Shown: piece after piece, positions 1-42,539 of the stretch
How positions within the stretch are numbered: the first letter of the stretch is position 1
How the letters are laid out: each line of letters starts with the position of its first letter
Origin: a virus
Length of the DNA stretch: 42,539 nt
Reading direction: 5' to 3' (one strand)
Virus record (IMG/VR): IMGVR_UViG_3300024518_003154
Span: 1-42,539 of that record
Position numbers and translations under genes: made by a program
The notes under the pieces: generated by a model
What the model was told of the DNA's origin: nothing
Seen by the model: only the letters and a program-made list of their open reading frames with translations
The model's database searches: none

Positions 1-600
1 TCAAGTGGTAGAGTTATATTTTACTATGGCTCAAATGATACTACAAATGGAGGTTATATTGAGATTAGGTTAACAAGTGCAAACAAGGTTAGGTTACAGT
101 ACGGAAGCGACAATAATCACGTTAAAATACTAGCACCTAATGGCTTGAGTGTTGATACTTGGCAGCAAATAACAATGACTTATGATGGAGGTACAACAGG
201 AGCATCAAGTGGAGATATAAACGACTATTATAGTAGGTTTGAAATTTATGTTAATGGGGTTAATCAAACAACTAACAACAGCAACAGTAACTTTGGATGG
301 AGTAGTGCTATAAGTGGGGAGAACCTAAGAGTAGGTAAATTAGTTAGTGGGAACACATTAAATGGAGAAAAGATTGACGAGCTGGCTATTTGGGATTCAG
401 ACCAAGGCAGTAATGTATCTGATATTTATAATAGTGGAGTACCATTCGATTTCTCAACTTTAGCAACAGAACCCAAACATTGGTGGAGAATGGGAGATGG
501 TGATACTTATCCAAACTTACAAGACAACGGAACAGAGGCAAATTGTGTTTTTGTAATGAACAACATGACATCAGCAAATATTGTAAACGATGTGCCATAG
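1..600 (+). CDS. LamG-like fibre or adhesin protein, 5' truncated
   Basis: The frame is open from base 1, so the true start lies outside the window and about 199 C-terminal residues are visible. The visible part is a beta-rich concanavalin/LamG-type fold. It has the usual family landmarks: 'W-QQITMTYDGG' around the middle, an 'IYVNG' strand, a 'LRVGKL' strand, 'KIDELAIWD', and the closing 'HWWRMGDGDTYP' segment. Such domains bind glycans and are common at the ends of phage tail fibres and surface adhesins. It is convergent with the leftward operon that follows. A virion fibre is the most likely role, but the N-terminal anchor that would prove it is not visible. Confidence 0.7.
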   Translation, partial: SSGRVIFYYGSNDTTNGGYIEIRLTSANKVRLQYGSDNNHVKILAPNGLSVDTWQQITMTYDGGTTGASSGDINDYYSRFEIYVNGVNQTTNNSNSNFGWSSAISGENLRVGKLVSGNTLNGEKIDELAIWDSDQGSNVSDIYNSGVPFDFSTLATEPKHWWRMGDGDTYPNLQDNGTEANCVFVMNNMTSANIVNDVP

Positions 601-626
601 ATTATTATGGCTTAATATATGGCACA
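591..626. terminator. Hairpin between convergent genes
   Basis: TGTGCCATA (591-599) pairs perfectly with TATGGCACA (618-626) around an 18-nt loop. It sits between the stop codons of two convergent genes, so it could end transcription from both sides. It lacks a clear U tract. Confidence 0.5.
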
Positions 627-629
627 AAT

Positions 630-1067
630 TTAATTACCCCATCTTATTTGTTTCCTATCTAAAACCATTAAAGGTTCTATATCGTCAGGGTTCTTTACTC
701 TGTTGACAGGAGTTCCACCAAGTAGCTTAACTTCATACTTAGCTACTCTATTCTTTCCATCATGTATTATTATTACACCCCACTTGTCTCCTTCTCTAAA
801 TAGGAGATATGAGGGTACTCCAGTCATCTCACTAAGGTTAACTAGTTCTTGATACTTAGGAACATTAATAAAAAGGAGGGCTTTATTGCTGTACCATTTA
901 CATTCCACCCACCCTTTTATTATTTTGTCTTTATACAAGTACCCATCGATCCTATACTTAAATGATTTAGAGGAGAACTGATTAAAAGACATATTCATCT
1001 TCTCAGAGAACACTTCAAATAGTCTCGTTTGTTTTTGACGGTCTAAACTTGTTTCTCTGAGAGCCAT
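630..1067 (-). CDS. PD-(D/E)XK nuclease-like protein
   Basis: The 145-residue protein carries an 'RIDGYLY' strand followed 14 residues later by 'WVECKW'. This gives Asp41...Glu55-x-Lys57, the catalytic pattern of PD-(D/E)XK nucleases such as small Holliday-junction resolvases and phage repair enzymes. The basic N-terminus would suit DNA binding. It is the last gene of the leftward left-hand operon, 28 nt after the zinc-finger-like gene. Two copies of the dispersed 12-bp motif lie inside it, in opposite directions. The fold assignment is inferred from motif spacing only; the substrate is unknown. Confidence 0.5.
   Translation of the reverse strand: MALRETSLDRQKQTRLFEVFSEKMNMSFNQFSSKSFKYRIDGYLYKDKIIKGWVECKWYSNKALLFINVPKYQELVNLSEMTGVPSYLLFREGDKWGVIIIHDGKNRVAKYEVKLLGGTPVNRVKNPDDIEPLMVLDRKQIRWGN
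705..716 (+). repeat. Dispersed motif site 1
   Basis: GACAGGAGTTCC, antisense to the nuclease-like gene that contains it. Confidence 0.7.
814..825 (-). repeat. Dispersed motif site 2
   Basis: GACTGGAGTACC on the minus strand, sense to the same gene as site 1 and facing it at about 100 bp. Confidence 0.7.
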
Positions 1068-1094
1068 TGGTTATTTTTCCTTTTAACGTCCTTA

Positions 1095-1376
1095 TTAAAT
1101 ATTAAATTTAGATTCCCAATGATTAACTTCTTGTGTAAAACTTTTCTCGTAATCTTTATCCATTTTTTCTTGTACACGGTTAACTATTTTTTTTACAGAA
1201 TTCCTAGAATTTGAATCATGTTTAGTTAAATGCCACGAATCACAGACATTGCATTTGTATTGATATAATAGAATCCCTTTTTCTTTTAGCTTAACGCATT
1301 TTTGTTTAGCTAGTGTTTCACTAGGGAATTTAGATTTCTTCTTGCAATTATCTATAAATGCTTTTTTACGTTTCAT
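1095..1376 (-). CDS. Small zinc-finger-like phage protein
   Basis: The 93-residue product is Lys-rich and has Cys42-x2-Cys45-x3-His49-x3-His53 in the context 'YKCNVCDSWHLTKH', consistent with a single zinc site. The 'KCVKLKEKG...YQYKCNVC' arrangement resembles short conserved phage and bacterial proteins ending in C-x2-C-x-x-W-H-L-T, which have no known function. I chose the ATG at 1376 over an upstream TTG because its ATGA overlaps the stop of the preceding gene, indicating translational coupling. Function unknown; nucleic-acid binding is plausible. Confidence 0.65.
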   Translation of the reverse strand: MKRKKAFIDNCKKKSKFPSETLAKQKCVKLKEKGILLYQYKCNVCDSWHLTKHDSNSRNSVKKIVNRVQEKMDKDYEKSFTQEVNHWESKFNI

Positions 1377-1540
1377 GATCCGCAATTTTCACACTCTCCC
1401 CCATCCATACCGCAACTAGGAGATACTCCTTTTGACTGCATTTTTAATTGGTGTATCTGATCTTGGATATCCATGTCTTCGAACATATTCCCTGTTAACT
1501 GAGATTCAAGTTCTTTTATTTGCTTTTCTAAATCAATCAT
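1373..1540 (-). CDS. 55-residue acidic protein with C-terminal cysteines
   Basis: A short gene that fills the gap exactly: it starts with ATG at 1540 and its TGA overlaps the next gene's ATG in an ATGA. The N-terminal 35 residues (MIDLEKQIKELESQL and on) look like an amphipathic coiled-coil helix. The C-terminus has three cysteines in 'SCGMDGGECENCGS' that could hold a metal. Coding is supported by the tight coupling on both sides and by the lack of any other reading frame there. Function unknown. Confidence 0.65.
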   Translation of the reverse strand: MIDLEKQIKELESQLTGNMFEDMDIQDQIHQLKMQSKGVSPSCGMDGGECENCGS

Positions 1541-1563
1541 AAAATTATTTGTTTAAATTTTTG
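1534..1563. repeat. 30-bp gene-junction repeat, copy A
   Basis: This matches 28 of 30 bases with copy B at 1787-1816. Each copy spans the same kind of junction: the codons for Asn-Leu-Asn-Lys near the end of one gene and the ATGATTGA start of the next gene. Confidence 0.75.
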
Positions 1564-1793
1564 TCATCATACTTTATATTAAAATCCACATCAACCCCGT
1601 CTACATTATAAATGATTATAACAGAACTATTGTCGGAAGATGTTTGAGTTTTTCGGTACGAACCATCAAACTTTTTCCCTTTATTTGAAAACCAATTATC
1701 TAATTTATTAAAAGCTGTTGATACATCAACATTTTTATTTGAAAGAGAGGTTAAAAAACTAGTCGCTTCGGTCATTAATTTTGATTCAATCAT
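1545..1793 (-). CDS. Hypothetical protein, 82 residues
   Basis: The N-terminal half (residues 1-38) is predicted to be helical and the C-terminal half beta-rich, ending in an Asp-rich strand pair 'NVDGVDVDFNIKYDD'. The start at 1793 overlaps the stop of the upstream gene by 8 nt, so the two are probably translationally coupled. It ends 4 nt before the start of the 55-residue gene. I do not recognise the family. Confidence 0.6.
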   Translation of the reverse strand: MIESKLMTEATSFLTSLSNKNVDVSTAFNKLDNWFSNKGKKFDGSYRKTQTSSDNSSVIIIYNVDGVDVDFNIKYDDKNLNK

Positions 1794-2037
1794 AAAATTC
1801 TTTGTTTAAATTTTGGTTACTATCTAATTCTCTTATAGCCCTTTTAAGGTAGGCTGATTGGTCTAAGCATTCCTCATACGCATGGTTCAACCAATCTCTT
1901 AAAGATAAGTCTTTACGGTCTAAAGTTGTGTTGTATTTTTTTATACCTACCTCTGATCGTCTTAATAGGTCGGCTCTAACCTCTTCTATTATTGTGTCCT
2001 TTTTTGGTTCTCCTGTCTCTTTATTCATAAACGTCAT
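1786..2037 (-). CDS. Conserved phage hypothetical protein with WLxHAxEExLD motif
   Basis: The 83-residue helical protein has the pattern 'RRSEVGIKKYNTTL' followed by 'SLRDWLNHAYEECLDQSAYLKRAI'. I recognise it as a recurring small phage protein of unknown function. The acidic EExxD helix is reminiscent of all-alpha NTP pyrophosphohydrolases such as MazG, but the full metal-binding set is not visible, so I make no enzyme claim. Its start lies 17 nt inside the upstream gene. A dispersed motif copy overlaps its fifth to ninth codons, encoding Lys-Glu-Thr-Gly-Glu-Pro. Confidence 0.6.
   Translation of the reverse strand: MTFMNKETGEPKKDTIIEEVRADLLRRSEVGIKKYNTTLDRKDLSLRDWLNHAYEECLDQSAYLKRAIRELDSNQNLNKEFYD
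1787..1816. repeat. 30-bp gene-junction repeat, copy B
   Basis: Partner of copy A at 1534-1563, differing at two positions. Here it covers the last codons of the 83-residue gene and the start of the 82-residue gene. Confidence 0.75.
2006..2017 (-). repeat. Dispersed motif site 3
   Basis: GACAGGAGAACC on the minus strand, sense and near the 5' end of the 83-residue gene. Confidence 0.7.
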
Positions 2038-2467
2038 GTTGATGAGGGTGTCTAGTAAGGTATTTATTTATCTTATGAGCAATGTTAATAACATCTTCTT
2101 CTGTAGAAACGCCCTCAGAATAATCGCATAAAACATTATCTAATTTATCAAAAATATCGGTACGTTTTTTCTTGTCTCCAGAAGGTTTTTTATTTTCTTT
2201 AGACACTGTATTAGATAGTATGTTCTGTTCTATCCATTCCATTCCATCCGTAACCCATGTGCTTGATTCCCTGATTAGTAACTTACCTCCTTTAGGGTAT
2301 AAATCTATTTGACCCCATGTGTCGTGGTAAAAGCTATATGACCCATTATCTCTATGAGAGATATCTAACCCAGAATCTAAAGCTAATATATGAAGGAAGT
2401 GTTCTTCAAAGTATTTTAACCTCTCTTTTTTCGATTTAAATTTTCTTTTCTTATTTCCCATTCCCAT
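2021..2467 (-). CDS. Hypothetical protein, 148 residues
   Basis: It has a strongly basic start (NKKRKFKSKKERLKYF) and then a compact alpha/beta part containing 'SFYHDTWGQIDLYPKGGKLLI', which looks like a small beta sheet. A Lys-rich linker leads to a C-terminal helix pair. Either of the two Met codons (residue 1 or 3) could be the start. It overlaps the downstream 83-residue gene by 17 nt and follows the winged-helix gene by 25 nt. I do not recognise the family; the basic N-terminus hints at nucleic-acid contact. Confidence 0.55.
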   Translation of the reverse strand: MGMGNKKRKFKSKKERLKYFEEHFLHILALDSGLDISHRDNGSYSFYHDTWGQIDLYPKGGKLLIRESSTWVTDGMEWIEQNILSNTVSKENKKPSGDKKKRTDIFDKLDNVLCDYSEGVSTEEDVINIAHKINKYLTRHPHQHDVYE

Positions 2468-2492
2468 TTCTGTCTATAATAATTAAGGGTAC

Positions 2493-3200
2493 TTAATTAA
2501 GTTTAAAGTAACCTGTGTTTAGAATTGAATGATAAGTGTCTAATCCTCTAATATTAACATAGTAAATATCTAGGATACCCGAATACTTAATAGCTAAATA
2601 ATTGATTAATTCTGGAAAAGACTTTTTTAAGGCTTGTATTTGTGATTTAACTACAGTTTTAGGTACATCAATTAAATGATCGAAATGACTTTTTCTGTAC
2701 ATCACATTTATTGAAATAGAGTTTTTCTTTATTCTGCTTAAAGTTCTTTTTGAAAGACCTATATACTCTTCTTGTATAGACATTGCAAAAGTATGTTTCT
2801 TTGACTCGCCCTTTGTTCGACTCCGTTTAACTTTACCTGTCTCAACTAAAAAAGTGTATAGTAATTCTTTAAGAATATCTAACTCTTCTTCATCAATCTT
2901 TATTGTTTTTTCTTTTTTATTGCATTCTTTATCTTTATGCCAAGCTTTTCTTCCCACTAACCATAAACCAGATTTGGTTCTATACATCAACTTGTGTTCT
3001 ATCAACGTGTTGACATACCTGTATCCTGAAGATGTTGTTATTTTTAATTCTTGGAAAGCTCTTTTAATTAAATCTGAATCTACTTTTCCAGAAGAATGGA
3101 TTTGCAAATAAACATACAACCTAAATTCTCGATATATTTTTTTCTCTAAAATATATTTAGCTTGAGTTTTAGTTACGCTGTATTTGTTATTCTGCTCCAT
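2493..3200 (-). CDS. Winged-helix DNA-binding protein (regulator or initiator)
   Basis: The 235-residue, Lys-rich protein heads the left-hand leftward operon. Residues about 20-85 ('FRLYVYLQIHSSGKVDSDLIKRAF...SSGYRYVNTLIEHKLMYRT...LWLVGRKA') read as a winged helix with a recognition helix and a beta wing. A second helix-turn-helix-like stretch, 'MSIQEEYIGLSKRTLSRIKKNS', lies near residues 140-165. Two DNA-binding units suit a phage regulator or a replication initiator; I cannot choose between them. It is preceded by a structured leader with an intrinsic terminator ending about 8 nt before the ATG, so its expression is probably attenuated. It is a natural first candidate for the factor that binds the dispersed motif, but that is speculation. 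Confidence 0.55.
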   Translation of the reverse strand: MEQNNKYSVTKTQAKYILEKKIYREFRLYVYLQIHSSGKVDSDLIKRAFQELKITTSSGYRYVNTLIEHKLMYRTKSGLWLVGRKAWHKDKECNKKEKTIKIDEEELDILKELLYTFLVETGKVKRSRTKGESKKHTFAMSIQEEYIGLSKRTLSRIKKNSISINVMYRKSHFDHLIDVPKTVVKSQIQALKKSFPELINYLAIKYSGILDIYYVNIRGLDTYHSILNTGYFKLN

Positions 3201-3312
3201 AAAATGAAAAAACCGAAGAACGTAGGAGCGTGTTCTTCGGTTTTACTAATACTCCAAGATTTGACTTGGAATGTTTTTAATGCTTTTACCTTGTCTGCTC
3301 CTACAAAGGTAC
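3201..3312 (-). ncRNA. Structured leader with pseudoknot-capable terminator (candidate attenuator or small RNA)
   Basis: Read on the minus strand from the predicted start near 3312, the RNA first shows GUAGGAGC (3304-3297), then a 6-bp hairpin UCCAAG/CUUGGA (3270-3253). A 13-bp terminator hairpin (3244-3209) follows, whose 10-nt loop contains GCUCCUAC (3229-3222), then a run of U. The loop is perfectly complementary over 8 bases to the upstream GUAGGAGC. The AUG of the winged-helix gene is at 3200. A short terminated RNA, or ligand- or protein-controlled read-through into the operon, would both fit. Confidence 0.5.
3209..3244 (-). terminator. Intrinsic terminator in the leader of the winged-helix gene
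   Basis: AAAACCGAAGAAC (3209-3221) pairs with GTTCTTCGGTTTT (3232-3244). On the minus strand the hairpin is followed by six U and then, after seven bases, by the start codon. Confidence 0.75.
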
Positions 3313-3317
3313 TGTAA

Positions 3318-3347
3318 CAAATATAATGCTTTTACGCTAAAAAACAA
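3318..3347 (-). promoter_or_regulatory. Bacteroidota-type promoter for the left leftward operon
   Basis: On the minus strand TTG (3347-3345), 19 nt, then TATATTTG (3325-3318), matching the TTG-N-TAnnTTTG form. It would start the structured leader. Confidence 0.6.
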
Positions 3348-3392
3348 AATCCCTGAATAACGTTATTGGACAACCGTTAAACCAGGGATTTT
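3346..3392. other. Long-stem hairpin in the divergent region
   Basis: AAAATCCCTG (3346-3355) pairs with CAGGGATTTT (3383-3392). The 27-nt loop contains the perfect palindrome AATAACGTTATT (3356-3367). It abuts the leftward -33 box, so it may be an operator or a terminator shielding it from other transcription. Together with the leader this accounts for most of the divergent gap; 3393-3484 shows only a weak rightward -7 box. Confidence 0.55.
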
Positions 3393-3472
3393 ATGTAGCC
3401 CGAATATGAGAGTACCTACTCCCTCAAATCGACTTAACAAACATAGGGAATACTTTTTTGAAAGAAAAGAGT

Positions 3473-3480
3473 TATCTTTG
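3473..3480 (+). promoter_or_regulatory. Possible -7 box of the rightward block
   Basis: TATCTTTG matches TAnnTTTG exactly, but it lies only 5 nt before the ATG at 3485 and the nearest TTG is 12 nt upstream rather than about 20. If real, the mRNA would be nearly leaderless. Confidence 0.25.
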
Positions 3481-3484
3481 ATAT

Positions 3485-4129
3485 ATGCAGAAAATTATAG
3501 ATTTATTAAAAATGACAAGAGCTACTTTGCTGTTAATTGTTTTAGGGCTTATTGTAGTGTGGTTTTTGAATTGGAAAACTGGTAGACAGAAGGATATGAT
3601 CAGCCAATTGAATAGCGTGATTGAATCTCAAAATCAAGAGGTAAAGGTATGGAAAGACAAAGAAGGCAATAGCAGAGCAAGAGCAATGACCGCAGTTGTT
3701 GACAGGAGAACCATAGAGGAACTATCTAAACAAGAAGGTAGTCATTACAGTAATTTAAGTAAAGAGTTCTTAGAGCTAAGGAAAAACCTTAAGAACCTTA
3801 ATTCACATTCAAGTACACACACTAAAACTATAGTAGAAGTTAATACGATTCTACATGATACGGTTTATATACAGGCTGATGGAACACAGGTTGCAGCTAA
3901 GAGGGTTTACTGGAAAGATGATTTAGGATTTAATAGCTTTAAGGGATCTCTTGTCGACAGTGTTTTATTTGGGGAGATAGAGGTTAACGATTCACTAGAG
4001 GTTGTAGTCTATTGGAAAAGGAAACACAAAATAATCGGTAAAAAGATATACCATACAGAGGTTAAAAGTAAAAACCCTAGTACGAATATTGTCAATGTAT
4101 CAAGTATTGTATTAAAGGACACTAAGTAA
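3485..4129 (+). CDS. Membrane-anchored coiled-coil protein, possible inner-membrane spanin
   Basis: The 214-residue protein has one N-terminal membrane helix (residues about 11-30, 'ATLLLIVLGLIVVWFLNW'). A long polar coiled-coil-like region follows to about residue 110, then a beta-rich C-terminal part with paired Val/Ile strands. A single N-terminal anchor plus a periplasmic coiled coil is the layout of Rz-type inner spanins and of DUF6549-like Bacteroidota phage proteins. No outer spanin, holin or lysin was recognised beside it. It opens the rightward block and contains one dispersed motif site. Role inferred from topology only. Confidence 0.45.
   Translation: MQKIIDLLKMTRATLLLIVLGLIVVWFLNWKTGRQKDMISQLNSVIESQNQEVKVWKDKEGNSRARAMTAVVDRRTIEELSKQEGSHYSNLSKEFLELRKNLKNLNSHSSTHTKTIVEVNTILHDTVYIQADGTQVAAKRVYWKDDLGFNSFKGSLVDSVLFGEIEVNDSLEVVVYWKRKHKIIGKKIYHTEVKSKNPSTNIVNVSSIVLKDTK
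3701..3712 (+). repeat. Dispersed motif site 4
   Basis: GACAGGAGAACC, read in frame as Asp-Arg-Arg-Thr. Confidence 0.7.
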
Positions 4130-4141
4130 AAACTATGGGAA

Positions 4142-4172
4142 TTGCAAAAGAAACAGCAATTTTGTACTTTTG
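4142..4172 (+). promoter_or_regulatory. Promoter upstream of the terminase genes
   Basis: TTG (4142-4144), 20 nt, TACTTTTG (4165-4172), then 24 nt to the ATG at 4197. A short hairpin AATTGC/GCAATT (4140-4161) overlaps the -33 region and may serve as a weak terminator for the previous gene. Confidence 0.6.
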
Positions 4173-4196
4173 TATATAACTGACCCTTAATACTTT

Positions 4197-4847
4197 ATGG
4201 CGAGTAAAGAAATTTCAAATTATCTAAGTCTTGATTACTCTCAAACAATGTTTGATGTGGTAAAAGAGGGCTTGTCGTATTTGAATGAATATACAGAATT
4301 AAGGCTGTACCCAGAGTTTACATCTATAAAAGACAAGAATGCCAACGAGTTGATGAAGTTTGTGTTCTTATGCTACGATGTAAAGTCTCCATTGATAGGG
4401 ATAAAGAATTACGAAAAAAGAAAAGGGATTGCTGCTGAATTGGCTGGAGTCCCTAAAAATAAAATAAAGTCTCTAGTAGATGAAACAGATAGTCAAGTGA
4501 CTGCAATGGTTACTTGTTATATAGCAGAGGTTCAGGGGAATAGAAAGTTCCAATTATTAGTAGCTAGTGAGCAAATGTATAGTTCTACATTAAAGAACTT
4601 AAACGAACCGATTGATACCGAAGATGCTGAAGAATTTGAAAAGCTCACAAAGATGAGGTTTGAGAATATTAAAAAGGCAAAGGAGTTGGTTGGAGAGATT
4701 GAAGATTTAGAAAAAGAAATATTCCCTGATTACGGAAGTGTAAGGAAGATATTAAATGACAAGATAAAATCAGAATTTAAGTCAGGCCCAGCAGATTCTC
4801 TTTATAAAGTAAAAGCTAAACGAACTCCCTTGAATGTCGAAAATTAA
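4197..4847 (+). CDS. Small terminase subunit candidate
   Basis: The 216-residue protein is almost wholly helical. The N-terminal half includes 'EKRKGIAAELAGVPKN', which could be a small DNA-binding helix pair. The C-terminal helix (about residues 140-190, 'KMRFENIKKAKELVGEIEDLEKEIF') could support oligomerisation. No family signature is clear. The call rests on position: it lies directly before the large terminase, overlapping it by 14 nt, behind its own promoter. An unrelated small packaging or regulatory protein is the alternative. Confidence 0.45.
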   Translation: MASKEISNYLSLDYSQTMFDVVKEGLSYLNEYTELRLYPEFTSIKDKNANELMKFVFLCYDVKSPLIGIKNYEKRKGIAAELAGVPKNKIKSLVDETDSQVTAMVTCYIAEVQGNRKFQLLVASEQMYSSTLKNLNEPIDTEDAEEFEKLTKMRFENIKKAKELVGEIEDLEKEIFPDYGSVRKILNDKIKSEFKSGPADSLYKVKAKRTPLNVEN

Positions 4848-6945
4848 TTTCATAGAAAAGGATGGAAGGAAGTTTGAGAAGATCTACGATTATGAGATCG
4901 AGTGGCCTGAGATGCCTCCTAAAAGGCAAATAGCGAACTACTCTTTACCACCAAGTAGACAGAAATTTACACCTACTCCATATTTAAAAAGTCTTTTCAA
5001 TCCACGTAGAGATGAGTTTGGAGGAATCATATATTCAATAGAAGAACAGAATTGGATTAGTGTAGAATTTGATAGGATAGTTAATGGATATTGGTTTTAT
5101 AATAATGGCCAAGCTACCTATATTACTGGATACCATTACTTTGAATTATCTTATTGGCAGATTGATGTAGGACTAAAGGAATATCGAGATAGGGATAGAA
5201 GATTCCACATGGTATGGCAATTTTGTGAAGATGATCCTAATTGCTTTGGTCTTATCTATATGAAGCATAGGCGTGAAGGAGCAACCCATAGAGCTTGTTG
5301 TTTAAATTATCTTTATGCTTTATATAGTCCAGGAGGAATGAATGGTATTCAAAGTAAGTCTGGAACAGATGCTCAAAAAGTGTTTGCTAAACTTACCGCT
5401 GCTTGGAGGAAATTAAGACCTTTTTTAATGCCTATATTTTCAGGTACATCGAACCCGAAAAAGGAGTTGCCGTTTAGTGAACCTGCAGAAAAGCAAGGAA
5501 AGACGAACAGAAAGGTAAAGAGTTCTGAAGCATTAGATAGTAAGATAACTTGGGCTACTACAGTAGCTACAGCGTATGATGGAGATAAATTAAGCTTTGC
5601 TCATATTGATGAGATAGGTAAATGGACGGAGGAAGATGCGTACAAGACTTGGCAGGTAATACGAGAGTGTTTAGCCATGGGTAATAAGATTGTTGGTAAA
5701 TCTTTATTGACATCTACTGTGGAAGAAATGGAGAAGGGTGGAGGACGAAACTTTAAACGATTATGGGACGAGAGTGATATAAAGAGTTTGTCTGACAACA
5801 AGAGATCCACATCTGGATTATATCGATTATTCTTTCCTGCTTACGATGGGTTGGAGGGTTATATTGATCAATTTGGAATGGGTAAGAATGATGAGGCAAA
5901 AGCTTATTTAGATGCAGAGAGAAAACAGAAAAAGAAGTTTGGAGATGCTGAGGGGTTATCTTCGTTTAAAAGGAAATATCCATATACAGAAAGTGATGCG
6001 TTAATAGCAGCAGGAGTTAATTGTGAATTTAATCTTGAAAAAATCGAGGCTCAAAGAGAGTGGCTCGATGGTTTACCAGAAAGTGATCTTCCCTACGTTG
6101 TTGGAAATCTCATGTGGGAAGAAGGTATTAGAGATTCAAGGGTTGTGTTTAAGCCTAGTAAACATGGTAGATGGAAGATAGCTTGGAGATCTGAGAGTGA
6201 GGAGTCTATGATGAATAAGGTAAAGGTTGTAGGCTCTGCAACAGATCAAGTTCCAGATACAGATATAACATATGATCGTCAAGTTTATAAGCCAGATAAT
6301 ACGGAGAGATTTGTATTGGGAGTCGATCCTTATGATTTCGATAAAACAAAGACTGGTAGAGGATCTAAAGGAGCTGGTTACGTCATTAAGAAGTTTGATG
6401 TCTTAGAGCAAGATGATAGCGTAAACAATATATTTGCTTCGCAATATTTACATAGACCTCCAACCGCTTCTGATTTTTATGAAGATATGATTCTTACTTG
6501 TATGTGGTTTGGTTGTCAAATGTTATTTGAGGATCAGAAACAGAGGATAAAGAATTACTTTATAGACAGGAGATACCACCACTTCTTAATGGTATCCCCT
6601 CTCACGGAACAAAAGAAAAGAGAGAAGAGACAAATTGTTGATAAGATGGTTGATGTTGGTCAGAGTGCGAGTAGACAAGCAACTCAACAAATAGCAGAAC
6701 ATTGGGAGTCTTACATAGAGAATCATTGGGAGAAGATTTATTTCCCTGAGTTGCTAGAAGATTTAATCCAATTCGATCCTTTTAATACAGAGAAATCCGA
6801 TGCTACAATGGCTAGTGGATATGCTTTGATTGCCTCTAAAAAATACGTTAAAAAGAGAAAGGTTCACAACAAGGAAGTTAGGAATTTATTGCCATTATAT
6901 AATCACTCAGGTATTGAAGCTAAAAGAGTAAAAGATGCATACTAA
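4834..6945 (+). CDS. terL: Large terminase subunit (packaging ATPase and nuclease)
   Basis: This 703-residue protein powers DNA packaging and cuts the concatemer. The ATPase part has a deviant Walker A at residues 144-152 (KHRREGATH), preceded by the strand 'FGLIYM', and a Walker B 'FAHIDEIG' with Asp259-Glu260. The nuclease part opens with 'FVLGVDPYDFDKT' (Asp498) and continues with 'LFEDQKQRI'. It closes with 'EKSDATMASGYALIAS', giving the expected three acidic positions of an RNase H-like fold. The length suits large phage terminases. The start overlaps the upstream gene and the end overlaps the portal gene by 11 nt, so the packaging genes are translationally coupled. Confidence 0.9.
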   Translation: MSKINFIEKDGRKFEKIYDYEIEWPEMPPKRQIANYSLPPSRQKFTPTPYLKSLFNPRRDEFGGIIYSIEEQNWISVEFDRIVNGYWFYNNGQATYITGYHYFELSYWQIDVGLKEYRDRDRRFHMVWQFCEDDPNCFGLIYMKHRREGATHRACCLNYLYALYSPGGMNGIQSKSGTDAQKVFAKLTAAWRKLRPFLMPIFSGTSNPKKELPFSEPAEKQGKTNRKVKSSEALDSKITWATTVATAYDGDKLSFAHIDEIGKWTEEDAYKTWQVIRECLAMGNKIVGKSLLTSTVEEMEKGGGRNFKRLWDESDIKSLSDNKRSTSGLYRLFFPAYDGLEGYIDQFGMGKNDEAKAYLDAERKQKKKFGDAEGLSSFKRKYPYTESDALIAAGVNCEFNLEKIEAQREWLDGLPESDLPYVVGNLMWEEGIRDSRVVFKPSKHGRWKIAWRSESEESMMNKVKVVGSATDQVPDTDITYDRQVYKPDNTERFVLGVDPYDFDKTKTGRGSKGAGYVIKKFDVLEQDDSVNNIFASQYLHRPPTASDFYEDMILTCMWFGCQMLFEDQKQRIKNYFIDRRYHHFLMVSPLTEQKKREKRQIVDKMVDVGQSASRQATQQIAEHWESYIENHWEKIYFPELLEDLIQFDPFNTEKSDATMASGYALIASKKYVKKRKVHNKEVRNLLPLYNHSGIEAKRVKDAY

Positions 6946-9304
6946 TATAAAATACACCTCAGAGCCAAATCCTCATAAGAGTTTAGCTGATAAGCTTAGG
7001 AAATCTTATGGAAAAGAAATGGCTGCTCATATATATAGTGAGCATCGACAGAATAATCAAAACTTATTCTTTAGCCGTTTATCTGATTACAAGGAGATGA
7101 TTGCTTATTATCAAGGTAATCAATCTGTAGATCGATACAAGAAAATGTTTGATCTACATAGAAACCAAGATAATAGTTGGCTTAATATCGATTGGAGAAT
7201 ACATAATTATGCGTCTAAACGTCTCAATATAATAATTGATATGTTGGCTTCAGAGGGGTATAAAGCTAGGTTTGATCCTGTAGATTTCTTGGCAATCGAC
7301 AGAAAGAAAGAAGTCGAAACTAAGCTAAAAGCATCTCTACTATTAAAAGGAGTTAGAGAGCAGTTAGGTCAAATGACGGAGCAGTCTCCAGAATTAGGAG
7401 GGTCTAACTTTAAATCTATGGACGAGATTGAGATGTTCATGGATAAGGACTATAAAGATCAATACGCTATAGAGGCTGAAGATGCTGTTGAGCATTACAT
7501 GAACATTAATGATTGGCCTCAAATACAGAAAGATGCTGCGTTGTGGTTAGGAATTACTAATTTAGGATGTGTAAGAACTAAATTCTCTGATTCAGGTCAG
7601 CCTGATGCTGCGTTTTGTCGCCCAGATAGATTAGTTGTTCCTAGATCTGAGCATGAGGATTTTAGAGACTTAAAGAAGATTGGCTATTTAAGGGATATTG
7701 CTTTAAGCACTCTTAAGATGGAATCTAAAGGAGAGTTTACACCAGGGGAATATGTAGAAATCTATGAACAAAAAGGTTCGTCAGAACTTGATATAGATGG
7801 AATAGATGATACTCAAGGTGGTCAATACGGAAACAATAAGGATTCAAAGAGAATTCGAGTTATGGATTTTAGTTATATAACTGAAGTCACTGATAGATAT
7901 GAAAGAAGAGTTACTGAGAACGGTGTAGCTGTAATGTTCAAAACATCCCACACTAAAGGAAATAGTGATAAGTATTGGGAAGAAGAGAATGAGCATGGGG
8001 TAAAATACCGAACCAATGGTAATAGTGAAATATATGAGGATTGTTATGAGGTTGTTGTAAATGGAACTTGGATTGTAGGAACAGAGAGAGTATATAACTA
8101 TGAACTTCAATGGAATCAAGACAGGGATAGAAAGAATGACGCTAAAGTCCATCTTCCTTATCATATTATATGCCCTAACATGGTTGATGGTAAAGCGGTC
8201 TCGTTAATGGAAATGATATTGCCAACCCTTGATAATCTTCAAAACTACCAATTAAAAATTAATCAACACGTAGTAAGTGCTGTACCTAAAGGTGTCTATA
8301 TAAATCTTGATGCATTAGAGAATGCGAACTTTACTCATAATGACAAAACCCTTGATGATAGAGAGTTGTTACGACTTTACTTTGAACGAGGGATTGTTGT
8401 TGGTAGGGACAGTGATATTACTGGTCTTAATGGGAATGCAACTCCTATTAGAGAGATTGAGAATGGATTAGCAAGAGATGTTGGTGTTATGATCAACATG
8501 ATGCAAGTTGAAATGAAGAAGCTAGATGAGATCTTAGGGCTTCCTGAAATCATGGCAGCTAGTACTCCTCATCCAGATACGGGTGCAAGAGTTAGTCAGA
8601 TAGTTGTTCAACAAACTAACCATGCACTAGGGCATTTAAAGGGAGGTATAAGATTCTTGTTTAAAAGGACATCCGCTTCATTCCTTAGATTACATCAAGA
8701 GTTAAGTGAACGTAAAGAGCGTGAAGATCAATACATGGCATTAGGTAAAGAGTCTTTTGACTTTATGCGTAATTATAGCCAAGTGCATTATCATGACTTT
8801 GGGTTTAAGTTGGAGATACTTCCAGATGCAGAAGAATGGAGAGGGTTGTATAATGATATGAGAATGGCTATGGAGAAAGGCCAAATAGATATTGGTGATT
8901 ATTACTACATAAAGAATGTGGATAATATGAAGAAGGCTCAGAAACTATTTGAACAGAAGGTTGAGAAGAATAAGAGAGAGGCAGGGGAGCAAGCTCAACA
9001 GCAAATGGAAATGAACAAACAGGTTCAAATGGAGAGCGCACAAATGGCTAATCAACTTGAGACTCAGTTAATGGCTATGAAAGAAGAGGAAGCTAGAAAA
9101 ACTCTTCAACTAGAATATCAATTAAAGATGCAGTTATTACAACAAGAACAGCAGTCGGATCATATGTTTAAAATGGAGCAGATGAGTATGAATGCAGGTA
9201 TTGAGGGATCTCAAATAAAGCAGAGAGGGGATAATGACTTGACAAGAGATATGTATAAATCTATGGATAAGATAGAAAAATCAGCAAAAGAACCTGCTAA
9301 ATAA
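6935..9304 (+). CDS. Portal protein
   Basis: The 789-residue protein follows the large terminase with an 11-nt overlap, the standard place for the portal. The middle carries 'LPYHIICPNMVDGKAVSLMEMILPTLDNLQNYQLKIN'-type alpha/beta segments and 'GLPEIMAASTPHPDTGARVSQIV', typical of portal stems and of crown-side helices in podovirus-type portals. The last 110 residues are an uninterrupted Gln/Met/Glu-rich coiled coil, which would form a long crown or barrel inside the capsid. Its product would form the dodecameric ring through which DNA enters and leaves. Identity is strong by position and size, less so by motif. Confidence 0.8.
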   Translation: MHTNIKYTSEPNPHKSLADKLRKSYGKEMAAHIYSEHRQNNQNLFFSRLSDYKEMIAYYQGNQSVDRYKKMFDLHRNQDNSWLNIDWRIHNYASKRLNIIIDMLASEGYKARFDPVDFLAIDRKKEVETKLKASLLLKGVREQLGQMTEQSPELGGSNFKSMDEIEMFMDKDYKDQYAIEAEDAVEHYMNINDWPQIQKDAALWLGITNLGCVRTKFSDSGQPDAAFCRPDRLVVPRSEHEDFRDLKKIGYLRDIALSTLKMESKGEFTPGEYVEIYEQKGSSELDIDGIDDTQGGQYGNNKDSKRIRVMDFSYITEVTDRYERRVTENGVAVMFKTSHTKGNSDKYWEEENEHGVKYRTNGNSEIYEDCYEVVVNGTWIVGTERVYNYELQWNQDRDRKNDAKVHLPYHIICPNMVDGKAVSLMEMILPTLDNLQNYQLKINQHVVSAVPKGVYINLDALENANFTHNDKTLDDRELLRLYFERGIVVGRDSDITGLNGNATPIREIENGLARDVGVMINMMQVEMKKLDEILGLPEIMAASTPHPDTGARVSQIVVQQTNHALGHLKGGIRFLFKRTSASFLRLHQELSERKEREDQYMALGKESFDFMRNYSQVHYHDFGFKLEILPDAEEWRGLYNDMRMAMEKGQIDIGDYYYIKNVDNMKKAQKLFEQKVEKNKREAGEQAQQQMEMNKQVQMESAQMANQLETQLMAMKEEEARKTLQLEYQLKMQLLQQEQQSDHMFKMEQMSMNAGIEGSQIKQRGDNDLTRDMYKSMDKIEKSAKEPAK

Positions 9305-9323
9305 CTGACTATCAAGAAGTTAG

Positions 9324-9354
9324 TTGTATATAATGTATTATTTTAGTATTTTTG
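9324..9354 (+). promoter_or_regulatory. Promoter upstream of scaffold and capsid genes
   Basis: TTG (9324-9326), 20 nt, TATTTTTG (9347-9354), in the 82-nt gap after the portal gene. The spacing is the same as before the terminase genes. Confidence 0.6.
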
Positions 9355-9386
9355 ATTAGGAAAATCTAGTTACAAACCAAACTAAT

Positions 9387-10538
9387 ATGCCTGAAGAAAA
9401 TAACATACAAGAAGATATTGTGGTGTTCGGCCCACCTTCAACTGAAGATACTTCATCCTCTGGTCAGGATGATATTCAGTTAGAGACAGGAGAACCCTCA
9501 AACACGACTGATGATGGAGGCGCAACCGATTCAGTCAACGGTAGCGAAGCGCAAGCTACTGAAGTGCCAAATGAAAGTACAAGTTCATCAGCTCCTGAGC
9601 AGACAGATCACTCTGAGGCGTTAAGTCAGTATGGCTTAAAATCTGTAGATGAATTAGTAACAGAGTATGGTAAATTAAAGGACGCTCCACCCCAACCGCC
9701 ACAGATTGAGGATGAGTTTGTTCAGAGATACCTAGAGTTTACTTCAAAAGGAGGAGACAAGGATACCTTTCTAAAAACGGTAAGTGTAGATTACGAATCT
9801 ATGGATACCATCGATATTTTAAGAAACCAGTATTTATTGGAAAATCCTGATGTTGATTCTACTAAGGCTTCAAAACTATTTGATCTTGAATTTGATCAAA
9901 AATATGGTTATGATCCCGACTATGTAGATGATAGCGAGAAGGAATTAAAGGATCTCAAATTAGAAATGGAGAGGGAGAAAGCTTTGTCATCTCTCAAGGA
10001 ACACCAAGAATCTATTCTTAAAGTTCCAGAATCCGCTTCTACTCCTGATAATAATGAGCTTTCTGAGCAGGAAGCTAAATTTGTTGAATCTTATAATTCT
10101 GAATTAAAAGATTTGATGAGCAAGTTTGATTCAGTTGAGTACATGGTGGATGATAAGACAGAGAACAGGTTTGTCTATAATCCTGATGCTGACGTTAAAG
10201 CTAAAGTTAACGAACTATTGTCTGTTCCATACGTGAATCCTTCTGATGATCCTGAGATGTTCATGAAGACACTAACGGGGCAGGTGTATTTTGATGGTGA
10301 AGGTAACATTGACCTTAACAAAGCGAAAGACATAATGGCGTTTGTTGCTAACCCTAATTCCTATCGGCAGAAATTGTTCGAACATGGAGTTAAGAAGGGA
10401 CAAGAGAACCATATAATTTCTCGTAAGAACATATCTACTACAACAAAGGATGATTCTTTTGATGGTGGTGGTGAGGCTTCTGTAGATGATGTTGTATTCT
10501 CTAGTTCTAGAAACAGGGGTAGAAACAGTCGTTGGTAA
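9387..10538 (+). CDS. Scaffolding protein
   Basis: The 383-residue protein is strongly acidic and lies between portal and capsid genes, the usual scaffold site. The first 75 residues are a low-complexity Glu/Asp/Ser/Thr tail without predicted structure. The central part has long charged helices, such as 'DDSEKELKDLKLEMEREKALSSLKEHQESIL', suited to dimeric coiled coils. The basic end 'SRNRGRNSRW' resembles the short basic tails by which scaffolds bind the capsid protein. A capsid maturation protease motif was not seen. It carries one dispersed motif site near its start. Confidence 0.7.
   Translation: MPEENNIQEDIVVFGPPSTEDTSSSGQDDIQLETGEPSNTTDDGGATDSVNGSEAQATEVPNESTSSSAPEQTDHSEALSQYGLKSVDELVTEYGKLKDAPPQPPQIEDEFVQRYLEFTSKGGDKDTFLKTVSVDYESMDTIDILRNQYLLENPDVDSTKASKLFDLEFDQKYGYDPDYVDDSEKELKDLKLEMEREKALSSLKEHQESILKVPESASTPDNNELSEQEAKFVESYNSELKDLMSKFDSVEYMVDDKTENRFVYNPDADVKAKVNELLSVPYVNPSDDPEMFMKTLTGQVYFDGEGNIDLNKAKDIMAFVANPNSYRQKLFEHGVKKGQENHIISRKNISTTTKDDSFDGGGEASVDDVVFSSSRNRGRNSRW
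9485..9496 (+). repeat. Dispersed motif site 5
   Basis: GACAGGAGAACC in the scaffold gene, starting at a third codon position (Glu-Thr-Gly-Glu-Pro). Confidence 0.7.
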
Positions 10539-10570
10539 AACGATTTATAAAATAATTAATATAAGATAAA

Positions 10571-11902
10571 ATGGCTACCGTAAGTGGAGATTTAACCAGT
10601 GCATATGTTGCCAACACGGACAACTTGCACACAAGATCGATCTATAAAAAAATATATGATCGATATAATGAAGGAACTTTTGTAGATTTCTTCGAACAAA
10701 CAGGAAGAAAAGAAATTGCTGATCAAACAAACTTTAAGTGGTTTGAGAGAGATTGGATTGCTGCTACGGCTACTATTACTGGATCTCCTTCAGGAACTGG
10801 TGCTGGTGTTGCTACAACGCTAACCCTTGCTTCGGCATCTCATACAACTTCTGGAACTAGATCACCTTTTAATCCAGGCGATCTTTTAATGATTCAAAAT
10901 AGCTCTGGCTATTACAGAGTTATTGTTCAAGCAAAAAGTACAGCTGTAGCAAGTGCTCACACTATCACAGTTGATCCTGTTATAGATACTGAGGATGTTG
11001 GCGGTAATGTTGCTGCTACTGATATTATCGTGAAGATTGGTACTGCGTTTGCAGAAGGAACTGATCAACCTAATTCTATCTCTGTAAGTCCTTTACAGTA
11101 TAGTAACAACACTCAAATTTATAAGAAGGAAGCTAAGGTTACTGGTACTGAAGCAACTAATAAAATTGAGTTTACAGTAAATGGTCAACCATATTACTAC
11201 TATGAAGTTGCGGATTCAGCTTATATCGATATGAAAAACGATATGGAGTATGGATTACTTTTAGCACAAGCAGGAACTCCTGTCGATGCATCTGGAAATA
11301 CAGTATATGTAACTTCAGGTCTTGATGAGCAGATTACGACTAATGGTCAAACTCAGAATTACACTATCGCATTTGATGACATGGCGTATATCAATGACAT
11401 GGTGAAGACTCTTAGTATCGAACGTGCCCCTAAAGAAAACCTGCTGTTAGCTGGTATTCAATTAAACTTGGACATTGATGACTTGATTACAGACACTATG
11501 AGAAATGGTGGTATTGTATATAATCAATTCGGAAAAGGTAATGGTGGAGAGAAAGCTATTGACTTAGGTGTTGACTCATTCGTTAAAGGTGGTTATGTAT
11601 TCCATAAGAAAAACTTTGATGCGTTGAACCATGCACAAATCACTGCTTCGGCAAATGGTGGAAACTGGCCTTCTGTAGGATATGTTATTCCTTTGGATAC
11701 GGTAAAAGATGCTAGTTCAAATGAGAAGTTGGATTCAATTTCTTTAATGTACAAGTCTAGTCCTATTGAGGATCGTTTGTTCAGACATTGGAAAAGGGAA
11801 AAGGAAGTCACTAACAATGATTCTATTGAATTAGAATGGTTAGCTGAGTGTGGCCTTCGTGTTGCTGGCGCGAATCGATTTATCAAAATCACTCCTGCAT
11901 AA
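10571..11902 (+). CDS. Major capsid protein
   Basis: The 443-residue protein follows the scaffold gene by 32 nt. It has the mixed alpha/beta, Gly/Thr-rich character of HK97-fold capsid proteins. An N-terminal helical part is followed by a beta-rich insertion around residues 60-150, a long central helix region ('FDDMAYINDMVKTLSIERAPKENLLLAG'), and a C-terminal segment ending 'ECGLRVAGANRFIKITPA'. A strong intrinsic terminator follows 8 nt after the stop, as expected for a very highly expressed gene. Codon use and composition fit this. Two dispersed motif sites lie in and just after it. Confidence 0.85.
   Translation: MATVSGDLTSAYVANTDNLHTRSIYKKIYDRYNEGTFVDFFEQTGRKEIADQTNFKWFERDWIAATATITGSPSGTGAGVATTLTLASASHTTSGTRSPFNPGDLLMIQNSSGYYRVIVQAKSTAVASAHTITVDPVIDTEDVGGNVAATDIIVKIGTAFAEGTDQPNSISVSPLQYSNNTQIYKKEAKVTGTEATNKIEFTVNGQPYYYYEVADSAYIDMKNDMEYGLLLAQAGTPVDASGNTVYVTSGLDEQITTNGQTQNYTIAFDDMAYINDMVKTLSIERAPKENLLLAGIQLNLDIDDLITDTMRNGGIVYNQFGKGNGGEKAIDLGVDSFVKGGYVFHKKNFDALNHAQITASANGGNWPSVGYVIPLDTVKDASSNEKLDSISLMYKSSPIEDRLFRHWKREKEVTNNDSIELEWLAECGLRVAGANRFIKITPA
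11273..11284 (-). repeat. Dispersed motif site 6
   Basis: GACAGGAGTTCC on the minus strand, antisense within the capsid gene. Confidence 0.7.
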
Positions 11903-11910
11903 ATTAGATT

Positions 11911-11942
11911 GGGGAGGAGTTTAATTCTTCTCCCCTTCTTTT
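11911..11942 (+). terminator. Intrinsic terminator after the capsid gene
   Basis: GGGGAGGAG (11911-11919) pairs with CTTCTCCCC (11927-11935) with one G-U pair and a 7-nt loop, followed by TTCTTTT. Confidence 0.85.
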
Positions 11943-11945
11943 ATA

Positions 11946-11957
11946 GACTGGAGATCC
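11946..11957 (+). repeat. Dispersed motif site 7
   Basis: GACTGGAGATCC, intergenic, directly downstream of the capsid terminator and 28 nt before the next ATG. Confidence 0.7.
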
Positions 11958-11985
11958 CATAAGAATTACAAACCCAATAATAAAC

Positions 11986-12876
11986 ATGGAAACAAAAGTA
12001 AAGTACAATCAAATATCAAAGAAGCTTTTAGAAGAAGCAGACGCTGTATTGAGTAGATTCGATACAAAGAAGTTTGTTACAACTAACAGGAAGTGGAATG
12101 AGACTCAGAAGAGATGGAATATGTCTGTGAAGGAGAACATCCCACCTAAGTGTAGAATATACGATCCATATGCTGTTGAAGTAGGTAAAGGAAAGTATGA
12201 AGGTAAAGAGATAGATATTGCATTTGAGATTGGTACAGGTGTTGATGGAATGCCAAAGCTAGGAGAACTTTTATTAGAGAGATCTAATGCAGGTGAGATT
12301 GTATGTAATGGGAAAAAAACTAGAGATGCAGCAAAGTATCAATACTTGAAGTTGTGTATCTGGAATAGAGATAATAAAGATAAGAAGTGGCAAGGATCTC
12401 CAATGAAGTATATCTTTAGGGAAGATGATGTTGTCAAGAAGGCTAAAAAATCTGTAGCGGATATTTCTATAAAAGCAGAAGCTGTTGTAGCGATAACTAA
12501 AATGGGTCATGGAGAGCTTACTGAATATTGCAGAGGATTGGGTAAACCAACTCATAGTAATGCAGATGTAATGAGAGATGGTTTGATTAAGTTTTCAGAT
12601 CATTCGAATGACAATGCTAAAAGAATATTGAACTTAGTAAATGATACTGAGGTTAAATTCATTGGTGACATTACGTATGCAGAAGAATTAAAGATTGTCA
12701 AATACTCTAAGAATGCTTGGAGATGGTTTGATGGTGATTCATCATTTTGCTCTGTGACTAAAGGCAGAGACGAAAAGAAGGAGTTGTATAATTTCTTTTT
12801 AACGAATGATGGAGAAGCCGTATATGCTCAGATGTTAGAGATGATTGATGAGGCAGAAAAGAAAAACGAAAAGTAA
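11986..12876 (+). CDS. Hypothetical protein after the capsid gene, 296 residues
   Basis: A Lys-rich alpha/beta protein flanked on both sides by strong intrinsic terminators, so it is its own transcription unit within the virion block. Residues about 25-145 look beta-rich and include 'KGKYEGKEIDIAFEIGTGVDG'. The remainder is mainly helical with 'DGEAVYAQMLEMIDEAEKK' at the end. There is no recognisable family or catalytic motif. Position suggests a capsid-associated or head-completion protein; the isolated control suggests it is needed in an amount different from the capsid protein. Confidence 0.6.
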   Translation: METKVKYNQISKKLLEEADAVLSRFDTKKFVTTNRKWNETQKRWNMSVKENIPPKCRIYDPYAVEVGKGKYEGKEIDIAFEIGTGVDGMPKLGELLLERSNAGEIVCNGKKTRDAAKYQYLKLCIWNRDNKDKKWQGSPMKYIFREDDVVKKAKKSVADISIKAEAVVAITKMGHGELTEYCRGLGKPTHSNADVMRDGLIKFSDHSNDNAKRILNLVNDTEVKFIGDITYAEELKIVKYSKNAWRWFDGDSSFCSVTKGRDEKKELYNFFLTNDGEAVYAQMLEMIDEAEKKNEK

Positions 12877-12879
12877 TAT

Positions 12880-12905
12880 AAGGGGAGGCTTGTCCTCCCT
12901 TTTTT
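12880..12905 (+). terminator. Intrinsic terminator before the fibre genes
   Basis: AAGGGGAGG (12880-12888) pairs with CCTCCCTTT (12894-12902) around a 5-nt loop and continues into a T run. The next ATG is at 12917, so the fibre genes need read-through or a nearby start site. Confidence 0.85.
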
Positions 12906-12916
12906 AATTATATAGT

Positions 12917-13657
12917 ATGGCATTAGATTTAGCATTATTAAAAGCAGGTGTAAATAGTACTTACACTAAGATTCAGATATCGGATAATACGGGAACGTAT
13001 AATGTTGATAGCAATCCTGGAGGATATGGTTCTCCAAATCAAGATCGAGCTGATGTAACCTTATGGTTAGAATCTACTGTCAATAAAAGAAATGATGGAG
13101 ATGAGGTTGTGGCAGTTGACACTTATACACCCACCTCTGTAACTGATTGGTTTGTTGCTCTAAACCTAGATGGTTGGTATCAAATGATTGGGTATACTAT
13201 TCAGGATTTTGATAGTGTAGGAAACTCATACCCTAGTGATTCGCAATTTTCGATTAGCGAATTAGTGTATGATCCAAGTAATACAACATTTTATGAAGTG
13301 ACTGGTGTAACTGGAGCAGGGCCATATTCATATACAACGACTACTCTTTCAGGAATGACTACTGTAACCACGGCTTTAGCTGCTGGAACTGCTAGTATAT
13401 TCCCATTACAAAGTGAGACATTCAATACATACGATTTAAGTAATCTAAATATACTTCATTCTAAGGCTTTAAAACAATATCAATCTACAAAAGAAGATGA
13501 GGATTGGACTACATACATAACTATTGACGCTATGTTAAAGTTGATTCAGTATGAGTTTGAGAATTCAAATTACACTGTAGCTCAAGATTTGGTAGAGAAG
13601 TTGGAGAATTACGAGAATTGCTTATCTGATGTTGTTTGTACCATAGCCACTGCGTAA
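12917..13657 (+). CDS. Structural protein, probable fibre or spike adaptor
   Basis: The 246-residue protein has a beta-rich N-terminal two thirds, Gly/Thr/Ser-rich with 'DWFVALNLDGWYQMIGYTIQDF' and a long Thr run around residues 130-160. A C-terminal helical pair ('TIDAMLKLIQYEFENSNYTVAQDLVEKLENYENCLS') completes it. It lies one base before the spike gene's start, whose N-terminus is also helical with similar spacing of cysteines, so the two may pair in the particle. No enzymatic motif is visible. Function inferred from place and composition. Confidence 0.55.
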   Translation: MALDLALLKAGVNSTYTKIQISDNTGTYNVDSNPGGYGSPNQDRADVTLWLESTVNKRNDGDEVVAVDTYTPTSVTDWFVALNLDGWYQMIGYTIQDFDSVGNSYPSDSQFSISELVYDPSNTTFYEVTGVTGAGPYSYTTTTLSGMTTVTTALAAGTASIFPLQSETFNTYDLSNLNILHSKALKQYQSTKEDEDWTTYITIDAMLKLIQYEFENSNYTVAQDLVEKLENYENCLSDVVCTIATA

Positions 13658-13658
13658 T

Positions 13659-16400
13659 ATGCCAACAGTAAATACTGAAGTAACCACATTTATAAATGCT
13701 GCTTTTGAAAAGCTTCATGAGATAGCCTTAGAGGTCTGTGAGAAGATTGATAATGGTAAGGATATATCTTGTGAGATAGAGCGAATAAATAAGATTGACG
13801 CTGTTATTAGATACCTAACAACTTCTTTTCCCTGTGAATTAACAGACAGAGAGAAGTATTCAGCAATGTCTAATGCTAGAACTAGATATAGGATCGATGA
13901 GTTTCCTGTACAGACATTTGATCAAAGCTTTTTAAGTGGTGTTCAAAATGTAATCAATCAACTACAAACTACTCAGATAACAACTTTTATACAAGCGAAC
14001 TTTGCCTCTTTATTAAGCAGGGTTTTGTTTGTGGATAACAACGGGTATGTTGGGGCTCCAGTCAAAGGGGATATAACTAAGCCATATCAAACGTATGCAG
14101 ATGCAAGGGCAGATGCAATAACTGGAGATATTTTTTGGATACTAAGTGATTTTGATGAGCAAATAATATTGCTTGATGGAACTACTATAGTAGGTAATGG
14201 TTGTGTTTTAGATAACACTTCTGGAGGAACATTAATTACTGATAATGGGGTTTCTTGTGATGTTCGAATGATTGGACATTTCAAGCTAGACGATACTTCT
14301 TTTGCTGTTACCAATTCTATTAGTTTAACTAATTCAGCTAGTGTATTGGTTTTCCATGGGGATATAGTGAATGCTGAAGCTTCAGGGACAAATTACATTA
14401 TAGAGTGTACTGCGTTAACAACGGGTAGACTGGAGATCCATGGTAATACTGTAAGTGAAAATAACTGTAAGGTATTGTCAGGAAATAATGTCACTGTATA
14501 TGGAGACTTGATAACAATTAACAATCAAGTAATCGATAGTAGTAATAATGTAAAAGTGTTTGGAACTATATATCAGAATCAACCAGGAGGGACTTATATG
14601 GTGAATGGTTCAGACACTGTATATATACAAGGGCATATTTCTTCTGAGGCTAATTCATTATTTTACCAAACAGATAACATTAAGGTTGATGGTGATATTG
14701 AAGTATTGTCTAATACAGGTATATCTGTCGCAACTGAATGTGATAATGTTTCTATATCAGGGAATATCACTTCTCAAAGCAATGGGGTTTTATTTGTGGG
14801 ACAATCTTCTCCTCATGCATACAATTTGATTGTATTAGGAAATATATCAAGAACAGGGACTTCTACAAGTTCTGCAATGTTTCAGTATATTGACAACGCG
14901 AATATTACAGGTGATATAATTTGTGACTCAGGGAAGGTGTTATCGAATTGCGATTACTTTTCATTAAGTGGTTATGTAGATGTTAATGGATCTTCTGAAT
15001 TTGCAGAATCTTCGGATTATATAAAAGTCAAAGGGGATATTGTAGGTGCTTCACCATCTTCTTATTTATTTAACACGTGCGATTATCCTTCAATAGTTGG
15101 GGATATAAATGTAGTTAGTTGTTCATCTATAATGTATGCTTGTCAATATGTAAATATTGTAGGTGATTTATATATGTCTGCTGCTTCAGCTATAGGGAAT
15201 AGTATAGCATTACTTTCTGATTTTCTTAATATTACAGGGAGAGTTAATAGTGCATTAGGGACTGGCTTTTATTTTTGTGATTCAGGACAGATTCACGGAG
15301 ATATTACGTGTGAAGGAATGCTTCTTAATCAATGCACTGATTTAACTGTTTTCGGTCAACTAACTCAAACAGGAGACACAACAACACATCCATCAGTATT
15401 AGGGATGTTGAATAATACGGATGATGTAAAAATATTCGGTCATTTATACACGCAGACTGCAGGTTATGATAATGGATCTGCAGGTCTTTATAATTGCGAT
15501 AGAGTTCATATACATGGAACTATAACGACTGATGGGTGGGCTGTATATACAGGGACTGATAATGTTATTTATGGTAATGTTCATCGATCAGATTCTGTAA
15601 CAGGATCTTCTCCAAAAGCTTTTGATCAAACAACTAATTTAACCTTTATTGGTGATTTGTATTACCAACCAAACTCAATACCTTTCTCTCAAGTAGATGG
15701 ATTGTATTGGTCAGGAAGATTAATTAGTGAATCATTAACAACAAATAACAACTATATATTTAGTCTCACTACAAATCAAACTATTACATTAGGTAATGTA
15801 GAAATTGGGGATTATTATACAGGGACATTGTTTTATGCTAGTGGTTCAGGTTGTGTTGCTACTATAGTTGGCTCTGTTCACACTCATCATAATAACACAG
15901 TATCTAATAACGTATCTGTTATAGGTAATGTTGACGATCAGATTAGGGCAGGTAAAATGAGAATAAATGAAACTGTTCCTTATTTGATGATGAATAGTTC
16001 TCAAGACTTCACAGATGAAGCGTATTATGCTAAATCTATTGTAGAAGATAATGCTACATATAAGGAGATTAAAGCTTTCTGTACTGTTTTTGATAGCGCA
16101 GAAACCATAACAGTAGGAGTATTTGATAGTGGAGGAACTACGCTTATAGATAGTGGAGCTATTGTTGTTGGAGCAACAGGTGTTTTGACTCATACATTTA
16201 GCGCACCTATTCAACTATATAAAGATATGGAGTATTGGATTTACGTCCACATACCAACAGGTTCAATAAATGAATATGGATTCTTTGACGCAACAATATC
16301 CTCTACAGATAGAGCTAAGAAAGAAGCTACAGCTTCAGCCCCAGCGACAATTGGTAGTACAAGTGCAACTCAATATATACCTTGGTTAAGATTATCATAA
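13659..16400 (+). CDS. Beta-helix tail spike or fibre
   Basis: The 913-residue protein begins with a helical anchor (residues 1-100). A linker 'VGAPVKGDITKPYQTYADARADA' follows, which is a common entry into phage beta-helix spikes. Residues about 150-730 consist of irregular 20-30 residue turns of the type 'xxVxIxGDIxxxxxxxxxxxCDxxxVxG', the signature of a right-handed parallel beta helix. The last 160 residues form a separate beta domain ('KAFCTVFDSAETITVGVFDSGGTTLIDSG') like jelly-roll caps. No clear lyase or hydrolase site is visible, so the role may be receptor binding or glycan cleavage. Confidence 0.7.
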   Translation: MPTVNTEVTTFINAAFEKLHEIALEVCEKIDNGKDISCEIERINKIDAVIRYLTTSFPCELTDREKYSAMSNARTRYRIDEFPVQTFDQSFLSGVQNVINQLQTTQITTFIQANFASLLSRVLFVDNNGYVGAPVKGDITKPYQTYADARADAITGDIFWILSDFDEQIILLDGTTIVGNGCVLDNTSGGTLITDNGVSCDVRMIGHFKLDDTSFAVTNSISLTNSASVLVFHGDIVNAEASGTNYIIECTALTTGRLEIHGNTVSENNCKVLSGNNVTVYGDLITINNQVIDSSNNVKVFGTIYQNQPGGTYMVNGSDTVYIQGHISSEANSLFYQTDNIKVDGDIEVLSNTGISVATECDNVSISGNITSQSNGVLFVGQSSPHAYNLIVLGNISRTGTSTSSAMFQYIDNANITGDIICDSGKVLSNCDYFSLSGYVDVNGSSEFAESSDYIKVKGDIVGASPSSYLFNTCDYPSIVGDINVVSCSSIMYACQYVNIVGDLYMSAASAIGNSIALLSDFLNITGRVNSALGTGFYFCDSGQIHGDITCEGMLLNQCTDLTVFGQLTQTGDTTTHPSVLGMLNNTDDVKIFGHLYTQTAGYDNGSAGLYNCDRVHIHGTITTDGWAVYTGTDNVIYGNVHRSDSVTGSSPKAFDQTTNLTFIGDLYYQPNSIPFSQVDGLYWSGRLISESLTTNNNYIFSLTTNQTITLGNVEIGDYYTGTLFYASGSGCVATIVGSVHTHHNNTVSNNVSVIGNVDDQIRAGKMRINETVPYLMMNSSQDFTDEAYYAKSIVEDNATYKEIKAFCTVFDSAETITVGVFDSGGTTLIDSGAIVVGATGVLTHTFSAPIQLYKDMEYWIYVHIPTGSINEYGFFDATISSTDRAKKEATASAPATIGSTSATQYIPWLRLS
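14052..14063 (-). repeat. Dispersed motif site 8
   Basis: GACTGGAGCCCC on the minus strand, antisense in the spike gene; one of four sites whose two free bases are not both A/T. Confidence 0.55.
14428..14439 (+). repeat. Dispersed motif site 9
   Basis: GACTGGAGATCC in the spike gene, starting at a second codon position (Arg-Leu-Glu-Ile). Confidence 0.7.
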
Positions 16401-16401
16401 T

Positions 16402-17022
16402 ATGTTAAATAATATAGCAGATAAAATATACTACATTAATCTAGATGCTAGAACGGATAGGCGTTCCGACATGGAGTCTGAATTTTCTAGATTGGGAATA
16501 ACGGCTGAAAGAGTTGTACCTGTGGATAAAGACACATTATCTATTGATGATGATTTTCTAGGTAGATATCCTGCAGGTGCTAAGAGTTTAAGGTTAGCTA
16601 CTATCGACATTCTTCAAGATGCTATCGATAATAATTATGATAAAATAATTATCTTGGAGGATGATGTAAAGTTTAAAAAATACTTTAATGATTACGAAGT
16701 GTTTTTAGATAATCTACCTGATGATTGGGAGATGTTTCATTTTGGATGTTGGCCTTTAAAAGGTAATCCATCTAAAACATTCAAGGGTGGATTTCGTTTA
16801 AGAAGGATTGATAAGGCTGAAGGATGTCATGCTTATATGATTAATAGAGATATGATATCTTTATATAAAACATTGTTAGAAACTTATGATGCTCCTATCG
16901 ATTATGTAACGGCAGAGTATGTTCATACTAGAGGTAATAGTTATTCTTTTCACAAGAACTTGTCTCAACAAAAGTCTGGATGGAGTGATATTTCTGAATC
17001 AAACGAAAATAGAGATATATAA
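16402..17022 (+). CDS. GT25-type glycosyltransferase
   Basis: The 206-residue protein opens with 'KIYYINLDARTDRR' (residues 8-21), the hallmark of glycosyltransferase family 25 (LPS/Lob-type). It has 'KIIILEDDVKF' with the metal-binding acidic triad at residues 86-88, followed by 'WEMFHFGCW' and 'GCHAYMINRDM'. Family members transfer sugar from a nucleotide donor to a glycan or protein acceptor. It is embedded in the virion block, 1 base after the spike gene and overlapping the next connector gene by one base. It is therefore co-translated with particle proteins, which hints at modification of a virion protein or of host surface glycan. The catalytic motif looks intact. Confidence 0.8.
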   Translation: MLNNIADKIYYINLDARTDRRSDMESEFSRLGITAERVVPVDKDTLSIDDDFLGRYPAGAKSLRLATIDILQDAIDNNYDKIIILEDDVKFKKYFNDYEVFLDNLPDDWEMFHFGCWPLKGNPSKTFKGGFRLRRIDKAEGCHAYMINRDMISLYKTLLETYDAPIDYVTAEYVHTRGNSYSFHKNLSQQKSGWSDISESNENRDI

Positions 17023-17684
17023 TGGCGATAATTGGAGATATACATAGCTTCATAAAGAGGCAGTTAAAAAAAGAGAGATCGTCATGGTTGACTCCTGAAG
17101 GTATTGATCAGGCAATTAACAATGCGAGTCTTGATTTGTTTAATGAATACATAGGTCATGTGAAGCAATTTCAACAGGGAGTCTTGTTGACAGGAGGCCC
17201 AGAAAGGAATAAGAAAATATACAATAGCTTAAGACCATTTAAAAAGACTGCTACTATATCTTTAACTAGTGGAATAGGGTCTTTACCTAGTGACTATGCA
17301 TATGACTCCATGGTAAGAACTACTGCAGGAGTCGAGGCAAAAGTTATTGATGATAAGGATTGGTCTTATAGGTTGAGTAGAATTACGGCTGCACCTACAG
17401 ATTTAAAACCAGTAGTTAGATTAGAGGCTACTTCAATAGAGGCTTCTCCTACAACTGTTGCTTCCGTGAATTTAAGTTATTGGGCATTGCCTACAGATGT
17501 TGAATGGGCGTATACAGTAGTTAGTAGTCGGCCCGTATATGATGATGGATCAAGCACCGACTTTGAGTGGAGTAAGGAAGATGTTCCAGAAATCCAACAA
17601 AGAGCTTTGCAATATCTAGGTAATAGATTGGAAGACCCAATTATATCTCAAGCGTCTAATGCAAGAAAACAAACAGGTTTATAA
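17022..17684 (+). CDS. Head-tail connector or adaptor protein
   Basis: A 220-residue protein with an N-terminal helical segment ('DIHSFIKRQLKKERSSWLTPEGIDQAINNASLDLFNEYIG') and a beta-rich C-terminal part ('TVASVNLSYWALPTDVEW'). It is the first of four genes joined by TAATG overlaps leading to the tail nozzle. This position and layout match podovirus adaptor proteins that seat below the portal. A dispersed motif lies inside it. No motif proves the assignment. Confidence 0.5.
   Translation: MAIIGDIHSFIKRQLKKERSSWLTPEGIDQAINNASLDLFNEYIGHVKQFQQGVLLTGGPERNKKIYNSLRPFKKTATISLTSGIGSLPSDYAYDSMVRTTAGVEAKVIDDKDWSYRLSRITAAPTDLKPVVRLEATSIEASPTTVASVNLSYWALPTDVEWAYTVVSSRPVYDDGSSTDFEWSKEDVPEIQQRALQYLGNRLEDPIISQASNARKQTGL
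17189..17200 (+). repeat. Dispersed motif site 10
   Basis: GACAGGAGGCCC in the connector gene; the free pair is GC instead of A/T. Confidence 0.55.
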
Positions 17685-18310
17685 TGGCTTTTATTACACT
17701 AGGAACATTAGCAGAGCAAGTAGAACTTTTATATGGAGGCGGAAGCCTTTCTAGAGATAGTTCCATTGAGCGTGAGGATATAATTCTATTAGTTAAACAA
17801 GTTGCTAGTAGAGTAGTTGTTGAGCATTTGACAGCTAAATTTAAAACGTTTGATTATGTTGAGGATTTTCATTTTATCCATGCTTATTATGCTCAGTCTG
17901 TTGCTGAAGATGTTAATACTGGATTAAACTATGTGGATCTCCCGACTGTTCCTTTTGCATTGCCAGAGAACAGGGGTGTTAAAGAAATATATCCGTCAAA
18001 GAATATTAACAATCCTTATATGCCAATTGCTGCAGGTATGGTTTCCTTTTTTAAGGATGCTTTAGTTGGAGAGGTTGCTTATTCGATTGAAAAGAATAGA
18101 GTCTATTTTCACAACATGTGTAATATTCCACCAAGTGTAACTATCAAACTTGTGTTAGTTGCCCCAGAAGAATTAACAGACTCTGAACAATTCTTCTTAC
18201 CTTATGAGTTTCAAGAAGCTGTGGTAGTAGAGTGTTTAAAAGTACTTGGACTGGAGAACCCTGAAGACAAGACAAATGATTCTATAGAAGATAAAAACCC
18301 TAATCAATAA
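17684..18310 (+). CDS. Head-tail connector protein, second
   Basis: A 208-residue protein with helices at the N-terminus ('REDIILLVKQVASRVVVEHLTAKF'), then beta strands, and a C-terminal helix 'PYEFQEAVVVECLKVLGL'. It shares the pattern of helix, beta core and C-terminal 'EEA'-type helix with the next gene, so the two may be paralogous connector subunits. Its start shares the TAATG junction with the preceding gene and its end does so with the next. Function inferred from place. Confidence 0.5.
   Translation: MAFITLGTLAEQVELLYGGGSLSRDSSIEREDIILLVKQVASRVVVEHLTAKFKTFDYVEDFHFIHAYYAQSVAEDVNTGLNYVDLPTVPFALPENRGVKEIYPSKNINNPYMPIAAGMVSFFKDALVGEVAYSIEKNRVYFHNMCNIPPSVTIKLVLVAPEELTDSEQFFLPYEFQEAVVVECLKVLGLENPEDKTNDSIEDKNPNQ
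18249..18260 (+). repeat. Dispersed motif site 11
   Basis: GACTGGAGAACC near the 3' end of the second connector gene, starting at a second codon position (Gly-Leu-Glu-Asn-Pro). Confidence 0.7.
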
Positions 18311-19161
18311 TGCCAAATGTATTTAATATAGGAGGAGACAACTCCTTTGATAGAGATAATATAAATCAGCCACAGAAACCAATAGCTGATCAACCAGGAT
18401 ATAAACCACTTAGGGATGTTGTAAAGAGGACATTAGCTGAGATGGGAGAGACTGGAATGCATAAGTTTGCATTGTATAAAAGCTATGGCATTGATTTTCT
18501 AAGGGATTATTTCACCATGGTCGGAGCTTCTAGGAATGTAAAAACTAGAGAGCTTGAAGTTGATTCATTAAAAAGGGTCACCTTACCTGATGATTATATT
18601 GACACGGTAAAGATCGGAGTTAGAGTTGGAGACCATGTTGAGGTTTTTCTACATGATGAAGAATTAGCTTTATATACAGACACATCTGAATGCGGAGTTA
18701 ATCAACCAAACCCTAGCACTCACTCACAAGAGGATGAGGCATCGTTTGACTATAGCAATGGATCTTGGTTCTCTAATCCTTTAAACTCTTATGGAGAGCA
18801 TACAGGAGGGTTTTACGGGTATGGAGCAAGTAAAATAAAGAATAGCTTTACTATTGATAATGGGGCTATTCAATTAAGTTCTAATATTACATGTGAAACT
18901 ATATACATTGAATATATTAGTTCGGATATAATTTACGGAGAAGATACTTTTGTTCCTATCATTGCAGAAGAGGCTTGCAAGTCTTACATTAAATGGAAGT
19001 TTGAAAGCGATAGAAGACAGCCTGTAGAATATATTGTTAATAGAAGGCAAAGAGAATACTCAAATAATATTAAATTAGCTAAGAGAAGGTTGAAACCTTT
19101 AACTGTAGAAGATATAATTCACGCTACAAGAGCTGCATTTAACATGAATTTCAAATCTTAA
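18310..19161 (+). CDS. Tail tubular or stopper-like connector protein
   Basis: The 283-residue protein starts with a short disordered stretch. It then has the helix 'LRDVVKRTLAEMGETGMHKFALYKSYGIDFLRDYF', a beta core ('VKIGVRVGDHVEVFLHDEELALY'), and a C-terminal helical end 'EEACKSYIKWKFESDRRQPVEYIVNRRQREYSNNIKLAKRRLK'. That end is characteristic of T7 gp11-type tail tubular proteins, where it packs against the nozzle. It is coupled by TAATG overlaps to both neighbours and lies directly before the nozzle gene, as expected. Confidence 0.6.
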   Translation: MPNVFNIGGDNSFDRDNINQPQKPIADQPGYKPLRDVVKRTLAEMGETGMHKFALYKSYGIDFLRDYFTMVGASRNVKTRELEVDSLKRVTLPDDYIDTVKIGVRVGDHVEVFLHDEELALYTDTSECGVNQPNPSTHSQEDEASFDYSNGSWFSNPLNSYGEHTGGFYGYGASKIKNSFTIDNGAIQLSSNITCETIYIEYISSDIIYGEDTFVPIIAEEACKSYIKWKFESDRRQPVEYIVNRRQREYSNNIKLAKRRLKPLTVEDIIHATRAAFNMNFKS

Positions 19162-22100
19162 TGAAAGATACTAACACCCATAATTTTACTGGAGGATTAA
19201 ATTTAGATGACGATCCTAGAACTATTCCTGCTGAGGACTGGAGATCCGCATTAAACATTAGGGTAGATGCTCCTGGTGTTTTATTAGGAAATTCAAATGT
19301 AGTACAGAATGTATTAGGGAATGAAGAGGTAACGACAATTAAGTTGTTGGATGGATCTGGCGCATCTCCTCCTGCAGGGGATAATACGGTTATAGGGTTT
19401 TATGAAGATAGGAATTCAGACTCTGCATTCTACTTTCTATATAATAGTAATGCAAATCACTGTATATTACAGTATAAATTCGCAGATGAGACTATTTATA
19501 AGATAGTTGAAGATCCTATTTTAAACTTTAGTTTGTCTAATAAAATTACGGGCACATCGTTTATTGATAACCAATTATGTTGGGGTGATGATTTGAATCC
19601 GTACAGGAAGTTGAATGTAGTTGAGGTTGCAAACTATTCTACTCCATTAATTGAGGATCACATATCTTTAATTAAGAGACCTCCAATGTATCCTATAGAT
19701 GGAACTAGAGGAGAAGATAGTGAGGAAGATAATTTAGGAGGGAAGCCTTATTGGTTTATCTATAGATATTTATATAAGGATGGGGAGAGAAGTGTATGGA
19801 GTCCTGAGAGTAAAAGCTACTCTACTGATTTTAATGATTTTGAGGCTACTTACACTAAGGTTGATTATAATTATATCGACTTAAGTGTATCGACTGGAGA
19901 ACCCACGCTGTCAAGCTCAAAGTATGATGAATTAATAGATAAGATTGAAATAGCATTTAAAGATGGAGAGTTAAATAGCTATAAGCAGTTTAAGAGTTTA
20001 GATTTCGCTACTACTAGATTATTAAGCACATGGGTTACGTTTAGGAATAAAGATGATAGTTATATTGTTCCTAGTTCTGAGGTTGATAAAACAGTAGATG
20101 CTGTTCCATTATATGGGAAGGCTTTAGTCGGTATAGATAACAGAGTCTTATTAGGTAATTATGTTGAAGGATATGATAGTCAAGATTTATTAGTCAATAC
20201 GGTATTTAACGAAGCTATAGAGCAGTCTTATGTTTTTCCACAGAATTATGAAGGGTGTCTATCTCCTAATGGGAAATACAAGGTAGGAGTGGTTTTCTTT
20301 GATGATTACGGAAGAACGAATGGAGTTACAACAAGTGATGATTTAATATTTGATAGTTCTTTTATTGCAGCAACTACAGGGGGTAATCATAATTTATATT
20401 ACTTAAACTTTATTCTTCAAAACAACGCAGCTAATATTCCTGATTGGGCATCTCATTATAGATTGTGCATAACTGAGAACCTTAAAATGACTAGTTACAC
20501 ATGGGTTGGTCAGCCTGAAAAAGTTGATGGCACATCTTTAATCTATTTTAAAGGTAGGTATAAAGATGATAACGGGAACGATGTTGATTCTGATAATTTA
20601 ATTTTTCTTAAAACAATCAATGATGAAACACCTATAGAGGTGTTGATTAATACAACTTCATTAATTGAGACAGGAACAGCATATAATTATTCAGAAGGAG
20701 ATAGGATAGTATGGTATCCCCCTAAAAATTCAGGTGTTTTTTATGATCTTCTTGTGTTGGGTGTTGAGGAGATAAGTGGTCAAAACTACGTTCGTGCAGA
20801 ATGGGATATCAATGACGAGCAAGGAGTTAATCTTATTCCTGATCCTAACTATGATGGAGATCCTAGTTTTTCGTTTGATGCAGGTGGTGCGCCAAATGGA
20901 GAAGATTGGTGGACTTCTGCTGGTCAAGATGTGGAATTAGTTCATGTTGATTTAACAGGAGGTGCTGGAACTATTACATATTCAACATGGAGTTATATTT
21001 CAAATTCAGCAATAGAAGTTACATTCCCTGCCCCAACTGGGGGAGCATCAGATCTTTATGCTGTTTCTGACGTGGTTAACTACCCTGTCGCAATGAACAG
21101 GAATGGGGTTTATTTCTTTAACATGACAGTTACTACATCAGGAGAAGTCCCTGATGATATGTGTATTACTTTTTATGCTGATGCTGGAAGATCAGATGAG
21201 GAAATTACTGTTGTTTTTTCTGAATCAGATCCTTTATTAACTGTTGGAGGAGAAGAAGGCGTTGATATAACCTTTAATAATACTTATGTTATGTTTGGTT
21301 ATATAATAGCACCTAGTTCTTTTGACCCATCTTACATTGGGTATAGGGTGAGTAAATTAGACGTTAGTCCAGGGGCAACATCTACAATCAGAGTCTCTTC
21401 ATTTAAAATAAGTAGTGGTGCAATGATCTCGTCTGCAAATTATAGTGGATCTACAACACCTTCTATAGCTCAAATATACACTCCAAGAGTAAATACTTCT
21501 GATGATGTGTTTTATGAGTTTGGAGATACATACAAAGTAATAGATCCTTATGAATCTGGTCGTACTTTAGAGAAATCAATTTTTGTATCTGGTGATTATA
21601 GATTTCAAATAGGAGATTCTTATTATAATTATTACAACCACACGTCTGTATCAGGAGCTTTCTACTTCTCTCAAGGGAGTAATTTAACATCTAATCTAGA
21701 TGCTCCTAGTTTTGGAAGGATAAATGCAGATATAGAATTAAAACAAAAAAGAATAAAAACTGGGATAAGGTTCAGTGATCCATTTATTGATGAGAGTAAT
21801 TTAAATGGCACATCAACATTTGATTCAATAAACAGTAAAATACTAGCCTCGGAGCTTGGCCCTATTCAGAAACTACAAGGAGCTGGAGATGTTCAACAGG
21901 AAGGATCGGTTCTCCTGTCTATTCATGAAGAGGATACGGTATCGATCTATGTGGGTAAAGTTGAATACACTGATAATTCAGGACAATCAAATGTAGTTAC
22001 ATCTGATAAAGTTCTAGGAACTACTAGGGTTTTACAAGGGGGATATGGAACATTAAATCCAGAGAGTATTGTTCAATACAGTTCTCAAGTGTATGGGTTC

Positions 22101-22844
22101 GATGCAACTAAAGGTAAGATATGGCGTTATGGTAATAACGGAATGTTCCCTATTAGTGATATAAAGGTAGCTTCTCTATCTAACTTGTTAGGTCGAATGA
22201 CTATTAGTGCTTTAGGGAATAGTGGAACAGCTAATATACTAGGGCAGTATGATCCATTAAATGATGAGTATATAATCTCGGCAGATATAGACGGGAGTAC
22301 CTACTTCACTTCTGCTTATGCAATAGCTTTATCATGGTCTAATAAGAGAGAGAGATGGGTTAGTTTTTGGAATTACACTCCAGAATGGATGGGGAGAATA
22401 AACAATATACTACTAACGTTTGACGATGGTAAATTATATAAGCATGGATTTAATTCTTCTTATGGTGAGTTTTACGGGGTAAATTATGATGCTAGTATAA
22501 AAACGGTATCTAATAAATACCCTAAAGCTATTAAGTTATGGGAAGATTTAAGTGTTGAAGGAAATGTTGTATGGTATGCCGATGCTATTACTAATGAACC
22601 AGGACAATCAACAAGTACCTTAGATTCAGACTTTGAAGATTATGAGGGGGTATTTTATTCTTATTTATTTAGGGATGAGAATACGCCAAATGTGGTGTCT
22701 CCTCAAACTCCATTATTACATGGGGATGAAATGAGAAGTGACTATATTGAGATTACGTGGAAGAACGAGGATGCTACACAGGCTTTATTAAGGTCTGCAA
22801 ACGTAGGGTTCTTCATTAGTTCAGGACACGACAATGTAAAATAA
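19161..22844 (+). CDS. Tail nozzle (tail tubular B-like) protein with inserted carbohydrate-binding-like domain
   Basis: The 1227-residue protein starts with 'FTGGLNLDDDPRTIPAEDWRSALNIRVD', the standard opening of podovirus nozzle proteins. It continues with propeller-like repeats ('NNLLGNYVEGY', 'YFTSAYAIALSWSNKRERWVSFWNY') to a receptor-distal end. Residues about 556-752 differ: they start 'NLIPDPNYDGDP...WWTS' and end 'IRVSSFKIS', the shape of a CBM4/9-type jelly-roll. This points to a sugar-binding insertion at the tail tip. The gene carries three dispersed motif sites and is the last in the TAATG chain. Confidence 0.7.
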   Translation: MKDTNTHNFTGGLNLDDDPRTIPAEDWRSALNIRVDAPGVLLGNSNVVQNVLGNEEVTTIKLLDGSGASPPAGDNTVIGFYEDRNSDSAFYFLYNSNANHCILQYKFADETIYKIVEDPILNFSLSNKITGTSFIDNQLCWGDDLNPYRKLNVVEVANYSTPLIEDHISLIKRPPMYPIDGTRGEDSEEDNLGGKPYWFIYRYLYKDGERSVWSPESKSYSTDFNDFEATYTKVDYNYIDLSVSTGEPTLSSSKYDELIDKIEIAFKDGELNSYKQFKSLDFATTRLLSTWVTFRNKDDSYIVPSSEVDKTVDAVPLYGKALVGIDNRVLLGNYVEGYDSQDLLVNTVFNEAIEQSYVFPQNYEGCLSPNGKYKVGVVFFDDYGRTNGVTTSDDLIFDSSFIAATTGGNHNLYYLNFILQNNAANIPDWASHYRLCITENLKMTSYTWVGQPEKVDGTSLIYFKGRYKDDNGNDVDSDNLIFLKTINDETPIEVLINTTSLIETGTAYNYSEGDRIVWYPPKNSGVFYDLLVLGVEEISGQNYVRAEWDINDEQGVNLIPDPNYDGDPSFSFDAGGAPNGEDWWTSAGQDVELVHVDLTGGAGTITYSTWSYISNSAIEVTFPAPTGGASDLYAVSDVVNYPVAMNRNGVYFFNMTVTTSGEVPDDMCITFYADAGRSDEEITVVFSESDPLLTVGGEEGVDITFNNTYVMFGYIIAPSSFDPSYIGYRVSKLDVSPGATSTIRVSSFKISSGAMISSANYSGSTTPSIAQIYTPRVNTSDDVFYEFGDTYKVIDPYESGRTLEKSIFVSGDYRFQIGDSYYNYYNHTSVSGAFYFSQGSNLTSNLDAPSFGRINADIELKQKRIKTGIRFSDPFIDESNLNGTSTFDSINSKILASELGPIQKLQGAGDVQQEGSVLLSIHEEDTVSIYVGKVEYTDNSGQSNVVTSDKVLGTTRVLQGGYGTLNPESIVQYSSQVYGFDATKGKIWRYGNNGMFPISDIKVASLSNLLGRMTISALGNSGTANILGQYDPLNDEYIISADIDGSTYFTSAYAIALSWSNKRERWVSFWNYTPEWMGRINNILLTFDDGKLYKHGFNSSYGEFYGVNYDASIKTVSNKYPKAIKLWEDLSVEGNVVWYADAITNEPGQSTSTLDSDFEDYEGVFYSYLFRDENTPNVVSPQTPLLHGDEMRSDYIEITWKNEDATQALLRSANVGFFISSGHDNVK
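19236..19247 (+). repeat. Dispersed motif site 12
   Basis: GACTGGAGATCC in the nozzle gene, in frame as Asp-Trp-Arg-Ser. Confidence 0.7.
19892..19903 (+). repeat. Dispersed motif site 13
   Basis: GACTGGAGAACC, 656 bp after site 12, starting at a third codon position (Ser-Thr-Gly-Glu-Pro). Confidence 0.7.
21908..21919 (-). repeat. Dispersed motif site 14
   Basis: GACAGGAGAACC on the minus strand, antisense in the nozzle gene. Confidence 0.7.
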
Positions 22845-22874
22845 AATTCGTATATTTAACAAAATAACAAGATT

Positions 22875-23432
22875 ATGCTACTAAACATGATGATGGCTGG
22901 TGGGGTTGCTAGAGGGATCAAAGGTCTTTCTCAAAAAAAACAAGCAAAGAAGATTGATGATACTCGTCCTGAGTATACTATGCCTGAAGATTTACTGAAT
23001 ACTAATGCAATGTATAAGGCCGCTAAGAATGGTCGAATGGCAGGAGCAGGAATTGTAGAGAATCAGATTGATCAAGGAATGGCTGAGACGGTCGCTGGGG
23101 CACATAAAATAGGAGGTTCGGCTATTGATCAGTTGGCAGCTATTAGTGGCGCACAAGGTCAGAAAGCTAGTTCTCAACAGAATTTAGCCATGCAAGAACA
23201 ACAATTCCAACAAAGCATGATGGGTGGATTAGCTCAATCTAATCAAGCGGTAGCTGCAGGAAGAGATGTTGAGTTCGATTATAACAAGAATCAAGAATTT
23301 CAATATAATAGGAGAAAGAAAAATATGTTAGACTCTGCAGGAGACTACAATCAAATGCAGTTCTTTGATTCAGTTAGTAGAGCAGGATCTGATATTTTAC
23401 AATTATTACCAAGTCTGATCCCAGGAGTATAA
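22875..23432 (+). CDS. Internal virion (ejection) protein, small
   Basis: The 185-residue protein is Gln/Met/Ala/Gly-rich. It has a short hydrophobic N-terminus ('MLLNMMMAGGVARGIKGL'), then long low-complexity helices such as 'QQNLAMQEQQFQQSMMGGLAQSNQAVAAG', and a hydrophobic end 'DILQLLPSLIPGV'. This matches gp14-like ejection proteins, the first internal protein released to build the channel across the host envelope. It follows the nozzle and precedes the two larger internal proteins, the order seen in T7-like phages. Confidence 0.65.
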   Translation: MLLNMMMAGGVARGIKGLSQKKQAKKIDDTRPEYTMPEDLLNTNAMYKAAKNGRMAGAGIVENQIDQGMAETVAGAHKIGGSAIDQLAAISGAQGQKASSQQNLAMQEQQFQQSMMGGLAQSNQAVAAGRDVEFDYNKNQEFQYNRRKKNMLDSAGDYNQMQFFDSVSRAGSDILQLLPSLIPGV

Positions 23433-23439
23433 AAATAGT

Positions 23440-25371
23440 ATGGCTACAAAATCACCTTTTTCAGAACAGGCAACTAGTGCTTTATCTCAAGATATAGGTA
23501 AAGCAGGTAAGTTTGCTATGCAGCCTCTACATTCTTTTGAGAAATTGGCTGGTCAATTATCGGCTAAAGATAATGCTAAGGCTCAAGCAAAAGCAAAAAA
23601 GGATGCTCAAGCTTTAAAGAATGCTGGTGATGTGAAATATAATATCGCTGCGTTTAGCAAAAAACAAGCAAAACACGCTGCCGATAATATGGAAAAGACG
23701 GGTGCTGAATTGGTTAAACTTCTTGATTCAGGGGATGATCCAACTCCTTTTATCATTCAGAAGGAGTTAGAGGCAAAATCGTTTTCAACTAGAAACACGG
23801 CTCTTAATGATGAATATGTTGCTAGAACTAATACAGTAACCAGTTTATCATCCTTATACGATAAAGGACAGGCAAATATAACTTCGGGAATATGGTTTCA
23901 AGAAACCGCAGATCCTAATCACCCTGAGTATGTTACTTCATGGGATTCTGGCTCTGTAAATAACTATGATGGAACGAATGCTATTCATACATGGGCGAAA
24001 GATTTTAAAAATACTAATTATAGAGATTTTCTAGATTCAGAATCTGTTGCAGGAATAAATTTTGCTCAATGGATAAATAAAAAAACATCTTTTACTCTTG
24101 CGAATGAGGCAGGTAATCCTGCAGAAAATCCTAGTGAGATACATCCAAAACAGGTTGAGTCTGTCTTAGCTGATGACACTAGAAAAAGTTGGGTTAAATA
24201 TGAGGTTCTTAAAGAAGACCCTAGATACCTTCAGTTTATAAATGAAAACAAAGATGAGATTTGGGCTAATAGTCCTGAGACACTTTTAAAGTTTAATCAG
24301 GCACAAAAACTTGTGGCTAATTCAGCAGGAGGTGATTTTTCAGATGGAGGGTGGATTGCTCAATTTATGGGTAAAACAGAAACCAAGGCTTATGATATGT
24401 ATTTATCAAAAGAAAAAGCTTTGGAAAACGAATTACCAAGTCATTTAATTATAGGAGCGAAACCAGGGCAAGTAGGGGATGAGATATCTAGAAGAGAGGA
24501 CTGGAGATCCTACAAAGGACAAGGATATTTAGAGCAAGCGATAAATCTAAAAGCTAGAGATATAATGTGGGCCGAGCAGGAAAAGGAAGTGACTGCAACA
24601 TCTAAGATTGTTACAGAGAATCAAGGGTTTAGTTATGGATCAGGAGAAAAGGAAAAAGAAATATCTAAATTTGACAAAAAGATACCTGCTTTAATTTCAG
24701 GGGCTATAGAAAACCCTGTTCAGATAAATGGAGAAACGTATAATTATATAATCCCAGATAAAGGTAAACTTAGGTTTGCATATAATAGTGATAATGGCGC
24801 TCTATTGGTTCAGACACCTATAAAAGAGGGTGATACATATATGGATGGCTTAGATGAAAAAGTACATAAAGCCAAGGGAGTTAAATGGTTAACCACTAAC
24901 ACTTATAACATAAAGGTTGGGGATCAGGCAAAAATGGTTCATTTAGTTTCTGATTTGAGTGCTCAATTAGCTCAGGGATCAGGGTCTAAATTAACTGGTG
25001 CAGATTTTACAGAACACTACGAGAAAAATCTAGATTTCTTTAAATCAATGGGGTTAAGTGGCCCTGGTACTGAAGAAATGAGAAAGATTGATAACGAGAC
25101 TGCAAAGCTCAAACAAAATATATATAATATCTTGCCTAAGAGTTTTTCTGGCTTTTTTGATAATCAAATTGATGAATTAGCTAAAGATAAGAAAGCAAAG
25201 GTTAGAGAAGGTAAATGGACAGTAGCGGATGAGGATAAATATAATCTTAAATTAACTAGACTAAAAACAATTTTAAGTGATCCTGGATATCAAGGAAAAT
25301 CTTGGACTGAAATATGGAATGCGACTGAAGATCCAATTATTGATAACGATTTAGTAAAGCCAAGACCTTAA
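23440..25371 (+). CDS. Internal virion (ejection) protein, middle
   Basis: The 643-residue protein is mostly helical with many Ala/Lys/Glu/Gln residues, particularly over the first 100 residues ('ALSQDIGKAGKFAMQPLHSFEKLAGQL'). There are no membrane segments or catalytic motifs. Its place, between the small and giant internal proteins and separated from them by 7 and 5 nt, matches a gp15-like ejection protein that forms the middle of the DNA-delivery tube. Assignment is by order and composition. Confidence 0.6.
   Translation: MATKSPFSEQATSALSQDIGKAGKFAMQPLHSFEKLAGQLSAKDNAKAQAKAKKDAQALKNAGDVKYNIAAFSKKQAKHAADNMEKTGAELVKLLDSGDDPTPFIIQKELEAKSFSTRNTALNDEYVARTNTVTSLSSLYDKGQANITSGIWFQETADPNHPEYVTSWDSGSVNNYDGTNAIHTWAKDFKNTNYRDFLDSESVAGINFAQWINKKTSFTLANEAGNPAENPSEIHPKQVESVLADDTRKSWVKYEVLKEDPRYLQFINENKDEIWANSPETLLKFNQAQKLVANSAGGDFSDGGWIAQFMGKTETKAYDMYLSKEKALENELPSHLIIGAKPGQVGDEISRREDWRSYKGQGYLEQAINLKARDIMWAEQEKEVTATSKIVTENQGFSYGSGEKEKEISKFDKKIPALISGAIENPVQINGETYNYIIPDKGKLRFAYNSDNGALLVQTPIKEGDTYMDGLDEKVHKAKGVKWLTTNTYNIKVGDQAKMVHLVSDLSAQLAQGSGSKLTGADFTEHYEKNLDFFKSMGLSGPGTEEMRKIDNETAKLKQNIYNILPKSFSGFFDNQIDELAKDKKAKVREGKWTVADEDKYNLKLTRLKTILSDPGYQGKSWTEIWNATEDPIIDNDLVKPRP
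24499..24510 (+). repeat. Dispersed motif site 15
   Basis: GACTGGAGATCC, in frame as Asp-Trp-Arg-Ser, the last exact site before an 8.7-kb stretch with none. Confidence 0.7.
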
Positions 25372-25376
25372 TAATT

Positions 25377-28300
25377 ATGCCTAACGAAGGAGATAATAAC
25401 AACCCATCAAAAATAGATTACAAAGATTTTGCTGCAAACATAAAACAGAAACATCCTGAAAACAAAGATGTACCTGATTTAGAATTAGCGGAAAAATGGA
25501 TAGAAAGATACCCTGACTATAAAGATCATATAACCTTACCTGTAAAAAAAAACGAATCTTCTCAAGAGTCTACGAATGGCTCTCAAGACCTCTCTTCTAA
25601 AGAGACTAATGGAGAGAAACTAAAACCTCTTACGTTAGGGGATGACACTTTAGCAGAAGAGACTCCTAAAGATGAGATGTATGGCGATCCATTAACTGTA
25701 GATCATCCGAAACCATACGATGAAACAAGTACTATTGATTTTTATAGATCTGTTGATTCATACTCCCCTTTAGGTGTAAATAACGTTGATACTAGAAGTG
25801 TTAGTGATTGGATGGGAAACTTGAATCCTAAATTAAATAGCTTTGAGGCCCTAAAAAAAAGAGAGGAAGAGAAGGATCAAGCAGGGTTTAATCGTGAAAA
25901 AGACATAAAAAACAGGTATAATACCGATCTAGAGAAAATAAAAGGCAATGTTAAAACAATGTCTGAATATTCTCAAGAAGATCTAAAAAAGCTAAAAGGA
26001 ACATCGTTTGGTGCTTTTTTGCCTGATATCGATGTACCTAGTGTAGATGCTGCCCCTAGATTTTTTCAACTTAAGGCTAATAGATTAAATGAATCTCAGG
26101 AAGATATAATTAGACAACTTGATGCTGTTCAAGAAGAATATAATTCTAATGTAGATAATAAACAGCTAGTTGCTGTTGGACTTGACAGTAAAGAACGGAT
26201 GGAGCTTGAAGCTCAGTCGTTACGAGATAAGAAGGGTGTTTTATTAAAACAGTTAGCTTTAGTTACTCATGAATTATCTGGTCTTAGAAAAATATATCCT
26301 ACTGCAGGATATAATGAAGAGCAAAGGATTAATAACGCTTCTCAAGAGGTTTTACATAGTGAATATCGCAGACAGTCAGAAAAACTTATGTCCGATCTAG
26401 GACTAGATTTAGAGGAGGCTACAGACAAGACGAGGATGCATTGGGGTACGGCAACCCCAAAAGAAAAAGAAAGCGATATAACTTTAATGAAGGAGTTTAT
26501 CGATTATTCTAAAATGGTTAAGAATGTAGGTAAATCTAAACAAGAGGTGTGGAAAGATATTCTTTATCAGAAATATTTCCCAATGCTTAAAGAAGCTGTA
26601 TCTAGGCATGACCCTCACACGATGGGGTGGGAGTCTAGGAATGAATGGATGGATAATCTTCAGAAACTAGATGAGGGGAGTCTATTTTTGAAGGGGAAAT
26701 TTATGGAGGGTAGTGAGATACAAGATTTGGTACGTAAATATCAGATTTTATATACTATGGCTGAAAAAAATCTTGATCCAATTAAGGTTTTTGGATGGGA
26801 GAAGCCAGATCCTGATAATACAGATTTCCCTACGGGGTGGGATTTGTTTTTTGGCCCTACATTACAAGAATATGGTGTTCATAAAGCTATAGGTAATGCT
26901 TTTTCAGGAACTTACGAAGGTGTTCAAGAGATGTTTTCTTTTTTACCTGATAGCTACAATGAGACGCAAATATCCGCGAATACTACATCCGCAGGTTTGT
27001 CAGACCCAATGGAACTTAGAAAGTTGATATCTGAGTCTTTTAGTGAGAATAATCTCCAAATGACGGATGGCCTTAAAAAATATGTTGAAAATCCTGAAGT
27101 ACAGGATTTAGTAGCGAGTACTATGAGAACAACAGCAAATTTAGGGATTAAAATGGCTGCTGGAAGTAAAGTATTAAAAGGATCTATAGGTTTATTTGAA
27201 GGGTTAAATCCAGCACTTGTTGGACAATATGCTCAATTAATTTCTGCGGTAGATAAGGTAAAAAAAACAACAACAAATCCTTTTGCTAAGGCTGGCGCAA
27301 ATTTAATATTAAATGCTCCTAAATTAATTGAGACTGGATTGAAGTATGAAACAGTTAATTTATTGTATAATGAAAAAGGAGCTAATTTCACATCAGGTGC
27401 TGCTGGACAGGCAGGTGCTGATTTGGCTGTATCTTTAATATCTAAATTGCCAGGGATAGCTAAATGGGCTGATACTGCTACCATAAAAATGATCGCCAAG
27501 ATGTTAGGAGGCTCAATGGGTGAGTTTACTGAAGAGTCTATTCAAACGATAAGTCAAGATGGTCTTGACAAGTATTTTGCAATGATGAAGGATGACAAGC
27601 AACGAGCTGCTTTCTTAGTCAGCACAATGGGAATGGGTATTATTGCAGGAGCTAATGCAGGTAACTTAGATATTACTAAATGGGCTACTAAGCATATAGA
27701 GTCTATGCCTCCAGAATTAAGAACATCACTTAAAGATTATTTAGGTCTTACTGAAATAGAGTCGGCAGTCGATGAGAAGATTGACGACAAGTCTAAAGCT
27801 TTACTTGAGACTATAGAAGAACCTGATGTAGATACGGAGGTTGACACAGACACAGAGGCTGAACCTGATGTAGATACGGAGGTTGACACAGACACAGAGG
27901 CTGAAGCTGATGTAGATACGGAGGTTGACACAGACACAGAGGCTGAAGCTGATGTAGATACGGAGGTTGACACAGACACAGAGGCTGAAGCTGATAAAAA
28001 AGCTAAAGTAGAAGCTGAGTCTGATGAAAAAACAGAAAATGAATTAAAGGATGAAATTGTACTTTACGAGTCTTTGAAAGAGAAATCTGATAGTAAAGAA
28101 GAAACAGAGTTCTTCGATAAAAAAATTGATGATAATCTTTCTAAATTAGATGCTATAGAGCAAGATAGATTGAGTGCAGAAGAAGAAACTATAAATGATT
28201 TTGATGATTCTGTAGGAGAAAAAGTTAATTACGAAGGAATTGAAGGGGCTTTATCTAAAACGGACGATGGATATCATGTTATAGATGATAATGGAGACGT

Positions 28301-31300
28301 ACACACTATAGAAGGAGGGTTATCGGGTAAAACGCCAACCGAACTAGGGGTTAAAAATGTATCAAAAGATAAATCCACAGTAGGGACTGAAAAAGAGTTG
28401 TCGGAAGACTCTCCTGTTATGGGGTTTGATCCTGAGTCAAATAAAGTTGTTGTTTATGGGAAGGAGTATGATTATTTAGGGGTTGAAACAGACAAGGAAG
28501 GTAACACTACAGCTATCCGAGTAAAGGATAAGAATGGCAAAACTAAATTTATTAGGAATGAGGACGCTATTTTAGAGGTTGAAATACAAAAAGAACTTTT
28601 CGAATCAGAAAATGCCACCTCAAATTGGACTCAAGAAGATCTTGAAGCTAAAATAAAAGAAACAAAAGTAAAAGAGAAGAACAGTGAAAAATCAAAGGAC
28701 AAACCTAAACCCAGCCGTGATCAAAAGGTTGCAGCAATTCAGCAAGAAAGATCAGTTGAAGCTGATAAAAGAGCTAAAGAAAAGTTAAAAGATCTAGCTA
28801 AAGCTAAAAAAGCTAAAGTAGAATCGAAGACTGAAACTGATGTAGACTCAAAAGTTGTTGACGAGAGTTCCAAAACTAAACCTGTTGATGAAAAAACAAA
28901 AGAAACCAAAAAAGGAAAAACAAAAGAAACAAAAGGAAGAGTTCAAAAAGAATCCTCCAAAGACTCTGGACGAGATACTGAGATCAGTGAAGGTTCAGGG
29001 GTTCAGTTAGAATCTAAAACAGAGAAAGATGGAATACAAGATGAAAAAACAGAACCGAGTACAGAAGGTTCAAAAGATGGCAGCAAAACTAAAAAAAGTA
29101 AGCCAGTACAAGAAGGATCAACAGGAACAAAAGTAGTCGTTCAAAAAGAATCCTCCAAAGACTCTGGACAAGATACTAAGAAGGATTCTAGTGCGCCTAA
29201 TTTTGAGACAAAACCTATTACATCTACAGAATCAGAGAGATCCGATAGATCTAAGAAGAGGATATCTAAAACGATGCCTCCTGAAGTGGCAGCTAAGGTT
29301 CATGCTATTCCAGAAGGAAAGATTAAGACTAAGGCAGATCTTAAGAAGTTAAAAGATAGCGTAGATCCTAAATACCATGCAGCAATCGATCGAGAGGTTT
29401 TTGATCATATACAAAGCAAAAAGGCGACAGAAAGAAGTAACAGGGTAAAGTCTCAAAAGAAATCTACTAGAAAATGGTCTTCAGAGAAAACTAGGAAACG
29501 TTTTGCAAGAGACGCTAAAAGGCTTGCTAAATCTGTTTTAGGTGTTGATGTAGAGACAGATCCTCAAGCTATACAAGATGCGTGGATAGCTAAAGGAAAA
29601 GTCGGATCTCCAGACCCTGCATTTCAACATGGTAACAAAGTTTATGTTGATATTGATCAGTCAGGCCCAGATTCATTACCTCATGAATTTGCTCATGTTT
29701 GGCTTCAATCTATTAAAAACCAATCCCCAGCGTTATTTCAAAAAGGGATAGATTTGATAGAGAATTCCCCTGAATGGAAGGAAGATTTTGGTGATCTTGA
29801 TGTAGATAAAGATAAAAAACTTGAGGAAGTAGAAGAAAGGCTTGCTGAGGCTATCGGTTTAGAGGTAGCGGACTTGTTGGATAAATCTAAGATAAAAAGA
29901 TGGGTAGATGATGTCAAGAGTTGGATAACAAAGAAGTTAAGGTTAACTCCAAGTGTCGATCTAAATAAGATGACTTTACCTAAAATGATTAAGATGGCAG
30001 CTAACGAGCTTGCCAGAGGAAAAGGAGGATTGGTAGTATCTAATTTAAAAGAACCTGAAACAGCGGATTTCAATCCATCTACATTTAAGATGACAGATGC
30101 TAATGTTAAAAACTATTATGCTTTTAAAGCTATAGAAGAGTCTGTTTTATCCAACAACGAAGAGATGTTAGAGATTGTTGAACAATCAAAGATTGAGACT
30201 GTAAGGAGTTATTGGAATGGCTTTATCAATTTTATAGCTGATAACGATAGGTCATGGGACGTATTTCAAGAAAAAATCAAGAAGAATTATCGGAAAAAAG
30301 TTTCTGAAGAAATAAAAAGACAAAGAGATAGCGGTAAAATTGGTCATAAAGAAGCTAAGGCTATGAAAAAAGCTATGAATAGCAAAGCTTTTGAGAAAAC
30401 AATTGGAGATGCTGCTGATGTATATGCTCTTTTAGATTTACAAGGGACAAAAACTTCTGGTAAGTTTAATAATTGGGCTAAAACTTGGTTTGGTTCATCT
30501 TCAGAAGAAGATTCTCATGGAGGTCTTATCCATATACTTTCATATAGCACTAATACTTCACTCAAAAAATTTGGAGAGAGAAAATTAGATGAGAACGCTA
30601 TATTATATAAGCTTAGAGAAGAAGGGTTGACTTTAAGTGACGTAGGGTTTTGGAGACATTTAAATCATGCTGCTGAAAGAAACACTAGGGGTGCTGAGAT
30701 TGTATATGAAACGTTAAAAAAAGAGATAGAAAAAGGCAATAAAGATTGGTTTTCAAAGAAAGGTGTTTCTGAAGAAACTATTAACGATATAATGTCTGAG
30801 TTGAGTAAAGCCAAGAAAGGCTTAGATAAAGATTTAAATATAGAGTTAGAAAAAGCTAAGAAAATTCAAGATAAAGATGAGAGAAAGGTGTTTAGAGATA
30901 AAGCTAGGGAGGCACACAATAACGAGCTATATAAGGTTATAGAAAATATAGCTGGGGAAGCCTTATTGGAAACGGATTTAGCCTCAATAATCCCTGTTAA
31001 AACATCAGGATTCACGACAGAAGATGCTCAACATAGAATTGATAAAATCAAAGGAGAATCCACTCCAGAGCAACTAAAACTCTTAGAGGACGTTAGCAAA
31101 GAGATGGGTAAGGCTTTTCATGATATATTAGACATGAAAGTTGATGCAGGGATTATCACTGCTGAATCAAGAGATTTTCTAAAGGGAATGTTTGAAAACT
31201 ATGTCCCGTTAAGAGTTATAGAGAAGACAGATCCTTCATCTAAATTAGGTCGAGGAGTTTATAGTGATAATATTAAAAAGTTGCAGCCAAGCGATAAATA

Positions 31301-33164
31301 TGATTACTGGGAGAGGGAAAATCCTGAAGTGGCTATGTTTTCAGATTACCAAAGAGCTTTGCAAGATGTTCATAAGAATGAGACATTGACAGGGGTAGCT
31401 GAAATGATTAGATCTCATCCAACCGCAACGATTAACGGAAAAGTTGCATGGGAGGTTTCTGATAAAAAACCTGTGGGTATATCGACTAAAAAAGGGGATA
31501 TAGAGCCAATCCCATTCATGGAGAATGGAGAGTTAAAATGGATTATGATTAGAGATTACAACCTTTACAAATCCCTTGGCCCTAAAACTCCGAATCCTAA
31601 ATGGCTTAAACAATCGTTGAGGGTAGCACAATTTGCTGGCAATTTCTGGAAAACAGGGAAAACTGCTTTGAATATCGAATTTATCCCAACAAACTTTTCA
31701 AAAGATTTTCAAGAAGCTCTTCTAAACATCTCTATGCATGATAAAAAGGGGGTTAGACGAGCTGTAGCTAAAGGAGTTTTCCCTTCGATGGGTGCGGTTC
31801 GTAGAGTTACTTTAGGAAAAGGGAATCCTTCGAATAAATACGATGCTGCTTTGAATCGATTAATAGAAGCTGGAGGAACTATTGATTTTCTAGATAGAGC
31901 AGATATGCAGTCTATTCAAAAAATGATTAATAAACAGGCTAGTAAGTTTAAAAAATCAACACCTGGCGTTGGGGCTATAAAAAGGGTTACTAATATAGGA
32001 GTATTGCCTCTAAGAGCTTCTTTTAAAGCTATCATCATGGCTAATAAAATGACAGAATTAGGGGTTAGATTAAGTGCTTTCGAAGCTTTGACATCTAGGG
32101 GTGTTAGTGATCAAAAAGCAGCTCAAATAGCTAAAAACTTGACTGTTAACTTCGATAAAAAAGGGGATGCAGGGGTTATAATGAATGCTTTATATATGTT
32201 TTCTAACGCATCGGTAGGAGGGAAGCTTGTAATGAATAAAGGTCTTATTAGATCAAAACGTATTCAAAAAACACTTTTGGCTGTTGCTGCTTGGAGGGTG
32301 GCTGATCTTGCAGCAATGTATATGCATGATGATGGCGAGGAGGATAATCCTGACAAGCAAACTATGTCGAAAATGTATGATCATGAGATAAGGGGGAATT
32401 GGATGATTCCATTCGGGGATGAAATCTACACTATTCCTATACCTAATGGTATGCAAGAATACACCTCGATAATAGATGACTTGTTCTTCTTAGCTATGGG
32501 CAAAAAAACTGTCCCTGAAGTCGTTGTAGATCAAACATATTCACAAGCTAGAGGATGGTTGCCTTTTATGCCTGCTAATAAAGATATGACGGGTAAAGCA
32601 GGGGCTTGGATGCCTACATTAGCTCAATGGCCTTTTGAATATTCAGACAATGTAGATTATTTCACAGGACATCCAATGTATAGAGATCAATACAGTAAGT
32701 TTTCTAAAGAGTATAATTACGAAATGGGAAAGGCAAACGATCCTGAATACCTAAAAGATATAACAAAAGTGTTGTTTGATGCCACTAACGGGAATGTTGA
32801 TATAAATCCATCGGTTATATATGATTTTCTAAATAATTATGCACAAGGAGGGGTGCATTCTGTAATTGATGCAGGAAGAAGGGGTTTTGAAGCTGCTAAT
32901 GGGAATACGGAAAAAATCCTTTTGGCTCAGAAGGTTTCGGTAGGAGCTAAAGAGGGATCTAGAAGTAGGCTTATTAAGCAGTATGAACGGGAACTTAGGG
33001 CTTTATTAGATAAAGGGTCGGAGAATAAGTTAACTAAAGAGGAGAAAGATAAAATCAAACCTTTATTGACTATCCTTGCAAAATATAAGTCTAAGTCATA
33101 TTCTTATCTTAGAAAGGATGCTAGTGCTGCACTTACCCAACAAAAGGAACGATATGGTAAGTAA
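25377..33164 (+). CDS. Giant polyvalent ejection protein (zincin plus LPD38-like)
   Basis: The 2595-residue protein is the last and largest internal protein. Residues 1-40 have a 'FAANIKQKHPENKDVPDLELAEKWIERYPDYKDHI'-type entry helix. Helical parts follow to about 800, then an acidic tandem repeat (817-872) and a long charged disordered stretch to about 1330. Residues 1434-1441 (LPHEFAHV) give the HExxH motif of zinc metallopeptidases, with downstream 'EEVEERLAEAIG' offering a third ligand. Near residue 2257, 'NFDKKGDAGVIMNALYMFSNASVGG' resembles the LPD38 domain of large polyvalent proteins. These are injected with DNA and act on host targets or the envelope. No sugar hydrolase was recognised. 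Confidence 0.7.
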   Translation: MPNEGDNNNPSKIDYKDFAANIKQKHPENKDVPDLELAEKWIERYPDYKDHITLPVKKNESSQESTNGSQDLSSKETNGEKLKPLTLGDDTLAEETPKDEMYGDPLTVDHPKPYDETSTIDFYRSVDSYSPLGVNNVDTRSVSDWMGNLNPKLNSFEALKKREEEKDQAGFNREKDIKNRYNTDLEKIKGNVKTMSEYSQEDLKKLKGTSFGAFLPDIDVPSVDAAPRFFQLKANRLNESQEDIIRQLDAVQEEYNSNVDNKQLVAVGLDSKERMELEAQSLRDKKGVLLKQLALVTHELSGLRKIYPTAGYNEEQRINNASQEVLHSEYRRQSEKLMSDLGLDLEEATDKTRMHWGTATPKEKESDITLMKEFIDYSKMVKNVGKSKQEVWKDILYQKYFPMLKEAVSRHDPHTMGWESRNEWMDNLQKLDEGSLFLKGKFMEGSEIQDLVRKYQILYTMAEKNLDPIKVFGWEKPDPDNTDFPTGWDLFFGPTLQEYGVHKAIGNAFSGTYEGVQEMFSFLPDSYNETQISANTTSAGLSDPMELRKLISESFSENNLQMTDGLKKYVENPEVQDLVASTMRTTANLGIKMAAGSKVLKGSIGLFEGLNPALVGQYAQLISAVDKVKKTTTNPFAKAGANLILNAPKLIETGLKYETVNLLYNEKGANFTSGAAGQAGADLAVSLISKLPGIAKWADTATIKMIAKMLGGSMGEFTEESIQTISQDGLDKYFAMMKDDKQRAAFLVSTMGMGIIAGANAGNLDITKWATKHIESMPPELRTSLKDYLGLTEIESAVDEKIDDKSKALLETIEEPDVDTEVDTDTEAEPDVDTEVDTDTEAEADVDTEVDTDTEAEADVDTEVDTDTEAEADKKAKVEAESDEKTENELKDEIVLYESLKEKSDSKEETEFFDKKIDDNLSKLDAIEQDRLSAEEETINDFDDSVGEKVNYEGIEGALSKTDDGYHVIDDNGDVHTIEGGLSGKTPTELGVKNVSKDKSTVGTEKELSEDSPVMGFDPESNKVVVYGKEYDYLGVETDKEGNTTAIRVKDKNGKTKFIRNEDAILEVEIQKELFESENATSNWTQEDLEAKIKETKVKEKNSEKSKDKPKPSRDQKVAAIQQERSVEADKRAKEKLKDLAKAKKAKVESKTETDVDSKVVDESSKTKPVDEKTKETKKGKTKETKGRVQKESSKDSGRDTEISEGSGVQLESKTEKDGIQDEKTEPSTEGSKDGSKTKKSKPVQEGSTGTKVVVQKESSKDSGQDTKKDSSAPNFETKPITSTESERSDRSKKRISKTMPPEVAAKVHAIPEGKIKTKADLKKLKDSVDPKYHAAIDREVFDHIQSKKATERSNRVKSQKKSTRKWSSEKTRKRFARDAKRLAKSVLGVDVETDPQAIQDAWIAKGKVGSPDPAFQHGNKVYVDIDQSGPDSLPHEFAHVWLQSIKNQSPALFQKGIDLIENSPEWKEDFGDLDVDKDKKLEEVEERLAEAIGLEVADLLDKSKIKRWVDDVKSWITKKLRLTPSVDLNKMTLPKMIKMAANELARGKGGLVVSNLKEPETADFNPSTFKMTDANVKNYYAFKAIEESVLSNNEEMLEIVEQSKIETVRSYWNGFINFIADNDRSWDVFQEKIKKNYRKKVSEEIKRQRDSGKIGHKEAKAMKKAMNSKAFEKTIGDAADVYALLDLQGTKTSGKFNNWAKTWFGSSSEEDSHGGLIHILSYSTNTSLKKFGERKLDENAILYKLREEGLTLSDVGFWRHLNHAAERNTRGAEIVYETLKKEIEKGNKDWFSKKGVSEETINDIMSELSKAKKGLDKDLNIELEKAKKIQDKDERKVFRDKAREAHNNELYKVIENIAGEALLETDLASIIPVKTSGFTTEDAQHRIDKIKGESTPEQLKLLEDVSKEMGKAFHDILDMKVDAGIITAESRDFLKGMFENYVPLRVIEKTDPSSKLGRGVYSDNIKKLQPSDKYDYWERENPEVAMFSDYQRALQDVHKNETLTGVAEMIRSHPTATINGKVAWEVSDKKPVGISTKKGDIEPIPFMENGELKWIMIRDYNLYKSLGPKTPNPKWLKQSLRVAQFAGNFWKTGKTALNIEFIPTNFSKDFQEALLNISMHDKKGVRRAVAKGVFPSMGAVRRVTLGKGNPSNKYDAALNRLIEAGGTIDFLDRADMQSIQKMINKQASKFKKSTPGVGAIKRVTNIGVLPLRASFKAIIMANKMTELGVRLSAFEALTSRGVSDQKAAQIAKNLTVNFDKKGDAGVIMNALYMFSNASVGGKLVMNKGLIRSKRIQKTLLAVAAWRVADLAAMYMHDDGEEDNPDKQTMSKMYDHEIRGNWMIPFGDEIYTIPIPNGMQEYTSIIDDLFFLAMGKKTVPEVVVDQTYSQARGWLPFMPANKDMTGKAGAWMPTLAQWPFEYSDNVDYFTGHPMYRDQYSKFSKEYNYEMGKANDPEYLKDITKVLFDATNGNVDINPSVIYDFLNNYAQGGVHSVIDAGRRGFEAANGNTEKILLAQKVSVGAKEGSRSRLIKQYERELRALLDKGSENKLTKEEKDKIKPLLTILAKYKSKSYSYLRKDASAALTQQKERYGK
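27825..27992. repeat. Four tandem copies of a 42-bp acidic repeat
   Basis: Each unit encodes DVDTEVDTDTEAE followed by Pro or Ala. The copies are almost identical in DNA, the visible difference being CCT versus GCT at the last codon, so the array is young or kept homogeneous. Confidence 0.9.
28941..28979. repeat. 39-bp direct repeat, first copy
   Basis: Encodes VQKESSKDSGRDT; it matches 38 of 39 bases with 29139-29177, which is 198 bp (66 codons) downstream in the same frame. Confidence 0.8.
29139..29177. repeat. 39-bp direct repeat, second copy
   Basis: Encodes VQKESSKDSGQDT; the single base change relative to the copy at 28941 turns Arg into Gln. Confidence 0.8.
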
Positions 33165-33167
33165 AAA

Positions 33168-33202
33168 AATAACCCCTGAATCTGGGAGAGACAGGGGTTA
33201 TT
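33168..33202 (+). terminator. Intrinsic terminator-like hairpin after the giant gene
   Basis: AATAACCCCTG (33168-33178) pairs perfectly with CAGGGGTTATT (33192-33202) across a 13-nt loop, four bases after the stop. The T run is stronger on the minus strand, so it may act in both directions. Confidence 0.75.
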
Positions 33203-33263
33203 AACGAAATTAAACTTTAAACTGTTTCCAAGTTAGTGAATTAAATCGAAAGATTCAACTGTT

Positions 33264-33275
33264 GACTGGAGACCC
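33264..33275 (+). repeat. Dispersed motif site 16, abutting a promoter
   Basis: GACTGGAGACCC, intergenic. Its last base is directly followed by the TTG of the promoter-like pair at 33276-33306. Confidence 0.65.
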
Positions 33276-33306
33276 TTGAAAAGAATAACAAATTAAAGTA
33301 TATTTA
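33276..33306 (+). promoter_or_regulatory. Promoter candidate for the small beta protein and VRR-NUC genes
   Basis: TTG (33276-33278), 20 nt, TATATTTA (33299-33306), one base off TAnnTTTG. It follows a terminator, and the ATG is at 33330. Confidence 0.45.
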
Positions 33307-33329
33307 CTAATACAAAAACACCTAATACC

Positions 33330-33743
33330 ATGAGTACTATAATAACTAAAGACTATATAAAAGATTACTTAAGAGATGTAAGAGGAATTCGTCCTGACTC
33401 CGTTACCATAACTGCATTTCATCAAGCGTGGAGTGTTGCTTCATCTGCTACAGACACATGGGATGAGACCGCAGGAGGAGTGTTGTTTTTCGGTCAAATC
33501 ATGTTAGGCCATGTTGCTGCCTCAGATACTTTTGAGATCATTATTCGAAATAACGATTTAGTGGGAACTACCTATGTTGATGGAGGATCTAATGCTACAG
33601 GGAATGTCGTTCCTTTAGTTCAAAACACAGATACTGATGTGACTAAAGCTATTGATGTTGTAATAGCGGATTATATTGGTATCAAGAATGATGGAACAGG
33701 TACTTTAGGAGCTTATCAAGTGGGTTATTTAGTTACTTTTTAA
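33330..33743 (+). CDS. Small beta-rich protein, probable virion component
   Basis: The 137-residue protein has a short basic N-terminal helix ('IITKDYIKDYLRDVRG'). A beta-rich body follows ('GGVLFFGQIMLGHVAASDTFEIIIRNNDLVGTTYVDGG'), ending 'TLGAYQVGYLVTF'. It stands alone between a terminator and the nuclease gene, to which it is coupled by a TAATG junction. The composition suits a decoration or small fibre protein. No family was recognised. Confidence 0.5.
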   Translation: MSTIITKDYIKDYLRDVRGIRPDSVTITAFHQAWSVASSATDTWDETAGGVLFFGQIMLGHVAASDTFEIIIRNNDLVGTTYVDGGSNATGNVVPLVQNTDTDVTKAIDVVIADYIGIKNDGTGTLGAYQVGYLVTF

Positions 33744-34060
33744 TGCGTAGGGCAGCTAGAACAGACTCAAATCATCAGGATATAGTAAAATCCTTAAGAG
33801 ATATTGGGTGTACTGTATTAAACACTCATCAACTCAAGAATGCTTTTGATATTCTGGTTGGATATAGAGGTAATCTATTCATTGTGGAAATAAAGGATGG
33901 AGACAAGCCAAAGTCTGCTAGAAAATTAACAGAAGGAGAGGAAAAATGCAAAAGAGACTTCGAACGTGTCGGAGTCTCTTATAATGTGATTGAATCAGTA
34001 GAAGAAGCTATTAAGCTCGTGTCCTCCTTTCAACACAGTATTTGCAAATGCCGTAATTAA
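33743..34060 (+). CDS. VRR-NUC-type nuclease
   Basis: The 105-residue protein has 'RTDSNHQDIVKSLRDIGCTV', then 'NAFDILVGYRGNLFIVEIKDG' with Asp36 and Glu49-x-Lys51, and 'SARKLTEGEEKCKRDF'. This is the standard layout of stand-alone phage VRR-NUC proteins, a PD-(D/E)XK branch that cleaves branched DNA. Its start shares a TAATG with the preceding gene. Its last 50 nt overlap, tail to tail, a small leftward zinc-ribbon gene. It is probably used in repair or in resolving DNA before packaging. Confidence 0.75.
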   Translation: MRRAARTDSNHQDIVKSLRDIGCTVLNTHQLKNAFDILVGYRGNLFIVEIKDGDKPKSARKLTEGEEKCKRDFERVGVSYNVIESVEEAIKLVSSFQHSICKCRN

Positions 34061-34115
34061 TAGATAAAACATTTCTACTTCCACACTCTTTACATTTTGT
34101 TCTGAATAATTTCAT
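34011..34115 (-). CDS. 34-residue zinc-ribbon protein
   Basis: Read leftward from ATG at 34115, the product has Cys-Lys-Glu-Cys near the start and Cys-Lys-Tyr-Cys near the end ('RTKCKECGS...GICKYCVER'), a complete two-knuckle zinc ribbon in 34 residues. It starts 17 nt after the DnaB stop, in the same direction, so it would be the last gene of the replication operon. It overlaps the end of the VRR-NUC gene antisense by 50 nt. The paired CxxC motifs support coding; the short length is the main doubt. Function unknown. Confidence 0.55.
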   Translation of the reverse strand: MKLFRTKCKECGSRNVLSINYGICKYCVERRTRA

Positions 34116-34132
34116 AGTATATTAGTTTAATA

Positions 34133-35476
34133 TTAAAATTCATTCATTAACAATAGGTCACTATATGTTGATAAACTAGGGTCACAAGTAAACAGCAAAC
34201 TACCTAATCCTCCATGCCTATTTTTTGACACAATCATTTCTAACGTATTTGTTAGATCATTCCCGTTCTCATCCTCAGTTATTCCGTAGTAAGATGGACG
34301 CAATAAAAAAACCACACCATCTGCATCTTGCTCAATAGATCCTGATTCTCTTAAATCTGATAATTGGGGTCTCTTGTCTGCTCTAGACTCTACTGCTCTA
34401 GATAGTTGAGCTAAAGCGATAATAGACAAGTCTAATTCTTTTGCTATTATTTTTAGATTCCTAGAAATATGTGATATCTCACCTTCTCTGTTGCCACTAT
34501 ATCCCTTACCTGCTGTCATTAATTGTAAATAATCGATAACAACTACTTCAATTCCATGTTCAATTTTCCATTTGTAAAGCTTTGATCTTAAATACTCTAC
34601 AGTTATCCCTGAAGCATCATCTACATATAATGGAGCAGACCCTATTGTTGACCCTGCATCTAAAACCTTCGTGTATTGGTCAGATGTTAGCTTATGTTTC
34701 TGTACCGACCCGTATGGTATAGAGGATTCTTGTCCTAGCCATCTATTAACTATATGAGAAGATGGCATTTCTAAACTAAAAAAGGCACAAGGAGTAGAAT
34801 TGGTTGTAGCCATTTTTCTAATCATATCTAAAACAACTCCTGTTTTCATCATTCCAGGTCTGCCAGCGAGTATAATTAAATCCCCTTTTTGCCATCCTCC
34901 AAACTTTCTATTAAGGTGTGTTGAGCATATATCAATTCCTGAGAATGGTTTTTCTGATTGCATTCTCTCTTCTATATCAGAAATATTACTTAAAACTAAA
35001 TCTCTTATAGATTTGAATTTTTGTCCAGCTATATTCCCTGAAGCTTCTGCTAACATATTTTGAGCAGTAGACAAGAGACCTAAAACATCCTCTGTCTGAT
35101 CGCAAGCTCTTTTAGATATCAATAACATTTCACCTAAAAGTTTCCTTCTGATAGCGTGTTCAACAAGAATTACACTGTGAGATTCTATACTTTCTCCAGA
35201 TCCTACAGAAGAAGTCAATTCAGCTAGAAAAACTACATCAATACCTGATCCCATTTTTTTGAGTTCATGCATTGTGTTTAGCATATCAGGGATATCACCT
35301 CTTTGATGAACGGCAGATATAGCTTGAAATACAGATCGATTTGTATCTAAATAAAAGCATTCATCCCATAGTCTGTTAGCTACTTTATGAATAGCAGTCT
35401 TTTCCATCATCAAAGTTCCTAGAACGAATCGTTCTATTTTAACATCAGATGGCGGTAAATTCTGTATATCAGTCAT
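34133..35476 (-). CDS. dnaB: Replicative DNA helicase, DnaB family
   Basis: The 447-residue protein has the DnaB N-terminal domain ('LPPSDVKIERFVLGTLMMEK...FYLDTNRSVFQAISAVHQRGD') and the RecA-like helicase domain. The Walker B strand is 'VVVIDYLQLMTAG' (Asp315). 'LAQLSRAVESRADKRPQLSDLRESGSIEQDADGVVFLLRP' carries motif H4 and the arginine finger. It unwinds DNA ahead of the phage fork. The Walker A at 205-212 reads GRPGMMKT: Met210 stands where the invariant Gly before Lys is expected. It overlaps the upstream initiator-like gene by 8 nt. Confidence 0.92.
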   Translation of the reverse strand: MTDIQNLPPSDVKIERFVLGTLMMEKTAIHKVANRLWDECFYLDTNRSVFQAISAVHQRGDIPDMLNTMHELKKMGSGIDVVFLAELTSSVGSGESIESHSVILVEHAIRRKLLGEMLLISKRACDQTEDVLGLLSTAQNMLAEASGNIAGQKFKSIRDLVLSNISDIEERMQSEKPFSGIDICSTHLNRKFGGWQKGDLIILAGRPGMMKTGVVLDMIRKMATTNSTPCAFFSLEMPSSHIVNRWLGQESSIPYGSVQKHKLTSDQYTKVLDAGSTIGSAPLYVDDASGITVEYLRSKLYKWKIEHGIEVVVIDYLQLMTAGKGYSGNREGEISHISRNLKIIAKELDLSIIALAQLSRAVESRADKRPQLSDLRESGSIEQDADGVVFLLRPSYYGITEDENGNDLTNTLEMIVSKNRHGGLGSLLFTCDPSLSTYSDLLLMNEF

Positions 35477-35993
35477 AATTGTTTTTAGGTGCTTGGTAGT
35501 TTATGGATTTAGCAATTTCTTCTTTATCAAATCCATTCTCCTTCCAACGCTTTAGTCTAAGGTTTAAGTCCCATGTTCCTTGTTTTTCGAATAGCAACTT
35601 AGAGTTTGGGCTTTCGTTTGATTCAGTCCAGTAATCGTAGAATTTTCTAAGCATTTCTCCAGAATATCCTTTTTTTAGATACGGAGTTAACTTCTTGTAA
35701 AACTCTTTTCTTCTCTCTTCTTTAGGAATCTTAGGTAATGGTTCAGGTTTTTGTTTAGTTGGAGTGTGTACAACAACTTTTTCTACATCTAGTTTTCTTT
35801 CGTTATTAACTATAAGCCCAACCTCTTCTAGTTCGGCCCATTCTTTTTTCCAAGAATTCTTATTGTGTTTGTTTATATCTCCTATATCAATACCAGTCAT
35901 TAGTATGGCATAAAGTCCTTTAGCTTTGAGGGAAACTCCTGTCGACAGGAGAACCCTATTCGATACTACTGTATAGTCTGATTTATAGCTCAT
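35469..35993 (-). CDS. Replication initiator or helicase-loader-like protein
   Basis: The 174-residue protein begins 'SDYTVVSNRVLLSTGVSLKAKGLYAILMT', the usual opening of phage replisome-organiser winged-helix proteins. It includes 'WKKEWAELEEVGLIVNNE' as recognition helix and wing. After a Pro-rich linker, the C-terminal part ('LRKFYDYWTESNE...FEKQGTWDLNLRLKRWKENG') matches the end of Bacteroidota phage replication proteins that contact the helicase. It overlaps DnaB by 8 nt and the upstream 81-residue gene by 11 nt. The 16-bp palindrome of dispersed motifs lies near its 5' end. Confidence 0.7.
   Translation of the reverse strand: MSYKSDYTVVSNRVLLSTGVSLKAKGLYAILMTGIDIGDINKHNKNSWKKEWAELEEVGLIVNNERKLDVEKVVVHTPTKQKPEPLPKIPKEERRKEFYKKLTPYLKKGYSGEMLRKFYDYWTESNESPNSKLLFEKQGTWDLNLRLKRWKENGFDKEEIAKSINYQAPKNNYD
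35936..35951. repeat. Back-to-back dispersed motif (16-bp perfect palindrome)
   Basis: CTCCTGTCGACAGGAG joins an exact rightward site (35944-35955, GACAGGAGAACC, site 17) and a leftward arm that differs by one base at the outer end. It encodes Leu-Leu-Ser-Thr-Gly in the initiator-like gene. Confidence 0.75.
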
Positions 35994-36228
35994 CTTCCAA
36001 GAGTTCCTTTAAACGTATAGTAGCTGTAGCCACGCTTGTTTGCCCGAAATCAGAAGTTCTTCCTTGTATAACCCTGCTATATCTATCAATAAGCATATCT
36101 CTCAACGAAGGGTTTTTTGAAAAATCTTGTGTCCCATCATACATAGGGTATCCATTCCTTAAATCATTTCTATTGGCTTGAGTCATTGGCTGACAAACCT
36201 CGAACGTTCTTAATTTTCTATCTATCAT
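35983..36228 (-). CDS. Hypothetical protein, 81 residues
   Basis: A basic, mostly helical protein with 'MTQANRNDLRNGYPMYDGTQDFSKNPSLRDMLIDRYSRVIQG' in the middle. It starts 18 nt after the -7 box of the first 79-bp promoter repeat and overlaps the initiator-like gene by 11 nt, so it is the first gene of the replication operon. That place suggests a role in replication control. I do not recognise the family. Confidence 0.6.
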   Translation of the reverse strand: MIDRKLRTFEVCQPMTQANRNDLRNGYPMYDGTQDFSKNPSLRDMLIDRYSRVIQGRTSDFGQTSVATATIRLKELLEDEL

Positions 36229-36245
36229 GTTATTTTTTTTAAGTT

Positions 36246-36324
36246 ACAAACATACCACAATATACCATGTTCATTTGGTTTAAAAGGCGTTTTGGTATGT
36301 ATAGTGCATTTTACTCAGTTGTTA
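36246..36324 (-). promoter_or_regulatory. 79-bp promoter repeat, copy 1
   Basis: It contains TATGTTTG (36254-36247, minus strand), matching TAnnTTTG, in front of the replication operon. ACATACC and GGTATGT form inverted arms inside it. It differs from copy 2 at five of 79 positions. Confidence 0.75.
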
Positions 36325-36331
36325 TAATCAA

Positions 36332-36490
36332 TTAATCAGAAAAAACAGGTTCGGTTTCTTCCATTATTAACACCTCGCTACCCTTAACAATTATTTCTTC
36401 AATATTACACCAACTTTCACCATTTGAGATGACGACAATTTTATCGTTATCTATTTTATCCAATTTTTCTTTTAGTTCTTTTACCGTCAT
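36332..36490 (-). CDS. 52-residue conserved-type small phage protein
   Basis: The frame from ATG at 36490 reads 'MTVKELKEKLDKIDNDKIVVIS' followed by 'SWCNIEEIIVKGSEVLIMEE'. That is the pattern of small phage proteins in which an N-terminal helix 'KELIEKLxKLDPDKEVVI' leads into short beta strands. Coding is supported by this resemblance and by the fit between the promoter repeat and the next intergenic element. Its 3' end is 7 nt from the promoter repeat. Function unknown. Confidence 0.65.
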   Translation of the reverse strand: MTVKELKEKLDKIDNDKIVVISNGESWCNIEEIIVKGSEVLIMEETEPVFSD

Positions 36491-36564
36491 TTTTTCTAAT
36501 TAAAATATTATAACATTGTTTAAAATTCATTAAAACGAAATTTTACACCTACCATTAGCTGTAA

Positions 36565-36777
36565 TTACTTTCTAGTTCTAATTTCGCTCCATCTAAAGTC
36601 TTCTAACTGTGATAAACTCCAAACACTCTCGTTTTTATTCAAATCATCTCTATATTCAACAGTCCCAAAAAAGCGAAGACCTATTTTTTTACACTCGTAA
36701 ATAACACTTCCTTTATATAGGTTAGAGAACTCACATTCTTCATTTGCGTACTTTTCTATTAATTCTTTCAATTCCAT
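36565..36777 (-). CDS. Hypothetical protein, 70 residues
   Basis: I place the start at the ATG at 36777 ('MELKELIEKYANEECEFSNLYKG') because the 15 residues upstream would lie in the palindromic intergenic element. The protein has an N-terminal helix and then a beta-rich part ending 'SQLEDFRWSEIRTRK'. The stop is followed by an AT-rich spacer of the cassette-element type (AGCTAATGG...). Function unknown; length and style suit a cassette-type accessory protein. Confidence 0.55.
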   Translation of the reverse strand: MELKELIEKYANEECEFSNLYKGSVIYECKKIGLRFFGTVEYRDDLNKNESVWSLSQLEDFRWSEIRTRK

Positions 36778-36793
36778 AATTCTATCAATAACA

Positions 36794-36886
36794 GCTAACA
36801 CTGTATAAAACAGCATAGCCAATTAAACATTTATTTTTAATAACCTACTTTACTGCTAGGCTACGCAGTTTATACTCAACGTTAGC
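36794..36886. repeat. 93-bp imperfect palindrome, attC-like
   Basis: Outer GCTAAC (36794) pairs with GTTAGC (36881-36886), then TATAAA with TTTATA, and then inner GCATAGCC with GGCTACGC with one mismatch. The arms are separated by short unpaired spacers and close on a 38-nt loop. Paired outer and inner boxes with mismatched spacers are the architecture of integron attC sites. Confidence 0.6.
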
Positions 36887-36887
36887 A

Positions 36888-37241
36888 TTAATTATTTTTA
36901 CTAACGATATTTCTATACATAGACAAGAAAGGAACACGCCATCCTGCTACTTTAACTTTGTAAGTCTTACCTACCGTAAATTTATTTTGATAATCCGCAG
37001 AGTTAAATTTAAAGTATAACCAACTGTCTGTATTTTCAAACACTTCTGTTTCAGAGTAAATAATAAATTTACTTTCTATGTTCTCACCTTTACCAGTAGT
37101 AATCCTTTCTTTTTCTTCAATGCTTACTTCAATGGTTTCTGCACTCATTTTGTAGGCTATTGGATAAGCCGTAAAAATCACTAATGCTAACACAATGTAT
37201 AATGCATAGCCACTAAATAGTCTTTTAAATAATCTGTTCAT
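36888..37241 (-). CDS. DUF1523-like membrane protein
   Basis: The 117-residue protein has one N-terminal membrane helix (about residues 13-30) and a beta-rich soluble part with 'EVFENTDSWLYFKFNSADYQNKF' and 'YKVKVAGWRVPFLSMYRNIV'. Those two blocks closely resemble the DUF1523 family found in phages and proteobacteria, whose function is not known. The gene sits between two palindromic elements. The helix would place it in the inner membrane with the domain outside. Confidence 0.65.
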   Translation of the reverse strand: MNRLFKRLFSGYALYIVLALVIFTAYPIAYKMSAETIEVSIEEKERITTGKGENIESKFIIYSETEVFENTDSWLYFKFNSADYQNKFTVGKTYKVKVAGWRVPFLSMYRNIVSKNN

Positions 37242-37318
37242 TTTTATATAATTTAATTGTTAATATTCAAGTTTGTAGCTTTTAAAGTGGCTACGACACC
37301 ATACACAAACCATTGTGC

Positions 37319-37525
37319 TTAATTGTGTTCGTCACACACATAACCACTATTTGCCCCGTTGTTTCCGTATCTTGGGCTTTTTCCATTTCTACAAAATCCT
37401 TCATCACTTGGTTCTTCATCGTCAAAATAAGCATCTCTAAAGCTCTCAAAGTATTTGCAATTAATGCAACTAAGCACAACATTTTGTATAGTGCATTGTT
37501 CCTTCTTTTTACTTTCTTCTTCCAT
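37319..37525 (-). CDS. Cysteine-rich small protein
   Basis: The 68-residue protein has Cys-x2-Cys in 'LSCINCKYFESF', then 'DEGFCRNGKSP' and 'SGYVCDEH'. Four or five cysteines plus a C-terminal His could form one zinc site. This pattern recurs in small uncharacterised phage and plasmid proteins. An overlapping frame is less regular, so I prefer this one. It lies between two palindromic elements of the cassette-like array. Confidence 0.6.
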   Translation of the reverse strand: MEEESKKKEQCTIQNVVLSCINCKYFESFRDAYFDDEEPSDEGFCRNGKSPRYGNNGANSGYVCDEHN

Positions 37526-37554
37526 TATTTATAAGTTTTTGATATTAATTTACT

Positions 37555-37615
37555 TTAGTGTCAACGCACCATACAAGGGGCGTTGTAGTGCATTAAAACG
37601 ACACCACAACACTAA
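37555..37615. repeat. Nested palindromic element, attC-like
   Basis: Outer TTAGTGT (37555-37561) pairs with ACACTAA (37609-37615). Inside, CAACGC (37562-37567) pairs with GCGTTG (37580-37585), and two more base pairs follow a mismatch. Confidence 0.45.
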
Positions 37616-37633
37616 TATAAAATCAATAAATTA

Positions 37634-37807
37634 TTACTTTGTCCGTTCACACTTACTCATTAGCTGGCTATACAAAATACCTTTTTCAGTAATGTATGTA
37701 TTCATATTTCCGCACCACATATAACCTTGCTTGCCTAGTTTGTTCATCTCTTTTTCAAATGTGTTTTTATCTCCTTCTACTACAATGTAATCTGTCTTAT
37801 AATCCAT
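37634..37807 (-). CDS. 57-residue hypothetical protein
   Basis: Read from ATG at 37807: 'MDYKTDYIVVEGDKNTFEKEMNKLGKQGYMW' then 'YITEKGILYSQLMSKC'. The first part resembles the short domain in which a strand 'IVV' is followed by a helix 'TFEKEMNKLGKQGY', common in small phage and plasmid 'DUF4177-like' proteins. It fills the gap between two small genes exactly and has no rival frame. Function unknown. Confidence 0.6.
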   Translation of the reverse strand: MDYKTDYIVVEGDKNTFEKEMNKLGKQGYMWCGNMNTYITEKGILYSQLMSKCERTK

Positions 37808-37831
37808 AATTTTCTGTTTTTATATTTAACG

Positions 37832-38047
37832 TTATATGGTATTTAATCTTTCTGTAATGAAAAACACCTCTAACTCTTCTTTATATTTGGTTCTTAATCG
37901 TTTCGTGTCAATCCTATTATATGAGTCAAATAATCTAATTATTTGTTTTGTTATATCTAAATTCTTTCTTAAATCTCCTTCTTTATAATTATCAACCTTG
38001 TTTTTAACTTCTTTTTCTATTTCATTAAAATATTCTTCCGTAATCAA
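37832..38047 (-). CDS. Hypothetical helical protein, 71 residues, TTG start
   Basis: The whole product is helical, basic and acidic in alternation ('EYFNEIEKEVKNKVDNYKEGDLRKNLDITKQIIRLFDSY'). No ATG is available in the N-terminal part, so translation most likely starts at the TTG at 38047, 6 nt before the hairpin at 38054. The upstream element belongs to the cassette-like family. Function unknown. Confidence 0.5.
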   Translation of the reverse strand: MITEEYFNEIEKEVKNKVDNYKEGDLRKNLDITKQIIRLFDSYNRIDTKRLRTKYKEELEVFFITERLNTI

Positions 38048-38053
38048 TTAACA

Positions 38054-38091
38054 CCACGTAACACATTGTAAAAATAATAGCTGTTATGTGG
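38054..38091. repeat. Hairpin element in the cassette-like array
   Basis: CCACGTAACA (38054-38063) pairs with TGTTATGTGG (38082-38091), with one G-U pair and an 18-nt loop. The remaining 38092-38180 is AT-rich intergenic sequence with no gene visible. Confidence 0.5.
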
Positions 38092-38180
38092 GTTTATTTA
38101 GCTATTACTTGTTTATATTGGGTAGTTGGTATTTCCGTTAGTATCCACAATATACAGATGTTATTTGAAGTAACAAATTG

Positions 38181-39269
38181 TTACTCGTTTATATTGTAAA
38201 TATCTTTCAACCCTTTTGACACGTTTAATCTGCCCCTTCCTAGTCGATCTTTAGTCCAAGATACTTTAAGTTGTTTACCTTCAAATGGATACATAGCGTG
38301 GGTATAGTCTCCTTGTTGAAAATGTCTCTTCATTTCTACATCAAGGGCTGAGACTTCATTTTGGATCTCTTTAATTTGATCTTTTAACAACTCCCTTTCA
38401 TACGCTACATCTAAAAGCTCAGGAGAGCCTTTTACTTCAACGATCTCTTGTGGGGGGATCAACCATTCATTTAACCATTCGGAGTCTTCAGGAGTGTTAA
38501 AATCAGGCTCTAGAGACTGGAGAACCCCAACGCCCTCCATTTGTTTTTTAGTGAAGTCTCTCATATCTGTATTTACGTATGTTTCAACTCCATATTCTTC
38601 TTTTATTTCTCTTGCAGCGAGGACTCTATCCCAGAACTCTGTTGATCGTTGTATAATCTCGTCCTGAAGATGAGGAATTGGTTCGATAGGATAGTACTCA
38701 TACATTGTACCATCAATCCGTTGGAATATCCCTCCTTTTTTGATTCCCGTGACAAGCATTTGCATTTGCACCTGGAGAATATATGCTAAATCTACCCCGT
38801 ATTTATGTCCTTTAACCGCATAGTTAGATGTGTTTTTTATTTCGGTTATAACTTTAGGTGTGTCAAGTTCATCTATTCCATCTAGGTTTACGAATAAATG
38901 AGGTATATCTTCATTTCGCCAAACGGTTGGGTCATCAAGGCATTCCCTTAGCTTTACCTTGCTTTTATAATTCTCCCACATCTCTAAGGTTTGTTCTTTC
39001 GCTGAAGATCCTTCTATGGGGTAATATTGAAACCTGTTCCTAATTACTTCCTCATCAAATGTCCCTGCATAGGTATAAATAGAAGGTTCGTTTTCTATCT
39101 CCTCTCCTATTTTTCGATAGTAAAGTTTACTTAATGGAGTCCATTTTGATAAATTGAATAGTCCTGATATTTCTGAAGCCCCTAATCCTGATGGGCCAAG
39201 AACATTTGTTCTGTATTCTTGCCATTCATCAAATGTTTGATCTCCTTTATTTATTCTAATTATAGCCAT
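38181..39269 (-). CDS. YqaJ-family recombination exonuclease
   Basis: The 362-residue protein has 'GASEISGLFNLSKWTPLSKLYYRKIG' (residues 30-55), Asp130 in 'VNLDGID', Glu143-x-Lys145 in 'VITEIKNT', and 'YILQVQMQMLVTG' (163-175). These are the catalytic and helical motifs of YqaJ/lambda-exonuclease-type enzymes. They chew one strand of duplex DNA to prepare it for annealing, with partners of the Erf/RecT/Bet type; such a partner is encoded at 40450-41115. A C-terminal helical extension of about 100 residues is longer than usual. It starts 12 nt after the -7 box of promoter repeat 2. Confidence 0.85.
   Translation of the reverse strand: MAIIRINKGDQTFDEWQEYRTNVLGPSGLGASEISGLFNLSKWTPLSKLYYRKIGEEIENEPSIYTYAGTFDEEVIRNRFQYYPIEGSSAKEQTLEMWENYKSKVKLRECLDDPTVWRNEDIPHLFVNLDGIDELDTPKVITEIKNTSNYAVKGHKYGVDLAYILQVQMQMLVTGIKKGGIFQRIDGTMYEYYPIEPIPHLQDEIIQRSTEFWDRVLAAREIKEEYGVETYVNTDMRDFTKKQMEGVGVLQSLEPDFNTPEDSEWLNEWLIPPQEIVEVKGSPELLDVAYERELLKDQIKEIQNEVSALDVEMKRHFQQGDYTHAMYPFEGKQLKVSWTKDRLGRGRLNVSKGLKDIYNINE
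38515..38526 (+). repeat. Dispersed motif site 18
   Basis: GACTGGAGAACC, antisense inside the YqaJ-family gene. Confidence 0.7.
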
Positions 39270-39280
39270 AATTTTAAATT

Positions 39281-39359
39281 ACAAACATACCACAATTTAC
39301 CATGTTCATTTAGTTTAAACAGCGTTTTGGTATGTCTAGTGCATTTTACTCAGTTGTTA
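39281..39359 (-). promoter_or_regulatory. 79-bp promoter repeat, copy 2
   Basis: TATGTTTG lies at 39289-39282 on the minus strand in front of the exonuclease gene. The inner arms ACATACC and GGTATGT are intact, and the last 25 bp match the other copies almost perfectly. Confidence 0.75.
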
Positions 39360-39368
39360 GTGGTAATA

Positions 39369-39557
39369 TTATCCCCAAGTTTTACACTCTACAATAGAAT
39401 ACTTGCCACTTTCACTCCATAATACAGCTCTATCATAGTCTGTATAATAACCGTATGTTTTTAATTCATCATCTTCTATTCTGTAAAGAAGCCAAATACT
39501 ACCACTAACACCGTATATAGCAAATAGCTTTTTTAGGTATTTAAAAAGTCTTTTCAT
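39369..39557 (-). CDS. Small hypothetical protein, 62 residues
   Basis: The product begins with a basic segment 'MKRLFKYLKKLF', then a short hydrophobic stretch 'AIYGVSGSIWLLY', which may be a weak membrane anchor. A beta part rich in Tyr/Asp follows. Its stop is 9 nt from promoter repeat 2. It belongs to the array of small leftward genes. No family was recognised. Confidence 0.5.
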   Translation of the reverse strand: MKRLFKYLKKLFAIYGVSGSIWLLYRIEDDELKTYGYYTDYDRAVLWSESGKYSIVECKTWG

Positions 39558-39628
39558 AATTCTAATTTTTTGTATTGTTTAATTAATTTTAGTGATAGCT
39601 ACTTGCCATACACAACTGTTAGCCACAA

Positions 39629-39817
39629 TTACTTTTCCATAATTGGTTGCCAACATTTGTGACACATTCCGTGTTCTCTGTCTTTATCATCATAAGGCTT
39701 GTTGCACTCGTAACAGTAGCTAACATTGTATAAAAAACATTGCTCTGCTTGGTGCTGTTTACCAAATAATCCATTCTCTTCTTGTTCGTGGGCTTCCCCA
39801 AATAATTCATAATCCAT
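39629..39817 (-). CDS. Small zinc-ribbon protein
   Basis: The 62-residue protein has 'SYCYECNKPYD' and 'GMCHKCWQPIM', two CxxC knuckles 15 residues apart forming a zinc ribbon at the C-terminal half. The alternative overlapping frame lacks this pattern, which decides the frame. An attC-like element (GTGGCTAACAG...) follows its stop at lower coordinates. Function unknown, possibly nucleic-acid or protein binding. Confidence 0.6.
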   Translation of the reverse strand: MDYELFGEAHEQEENGLFGKQHQAEQCFLYNVSYCYECNKPYDDKDREHGMCHKCWQPIMEK

Positions 39818-39844
39818 ATCGCTACGATTTTTTATACGTTTAAG

Positions 39845-40087
39845 TTATTTAGAACATGTAAGCAAACGCTCAATCTCTCTTGCTACGTTTCTTGTCATAC
39901 CTGCGGTAAACTTAGTTTGTGCAGGTTCTCTTTTTGGTGATTGTAACCAATCATATAACCTTTGTAATTCAAAATCAGAAGAATCACTAACAACCCCCAT
40001 TATTTCACTTATCATTTTATCCTTATTCTCTCTACCTACTAAGTAATTACCCTCAAGGTGTTTTTCTACTATTTCTGTTAATTTCAT
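39845..40087 (-). CDS. Hypothetical protein, 80 residues
   Basis: A helical protein with a short N-terminal helix 'LTEIVEKHLEGNY'. It continues 'FELQRLYDWLQSPKREPAQTKFTAGMTRNVAREIERLL', ending in Cys-Ser-Lys. The gap to the next gene contains a weak GCTACG...TTTATAC relative of the cassette elements. No family was recognised. Confidence 0.5.
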   Translation of the reverse strand: MKLTEIVEKHLEGNYLVGRENKDKMISEIMGVVSDSSDFELQRLYDWLQSPKREPAQTKFTAGMTRNVAREIERLLTCSK

Positions 40088-40139
40088 TAGTCATTTCGGT
40101 TTACTTAATCGGATAATTTCCGTTTATCTATACTTATAC

Positions 40140-40466
40140 TTACACCCAAGTATTATAGTTTTTTCTGTGATTATACTCTATTTTTAAGACTTCAGCATAC
40201 TCAAACACCCAGTTAAACTTTTTAACATCTCTTGCTTTGAATCCATGTATCTCTTGGTGGATCTCTGGTCGACAGATAAGAATATTCCTTTTATCTAGCC
40301 TCCCTTCAGGTGTAGATCCTTTGCTGAGTATATGATGAAAGTACCAAATTGAGAATGAAGGGGGGAGAGGCTTCCCCGTAACTTCACAGATACGAGGTTT
40401 CTCTTCCCACAATTCCTTCATCATTTGATGCTCTTGTTGTTTGAGTTTTTTACTTTTTGCCGACAT
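40140..40466 (-). CDS. HNH-like endonuclease
   Basis: The 108-residue protein has 'ICEVTGKPLP' (Cys27), then 'SIWYFHHILSKGSTPEGRLDKRNILICRPEIHQEIH', placing His44-His45, Asn61 and His70/His74 in the order of an HNH nuclease. The 'FHHILSKG...RNILI' wording resembles recombination endonucleases near phage annealing genes. Its start lies 17 nt inside the annealing-protein gene, so the two are probably made together. Substrate unknown. Confidence 0.65.
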   Translation of the reverse strand: MSAKSKKLKQQEHQMMKELWEEKPRICEVTGKPLPPSFSIWYFHHILSKGSTPEGRLDKRNILICRPEIHQEIHGFKARDVKKFNWVFEYAEVLKIEYNHRKNYNTWV

Positions 40467-41115
40467 TCTTCACTTGTTTAGTGATTTCAGAAGCAGCATC
40501 ATCCATTTTTGCTTGGTTTATAGGTTTAAAGTATTTTGAAGGTTTTGTTCCTTTATTAAGATCCATTACTATCTTTCTAAGATCCTCCAGTTTTTCAGGA
40601 TTAATCTCGTCTTTATCCAATATTTCTAATGCTAGGCATACTTGATCTTGAGTCACTTTAAATTTAGTCTCAAGGATTTTTAATGCGATATTTACAGACT
40701 CCCCATGACTTTTGGGTTTAGCTTCAATTTCTTGGATCTCCTGTGCCCGTTGAACTTCATCTAAAGAAGCAACTGCTCCATCAACACCTATCCCTAATAT
40801 CCCTAATGCCCGTCCAAATGCACTTGTTTCTGCATTTTCCGTGTGAGATGTGCTATTAATGAAGCCATTCCCTTTTAATTCCATAGCTGTCCCTTCAGCT
40901 ACAATAACTCCTTCAGAATTCCTTATCACGCCTTTGGCTATCGCTAATTTTTCATCTAGATGAATCCACTCTGTTCTAAGGCTATATCCTCTATATGTTT
41001 CAGATTCTCTAAAATACCTAAGTCTTTCAGCAACTTCAACATATTGTTTAGGCCCGTTTTTAGTCTTGAGAGTTATTGATTTTAATGGTCTAACTCCTTT
41101 TTTTTGATCTGTCAT
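40450..41115 (-). CDS. Single-strand annealing protein, Erf/Rad52-like
   Basis: The 221-residue protein opens with 'YVEVAERLRYFRES', continues with 'YSLRTEWIHLDEKLAIAKGVIRNSEGVIVAEGTAMEL', and has 'ENAETSAFGRALGILGIG' (residues 93-110). That block is the conserved signature of a common phage annealing family related to Erf and Rad52-like proteins. The C-terminal 100 residues are helical and Lys-rich. With the YqaJ exonuclease it would form a two-part recombination system that repairs or joins phage DNA ends. It overlaps the HNH gene and, by four bases, the next gene. Confidence 0.7.
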   Translation of the reverse strand: MTDQKKGVRPLKSITLKTKNGPKQYVEVAERLRYFRESETYRGYSLRTEWIHLDEKLAIAKGVIRNSEGVIVAEGTAMELKGNGFINSTSHTENAETSAFGRALGILGIGVDGAVASLDEVQRAQEIQEIEAKPKSHGESVNIALKILETKFKVTQDQVCLALEILDKDEINPEKLEDLRKIVMDLNKGTKPSKYFKPINQAKMDDAASEITKQVKNVGKK

Positions 41116-41435
41116 AATCTTAATTGGTTTTTAATTTGTTTAACTTTCGTTTTAGGGTCTCCTGTCGACAGGAGTTCCATATAAATCCTTCCTAATTTAA
41201 CTAGTTCTCTTAATGAAGAGTAATTAGTTTCTTTTAATATTTCTTGCTCATAGAATCGATTAGACCATGGAGCGTTAACATAGAACTTTACACCTATCTT
41301 CTTTACCCTGTCTTCTAGAAAATCACTCATTGATCCCTTCCTAAGTTTTCCGTTGAACTTAACTAGGGTATGAATCCTAGCTTTTTCTTCTTGCTTGAAT
41401 CTTCGTTTATATACTTGAGGATTGAGAAATTCCAT
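41112..41435 (-). CDS. Hypothetical basic protein, 107 residues
   Basis: A strongly basic, helical protein ('RRFKQEEKARIHTLVKFNGKLRKGSMSDFLEDRVKKIGVKFYVNAPWSNRFY'), with a C-terminal helix 'SSLRELVKLGRIYMELL'. It overlaps both neighbours by 1-4 bases, which supports translation as one unit with the annealing gene. The second 16-bp motif palindrome lies near its 3' end, encoding Leu-Leu-Ser-Thr-Gly. Nucleic-acid binding is plausible; family unknown. Confidence 0.6.
   Translation of the reverse strand: MEFLNPQVYKRRFKQEEKARIHTLVKFNGKLRKGSMSDFLEDRVKKIGVKFYVNAPWSNRFYEQEILKETNYSSLRELVKLGRIYMELLSTGDPKTKVKQIKNQLRL
41159..41174. repeat. Back-to-back dispersed motif, two exact sites
   Basis: CTCCTGTCGACAGGAG joins site 19 (41155-41166, GACAGGAGACCC on minus) and site 20 (41167-41178, GACAGGAGTTCC on plus), so here both halves are exact. 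Confidence 0.8.
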
Positions 41436-41674
41436 CAGAATGGTAAGTTTTTAGATTTAAATATTAGTTCTGGGTTTGGGTCTAATTTAAGCTTTGGGCG
41501 TAATTGTCTTTCACTCCACCACCTTCCATTAATTCGATATCTATTTGGAGTTTGTTTTTTAATCTCCCTCCAATCATACATTTTTTTATTCCTCATGAAT
41601 GGCTTTTTGTAAAGAACTCCATCTTCAGCTATAACATGATCATCAATTCCTTCAATTATCCATTTTGTAAACAT
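41435..41674 (-). CDS. Hypothetical protein, 79 residues
   Basis: 'WIIEGIDDHVIAEDGVLYKKPFMRNKKMYDWREIKKQTPNRYRINGRWWSERQLRPK' reads like a NUMOD-type mini DNA-binding domain (an 'xHVIAEDGVLYK' turn followed by basic helices), usually found next to HNH nucleases. The start is uncertain: ATG at 41674 lies in the -7 box of promoter repeat copy 3, and an in-frame ATG at 41689 lies further up in the repeat. It overlaps the downstream gene by one base. Confidence 0.5.
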   Translation of the reverse strand: MFTKWIIEGIDDHVIAEDGVLYKKPFMRNKKMYDWREIKKQTPNRYRINGRWWSERQLRPKLKLDPNPELIFKSKNLPF

Positions 41675-41745
41675 ACCATAATTTACCATGTTTATTTGCT
41701 TGAAACAATGTTTTGGTCAGTCTAGTGCATTTTACTCAGTTGTTA
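41667..41745 (-). promoter_or_regulatory. 79-bp promoter repeat, copy 3 (diverged)
   Basis: The same length as copies 1 and 2 but with more changes. The -7 box is TATGTTTA and the GGTATGT arm is altered, whereas the last 25 bp are nearly identical to the other copies. Confidence 0.65.
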
Positions 41746-41754
41746 GCATTAATA

Positions 41755-42348
41755 CTACGTCCATTGGTTTACCATTGCTTCAGCTATTCCTTTGTATGTT
41801 TTACTTCTTAGTTTTGCTCTATCTTTTGTTTTTGGTAATAAGTGCATCCTTTGCACTCTACCTTCTACAATATTTGTAGGTTCTAATTTAGGTAAGTTTC
41901 TAAGCCATAAACAAGTTGCTTTTGTTTCTCCGTGTCCAAACATCCAGGGTTGTAGTACTTGGTCGGGTTTTCTGAATCTACTACTCATAACACCTATAGG
42001 ATTTTCAATTCCTACTTTCGGTATCTTGCAATTGTACAACCTCATAAAAAAATCAATAGCCTCTTCCCTGGCTTCTCTTCTTTCAGCACCCACCAAAGTT
42101 CCGCTTTTTCTTTTAGGTTGGTCTTTATACCATTTATTCGCACTTACTGTTAAATATGTGCAAGTTGGGAAAAATATACCCATATCCCAATCCTTTAATT
42201 CTATTGCTTCAAACACATCCATTTGTAAATGCCATTCAGGATGTCCTCCGCTACTTTCTATCAAGTCACAACTATAAGCTTCGTGCCCTTGTTTTCTTAA
42301 TTCTATCGTAACCGCCTGGCTTTCTTCACAACCTACTAATATTTTCAT
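41755..42348 (-). CDS. Methyltransferase-like phage protein (PCTYL/ENP family)
   Basis: The 197-residue protein starts 'MKILVGCEESQAVTIELRKQGHEAYSCDL', like an AdoMet-binding fold. It has 'MGIFFPTCTYL' (61-66) where relatives have 'HPPCTYL', then 'VGIENPIG' (115-117) and 'LQPWMFGHGETKATCLWLRNLP'. I recognise this as a common phage family resembling the core of cytosine-5 methyltransferases (PC and ENV-type motifs). The usual Pro-Pro-Cys is Pro-Thr-Cys here, so activity is uncertain. A role in DNA modification, or as a decoy, is inferred. Confidence 0.6.
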   Translation of the reverse strand: MKILVGCEESQAVTIELRKQGHEAYSCDLIESSGGHPEWHLQMDVFEAIELKDWDMGIFFPTCTYLTVSANKWYKDQPKRKSGTLVGAERREAREEAIDFFMRLYNCKIPKVGIENPIGVMSSRFRKPDQVLQPWMFGHGETKATCLWLRNLPKLEPTNIVEGRVQRMHLLPKTKDRAKLRSKTYKGIAEAMVNQWT

Positions 42349-42380
42349 TTTATTAATTTTATCAGTTAATAATCCGTACT

Positions 42381-42430
42381 AATGCTAACAAGTATTAACG
42401 GCAATTAAAAAAGCCGTTACACTTATCATT
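42381..42430. repeat. 50-bp imperfect palindrome, attC-like
   Basis: AATGCTAACAAGTATTAACGGC (arms 42381-42402) mirrors the right arm ending ATCATT (42413-42430) with bulges; the inner AACGGC/GCCGTT pairing is perfect around a 10-nt loop. It overlaps the last stop codon of the next leftward gene. Confidence 0.6.
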
Positions 42431-42539
42431 AATAATCACGCATTGCTCTAAGTATAAGAGAATCTATCTCTTCCTCGTTGTCTTCATAAATTAATTCAAG
42501 AAAGTCAGATCCTTTATGTGTAAGGCTCGTTACCTCTTC
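42429..42539 (-). CDS. 3' end of a leftward gene, start outside the window
   Basis: The last 36 residues of an acidic protein are visible ('KGSDFLELIYEDNEEEIDSLILRAMRDY'), followed by TAA within the palindromic element. The frame is open to the window edge. Nothing more can be said about its identity. Confidence 0.5.
   Translation of the reverse strand, partial: EEVTSLTHKGSDFLELIYEDNEEEIDSLILRAMRDY

Follow-up and report, generated by a model that had tools for sequence, protein, structure and literature searches.

The minus-strand operon of this phage begins with a gene whose start codon lies directly behind an intrinsic terminator, and the loop of that terminator is perfectly complementary to eight nucleotides near the 5' end of the same predicted transcript. 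This arrangement raises the question of whether the leader controls its own termination or is instead an ordinary terminator with a chance complement, or an independent small RNA. We addressed this question in the whole virus record of 42,539 bases, hereafter the window.

The terminase large subunit encoded in the window matched a PHROG terminase family but shared at most 34% identity with phage records, the closest matches being an uncultured podovirus, Maribacter phage Panino, the Flavobacterium elemo phages and Cellulophaga phi13:2, and at most 39% identity over most of its length with viral contigs. Given these low identities and the nature of the best matches, the virus appears from its sequence to be an isolated phage whose hosts are most likely Bacteroidota; where relatives have named hosts, their records list them as phages isolated from cultures of Flavobacterium or Cellulophaga strains. 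The leader occupies part of an intergenic region (3201-3484) that separates a minus-strand run of genes (3200 to 630), headed by a gene for a 235-aa protein, from a plus-strand run carrying the terminase and virion genes. The following elements, all on the minus strand, carry the argument:

3345-3348, minus strand: -33 element TTTG, an exact match to the -33 consensus, within the U tract of an upstream terminator
3318-3325, minus strand: -7 element TATATTTG, spacer 19, fitting TAHHTTTG
3324-3335, minus strand: 12-bp direct repeat GTAAAAGCATTA, copy 1, in the promoter spacer
3278-3289, minus strand: 12-bp direct repeat GTAAAAGCATTA, copy 2, at about +25 to +36 of the RNA
3205-3313, minus strand: predicted terminated leader or small RNA of about 109 nt, with ends placed from the promoter and terminator
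3287-3311, minus strand: 5' hairpin with loop AGGAGCAG (3302-3295), from stepwise folding
3297-3304, minus strand: octamer GUAGGAGC, the complement of the terminator loop
3251-3272, minus strand: middle hairpin, 8 bp, -9.3 kcal/mol by folding
3209-3244, minus strand: intrinsic terminator hairpin, 13 bp, loop ACGCUCCUAC, -16.0 kcal/mol, U tract GGUUUUUUCAUUUU
3222-3229, minus strand: GCUCCUAC, the partner of 3304-3297 within the terminator loop
2493-3200, minus strand: orphan gene of 235 aa, putative HTH/winged-helix protein, first of the minus-strand run

The primary sigma factor of Bacteroidota recognizes TTTG at -33 and TAHHTTTG at -7 (PMC6847099), and TTTG-N19-TATATTTG at 3348-3318 on the minus strand shows the full form of this grammar, so that the promoter proposed in a sequence-only reading of the region (as TTG-N19) is present where that reading put it. 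Numbering from the F. johnsoniae promoter, with a G at -5, predicts a start at about 3313 (PMC6847099). Among 13 promoter matches of this type in the window, 3 are intergenic (intergenic DNA makes up 6%; P 0.04), and a promoter search between the terminator and the ATG of the 235-aa gene returned no other match. The other two intergenic matches are on the plus strand, at 4142-4172 (before a 216-aa gene at 4197) and at 9324-9354 (before a gene at 9387). The promoter spacer also contains one copy of the repeat GTAAAAGCATTA, which the earlier reading did not mention; it is exact over 12 nt, with the copies 46 bp apart (shuffle P 0.0074 in the intergenic region). The two copies are candidate operators, to which a repressor such as the 235-aa protein might bind.

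The small hairpin, the 13-bp terminator, the octamer complement in its loop and the U run ending just before the start codon had all been located correctly. The terminator arms (3244-3232 and 3221-3209) form 13 perfect pairs around the loop ACGCUCCUAC at 3231-3222, the U run ends at 3207 with the ATG at 3200, and the loop is a perfect complement of 3304-3297 over 8 nt. What had not been spotted is the position of the octamer GUAGGAGC: six of its eight bases lie in the loop of the 5' hairpin and the remaining two at the top of the hairpin stem, which would make the contact with the terminator loop mainly a loop-loop pairing, extensible to 8 bp. The duplex strength is -8.7 kcal/mol for the 6-bp form and -12.7 kcal/mol for the 8-bp form. 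As a whole, the leader RNA is far more stably folded than shuffled versions of itself (z = -5.0, with 0 of 200 shuffles reaching its stability). Reading the hairpins with the plus strand as the sense strand was rejected, given weaker U tails and the lack of a good promoter. We also discarded AGGAGC as a Shine-Dalgarno or leader-peptide signal: no start codon lies at the proper distance, and Bacteroidota do not use Shine-Dalgarno sequences (PMC6847099). On the opposite strand, a short open frame (3204-3317, plus strand; MKKPKNVGACSSVLLILQDLTWNVFNAFTLSAPTKVL) spans nearly the whole leader and is probably due to chance.

Within this leader the complementarity exceeds what shuffling produces. With the loop held fixed, a complement of at least 8 nt arose in the shuffled leader with a probability of 0.0016, or 0.005 when 200 nt upstream were allowed, and a loop-to-loop complement of at least 6 nt in the minimum free energy (MFE) fold appeared in 15 of 6000 shuffles (0.0025). 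Among the 13 terminator-like hairpins of the window, this leader alone has a loop complement longer than 6 nt within 120 nt upstream. Multiplying the per-leader probability of 0.0016 by these 13 terminators gives a genome-wide chance of about 2%, which makes the complement notable across the genome but not decisive. Related phages showed no overall enrichment of loop-leader complements: 0 of 72 terminators in the loci of distant relatives had a loop complement of at least 7 nt, against about 2 expected, so that pairing of this kind is no common feature of these phages.

Searches for related leaders yielded no homologue. We found no relatives of the leader DNA by blastn against phages or by local blastn against terminase-bearing loci, nor among 46 genomes. 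Three DNA pattern scans, one asking for the terminator stem whatever its loop, one for the loop together with its closing pairs and one for the two octamers at a distance of 60-75 nt, retrieved only unrelated sequence; of the 240 octamer-pair matches, both strands counted, none lay within a hairpin longer than 7 bp. Rfam at its gathering threshold gave nothing credible for the leader, and a cmscan of positions 3190-3490 that covered every Rfam 15 family, with a cutoff of E 10, returned chance matches only, with no guanidine riboswitch among them. The leader is a single case, a real and statistically unusual structured leader.

The order in which the RNA folds bears directly on its possible function. 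The folds of the growing RNA were computed with ViennaRNA as stepwise MFE structures, in a model that scores neither pseudoknots nor polymerase kinetics. Before GCUCCUAC is transcribed, only the 5' and middle hairpins are present (-14.9 kcal/mol). Once the RNA ends at 3221-3215, the 8-bp GUAGGAGC/GCUCCUAC helix is favored (-22.5 vs -14.9 kcal/mol), which opens the 5' hairpin and encloses the 5' arm of the terminator. The terminator then takes over (-28.5 to -31.4 kcal/mol), and with its 3' arm complete it reaches -31.4 kcal/mol compared with -23.1 kcal/mol for the nested octamer fold. In these calculations, the nascent octamer helix is positioned to delay the terminator because it is most stable just before the 3' arm is made. 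For the complete leader, the calculation leaves the terminator loop about 90-100% unpaired, along with the AGGA core of the octamer, and a kissing contact would leave 2 nt (AC) free on the 5' side of the terminator loop and none on the 3' side, a geometry that is feasible for kissing loops.

The hairpin would also repress translation of the 235-aa gene, because the start region of this gene (-20 to +13) is the most paired among 39 genes (0.72 vs a mean of 0.48) and the gene has no A at -3, a base present at this position in 27 of the 39. The protein itself remains an orphan in every collection searched. It had no significant family or PDB match, and no relatives of the gene were found by two peptide-pattern scans of viral contigs and one of bacterial genomes (GTDB contigs), by tblastn against phages, in 28 phage-relative records or in about 440 Bacteroidota genomes. 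A single-sequence AlphaFold model reached a mean pLDDT of only 33, too poor for a fold search. The designation as a winged-helix gene is suggested only by the H-H-H-E-E order that this low-confidence model predicts and draws nothing from the family and PDB comparisons. Near this gene, an 83-aa protein (1786-2037) shares 53% identity over 53 residues with the product of a distant phage relative, while none was found for the 235-aa gene itself.

Taken together, these features suggest that the leader may be a transcription attenuator heading the minus-strand operon, with the terminator loop engaged by the leader itself, a reading to which we assign a rough probability of 0.45. Its anatomy is present in the sequence and computed folds: a promoter, an intrinsic terminator ahead of the first gene and an alternative pairing. 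We infer that the promoter is used, that termination occurs and that some signal sets the switch. RNA polymerase would start at about 3313, and the 5' hairpin would form with AGGAGC in its loop. As GCUCCUAC emerges, it would pair with GUAGGAGC, shutting the 5' arm of the terminator in a closed loop before the 3' arm exists. Should this helix persist, perhaps through a pause or with the aid of a protein or small molecule, the 13-bp hairpin would form late or incompletely and polymerase would read through into the operon; should it yield, the terminator would form, releasing a stable transcript of about 109 nt. The formed terminator would probably be capped by a loop-loop contact, the octamer being able to rejoin as a kissing contact, and on read-through RNA the terminator hairpin, 8 nt ahead of the AUG, would hinder translation of the first gene. 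As to the direction of the switch, we lean slightly toward antitermination over stabilized termination. The attenuator or cis-regulatory role proposed in the sequence-only reading is thus compatible with the way the elements are arranged, with the promoter grammar and with the computed folds; comparison spoke neither for nor against a function, as no homologous leader was found in the collections searched. Two further points count against it: the octamer pairs with the loop and with no stem arm, and hence does not compete directly with the terminator stem; and the chance of about 2% over the terminators of the window stands beside the failure to find a homologue of either the leader or the gene.

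A rival reading is an ordinary promoter-proximal or insulating intrinsic terminator, with the 8-nt complement and loop-loop geometry arising by chance, which we consider somewhat unlikely. The per-leader probability of 0.0016 comes to about 2% over 13 terminators, and the sequence-only reading picked the most striking case; no conservation can be demonstrated, and the relatives show no excess of such complements. However, chance would have to bring together the location in the loop, the promoter, the terminator beside the start codon and the strongest start-region structure of the genome, and the pairing is stable enough to form even if it was never selected. We judge it rather unlikely that the leader is a small RNA in its own right, about 109 nt long and acting in trans on phage or host messages, its 5' loop and terminator loop kissing (or pairing in a dimer) to protect it and the 235-aa gene being weakly expressed only by read-through. 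Such an RNA would be complete in itself, with a promoter, a structured body and a strong terminator, the next gene has a very poor start context, and a second structured, terminated segment adjoins it upstream; yet it has no Rfam match and no trans target in the phage, where matches to the 7-/8-mer core outside the leader all lie within coding regions, and the 235-aa gene would then be left with no other recognizable promoter.

The short transcript had also been likened to a phage immunity RNA, a resemblance that proved formal only. In P4 CI and P1 C4, the leader of an operon gives rise to a short RNA that contains self-complementary segments and acts on termination of the same operon. Such an RNA from the resident state would here pair in trans with the octamer in new leaders, forcing early termination of the operon, which we regard as very improbable. 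It would share the logic of self-complementary leader segments and a terminated short RNA, and the leader sequence GGAGCAGA recurs at the start codon of the 235-aa gene (3198-3191). But this repeat pairs with the loop over 5 bp only, and chance alone would be expected to produce such 8-mer repeats in 700 nt. The operon contains no second trans site beyond 5 bp, the other GTAGGAG(C) matches lie within coding regions, and the window offers no trans partner, the sole other GTAGGAGC being in a coding region at 32940. A non-systematic look at the annotated proteins noticed no integrase or other sign of lysogeny, and the relatives with named hosts are, as noted, recorded as phage isolates. The complement here lies, moreover, in the terminator loop. 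The pT181 and pIP501-type rep attenuators likewise have a terminator right before the first gene, with its formation depending on which of the competing pairings in the leader prevails, but in these systems an antisense RNA from the opposite strand is used and the pairing is to a terminator arm, and the phage leader has no convincing plus-strand promoter. Only this general logic is common to the immunity RNAs, the rep attenuators and the phage leader.

For the attenuator reading, the closest precedent is the guanidine-IV riboswitch (mepA / GGAM-1), in which a 5' stem-loop meets, through its loop, the terminal loop of the intrinsic terminator that stands directly before the gene, a kissing contact proposed to block completion of the terminator stem and give antitermination (PMC7736828, PMC11611296, PMC10907184). 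In the phage leader, AGGAGC in the 5' stem-loop is complementary to GCUCCU in the terminator loop, and the computed fold places them accordingly. Thus, the earlier statement that no known riboswitch class is matched is correct for Rfam, yet the architecture has a precedent. The phage leader differs in its phylum, in preceding an orphan phage gene rather than a guanidine exporter, and in having an 8-nt perfect complement and an extra middle hairpin; it has no Rfam match up to E 10, in a collection that may hold no guanidine-IV entry of its own. By analogy, it may work like a guanidine-IV riboswitch, a likeness that stops short of membership of the class. A more specific proposal, which we hold to be distinctly doubtful, is a riboregulator of a Bacteroidota phage whose leader, while still being transcribed, captures the terminator loop to come and so delays folding of the terminator; it would bring about ligand- or factor-dependent antitermination as in guanidine-IV while lying outside the known riboswitch classes. 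Capture of a terminator-hairpin loop is a rarely documented form of termination control, proposed mainly for the guanidine-IV riboswitch, and a literature search on RNA-based control in Bacteroidota phages found nothing, the topic being little described. This leader would provide a compact natural example in a phage operon, easily tested by a two-part compensatory mutant.

The segment directly upstream of the leader (3340-3445, minus strand) is also structured and terminated (z = -4.6) and is possibly a second small RNA. It contains a strong terminator hairpin (3394-3344) with the tail GUUUUUU, preceded by TATGTTTG (3445-3438). The U tract of this hairpin shares bases with the -33 box of the leader promoter, and the segment's own promoter is weak, with G at -9 and no TTTG at -33. 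Elsewhere in the window, a 2595-aa protein (25377-33164) carries internal repeats of the type EADVDTEVDTDTEA and, by its position, is a virion or injection protein; directly past the end of its gene lies a strong terminator-like hairpin (33168-33202; 11 bp) with a U-rich tail on the minus strand. Inside the block of virion genes, the ORF at 16402-17022 presumably encodes a protein resembling a family-25-type glycosyltransferase, judged by eye from the sequence (KIYYINLDARTDR ... ILEDDVKF).

Follow-up and report, generated by a model that had tools for sequence, protein, structure and literature searches.

Small genes of T4-like phages are shuffled at repeated intergenic stem-loops, in units described as PeSL mobile regulatory cassettes, whose stem-loop adjoins an early promoter. 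To our knowledge, PeSL cassettes show no pairing of their own ends and have no chromosomal counterpart beside a recombinase. The main text of Qi et al. (2023, PMC9892861) reports 17 phage clusters with CALINs (arrays of integron cassettes lacking an integrase), cassettes in phages that include Polaribacter phage P12002L, and recombination of one P12002L site by IntI1 at G|TTRRRY. The original prediction for the DNA studied here held that a phage carrying cassettes would be notable; a precedent thus exists. The same main text contains no inverted ORF orientation, own-end pairing or mapped cassette exchanges, no wide occurrence in IMG/VR, and no matching Flavobacteriaceae recombinase (Qi et al. 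2023, PMC9892861).

The window, defined here as the whole 42,539-nucleotide stretch analyzed, is an IMG/VR virus contig of a flavobacterial phage and therefore has no host genome attached to it. It contains about nine small exchangeable genes, and each has integron-type hairpin sites at its borders. These cassettes are interspersed with core early operons, and all parts described below are on the minus strand.

One cassette ORF is DNA methyltransferase-like (phrog_757; 41755..42348), and its own ends, GTTAGCATTAGTAC and GTATTAATGCTAAC, are 94% complementary. A zinc-ribbon-like ORF of 62 aa (39629..39817) has the own end GGCTAAC, read by eye. Its start codon is within the loop of its own site, and the 3’ arm GTTAGCTAC is inside the ORF at approximately 39718. 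Another 62-aa ORF (39369..39557) has the own ends GTTAGTGGTAGTATT and AATATTACCACTAAC. The ends of the 71-aa ORF (37832..38047), GTTACGTGG and CCATATAAC, were read by eye, and their own-end rank is not significant. A small ORF of 57 aa (37634..37807) is a probable cassette whose own ends rank 1 of 10. The Cys-rich ORF of 68 aa (37319..37525) has own ends GTTGTGCTTAGTTG and CAATTAAGCACAAT, and the 117-aa secreted DUF1523/phrog_301 protein (36888..37241) has GTTAGCATTAGTGATTTTTAC and GTAAAAATAATTAATGCTAAC. The own ends of the 70-aa ORF (36565..36777) rank 3 of 10, and the 52-aa ORF (36332..36490) is enclosed by a 26-nt own-end inverted repeat.

The hairpin sites were located with R1, a covariance model of the sites built only from other phages. 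Across the whole window R1 has five matches, all on the minus strand between 36504 and 39628 (3.1 kb among the small genes), with E-values of 9e-5 to 3.6e-4, and no match outside the small-gene array. An attC-type covariance model had been expected to find the array, and R1 does so specifically. The five attC-like sites are at 39499..39628 (29.1 bits, E 1.5e-4), 37470..37593 (30.0 bits, E 9e-5), 37181..37322 (28.6 bits, E 2e-4), 36789..36891 (27.5 bits, E 3.6e-4), and 36504..36564 (28.3 bits, E 2.3e-4), the last having a short loop. The 3’ arm of the second is within the next ORF, and that of the third codes for GYALYIVLA, a membrane segment in the protein that follows. The fourth is the palindrome originally judged best. 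Between 36794 and 36886, on the minus strand (the cassette sense strand), it reads GCTAAC..GTATAAACTGCGTAGCC, a 38-nt loop, and GGCTATGC..TTTTATAC..GTTAGC, so the pairings and the loop are as first described. Sequences at 37555-37615 and 39590-39632 had been taken for parts of elements. They do belong to sites, but to complete ones with a long loop, because several 3’ arms sit inside the next ORF.

Two further features have no R1 match. One, read and folded at 42376..42430 upstream of the methyltransferase, is a hairpin site composed of AACGGC..GCCGTT and then GTTAGCATTAGTAC. The other consists of partial site arms at 38054..38091, upstream of the 71-aa ORF. Several junctions have the 5’ arm alone and no clear 3’ arm. 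The R boxes seen are GTTAGCT, GTTAGCA, GTTATAA, GTTGTGC, and GTTAGTG. The GTTRRRY box was called only approximate in the original prediction; in these boxes GTT is conserved and the remainder is relaxed, so that they fit about GTTRNNN and not GTTRRRY.

In the site alignment, 86.5% of pair positions are paired. Both-side changes occur in 16 cells versus 6.5 in shuffles, and this level of covariation was reached by none of 500 shuffles. RNAalifold gave no consensus fold on the MAFFT alignment because the arms are misaligned there. The structure for A2 was therefore written by hand, and the loops of PL38117, PS31688, L002, and PL32278 were shortened for the model. A CALIN requires at least two attC sites, each an imperfect hairpin that has R and L boxes, a spacer, and a loop; the window has five R1 sites, and the site alignment shows covariation.

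The ends of a cassette pair with each other, as in integron cassettes. Own-end complementarity is significant for the cassettes of the window (p=0.0004), absent from its core genes (p=0.997), and not significant for structural genes (p=0.21). In a set of 62 cassettes from phages, with R boxes read so that the shuffles had equal freedom, a cassette's 7-nt match to its own other end is 4.73, versus 3.05 with other cassettes and 3.23 with same-junction arms (p=0.0001). The corresponding values for 24 chromosomal cassettes are 5.08 and 3.05. The CALIN property that a 5’ end complements its own 3’ R box is thus present both in the window and in the 62 phage cassettes. A junction hairpin pairing its two R boxes was considered and dropped, as arms across a junction match at chance level. 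Both ends also change together between copies (GTTACC..GGTAAC versus GTTGTATG..CATACAAC).

An 88-nt repeat, D1, has three minus-strand copies. The first (36237..36324) is in front of core genes leading to a DnaB-like helicase, the second (39272..39359) precedes the operon of the YqaJ/RecE-like exonuclease, and the third (41658..41745) is in front of a core operon. Identity to the first copy is 93% for the second and 78% for the third. In copy 3, the site 5’ arm TAACAACTGAGTAAAATGC comes before an arm pair of the CATACCA..TGGTATG type. The repeats had been given as 79 bp and their distal 25 bp placed in the same family as the sites; the length is not correct, but the placement is, as the minus-strand start TAACAACTGAGTAAAATGC matches the 5’ arm. 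Three different cassettes adjoin the D1 repeat at identical nucleotides, and D1 is possibly a docking (attI-like) site.

Exact-match scans with the D1 repeat core, the YqaJ protein, and TerL found no near relative of the window in IMG/VR. Recombination is therefore shown in other phages of the same site family, which occurs widely in IMG/VR phages and includes P12002L, a phage with R1 matches. Between near-identical phage pairs, single cassettes are gained, lost, swapped, and moved, usually at a site's AA|C core, and phages more than 94% identical differ by single cassettes. Gain, swap, and move of cassettes are seen between P12002L and P12002S, for L005/L007 versus L008, and for L119/L125, L151/L159, and L107/L141. 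One methyltransferase cassette (P12002L gp36, P12002S gp38) moved without its hairpin. AA|C fits seven of the nine breakpoints mapped, all in related phages. The other two (P12002 J1 and the left breakpoint of L005/L008) fall at another point of the 5’ arm or at its end, and homologous exchange explains them better. Cassette turnover at the cleavage point, as expected of a CALIN, is thus seen in the related phages. The original prediction looked for gene-order changes with breakpoints in the elements, and these phages supply them. Together with the site model, such changes support its claim that one-directional small genes with their own hairpins match integron cassettes.

Of 299 Flavobacteriaceae genomes, 65 have the same sites, compared with none of the control genomes (0 of 150 and 0 of 149). 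The ends of the host cassettes are of the classical G|TT type, and some host arrays adjoin an Xer/IntI-like tyrosine recombinase, for example L061:14769-15896. One chromosomal cassette is duplicated at 100% identity with exact G|TT ends, and one of its copies is beside the recombinase. Five host recombinases scanned with TIGR02249 scored 179-211 bits versus a cut-off of 265, which was exceeded in none of the 299 genomes. With NF040815 (XerA_Arch; cut-off 220), the array-associated recombinases scored 215-231 bits. In the alignment of the L061 recombinase with IntI4 (2a3v), the span between IntI4 residues 181 and 242 faces 18 intervening residues of L061, leaving approximately 40 IntI4 residues without a counterpart; we take this stretch to hold the IntI-specific additional domain. 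The two marks of IntI membership, a TIGR02249 score above cut-off and the IntI-specific domain, are thus both lacking from the host recombinase as aligned and scored here. Genomes with an L061-type recombinase (at least 53% identity) are not enriched for R1 (13 shared versus about 11 expected), and this recombinase is in view at 2 of 20 unselected chromosomal loci. A genome-wide association between recombinase and R1 matches was not found; the co-location is local only.

Phage and host arrays differ, unexpectedly, in ORF orientation. Phage ORFs are on the strand of the site at a ratio of 256:9 (48:3 and 208:6), and chromosomal ORFs are opposite to it (11:108, same strand to other strand). In the classical ORF-then-attC arrangement, the folding strand is antisense to the ORF; chromosomal arrays have this arrangement (108:11) and the phages do not. 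A classical reading of the phage site was therefore dropped. The integron reading of the original prediction is supported, with the correction that phage ORFs, taken relative to the site, run opposite to those of host integrons. Phage cassettes are not simply copied host cassettes, given this opposite orientation, and they appear to form a pool separate from that of the host.

The region is probably an integron-type cassette cluster without an integrase, in which folding is strand-specific and a tyrosine recombinase exchanges cassettes at AA|C. The cassette unit would be one small ORF and one attC-like site. The ORF-sense strand would fold into a G.T-tolerant stem whose 5’ arm has a bulge of 3-6 nt, and strand exchange at the AA|C core of that arm would allow whole ORF units to be inserted, excised, or swapped. 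Weighing against this reading are the missing near relative of the window, the two breakpoints off AA|C, the junctions with a 5’ arm alone, the methyltransferase cassette that moved without its hairpin, the relaxed R boxes, and, for the host enzyme, the lack of R1 enrichment and its presence at only 2 of 20 loci. The record of the window has no TIGR02249 match and no PF00589 match, which agrees with the absence of intI expected of a CALIN and bears out the earlier statement that no integrase is in the window, and a profile search found no tyrosine recombinase in the phages. A host recombinase of the Xer/IntI-like type may act in trans on the phage sites, and the agent recombining them would be either this enzyme or homology-driven exchange by the phage.

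If homology alone did the shuffling, the conserved 25-nt 5’ arm would be the patch for annealing by phage ERF/RecT with the YqaJ exonuclease or for template switching, in the manner of PeSL. All mapped breakpoints are within or at the end of this arm, two of them off AA|C. A gene for a YqaJ/RecE-like exonuclease is present in the window, and the annotation of P12024L lists ERF and YqaJ domains. Such shuffling is nevertheless unlikely, since it does not predict that own ends pair while junction arms fail to, that both ends change in concert between copies, or that chromosomes carry these sites, with G|TT ends, beside a recombinase.

Far less probable is that a single illegitimate recombination event brought host cassettes into the phages and that their sites are now dead. 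The lack of an integrase in the phages and the presence of some half-sites fit such debris, but the opposite ORF orientation, the single-cassette differences between phages more than 94% identical, and the continued match of both cassette ends do not. Equally improbable, if not slightly more so, is a role of the hairpins as RNA elements (terminators, processing sites, or translational controls) at boundaries where phages exchange genes. The folding strand in phages is the sense strand and tolerates wobble pairs, and the arms frequently fall in the leader of the following gene. Against an RNA role, the R1 strand is opposite to the chromosomal ORFs (11:108), which places the conserved fold of the chromosomal sites outside the mRNA. 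Own-end pairing also spans entire ORFs, and Rfam gave no family at its threshold, only a sub-threshold chance match.

Beyond the integron-type cluster itself, it is possible, though somewhat doubtful, that one integron-type recombination system, run by an Xer-like recombinase without the IntI-specific domain, is common to Flavobacteriaceae and their phages. The host enzyme would serve the integrase-free phage arrays in trans, the flipped ORFs would mark a separate pool, and phage genes of the methyltransferase type could counter host defence. The evidence is statistical and comparative, and drawn from sequence. If true, this system would explain single small genes common to unrelated Bacteroidota phages, and lytic phages would have a dedicated route by which to trade accessory genes while not encoding the enzyme themselves. 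Its signature, the inverted ORF orientation, is clean and testable. The recombinase beside the chromosomal arrays is a candidate integron recombinase of a kind that searches based on the IntI domain (IntegronFinder) are expected to miss. Both the inverted orientation and this type of host recombinase appear to be new within the literature searched.

Among known systems, the region resembles the CALINs of virulent phages in being phage-borne, lacking an integrase, and having attC sites and methyltransferase cassettes (Qi et al. 2023, main text). It resembles the sedentary chromosomal integron of the Vibrio type in its array of cassettes with one ORF each, its attC folded from a single strand, and its own-end pairing, and the chromosomal arrays share the G|TT ends of that type. 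Unlike the Vibrio type, the phage ORFs are flipped, no intI is present, and the host recombinases score below the TIGR02249 cut-off (179-211 versus 265 bits). The likeness to PeSL is that small phage genes are shuffled at repeated stem-loops. The host recombinases resemble tyrosine recombinases of the Xer/XerA type, scoring at the cut-off of NF040815 (XerA_Arch). They differ from these in adjoining cassette arrays and, for four of the five scanned, in having an N-terminal extension of approximately 100 aa.

The contig, an IMG/VR virus record, is a linear fragment without attached host genome, and its genes include terminase, portal, and a long internal virion protein. The closest relatives of its terminase belong to phages of Flavobacterium, Cellulophaga, and Maribacter, so a host in the class Flavobacteriia is likely. 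The minus strand carries the early genes between about 42.5 and 34 kb, including those for a DnaB-like helicase and for a YqaJ/RecE-like exonuclease. Interspersed with the core early operons are about nine small ORFs of the same strand; one encodes a methyltransferase, one a secreted DUF1523 protein, two encode Cys-rich or zinc-ribbon-like proteins, and the others encode unknowns. Relatives of the DUF1523 protein (36888-37241) occur in 169 phage records (Staphylococcus, Vibrio, Bacillus, Pseudomonas, and others). Outside this region, a tandem acidic repeat, DTEVDTDTEAEADV, is present at 27737-27995 within a 2595-aa protein (25377-33164), and an ORF amid the structural genes (16402-17022) appears by eye to resemble a family-25-type glycosyltransferase (IYYINLDARTDRRSDM).

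The palindrome at 36794-36886 has the sequence and pairings of the original prediction. The repeats described there as 79 bp measure 88 nt and have three copies. On the minus strand, each opens with the motif of the site’s 5’ arm. Three different cassettes, each one small ORF with one attC-like site, meet the repeat at identical nucleotides (NNTAAC|AACTGAGTAAAATGC), which suggests that it may be a common docking site.

A covariance model of the attC-like sites (R1) was trained on nine junctions, none from the window. Standard pairs make up 86.5% of its alignment by pair counting, both-sided changes occupy 16 cells against 6.5 expected, and the covariation score was matched by no shuffle. Several G.T pairs are conserved among sites, and the strand carrying the phage ORFs therefore folds better (summed energy of 18 sites, −176 versus −147 kcal/mol). 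R1 gives five sites in the predicted array and zero in the rest of the window. Sites occur in 65 of 299 Flavobacteriaceae genomes, 14 of 296 genomes across Bacteroidota, and 0/150 and 0/149 control genomes of two other groups. A pattern derived from the palindrome matches two other phage contigs, and a tighter 5’-arm pattern matches six. Exact copies of a 21-nt site core add 55 viral stretches, one of which lies on a 368-kb contig. The viral tally is 118 sites over 62 loci. A lone plus-strand R1 site is present in the structural region of P12002S (L010, 14482-14616) and P12002L (L013, 14498-14632).

The 5’ end of an integron cassette complements its own R box, the GTT-type motif of the site, because both ends join in the free circle. 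By permutation test, this own-end match is present in the window cassettes (p=0.0004) and in Tenacibaculum phage JQ, P12002L, and P12002S, and is absent from core and structural genes. With R1-defined ends, 62 phage cassettes match their own other end at 4.73 of 7 positions, versus 3.05 for other cassettes and 3.23 for ends at the same junction (p=0.0001). The values for 24 chromosomal cassettes are 5.08 (own) versus 3.05 (others). One gene in two phages may carry different ends, altered in concert. Own-end pairing favors a reading as cassettes of the integron type over one as general homology patches.

Gene-order changes with breakpoints in the palindromes, which the original prediction set as a test, are seen in related phages. 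The near-identical phages L005/L007 and L008 differ by one gene between the ATPase and DnaA-like genes; the right breakpoint is exactly at A|TAAC and the left at the 5’-arm end. The Polaribacter phages P12002L and P12002S share 99.6-100% backbone identity around cassettes, and differ by a three-cassette insertion, a methyltransferase-cassette insertion, two swaps, and one relocated cassette. Four of their five mapped junctions fit AA|C, the proposed exchange core in the 5’ arm, and one lies further along the arm. Searches of the window and of nine other phage records turned up no tyrosine recombinase. The most likely account, and the one favored here, is that a host recombinase would exchange the phage cassettes at AA|C in trans. 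The main rival is short-homology exchange via the phage’s own recombination genes, which two of nine mapped breakpoints fit better than AA|C exchange.

Using the ORFs nearest each site, phage ORFs are on the site’s strand (48:3, plus 208:6 in further phages), while chromosomal ORFs are opposite to it (108:11). Given this contrast, the phage cassettes resemble the chromosomal units, but with the ORF flipped. In chromosomes the fold is antisense to the genes, which speaks for its conservation as a feature of the DNA. Several phage cassettes have their start codon within the hairpin loop and the codons for an N-terminal membrane segment in the 3’ arm (GYALYIVLA, window 37181-37241; SYAFYTLLA, phage locus L002, 20-161).

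Chromosomal sites stand in arrays of one-ORF cassettes. An Xer/IntI-like recombinase is visible on the ORF strand at seven chromosomal loci, six of them chosen for recombinase proximity, and is in view at 2 of 20 unselected loci. It scores 179-211 bits against the IntI profile TIGR02249 (cut-off 265) and 215-231 bits against the XerA_Arch profile NF040815 (cut-off 220), and its alignment to the reference integrase IntI4 (2a3v) skips about 40 IntI4 residues. A small zinc-ribbon gene adjoins it divergently at L061 (15949-16338, DUF2116-like but under its cut-off), L063 (2913-3308), L066 (1514-1888), and L067 (2140-2607); its product is possibly a partner or directionality factor of the recombinase. 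L063 has two 100% identical copies of an 849-nt cassette, one straight after the recombinase, with a left end exactly at G|TT, the classical integron cassette end. A 940-nt stretch common to L062 and L064 has ends of the same kind. Because only some arrays show the gene and R1 sites are not enriched in genomes with the L061-type recombinase, its putative link to the arrays rests on layout and cassette ends. A restriction-modification-like multi-gene unit in the L063 array (5323-11141) is flanked by two copies of the same cassette.

Phage-borne cassettes are already known: a cassette cluster with an IntI1-active site has been reported in P12002L (Qi et al., PMC9892861). Integrons, too, are on record for Bacteroidota in general. 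Neither inverted phage cassettes nor this array-associated recombinase type in Flavobacteriaceae was found described in the literature searched, subscription papers and preprints lying outside it. One long chromosomal array (L092, 2371-19325) contains many sites of about 190 nt that are about 90% identical, with a recombinase at 18306-19481. The array resembles a superintegron.
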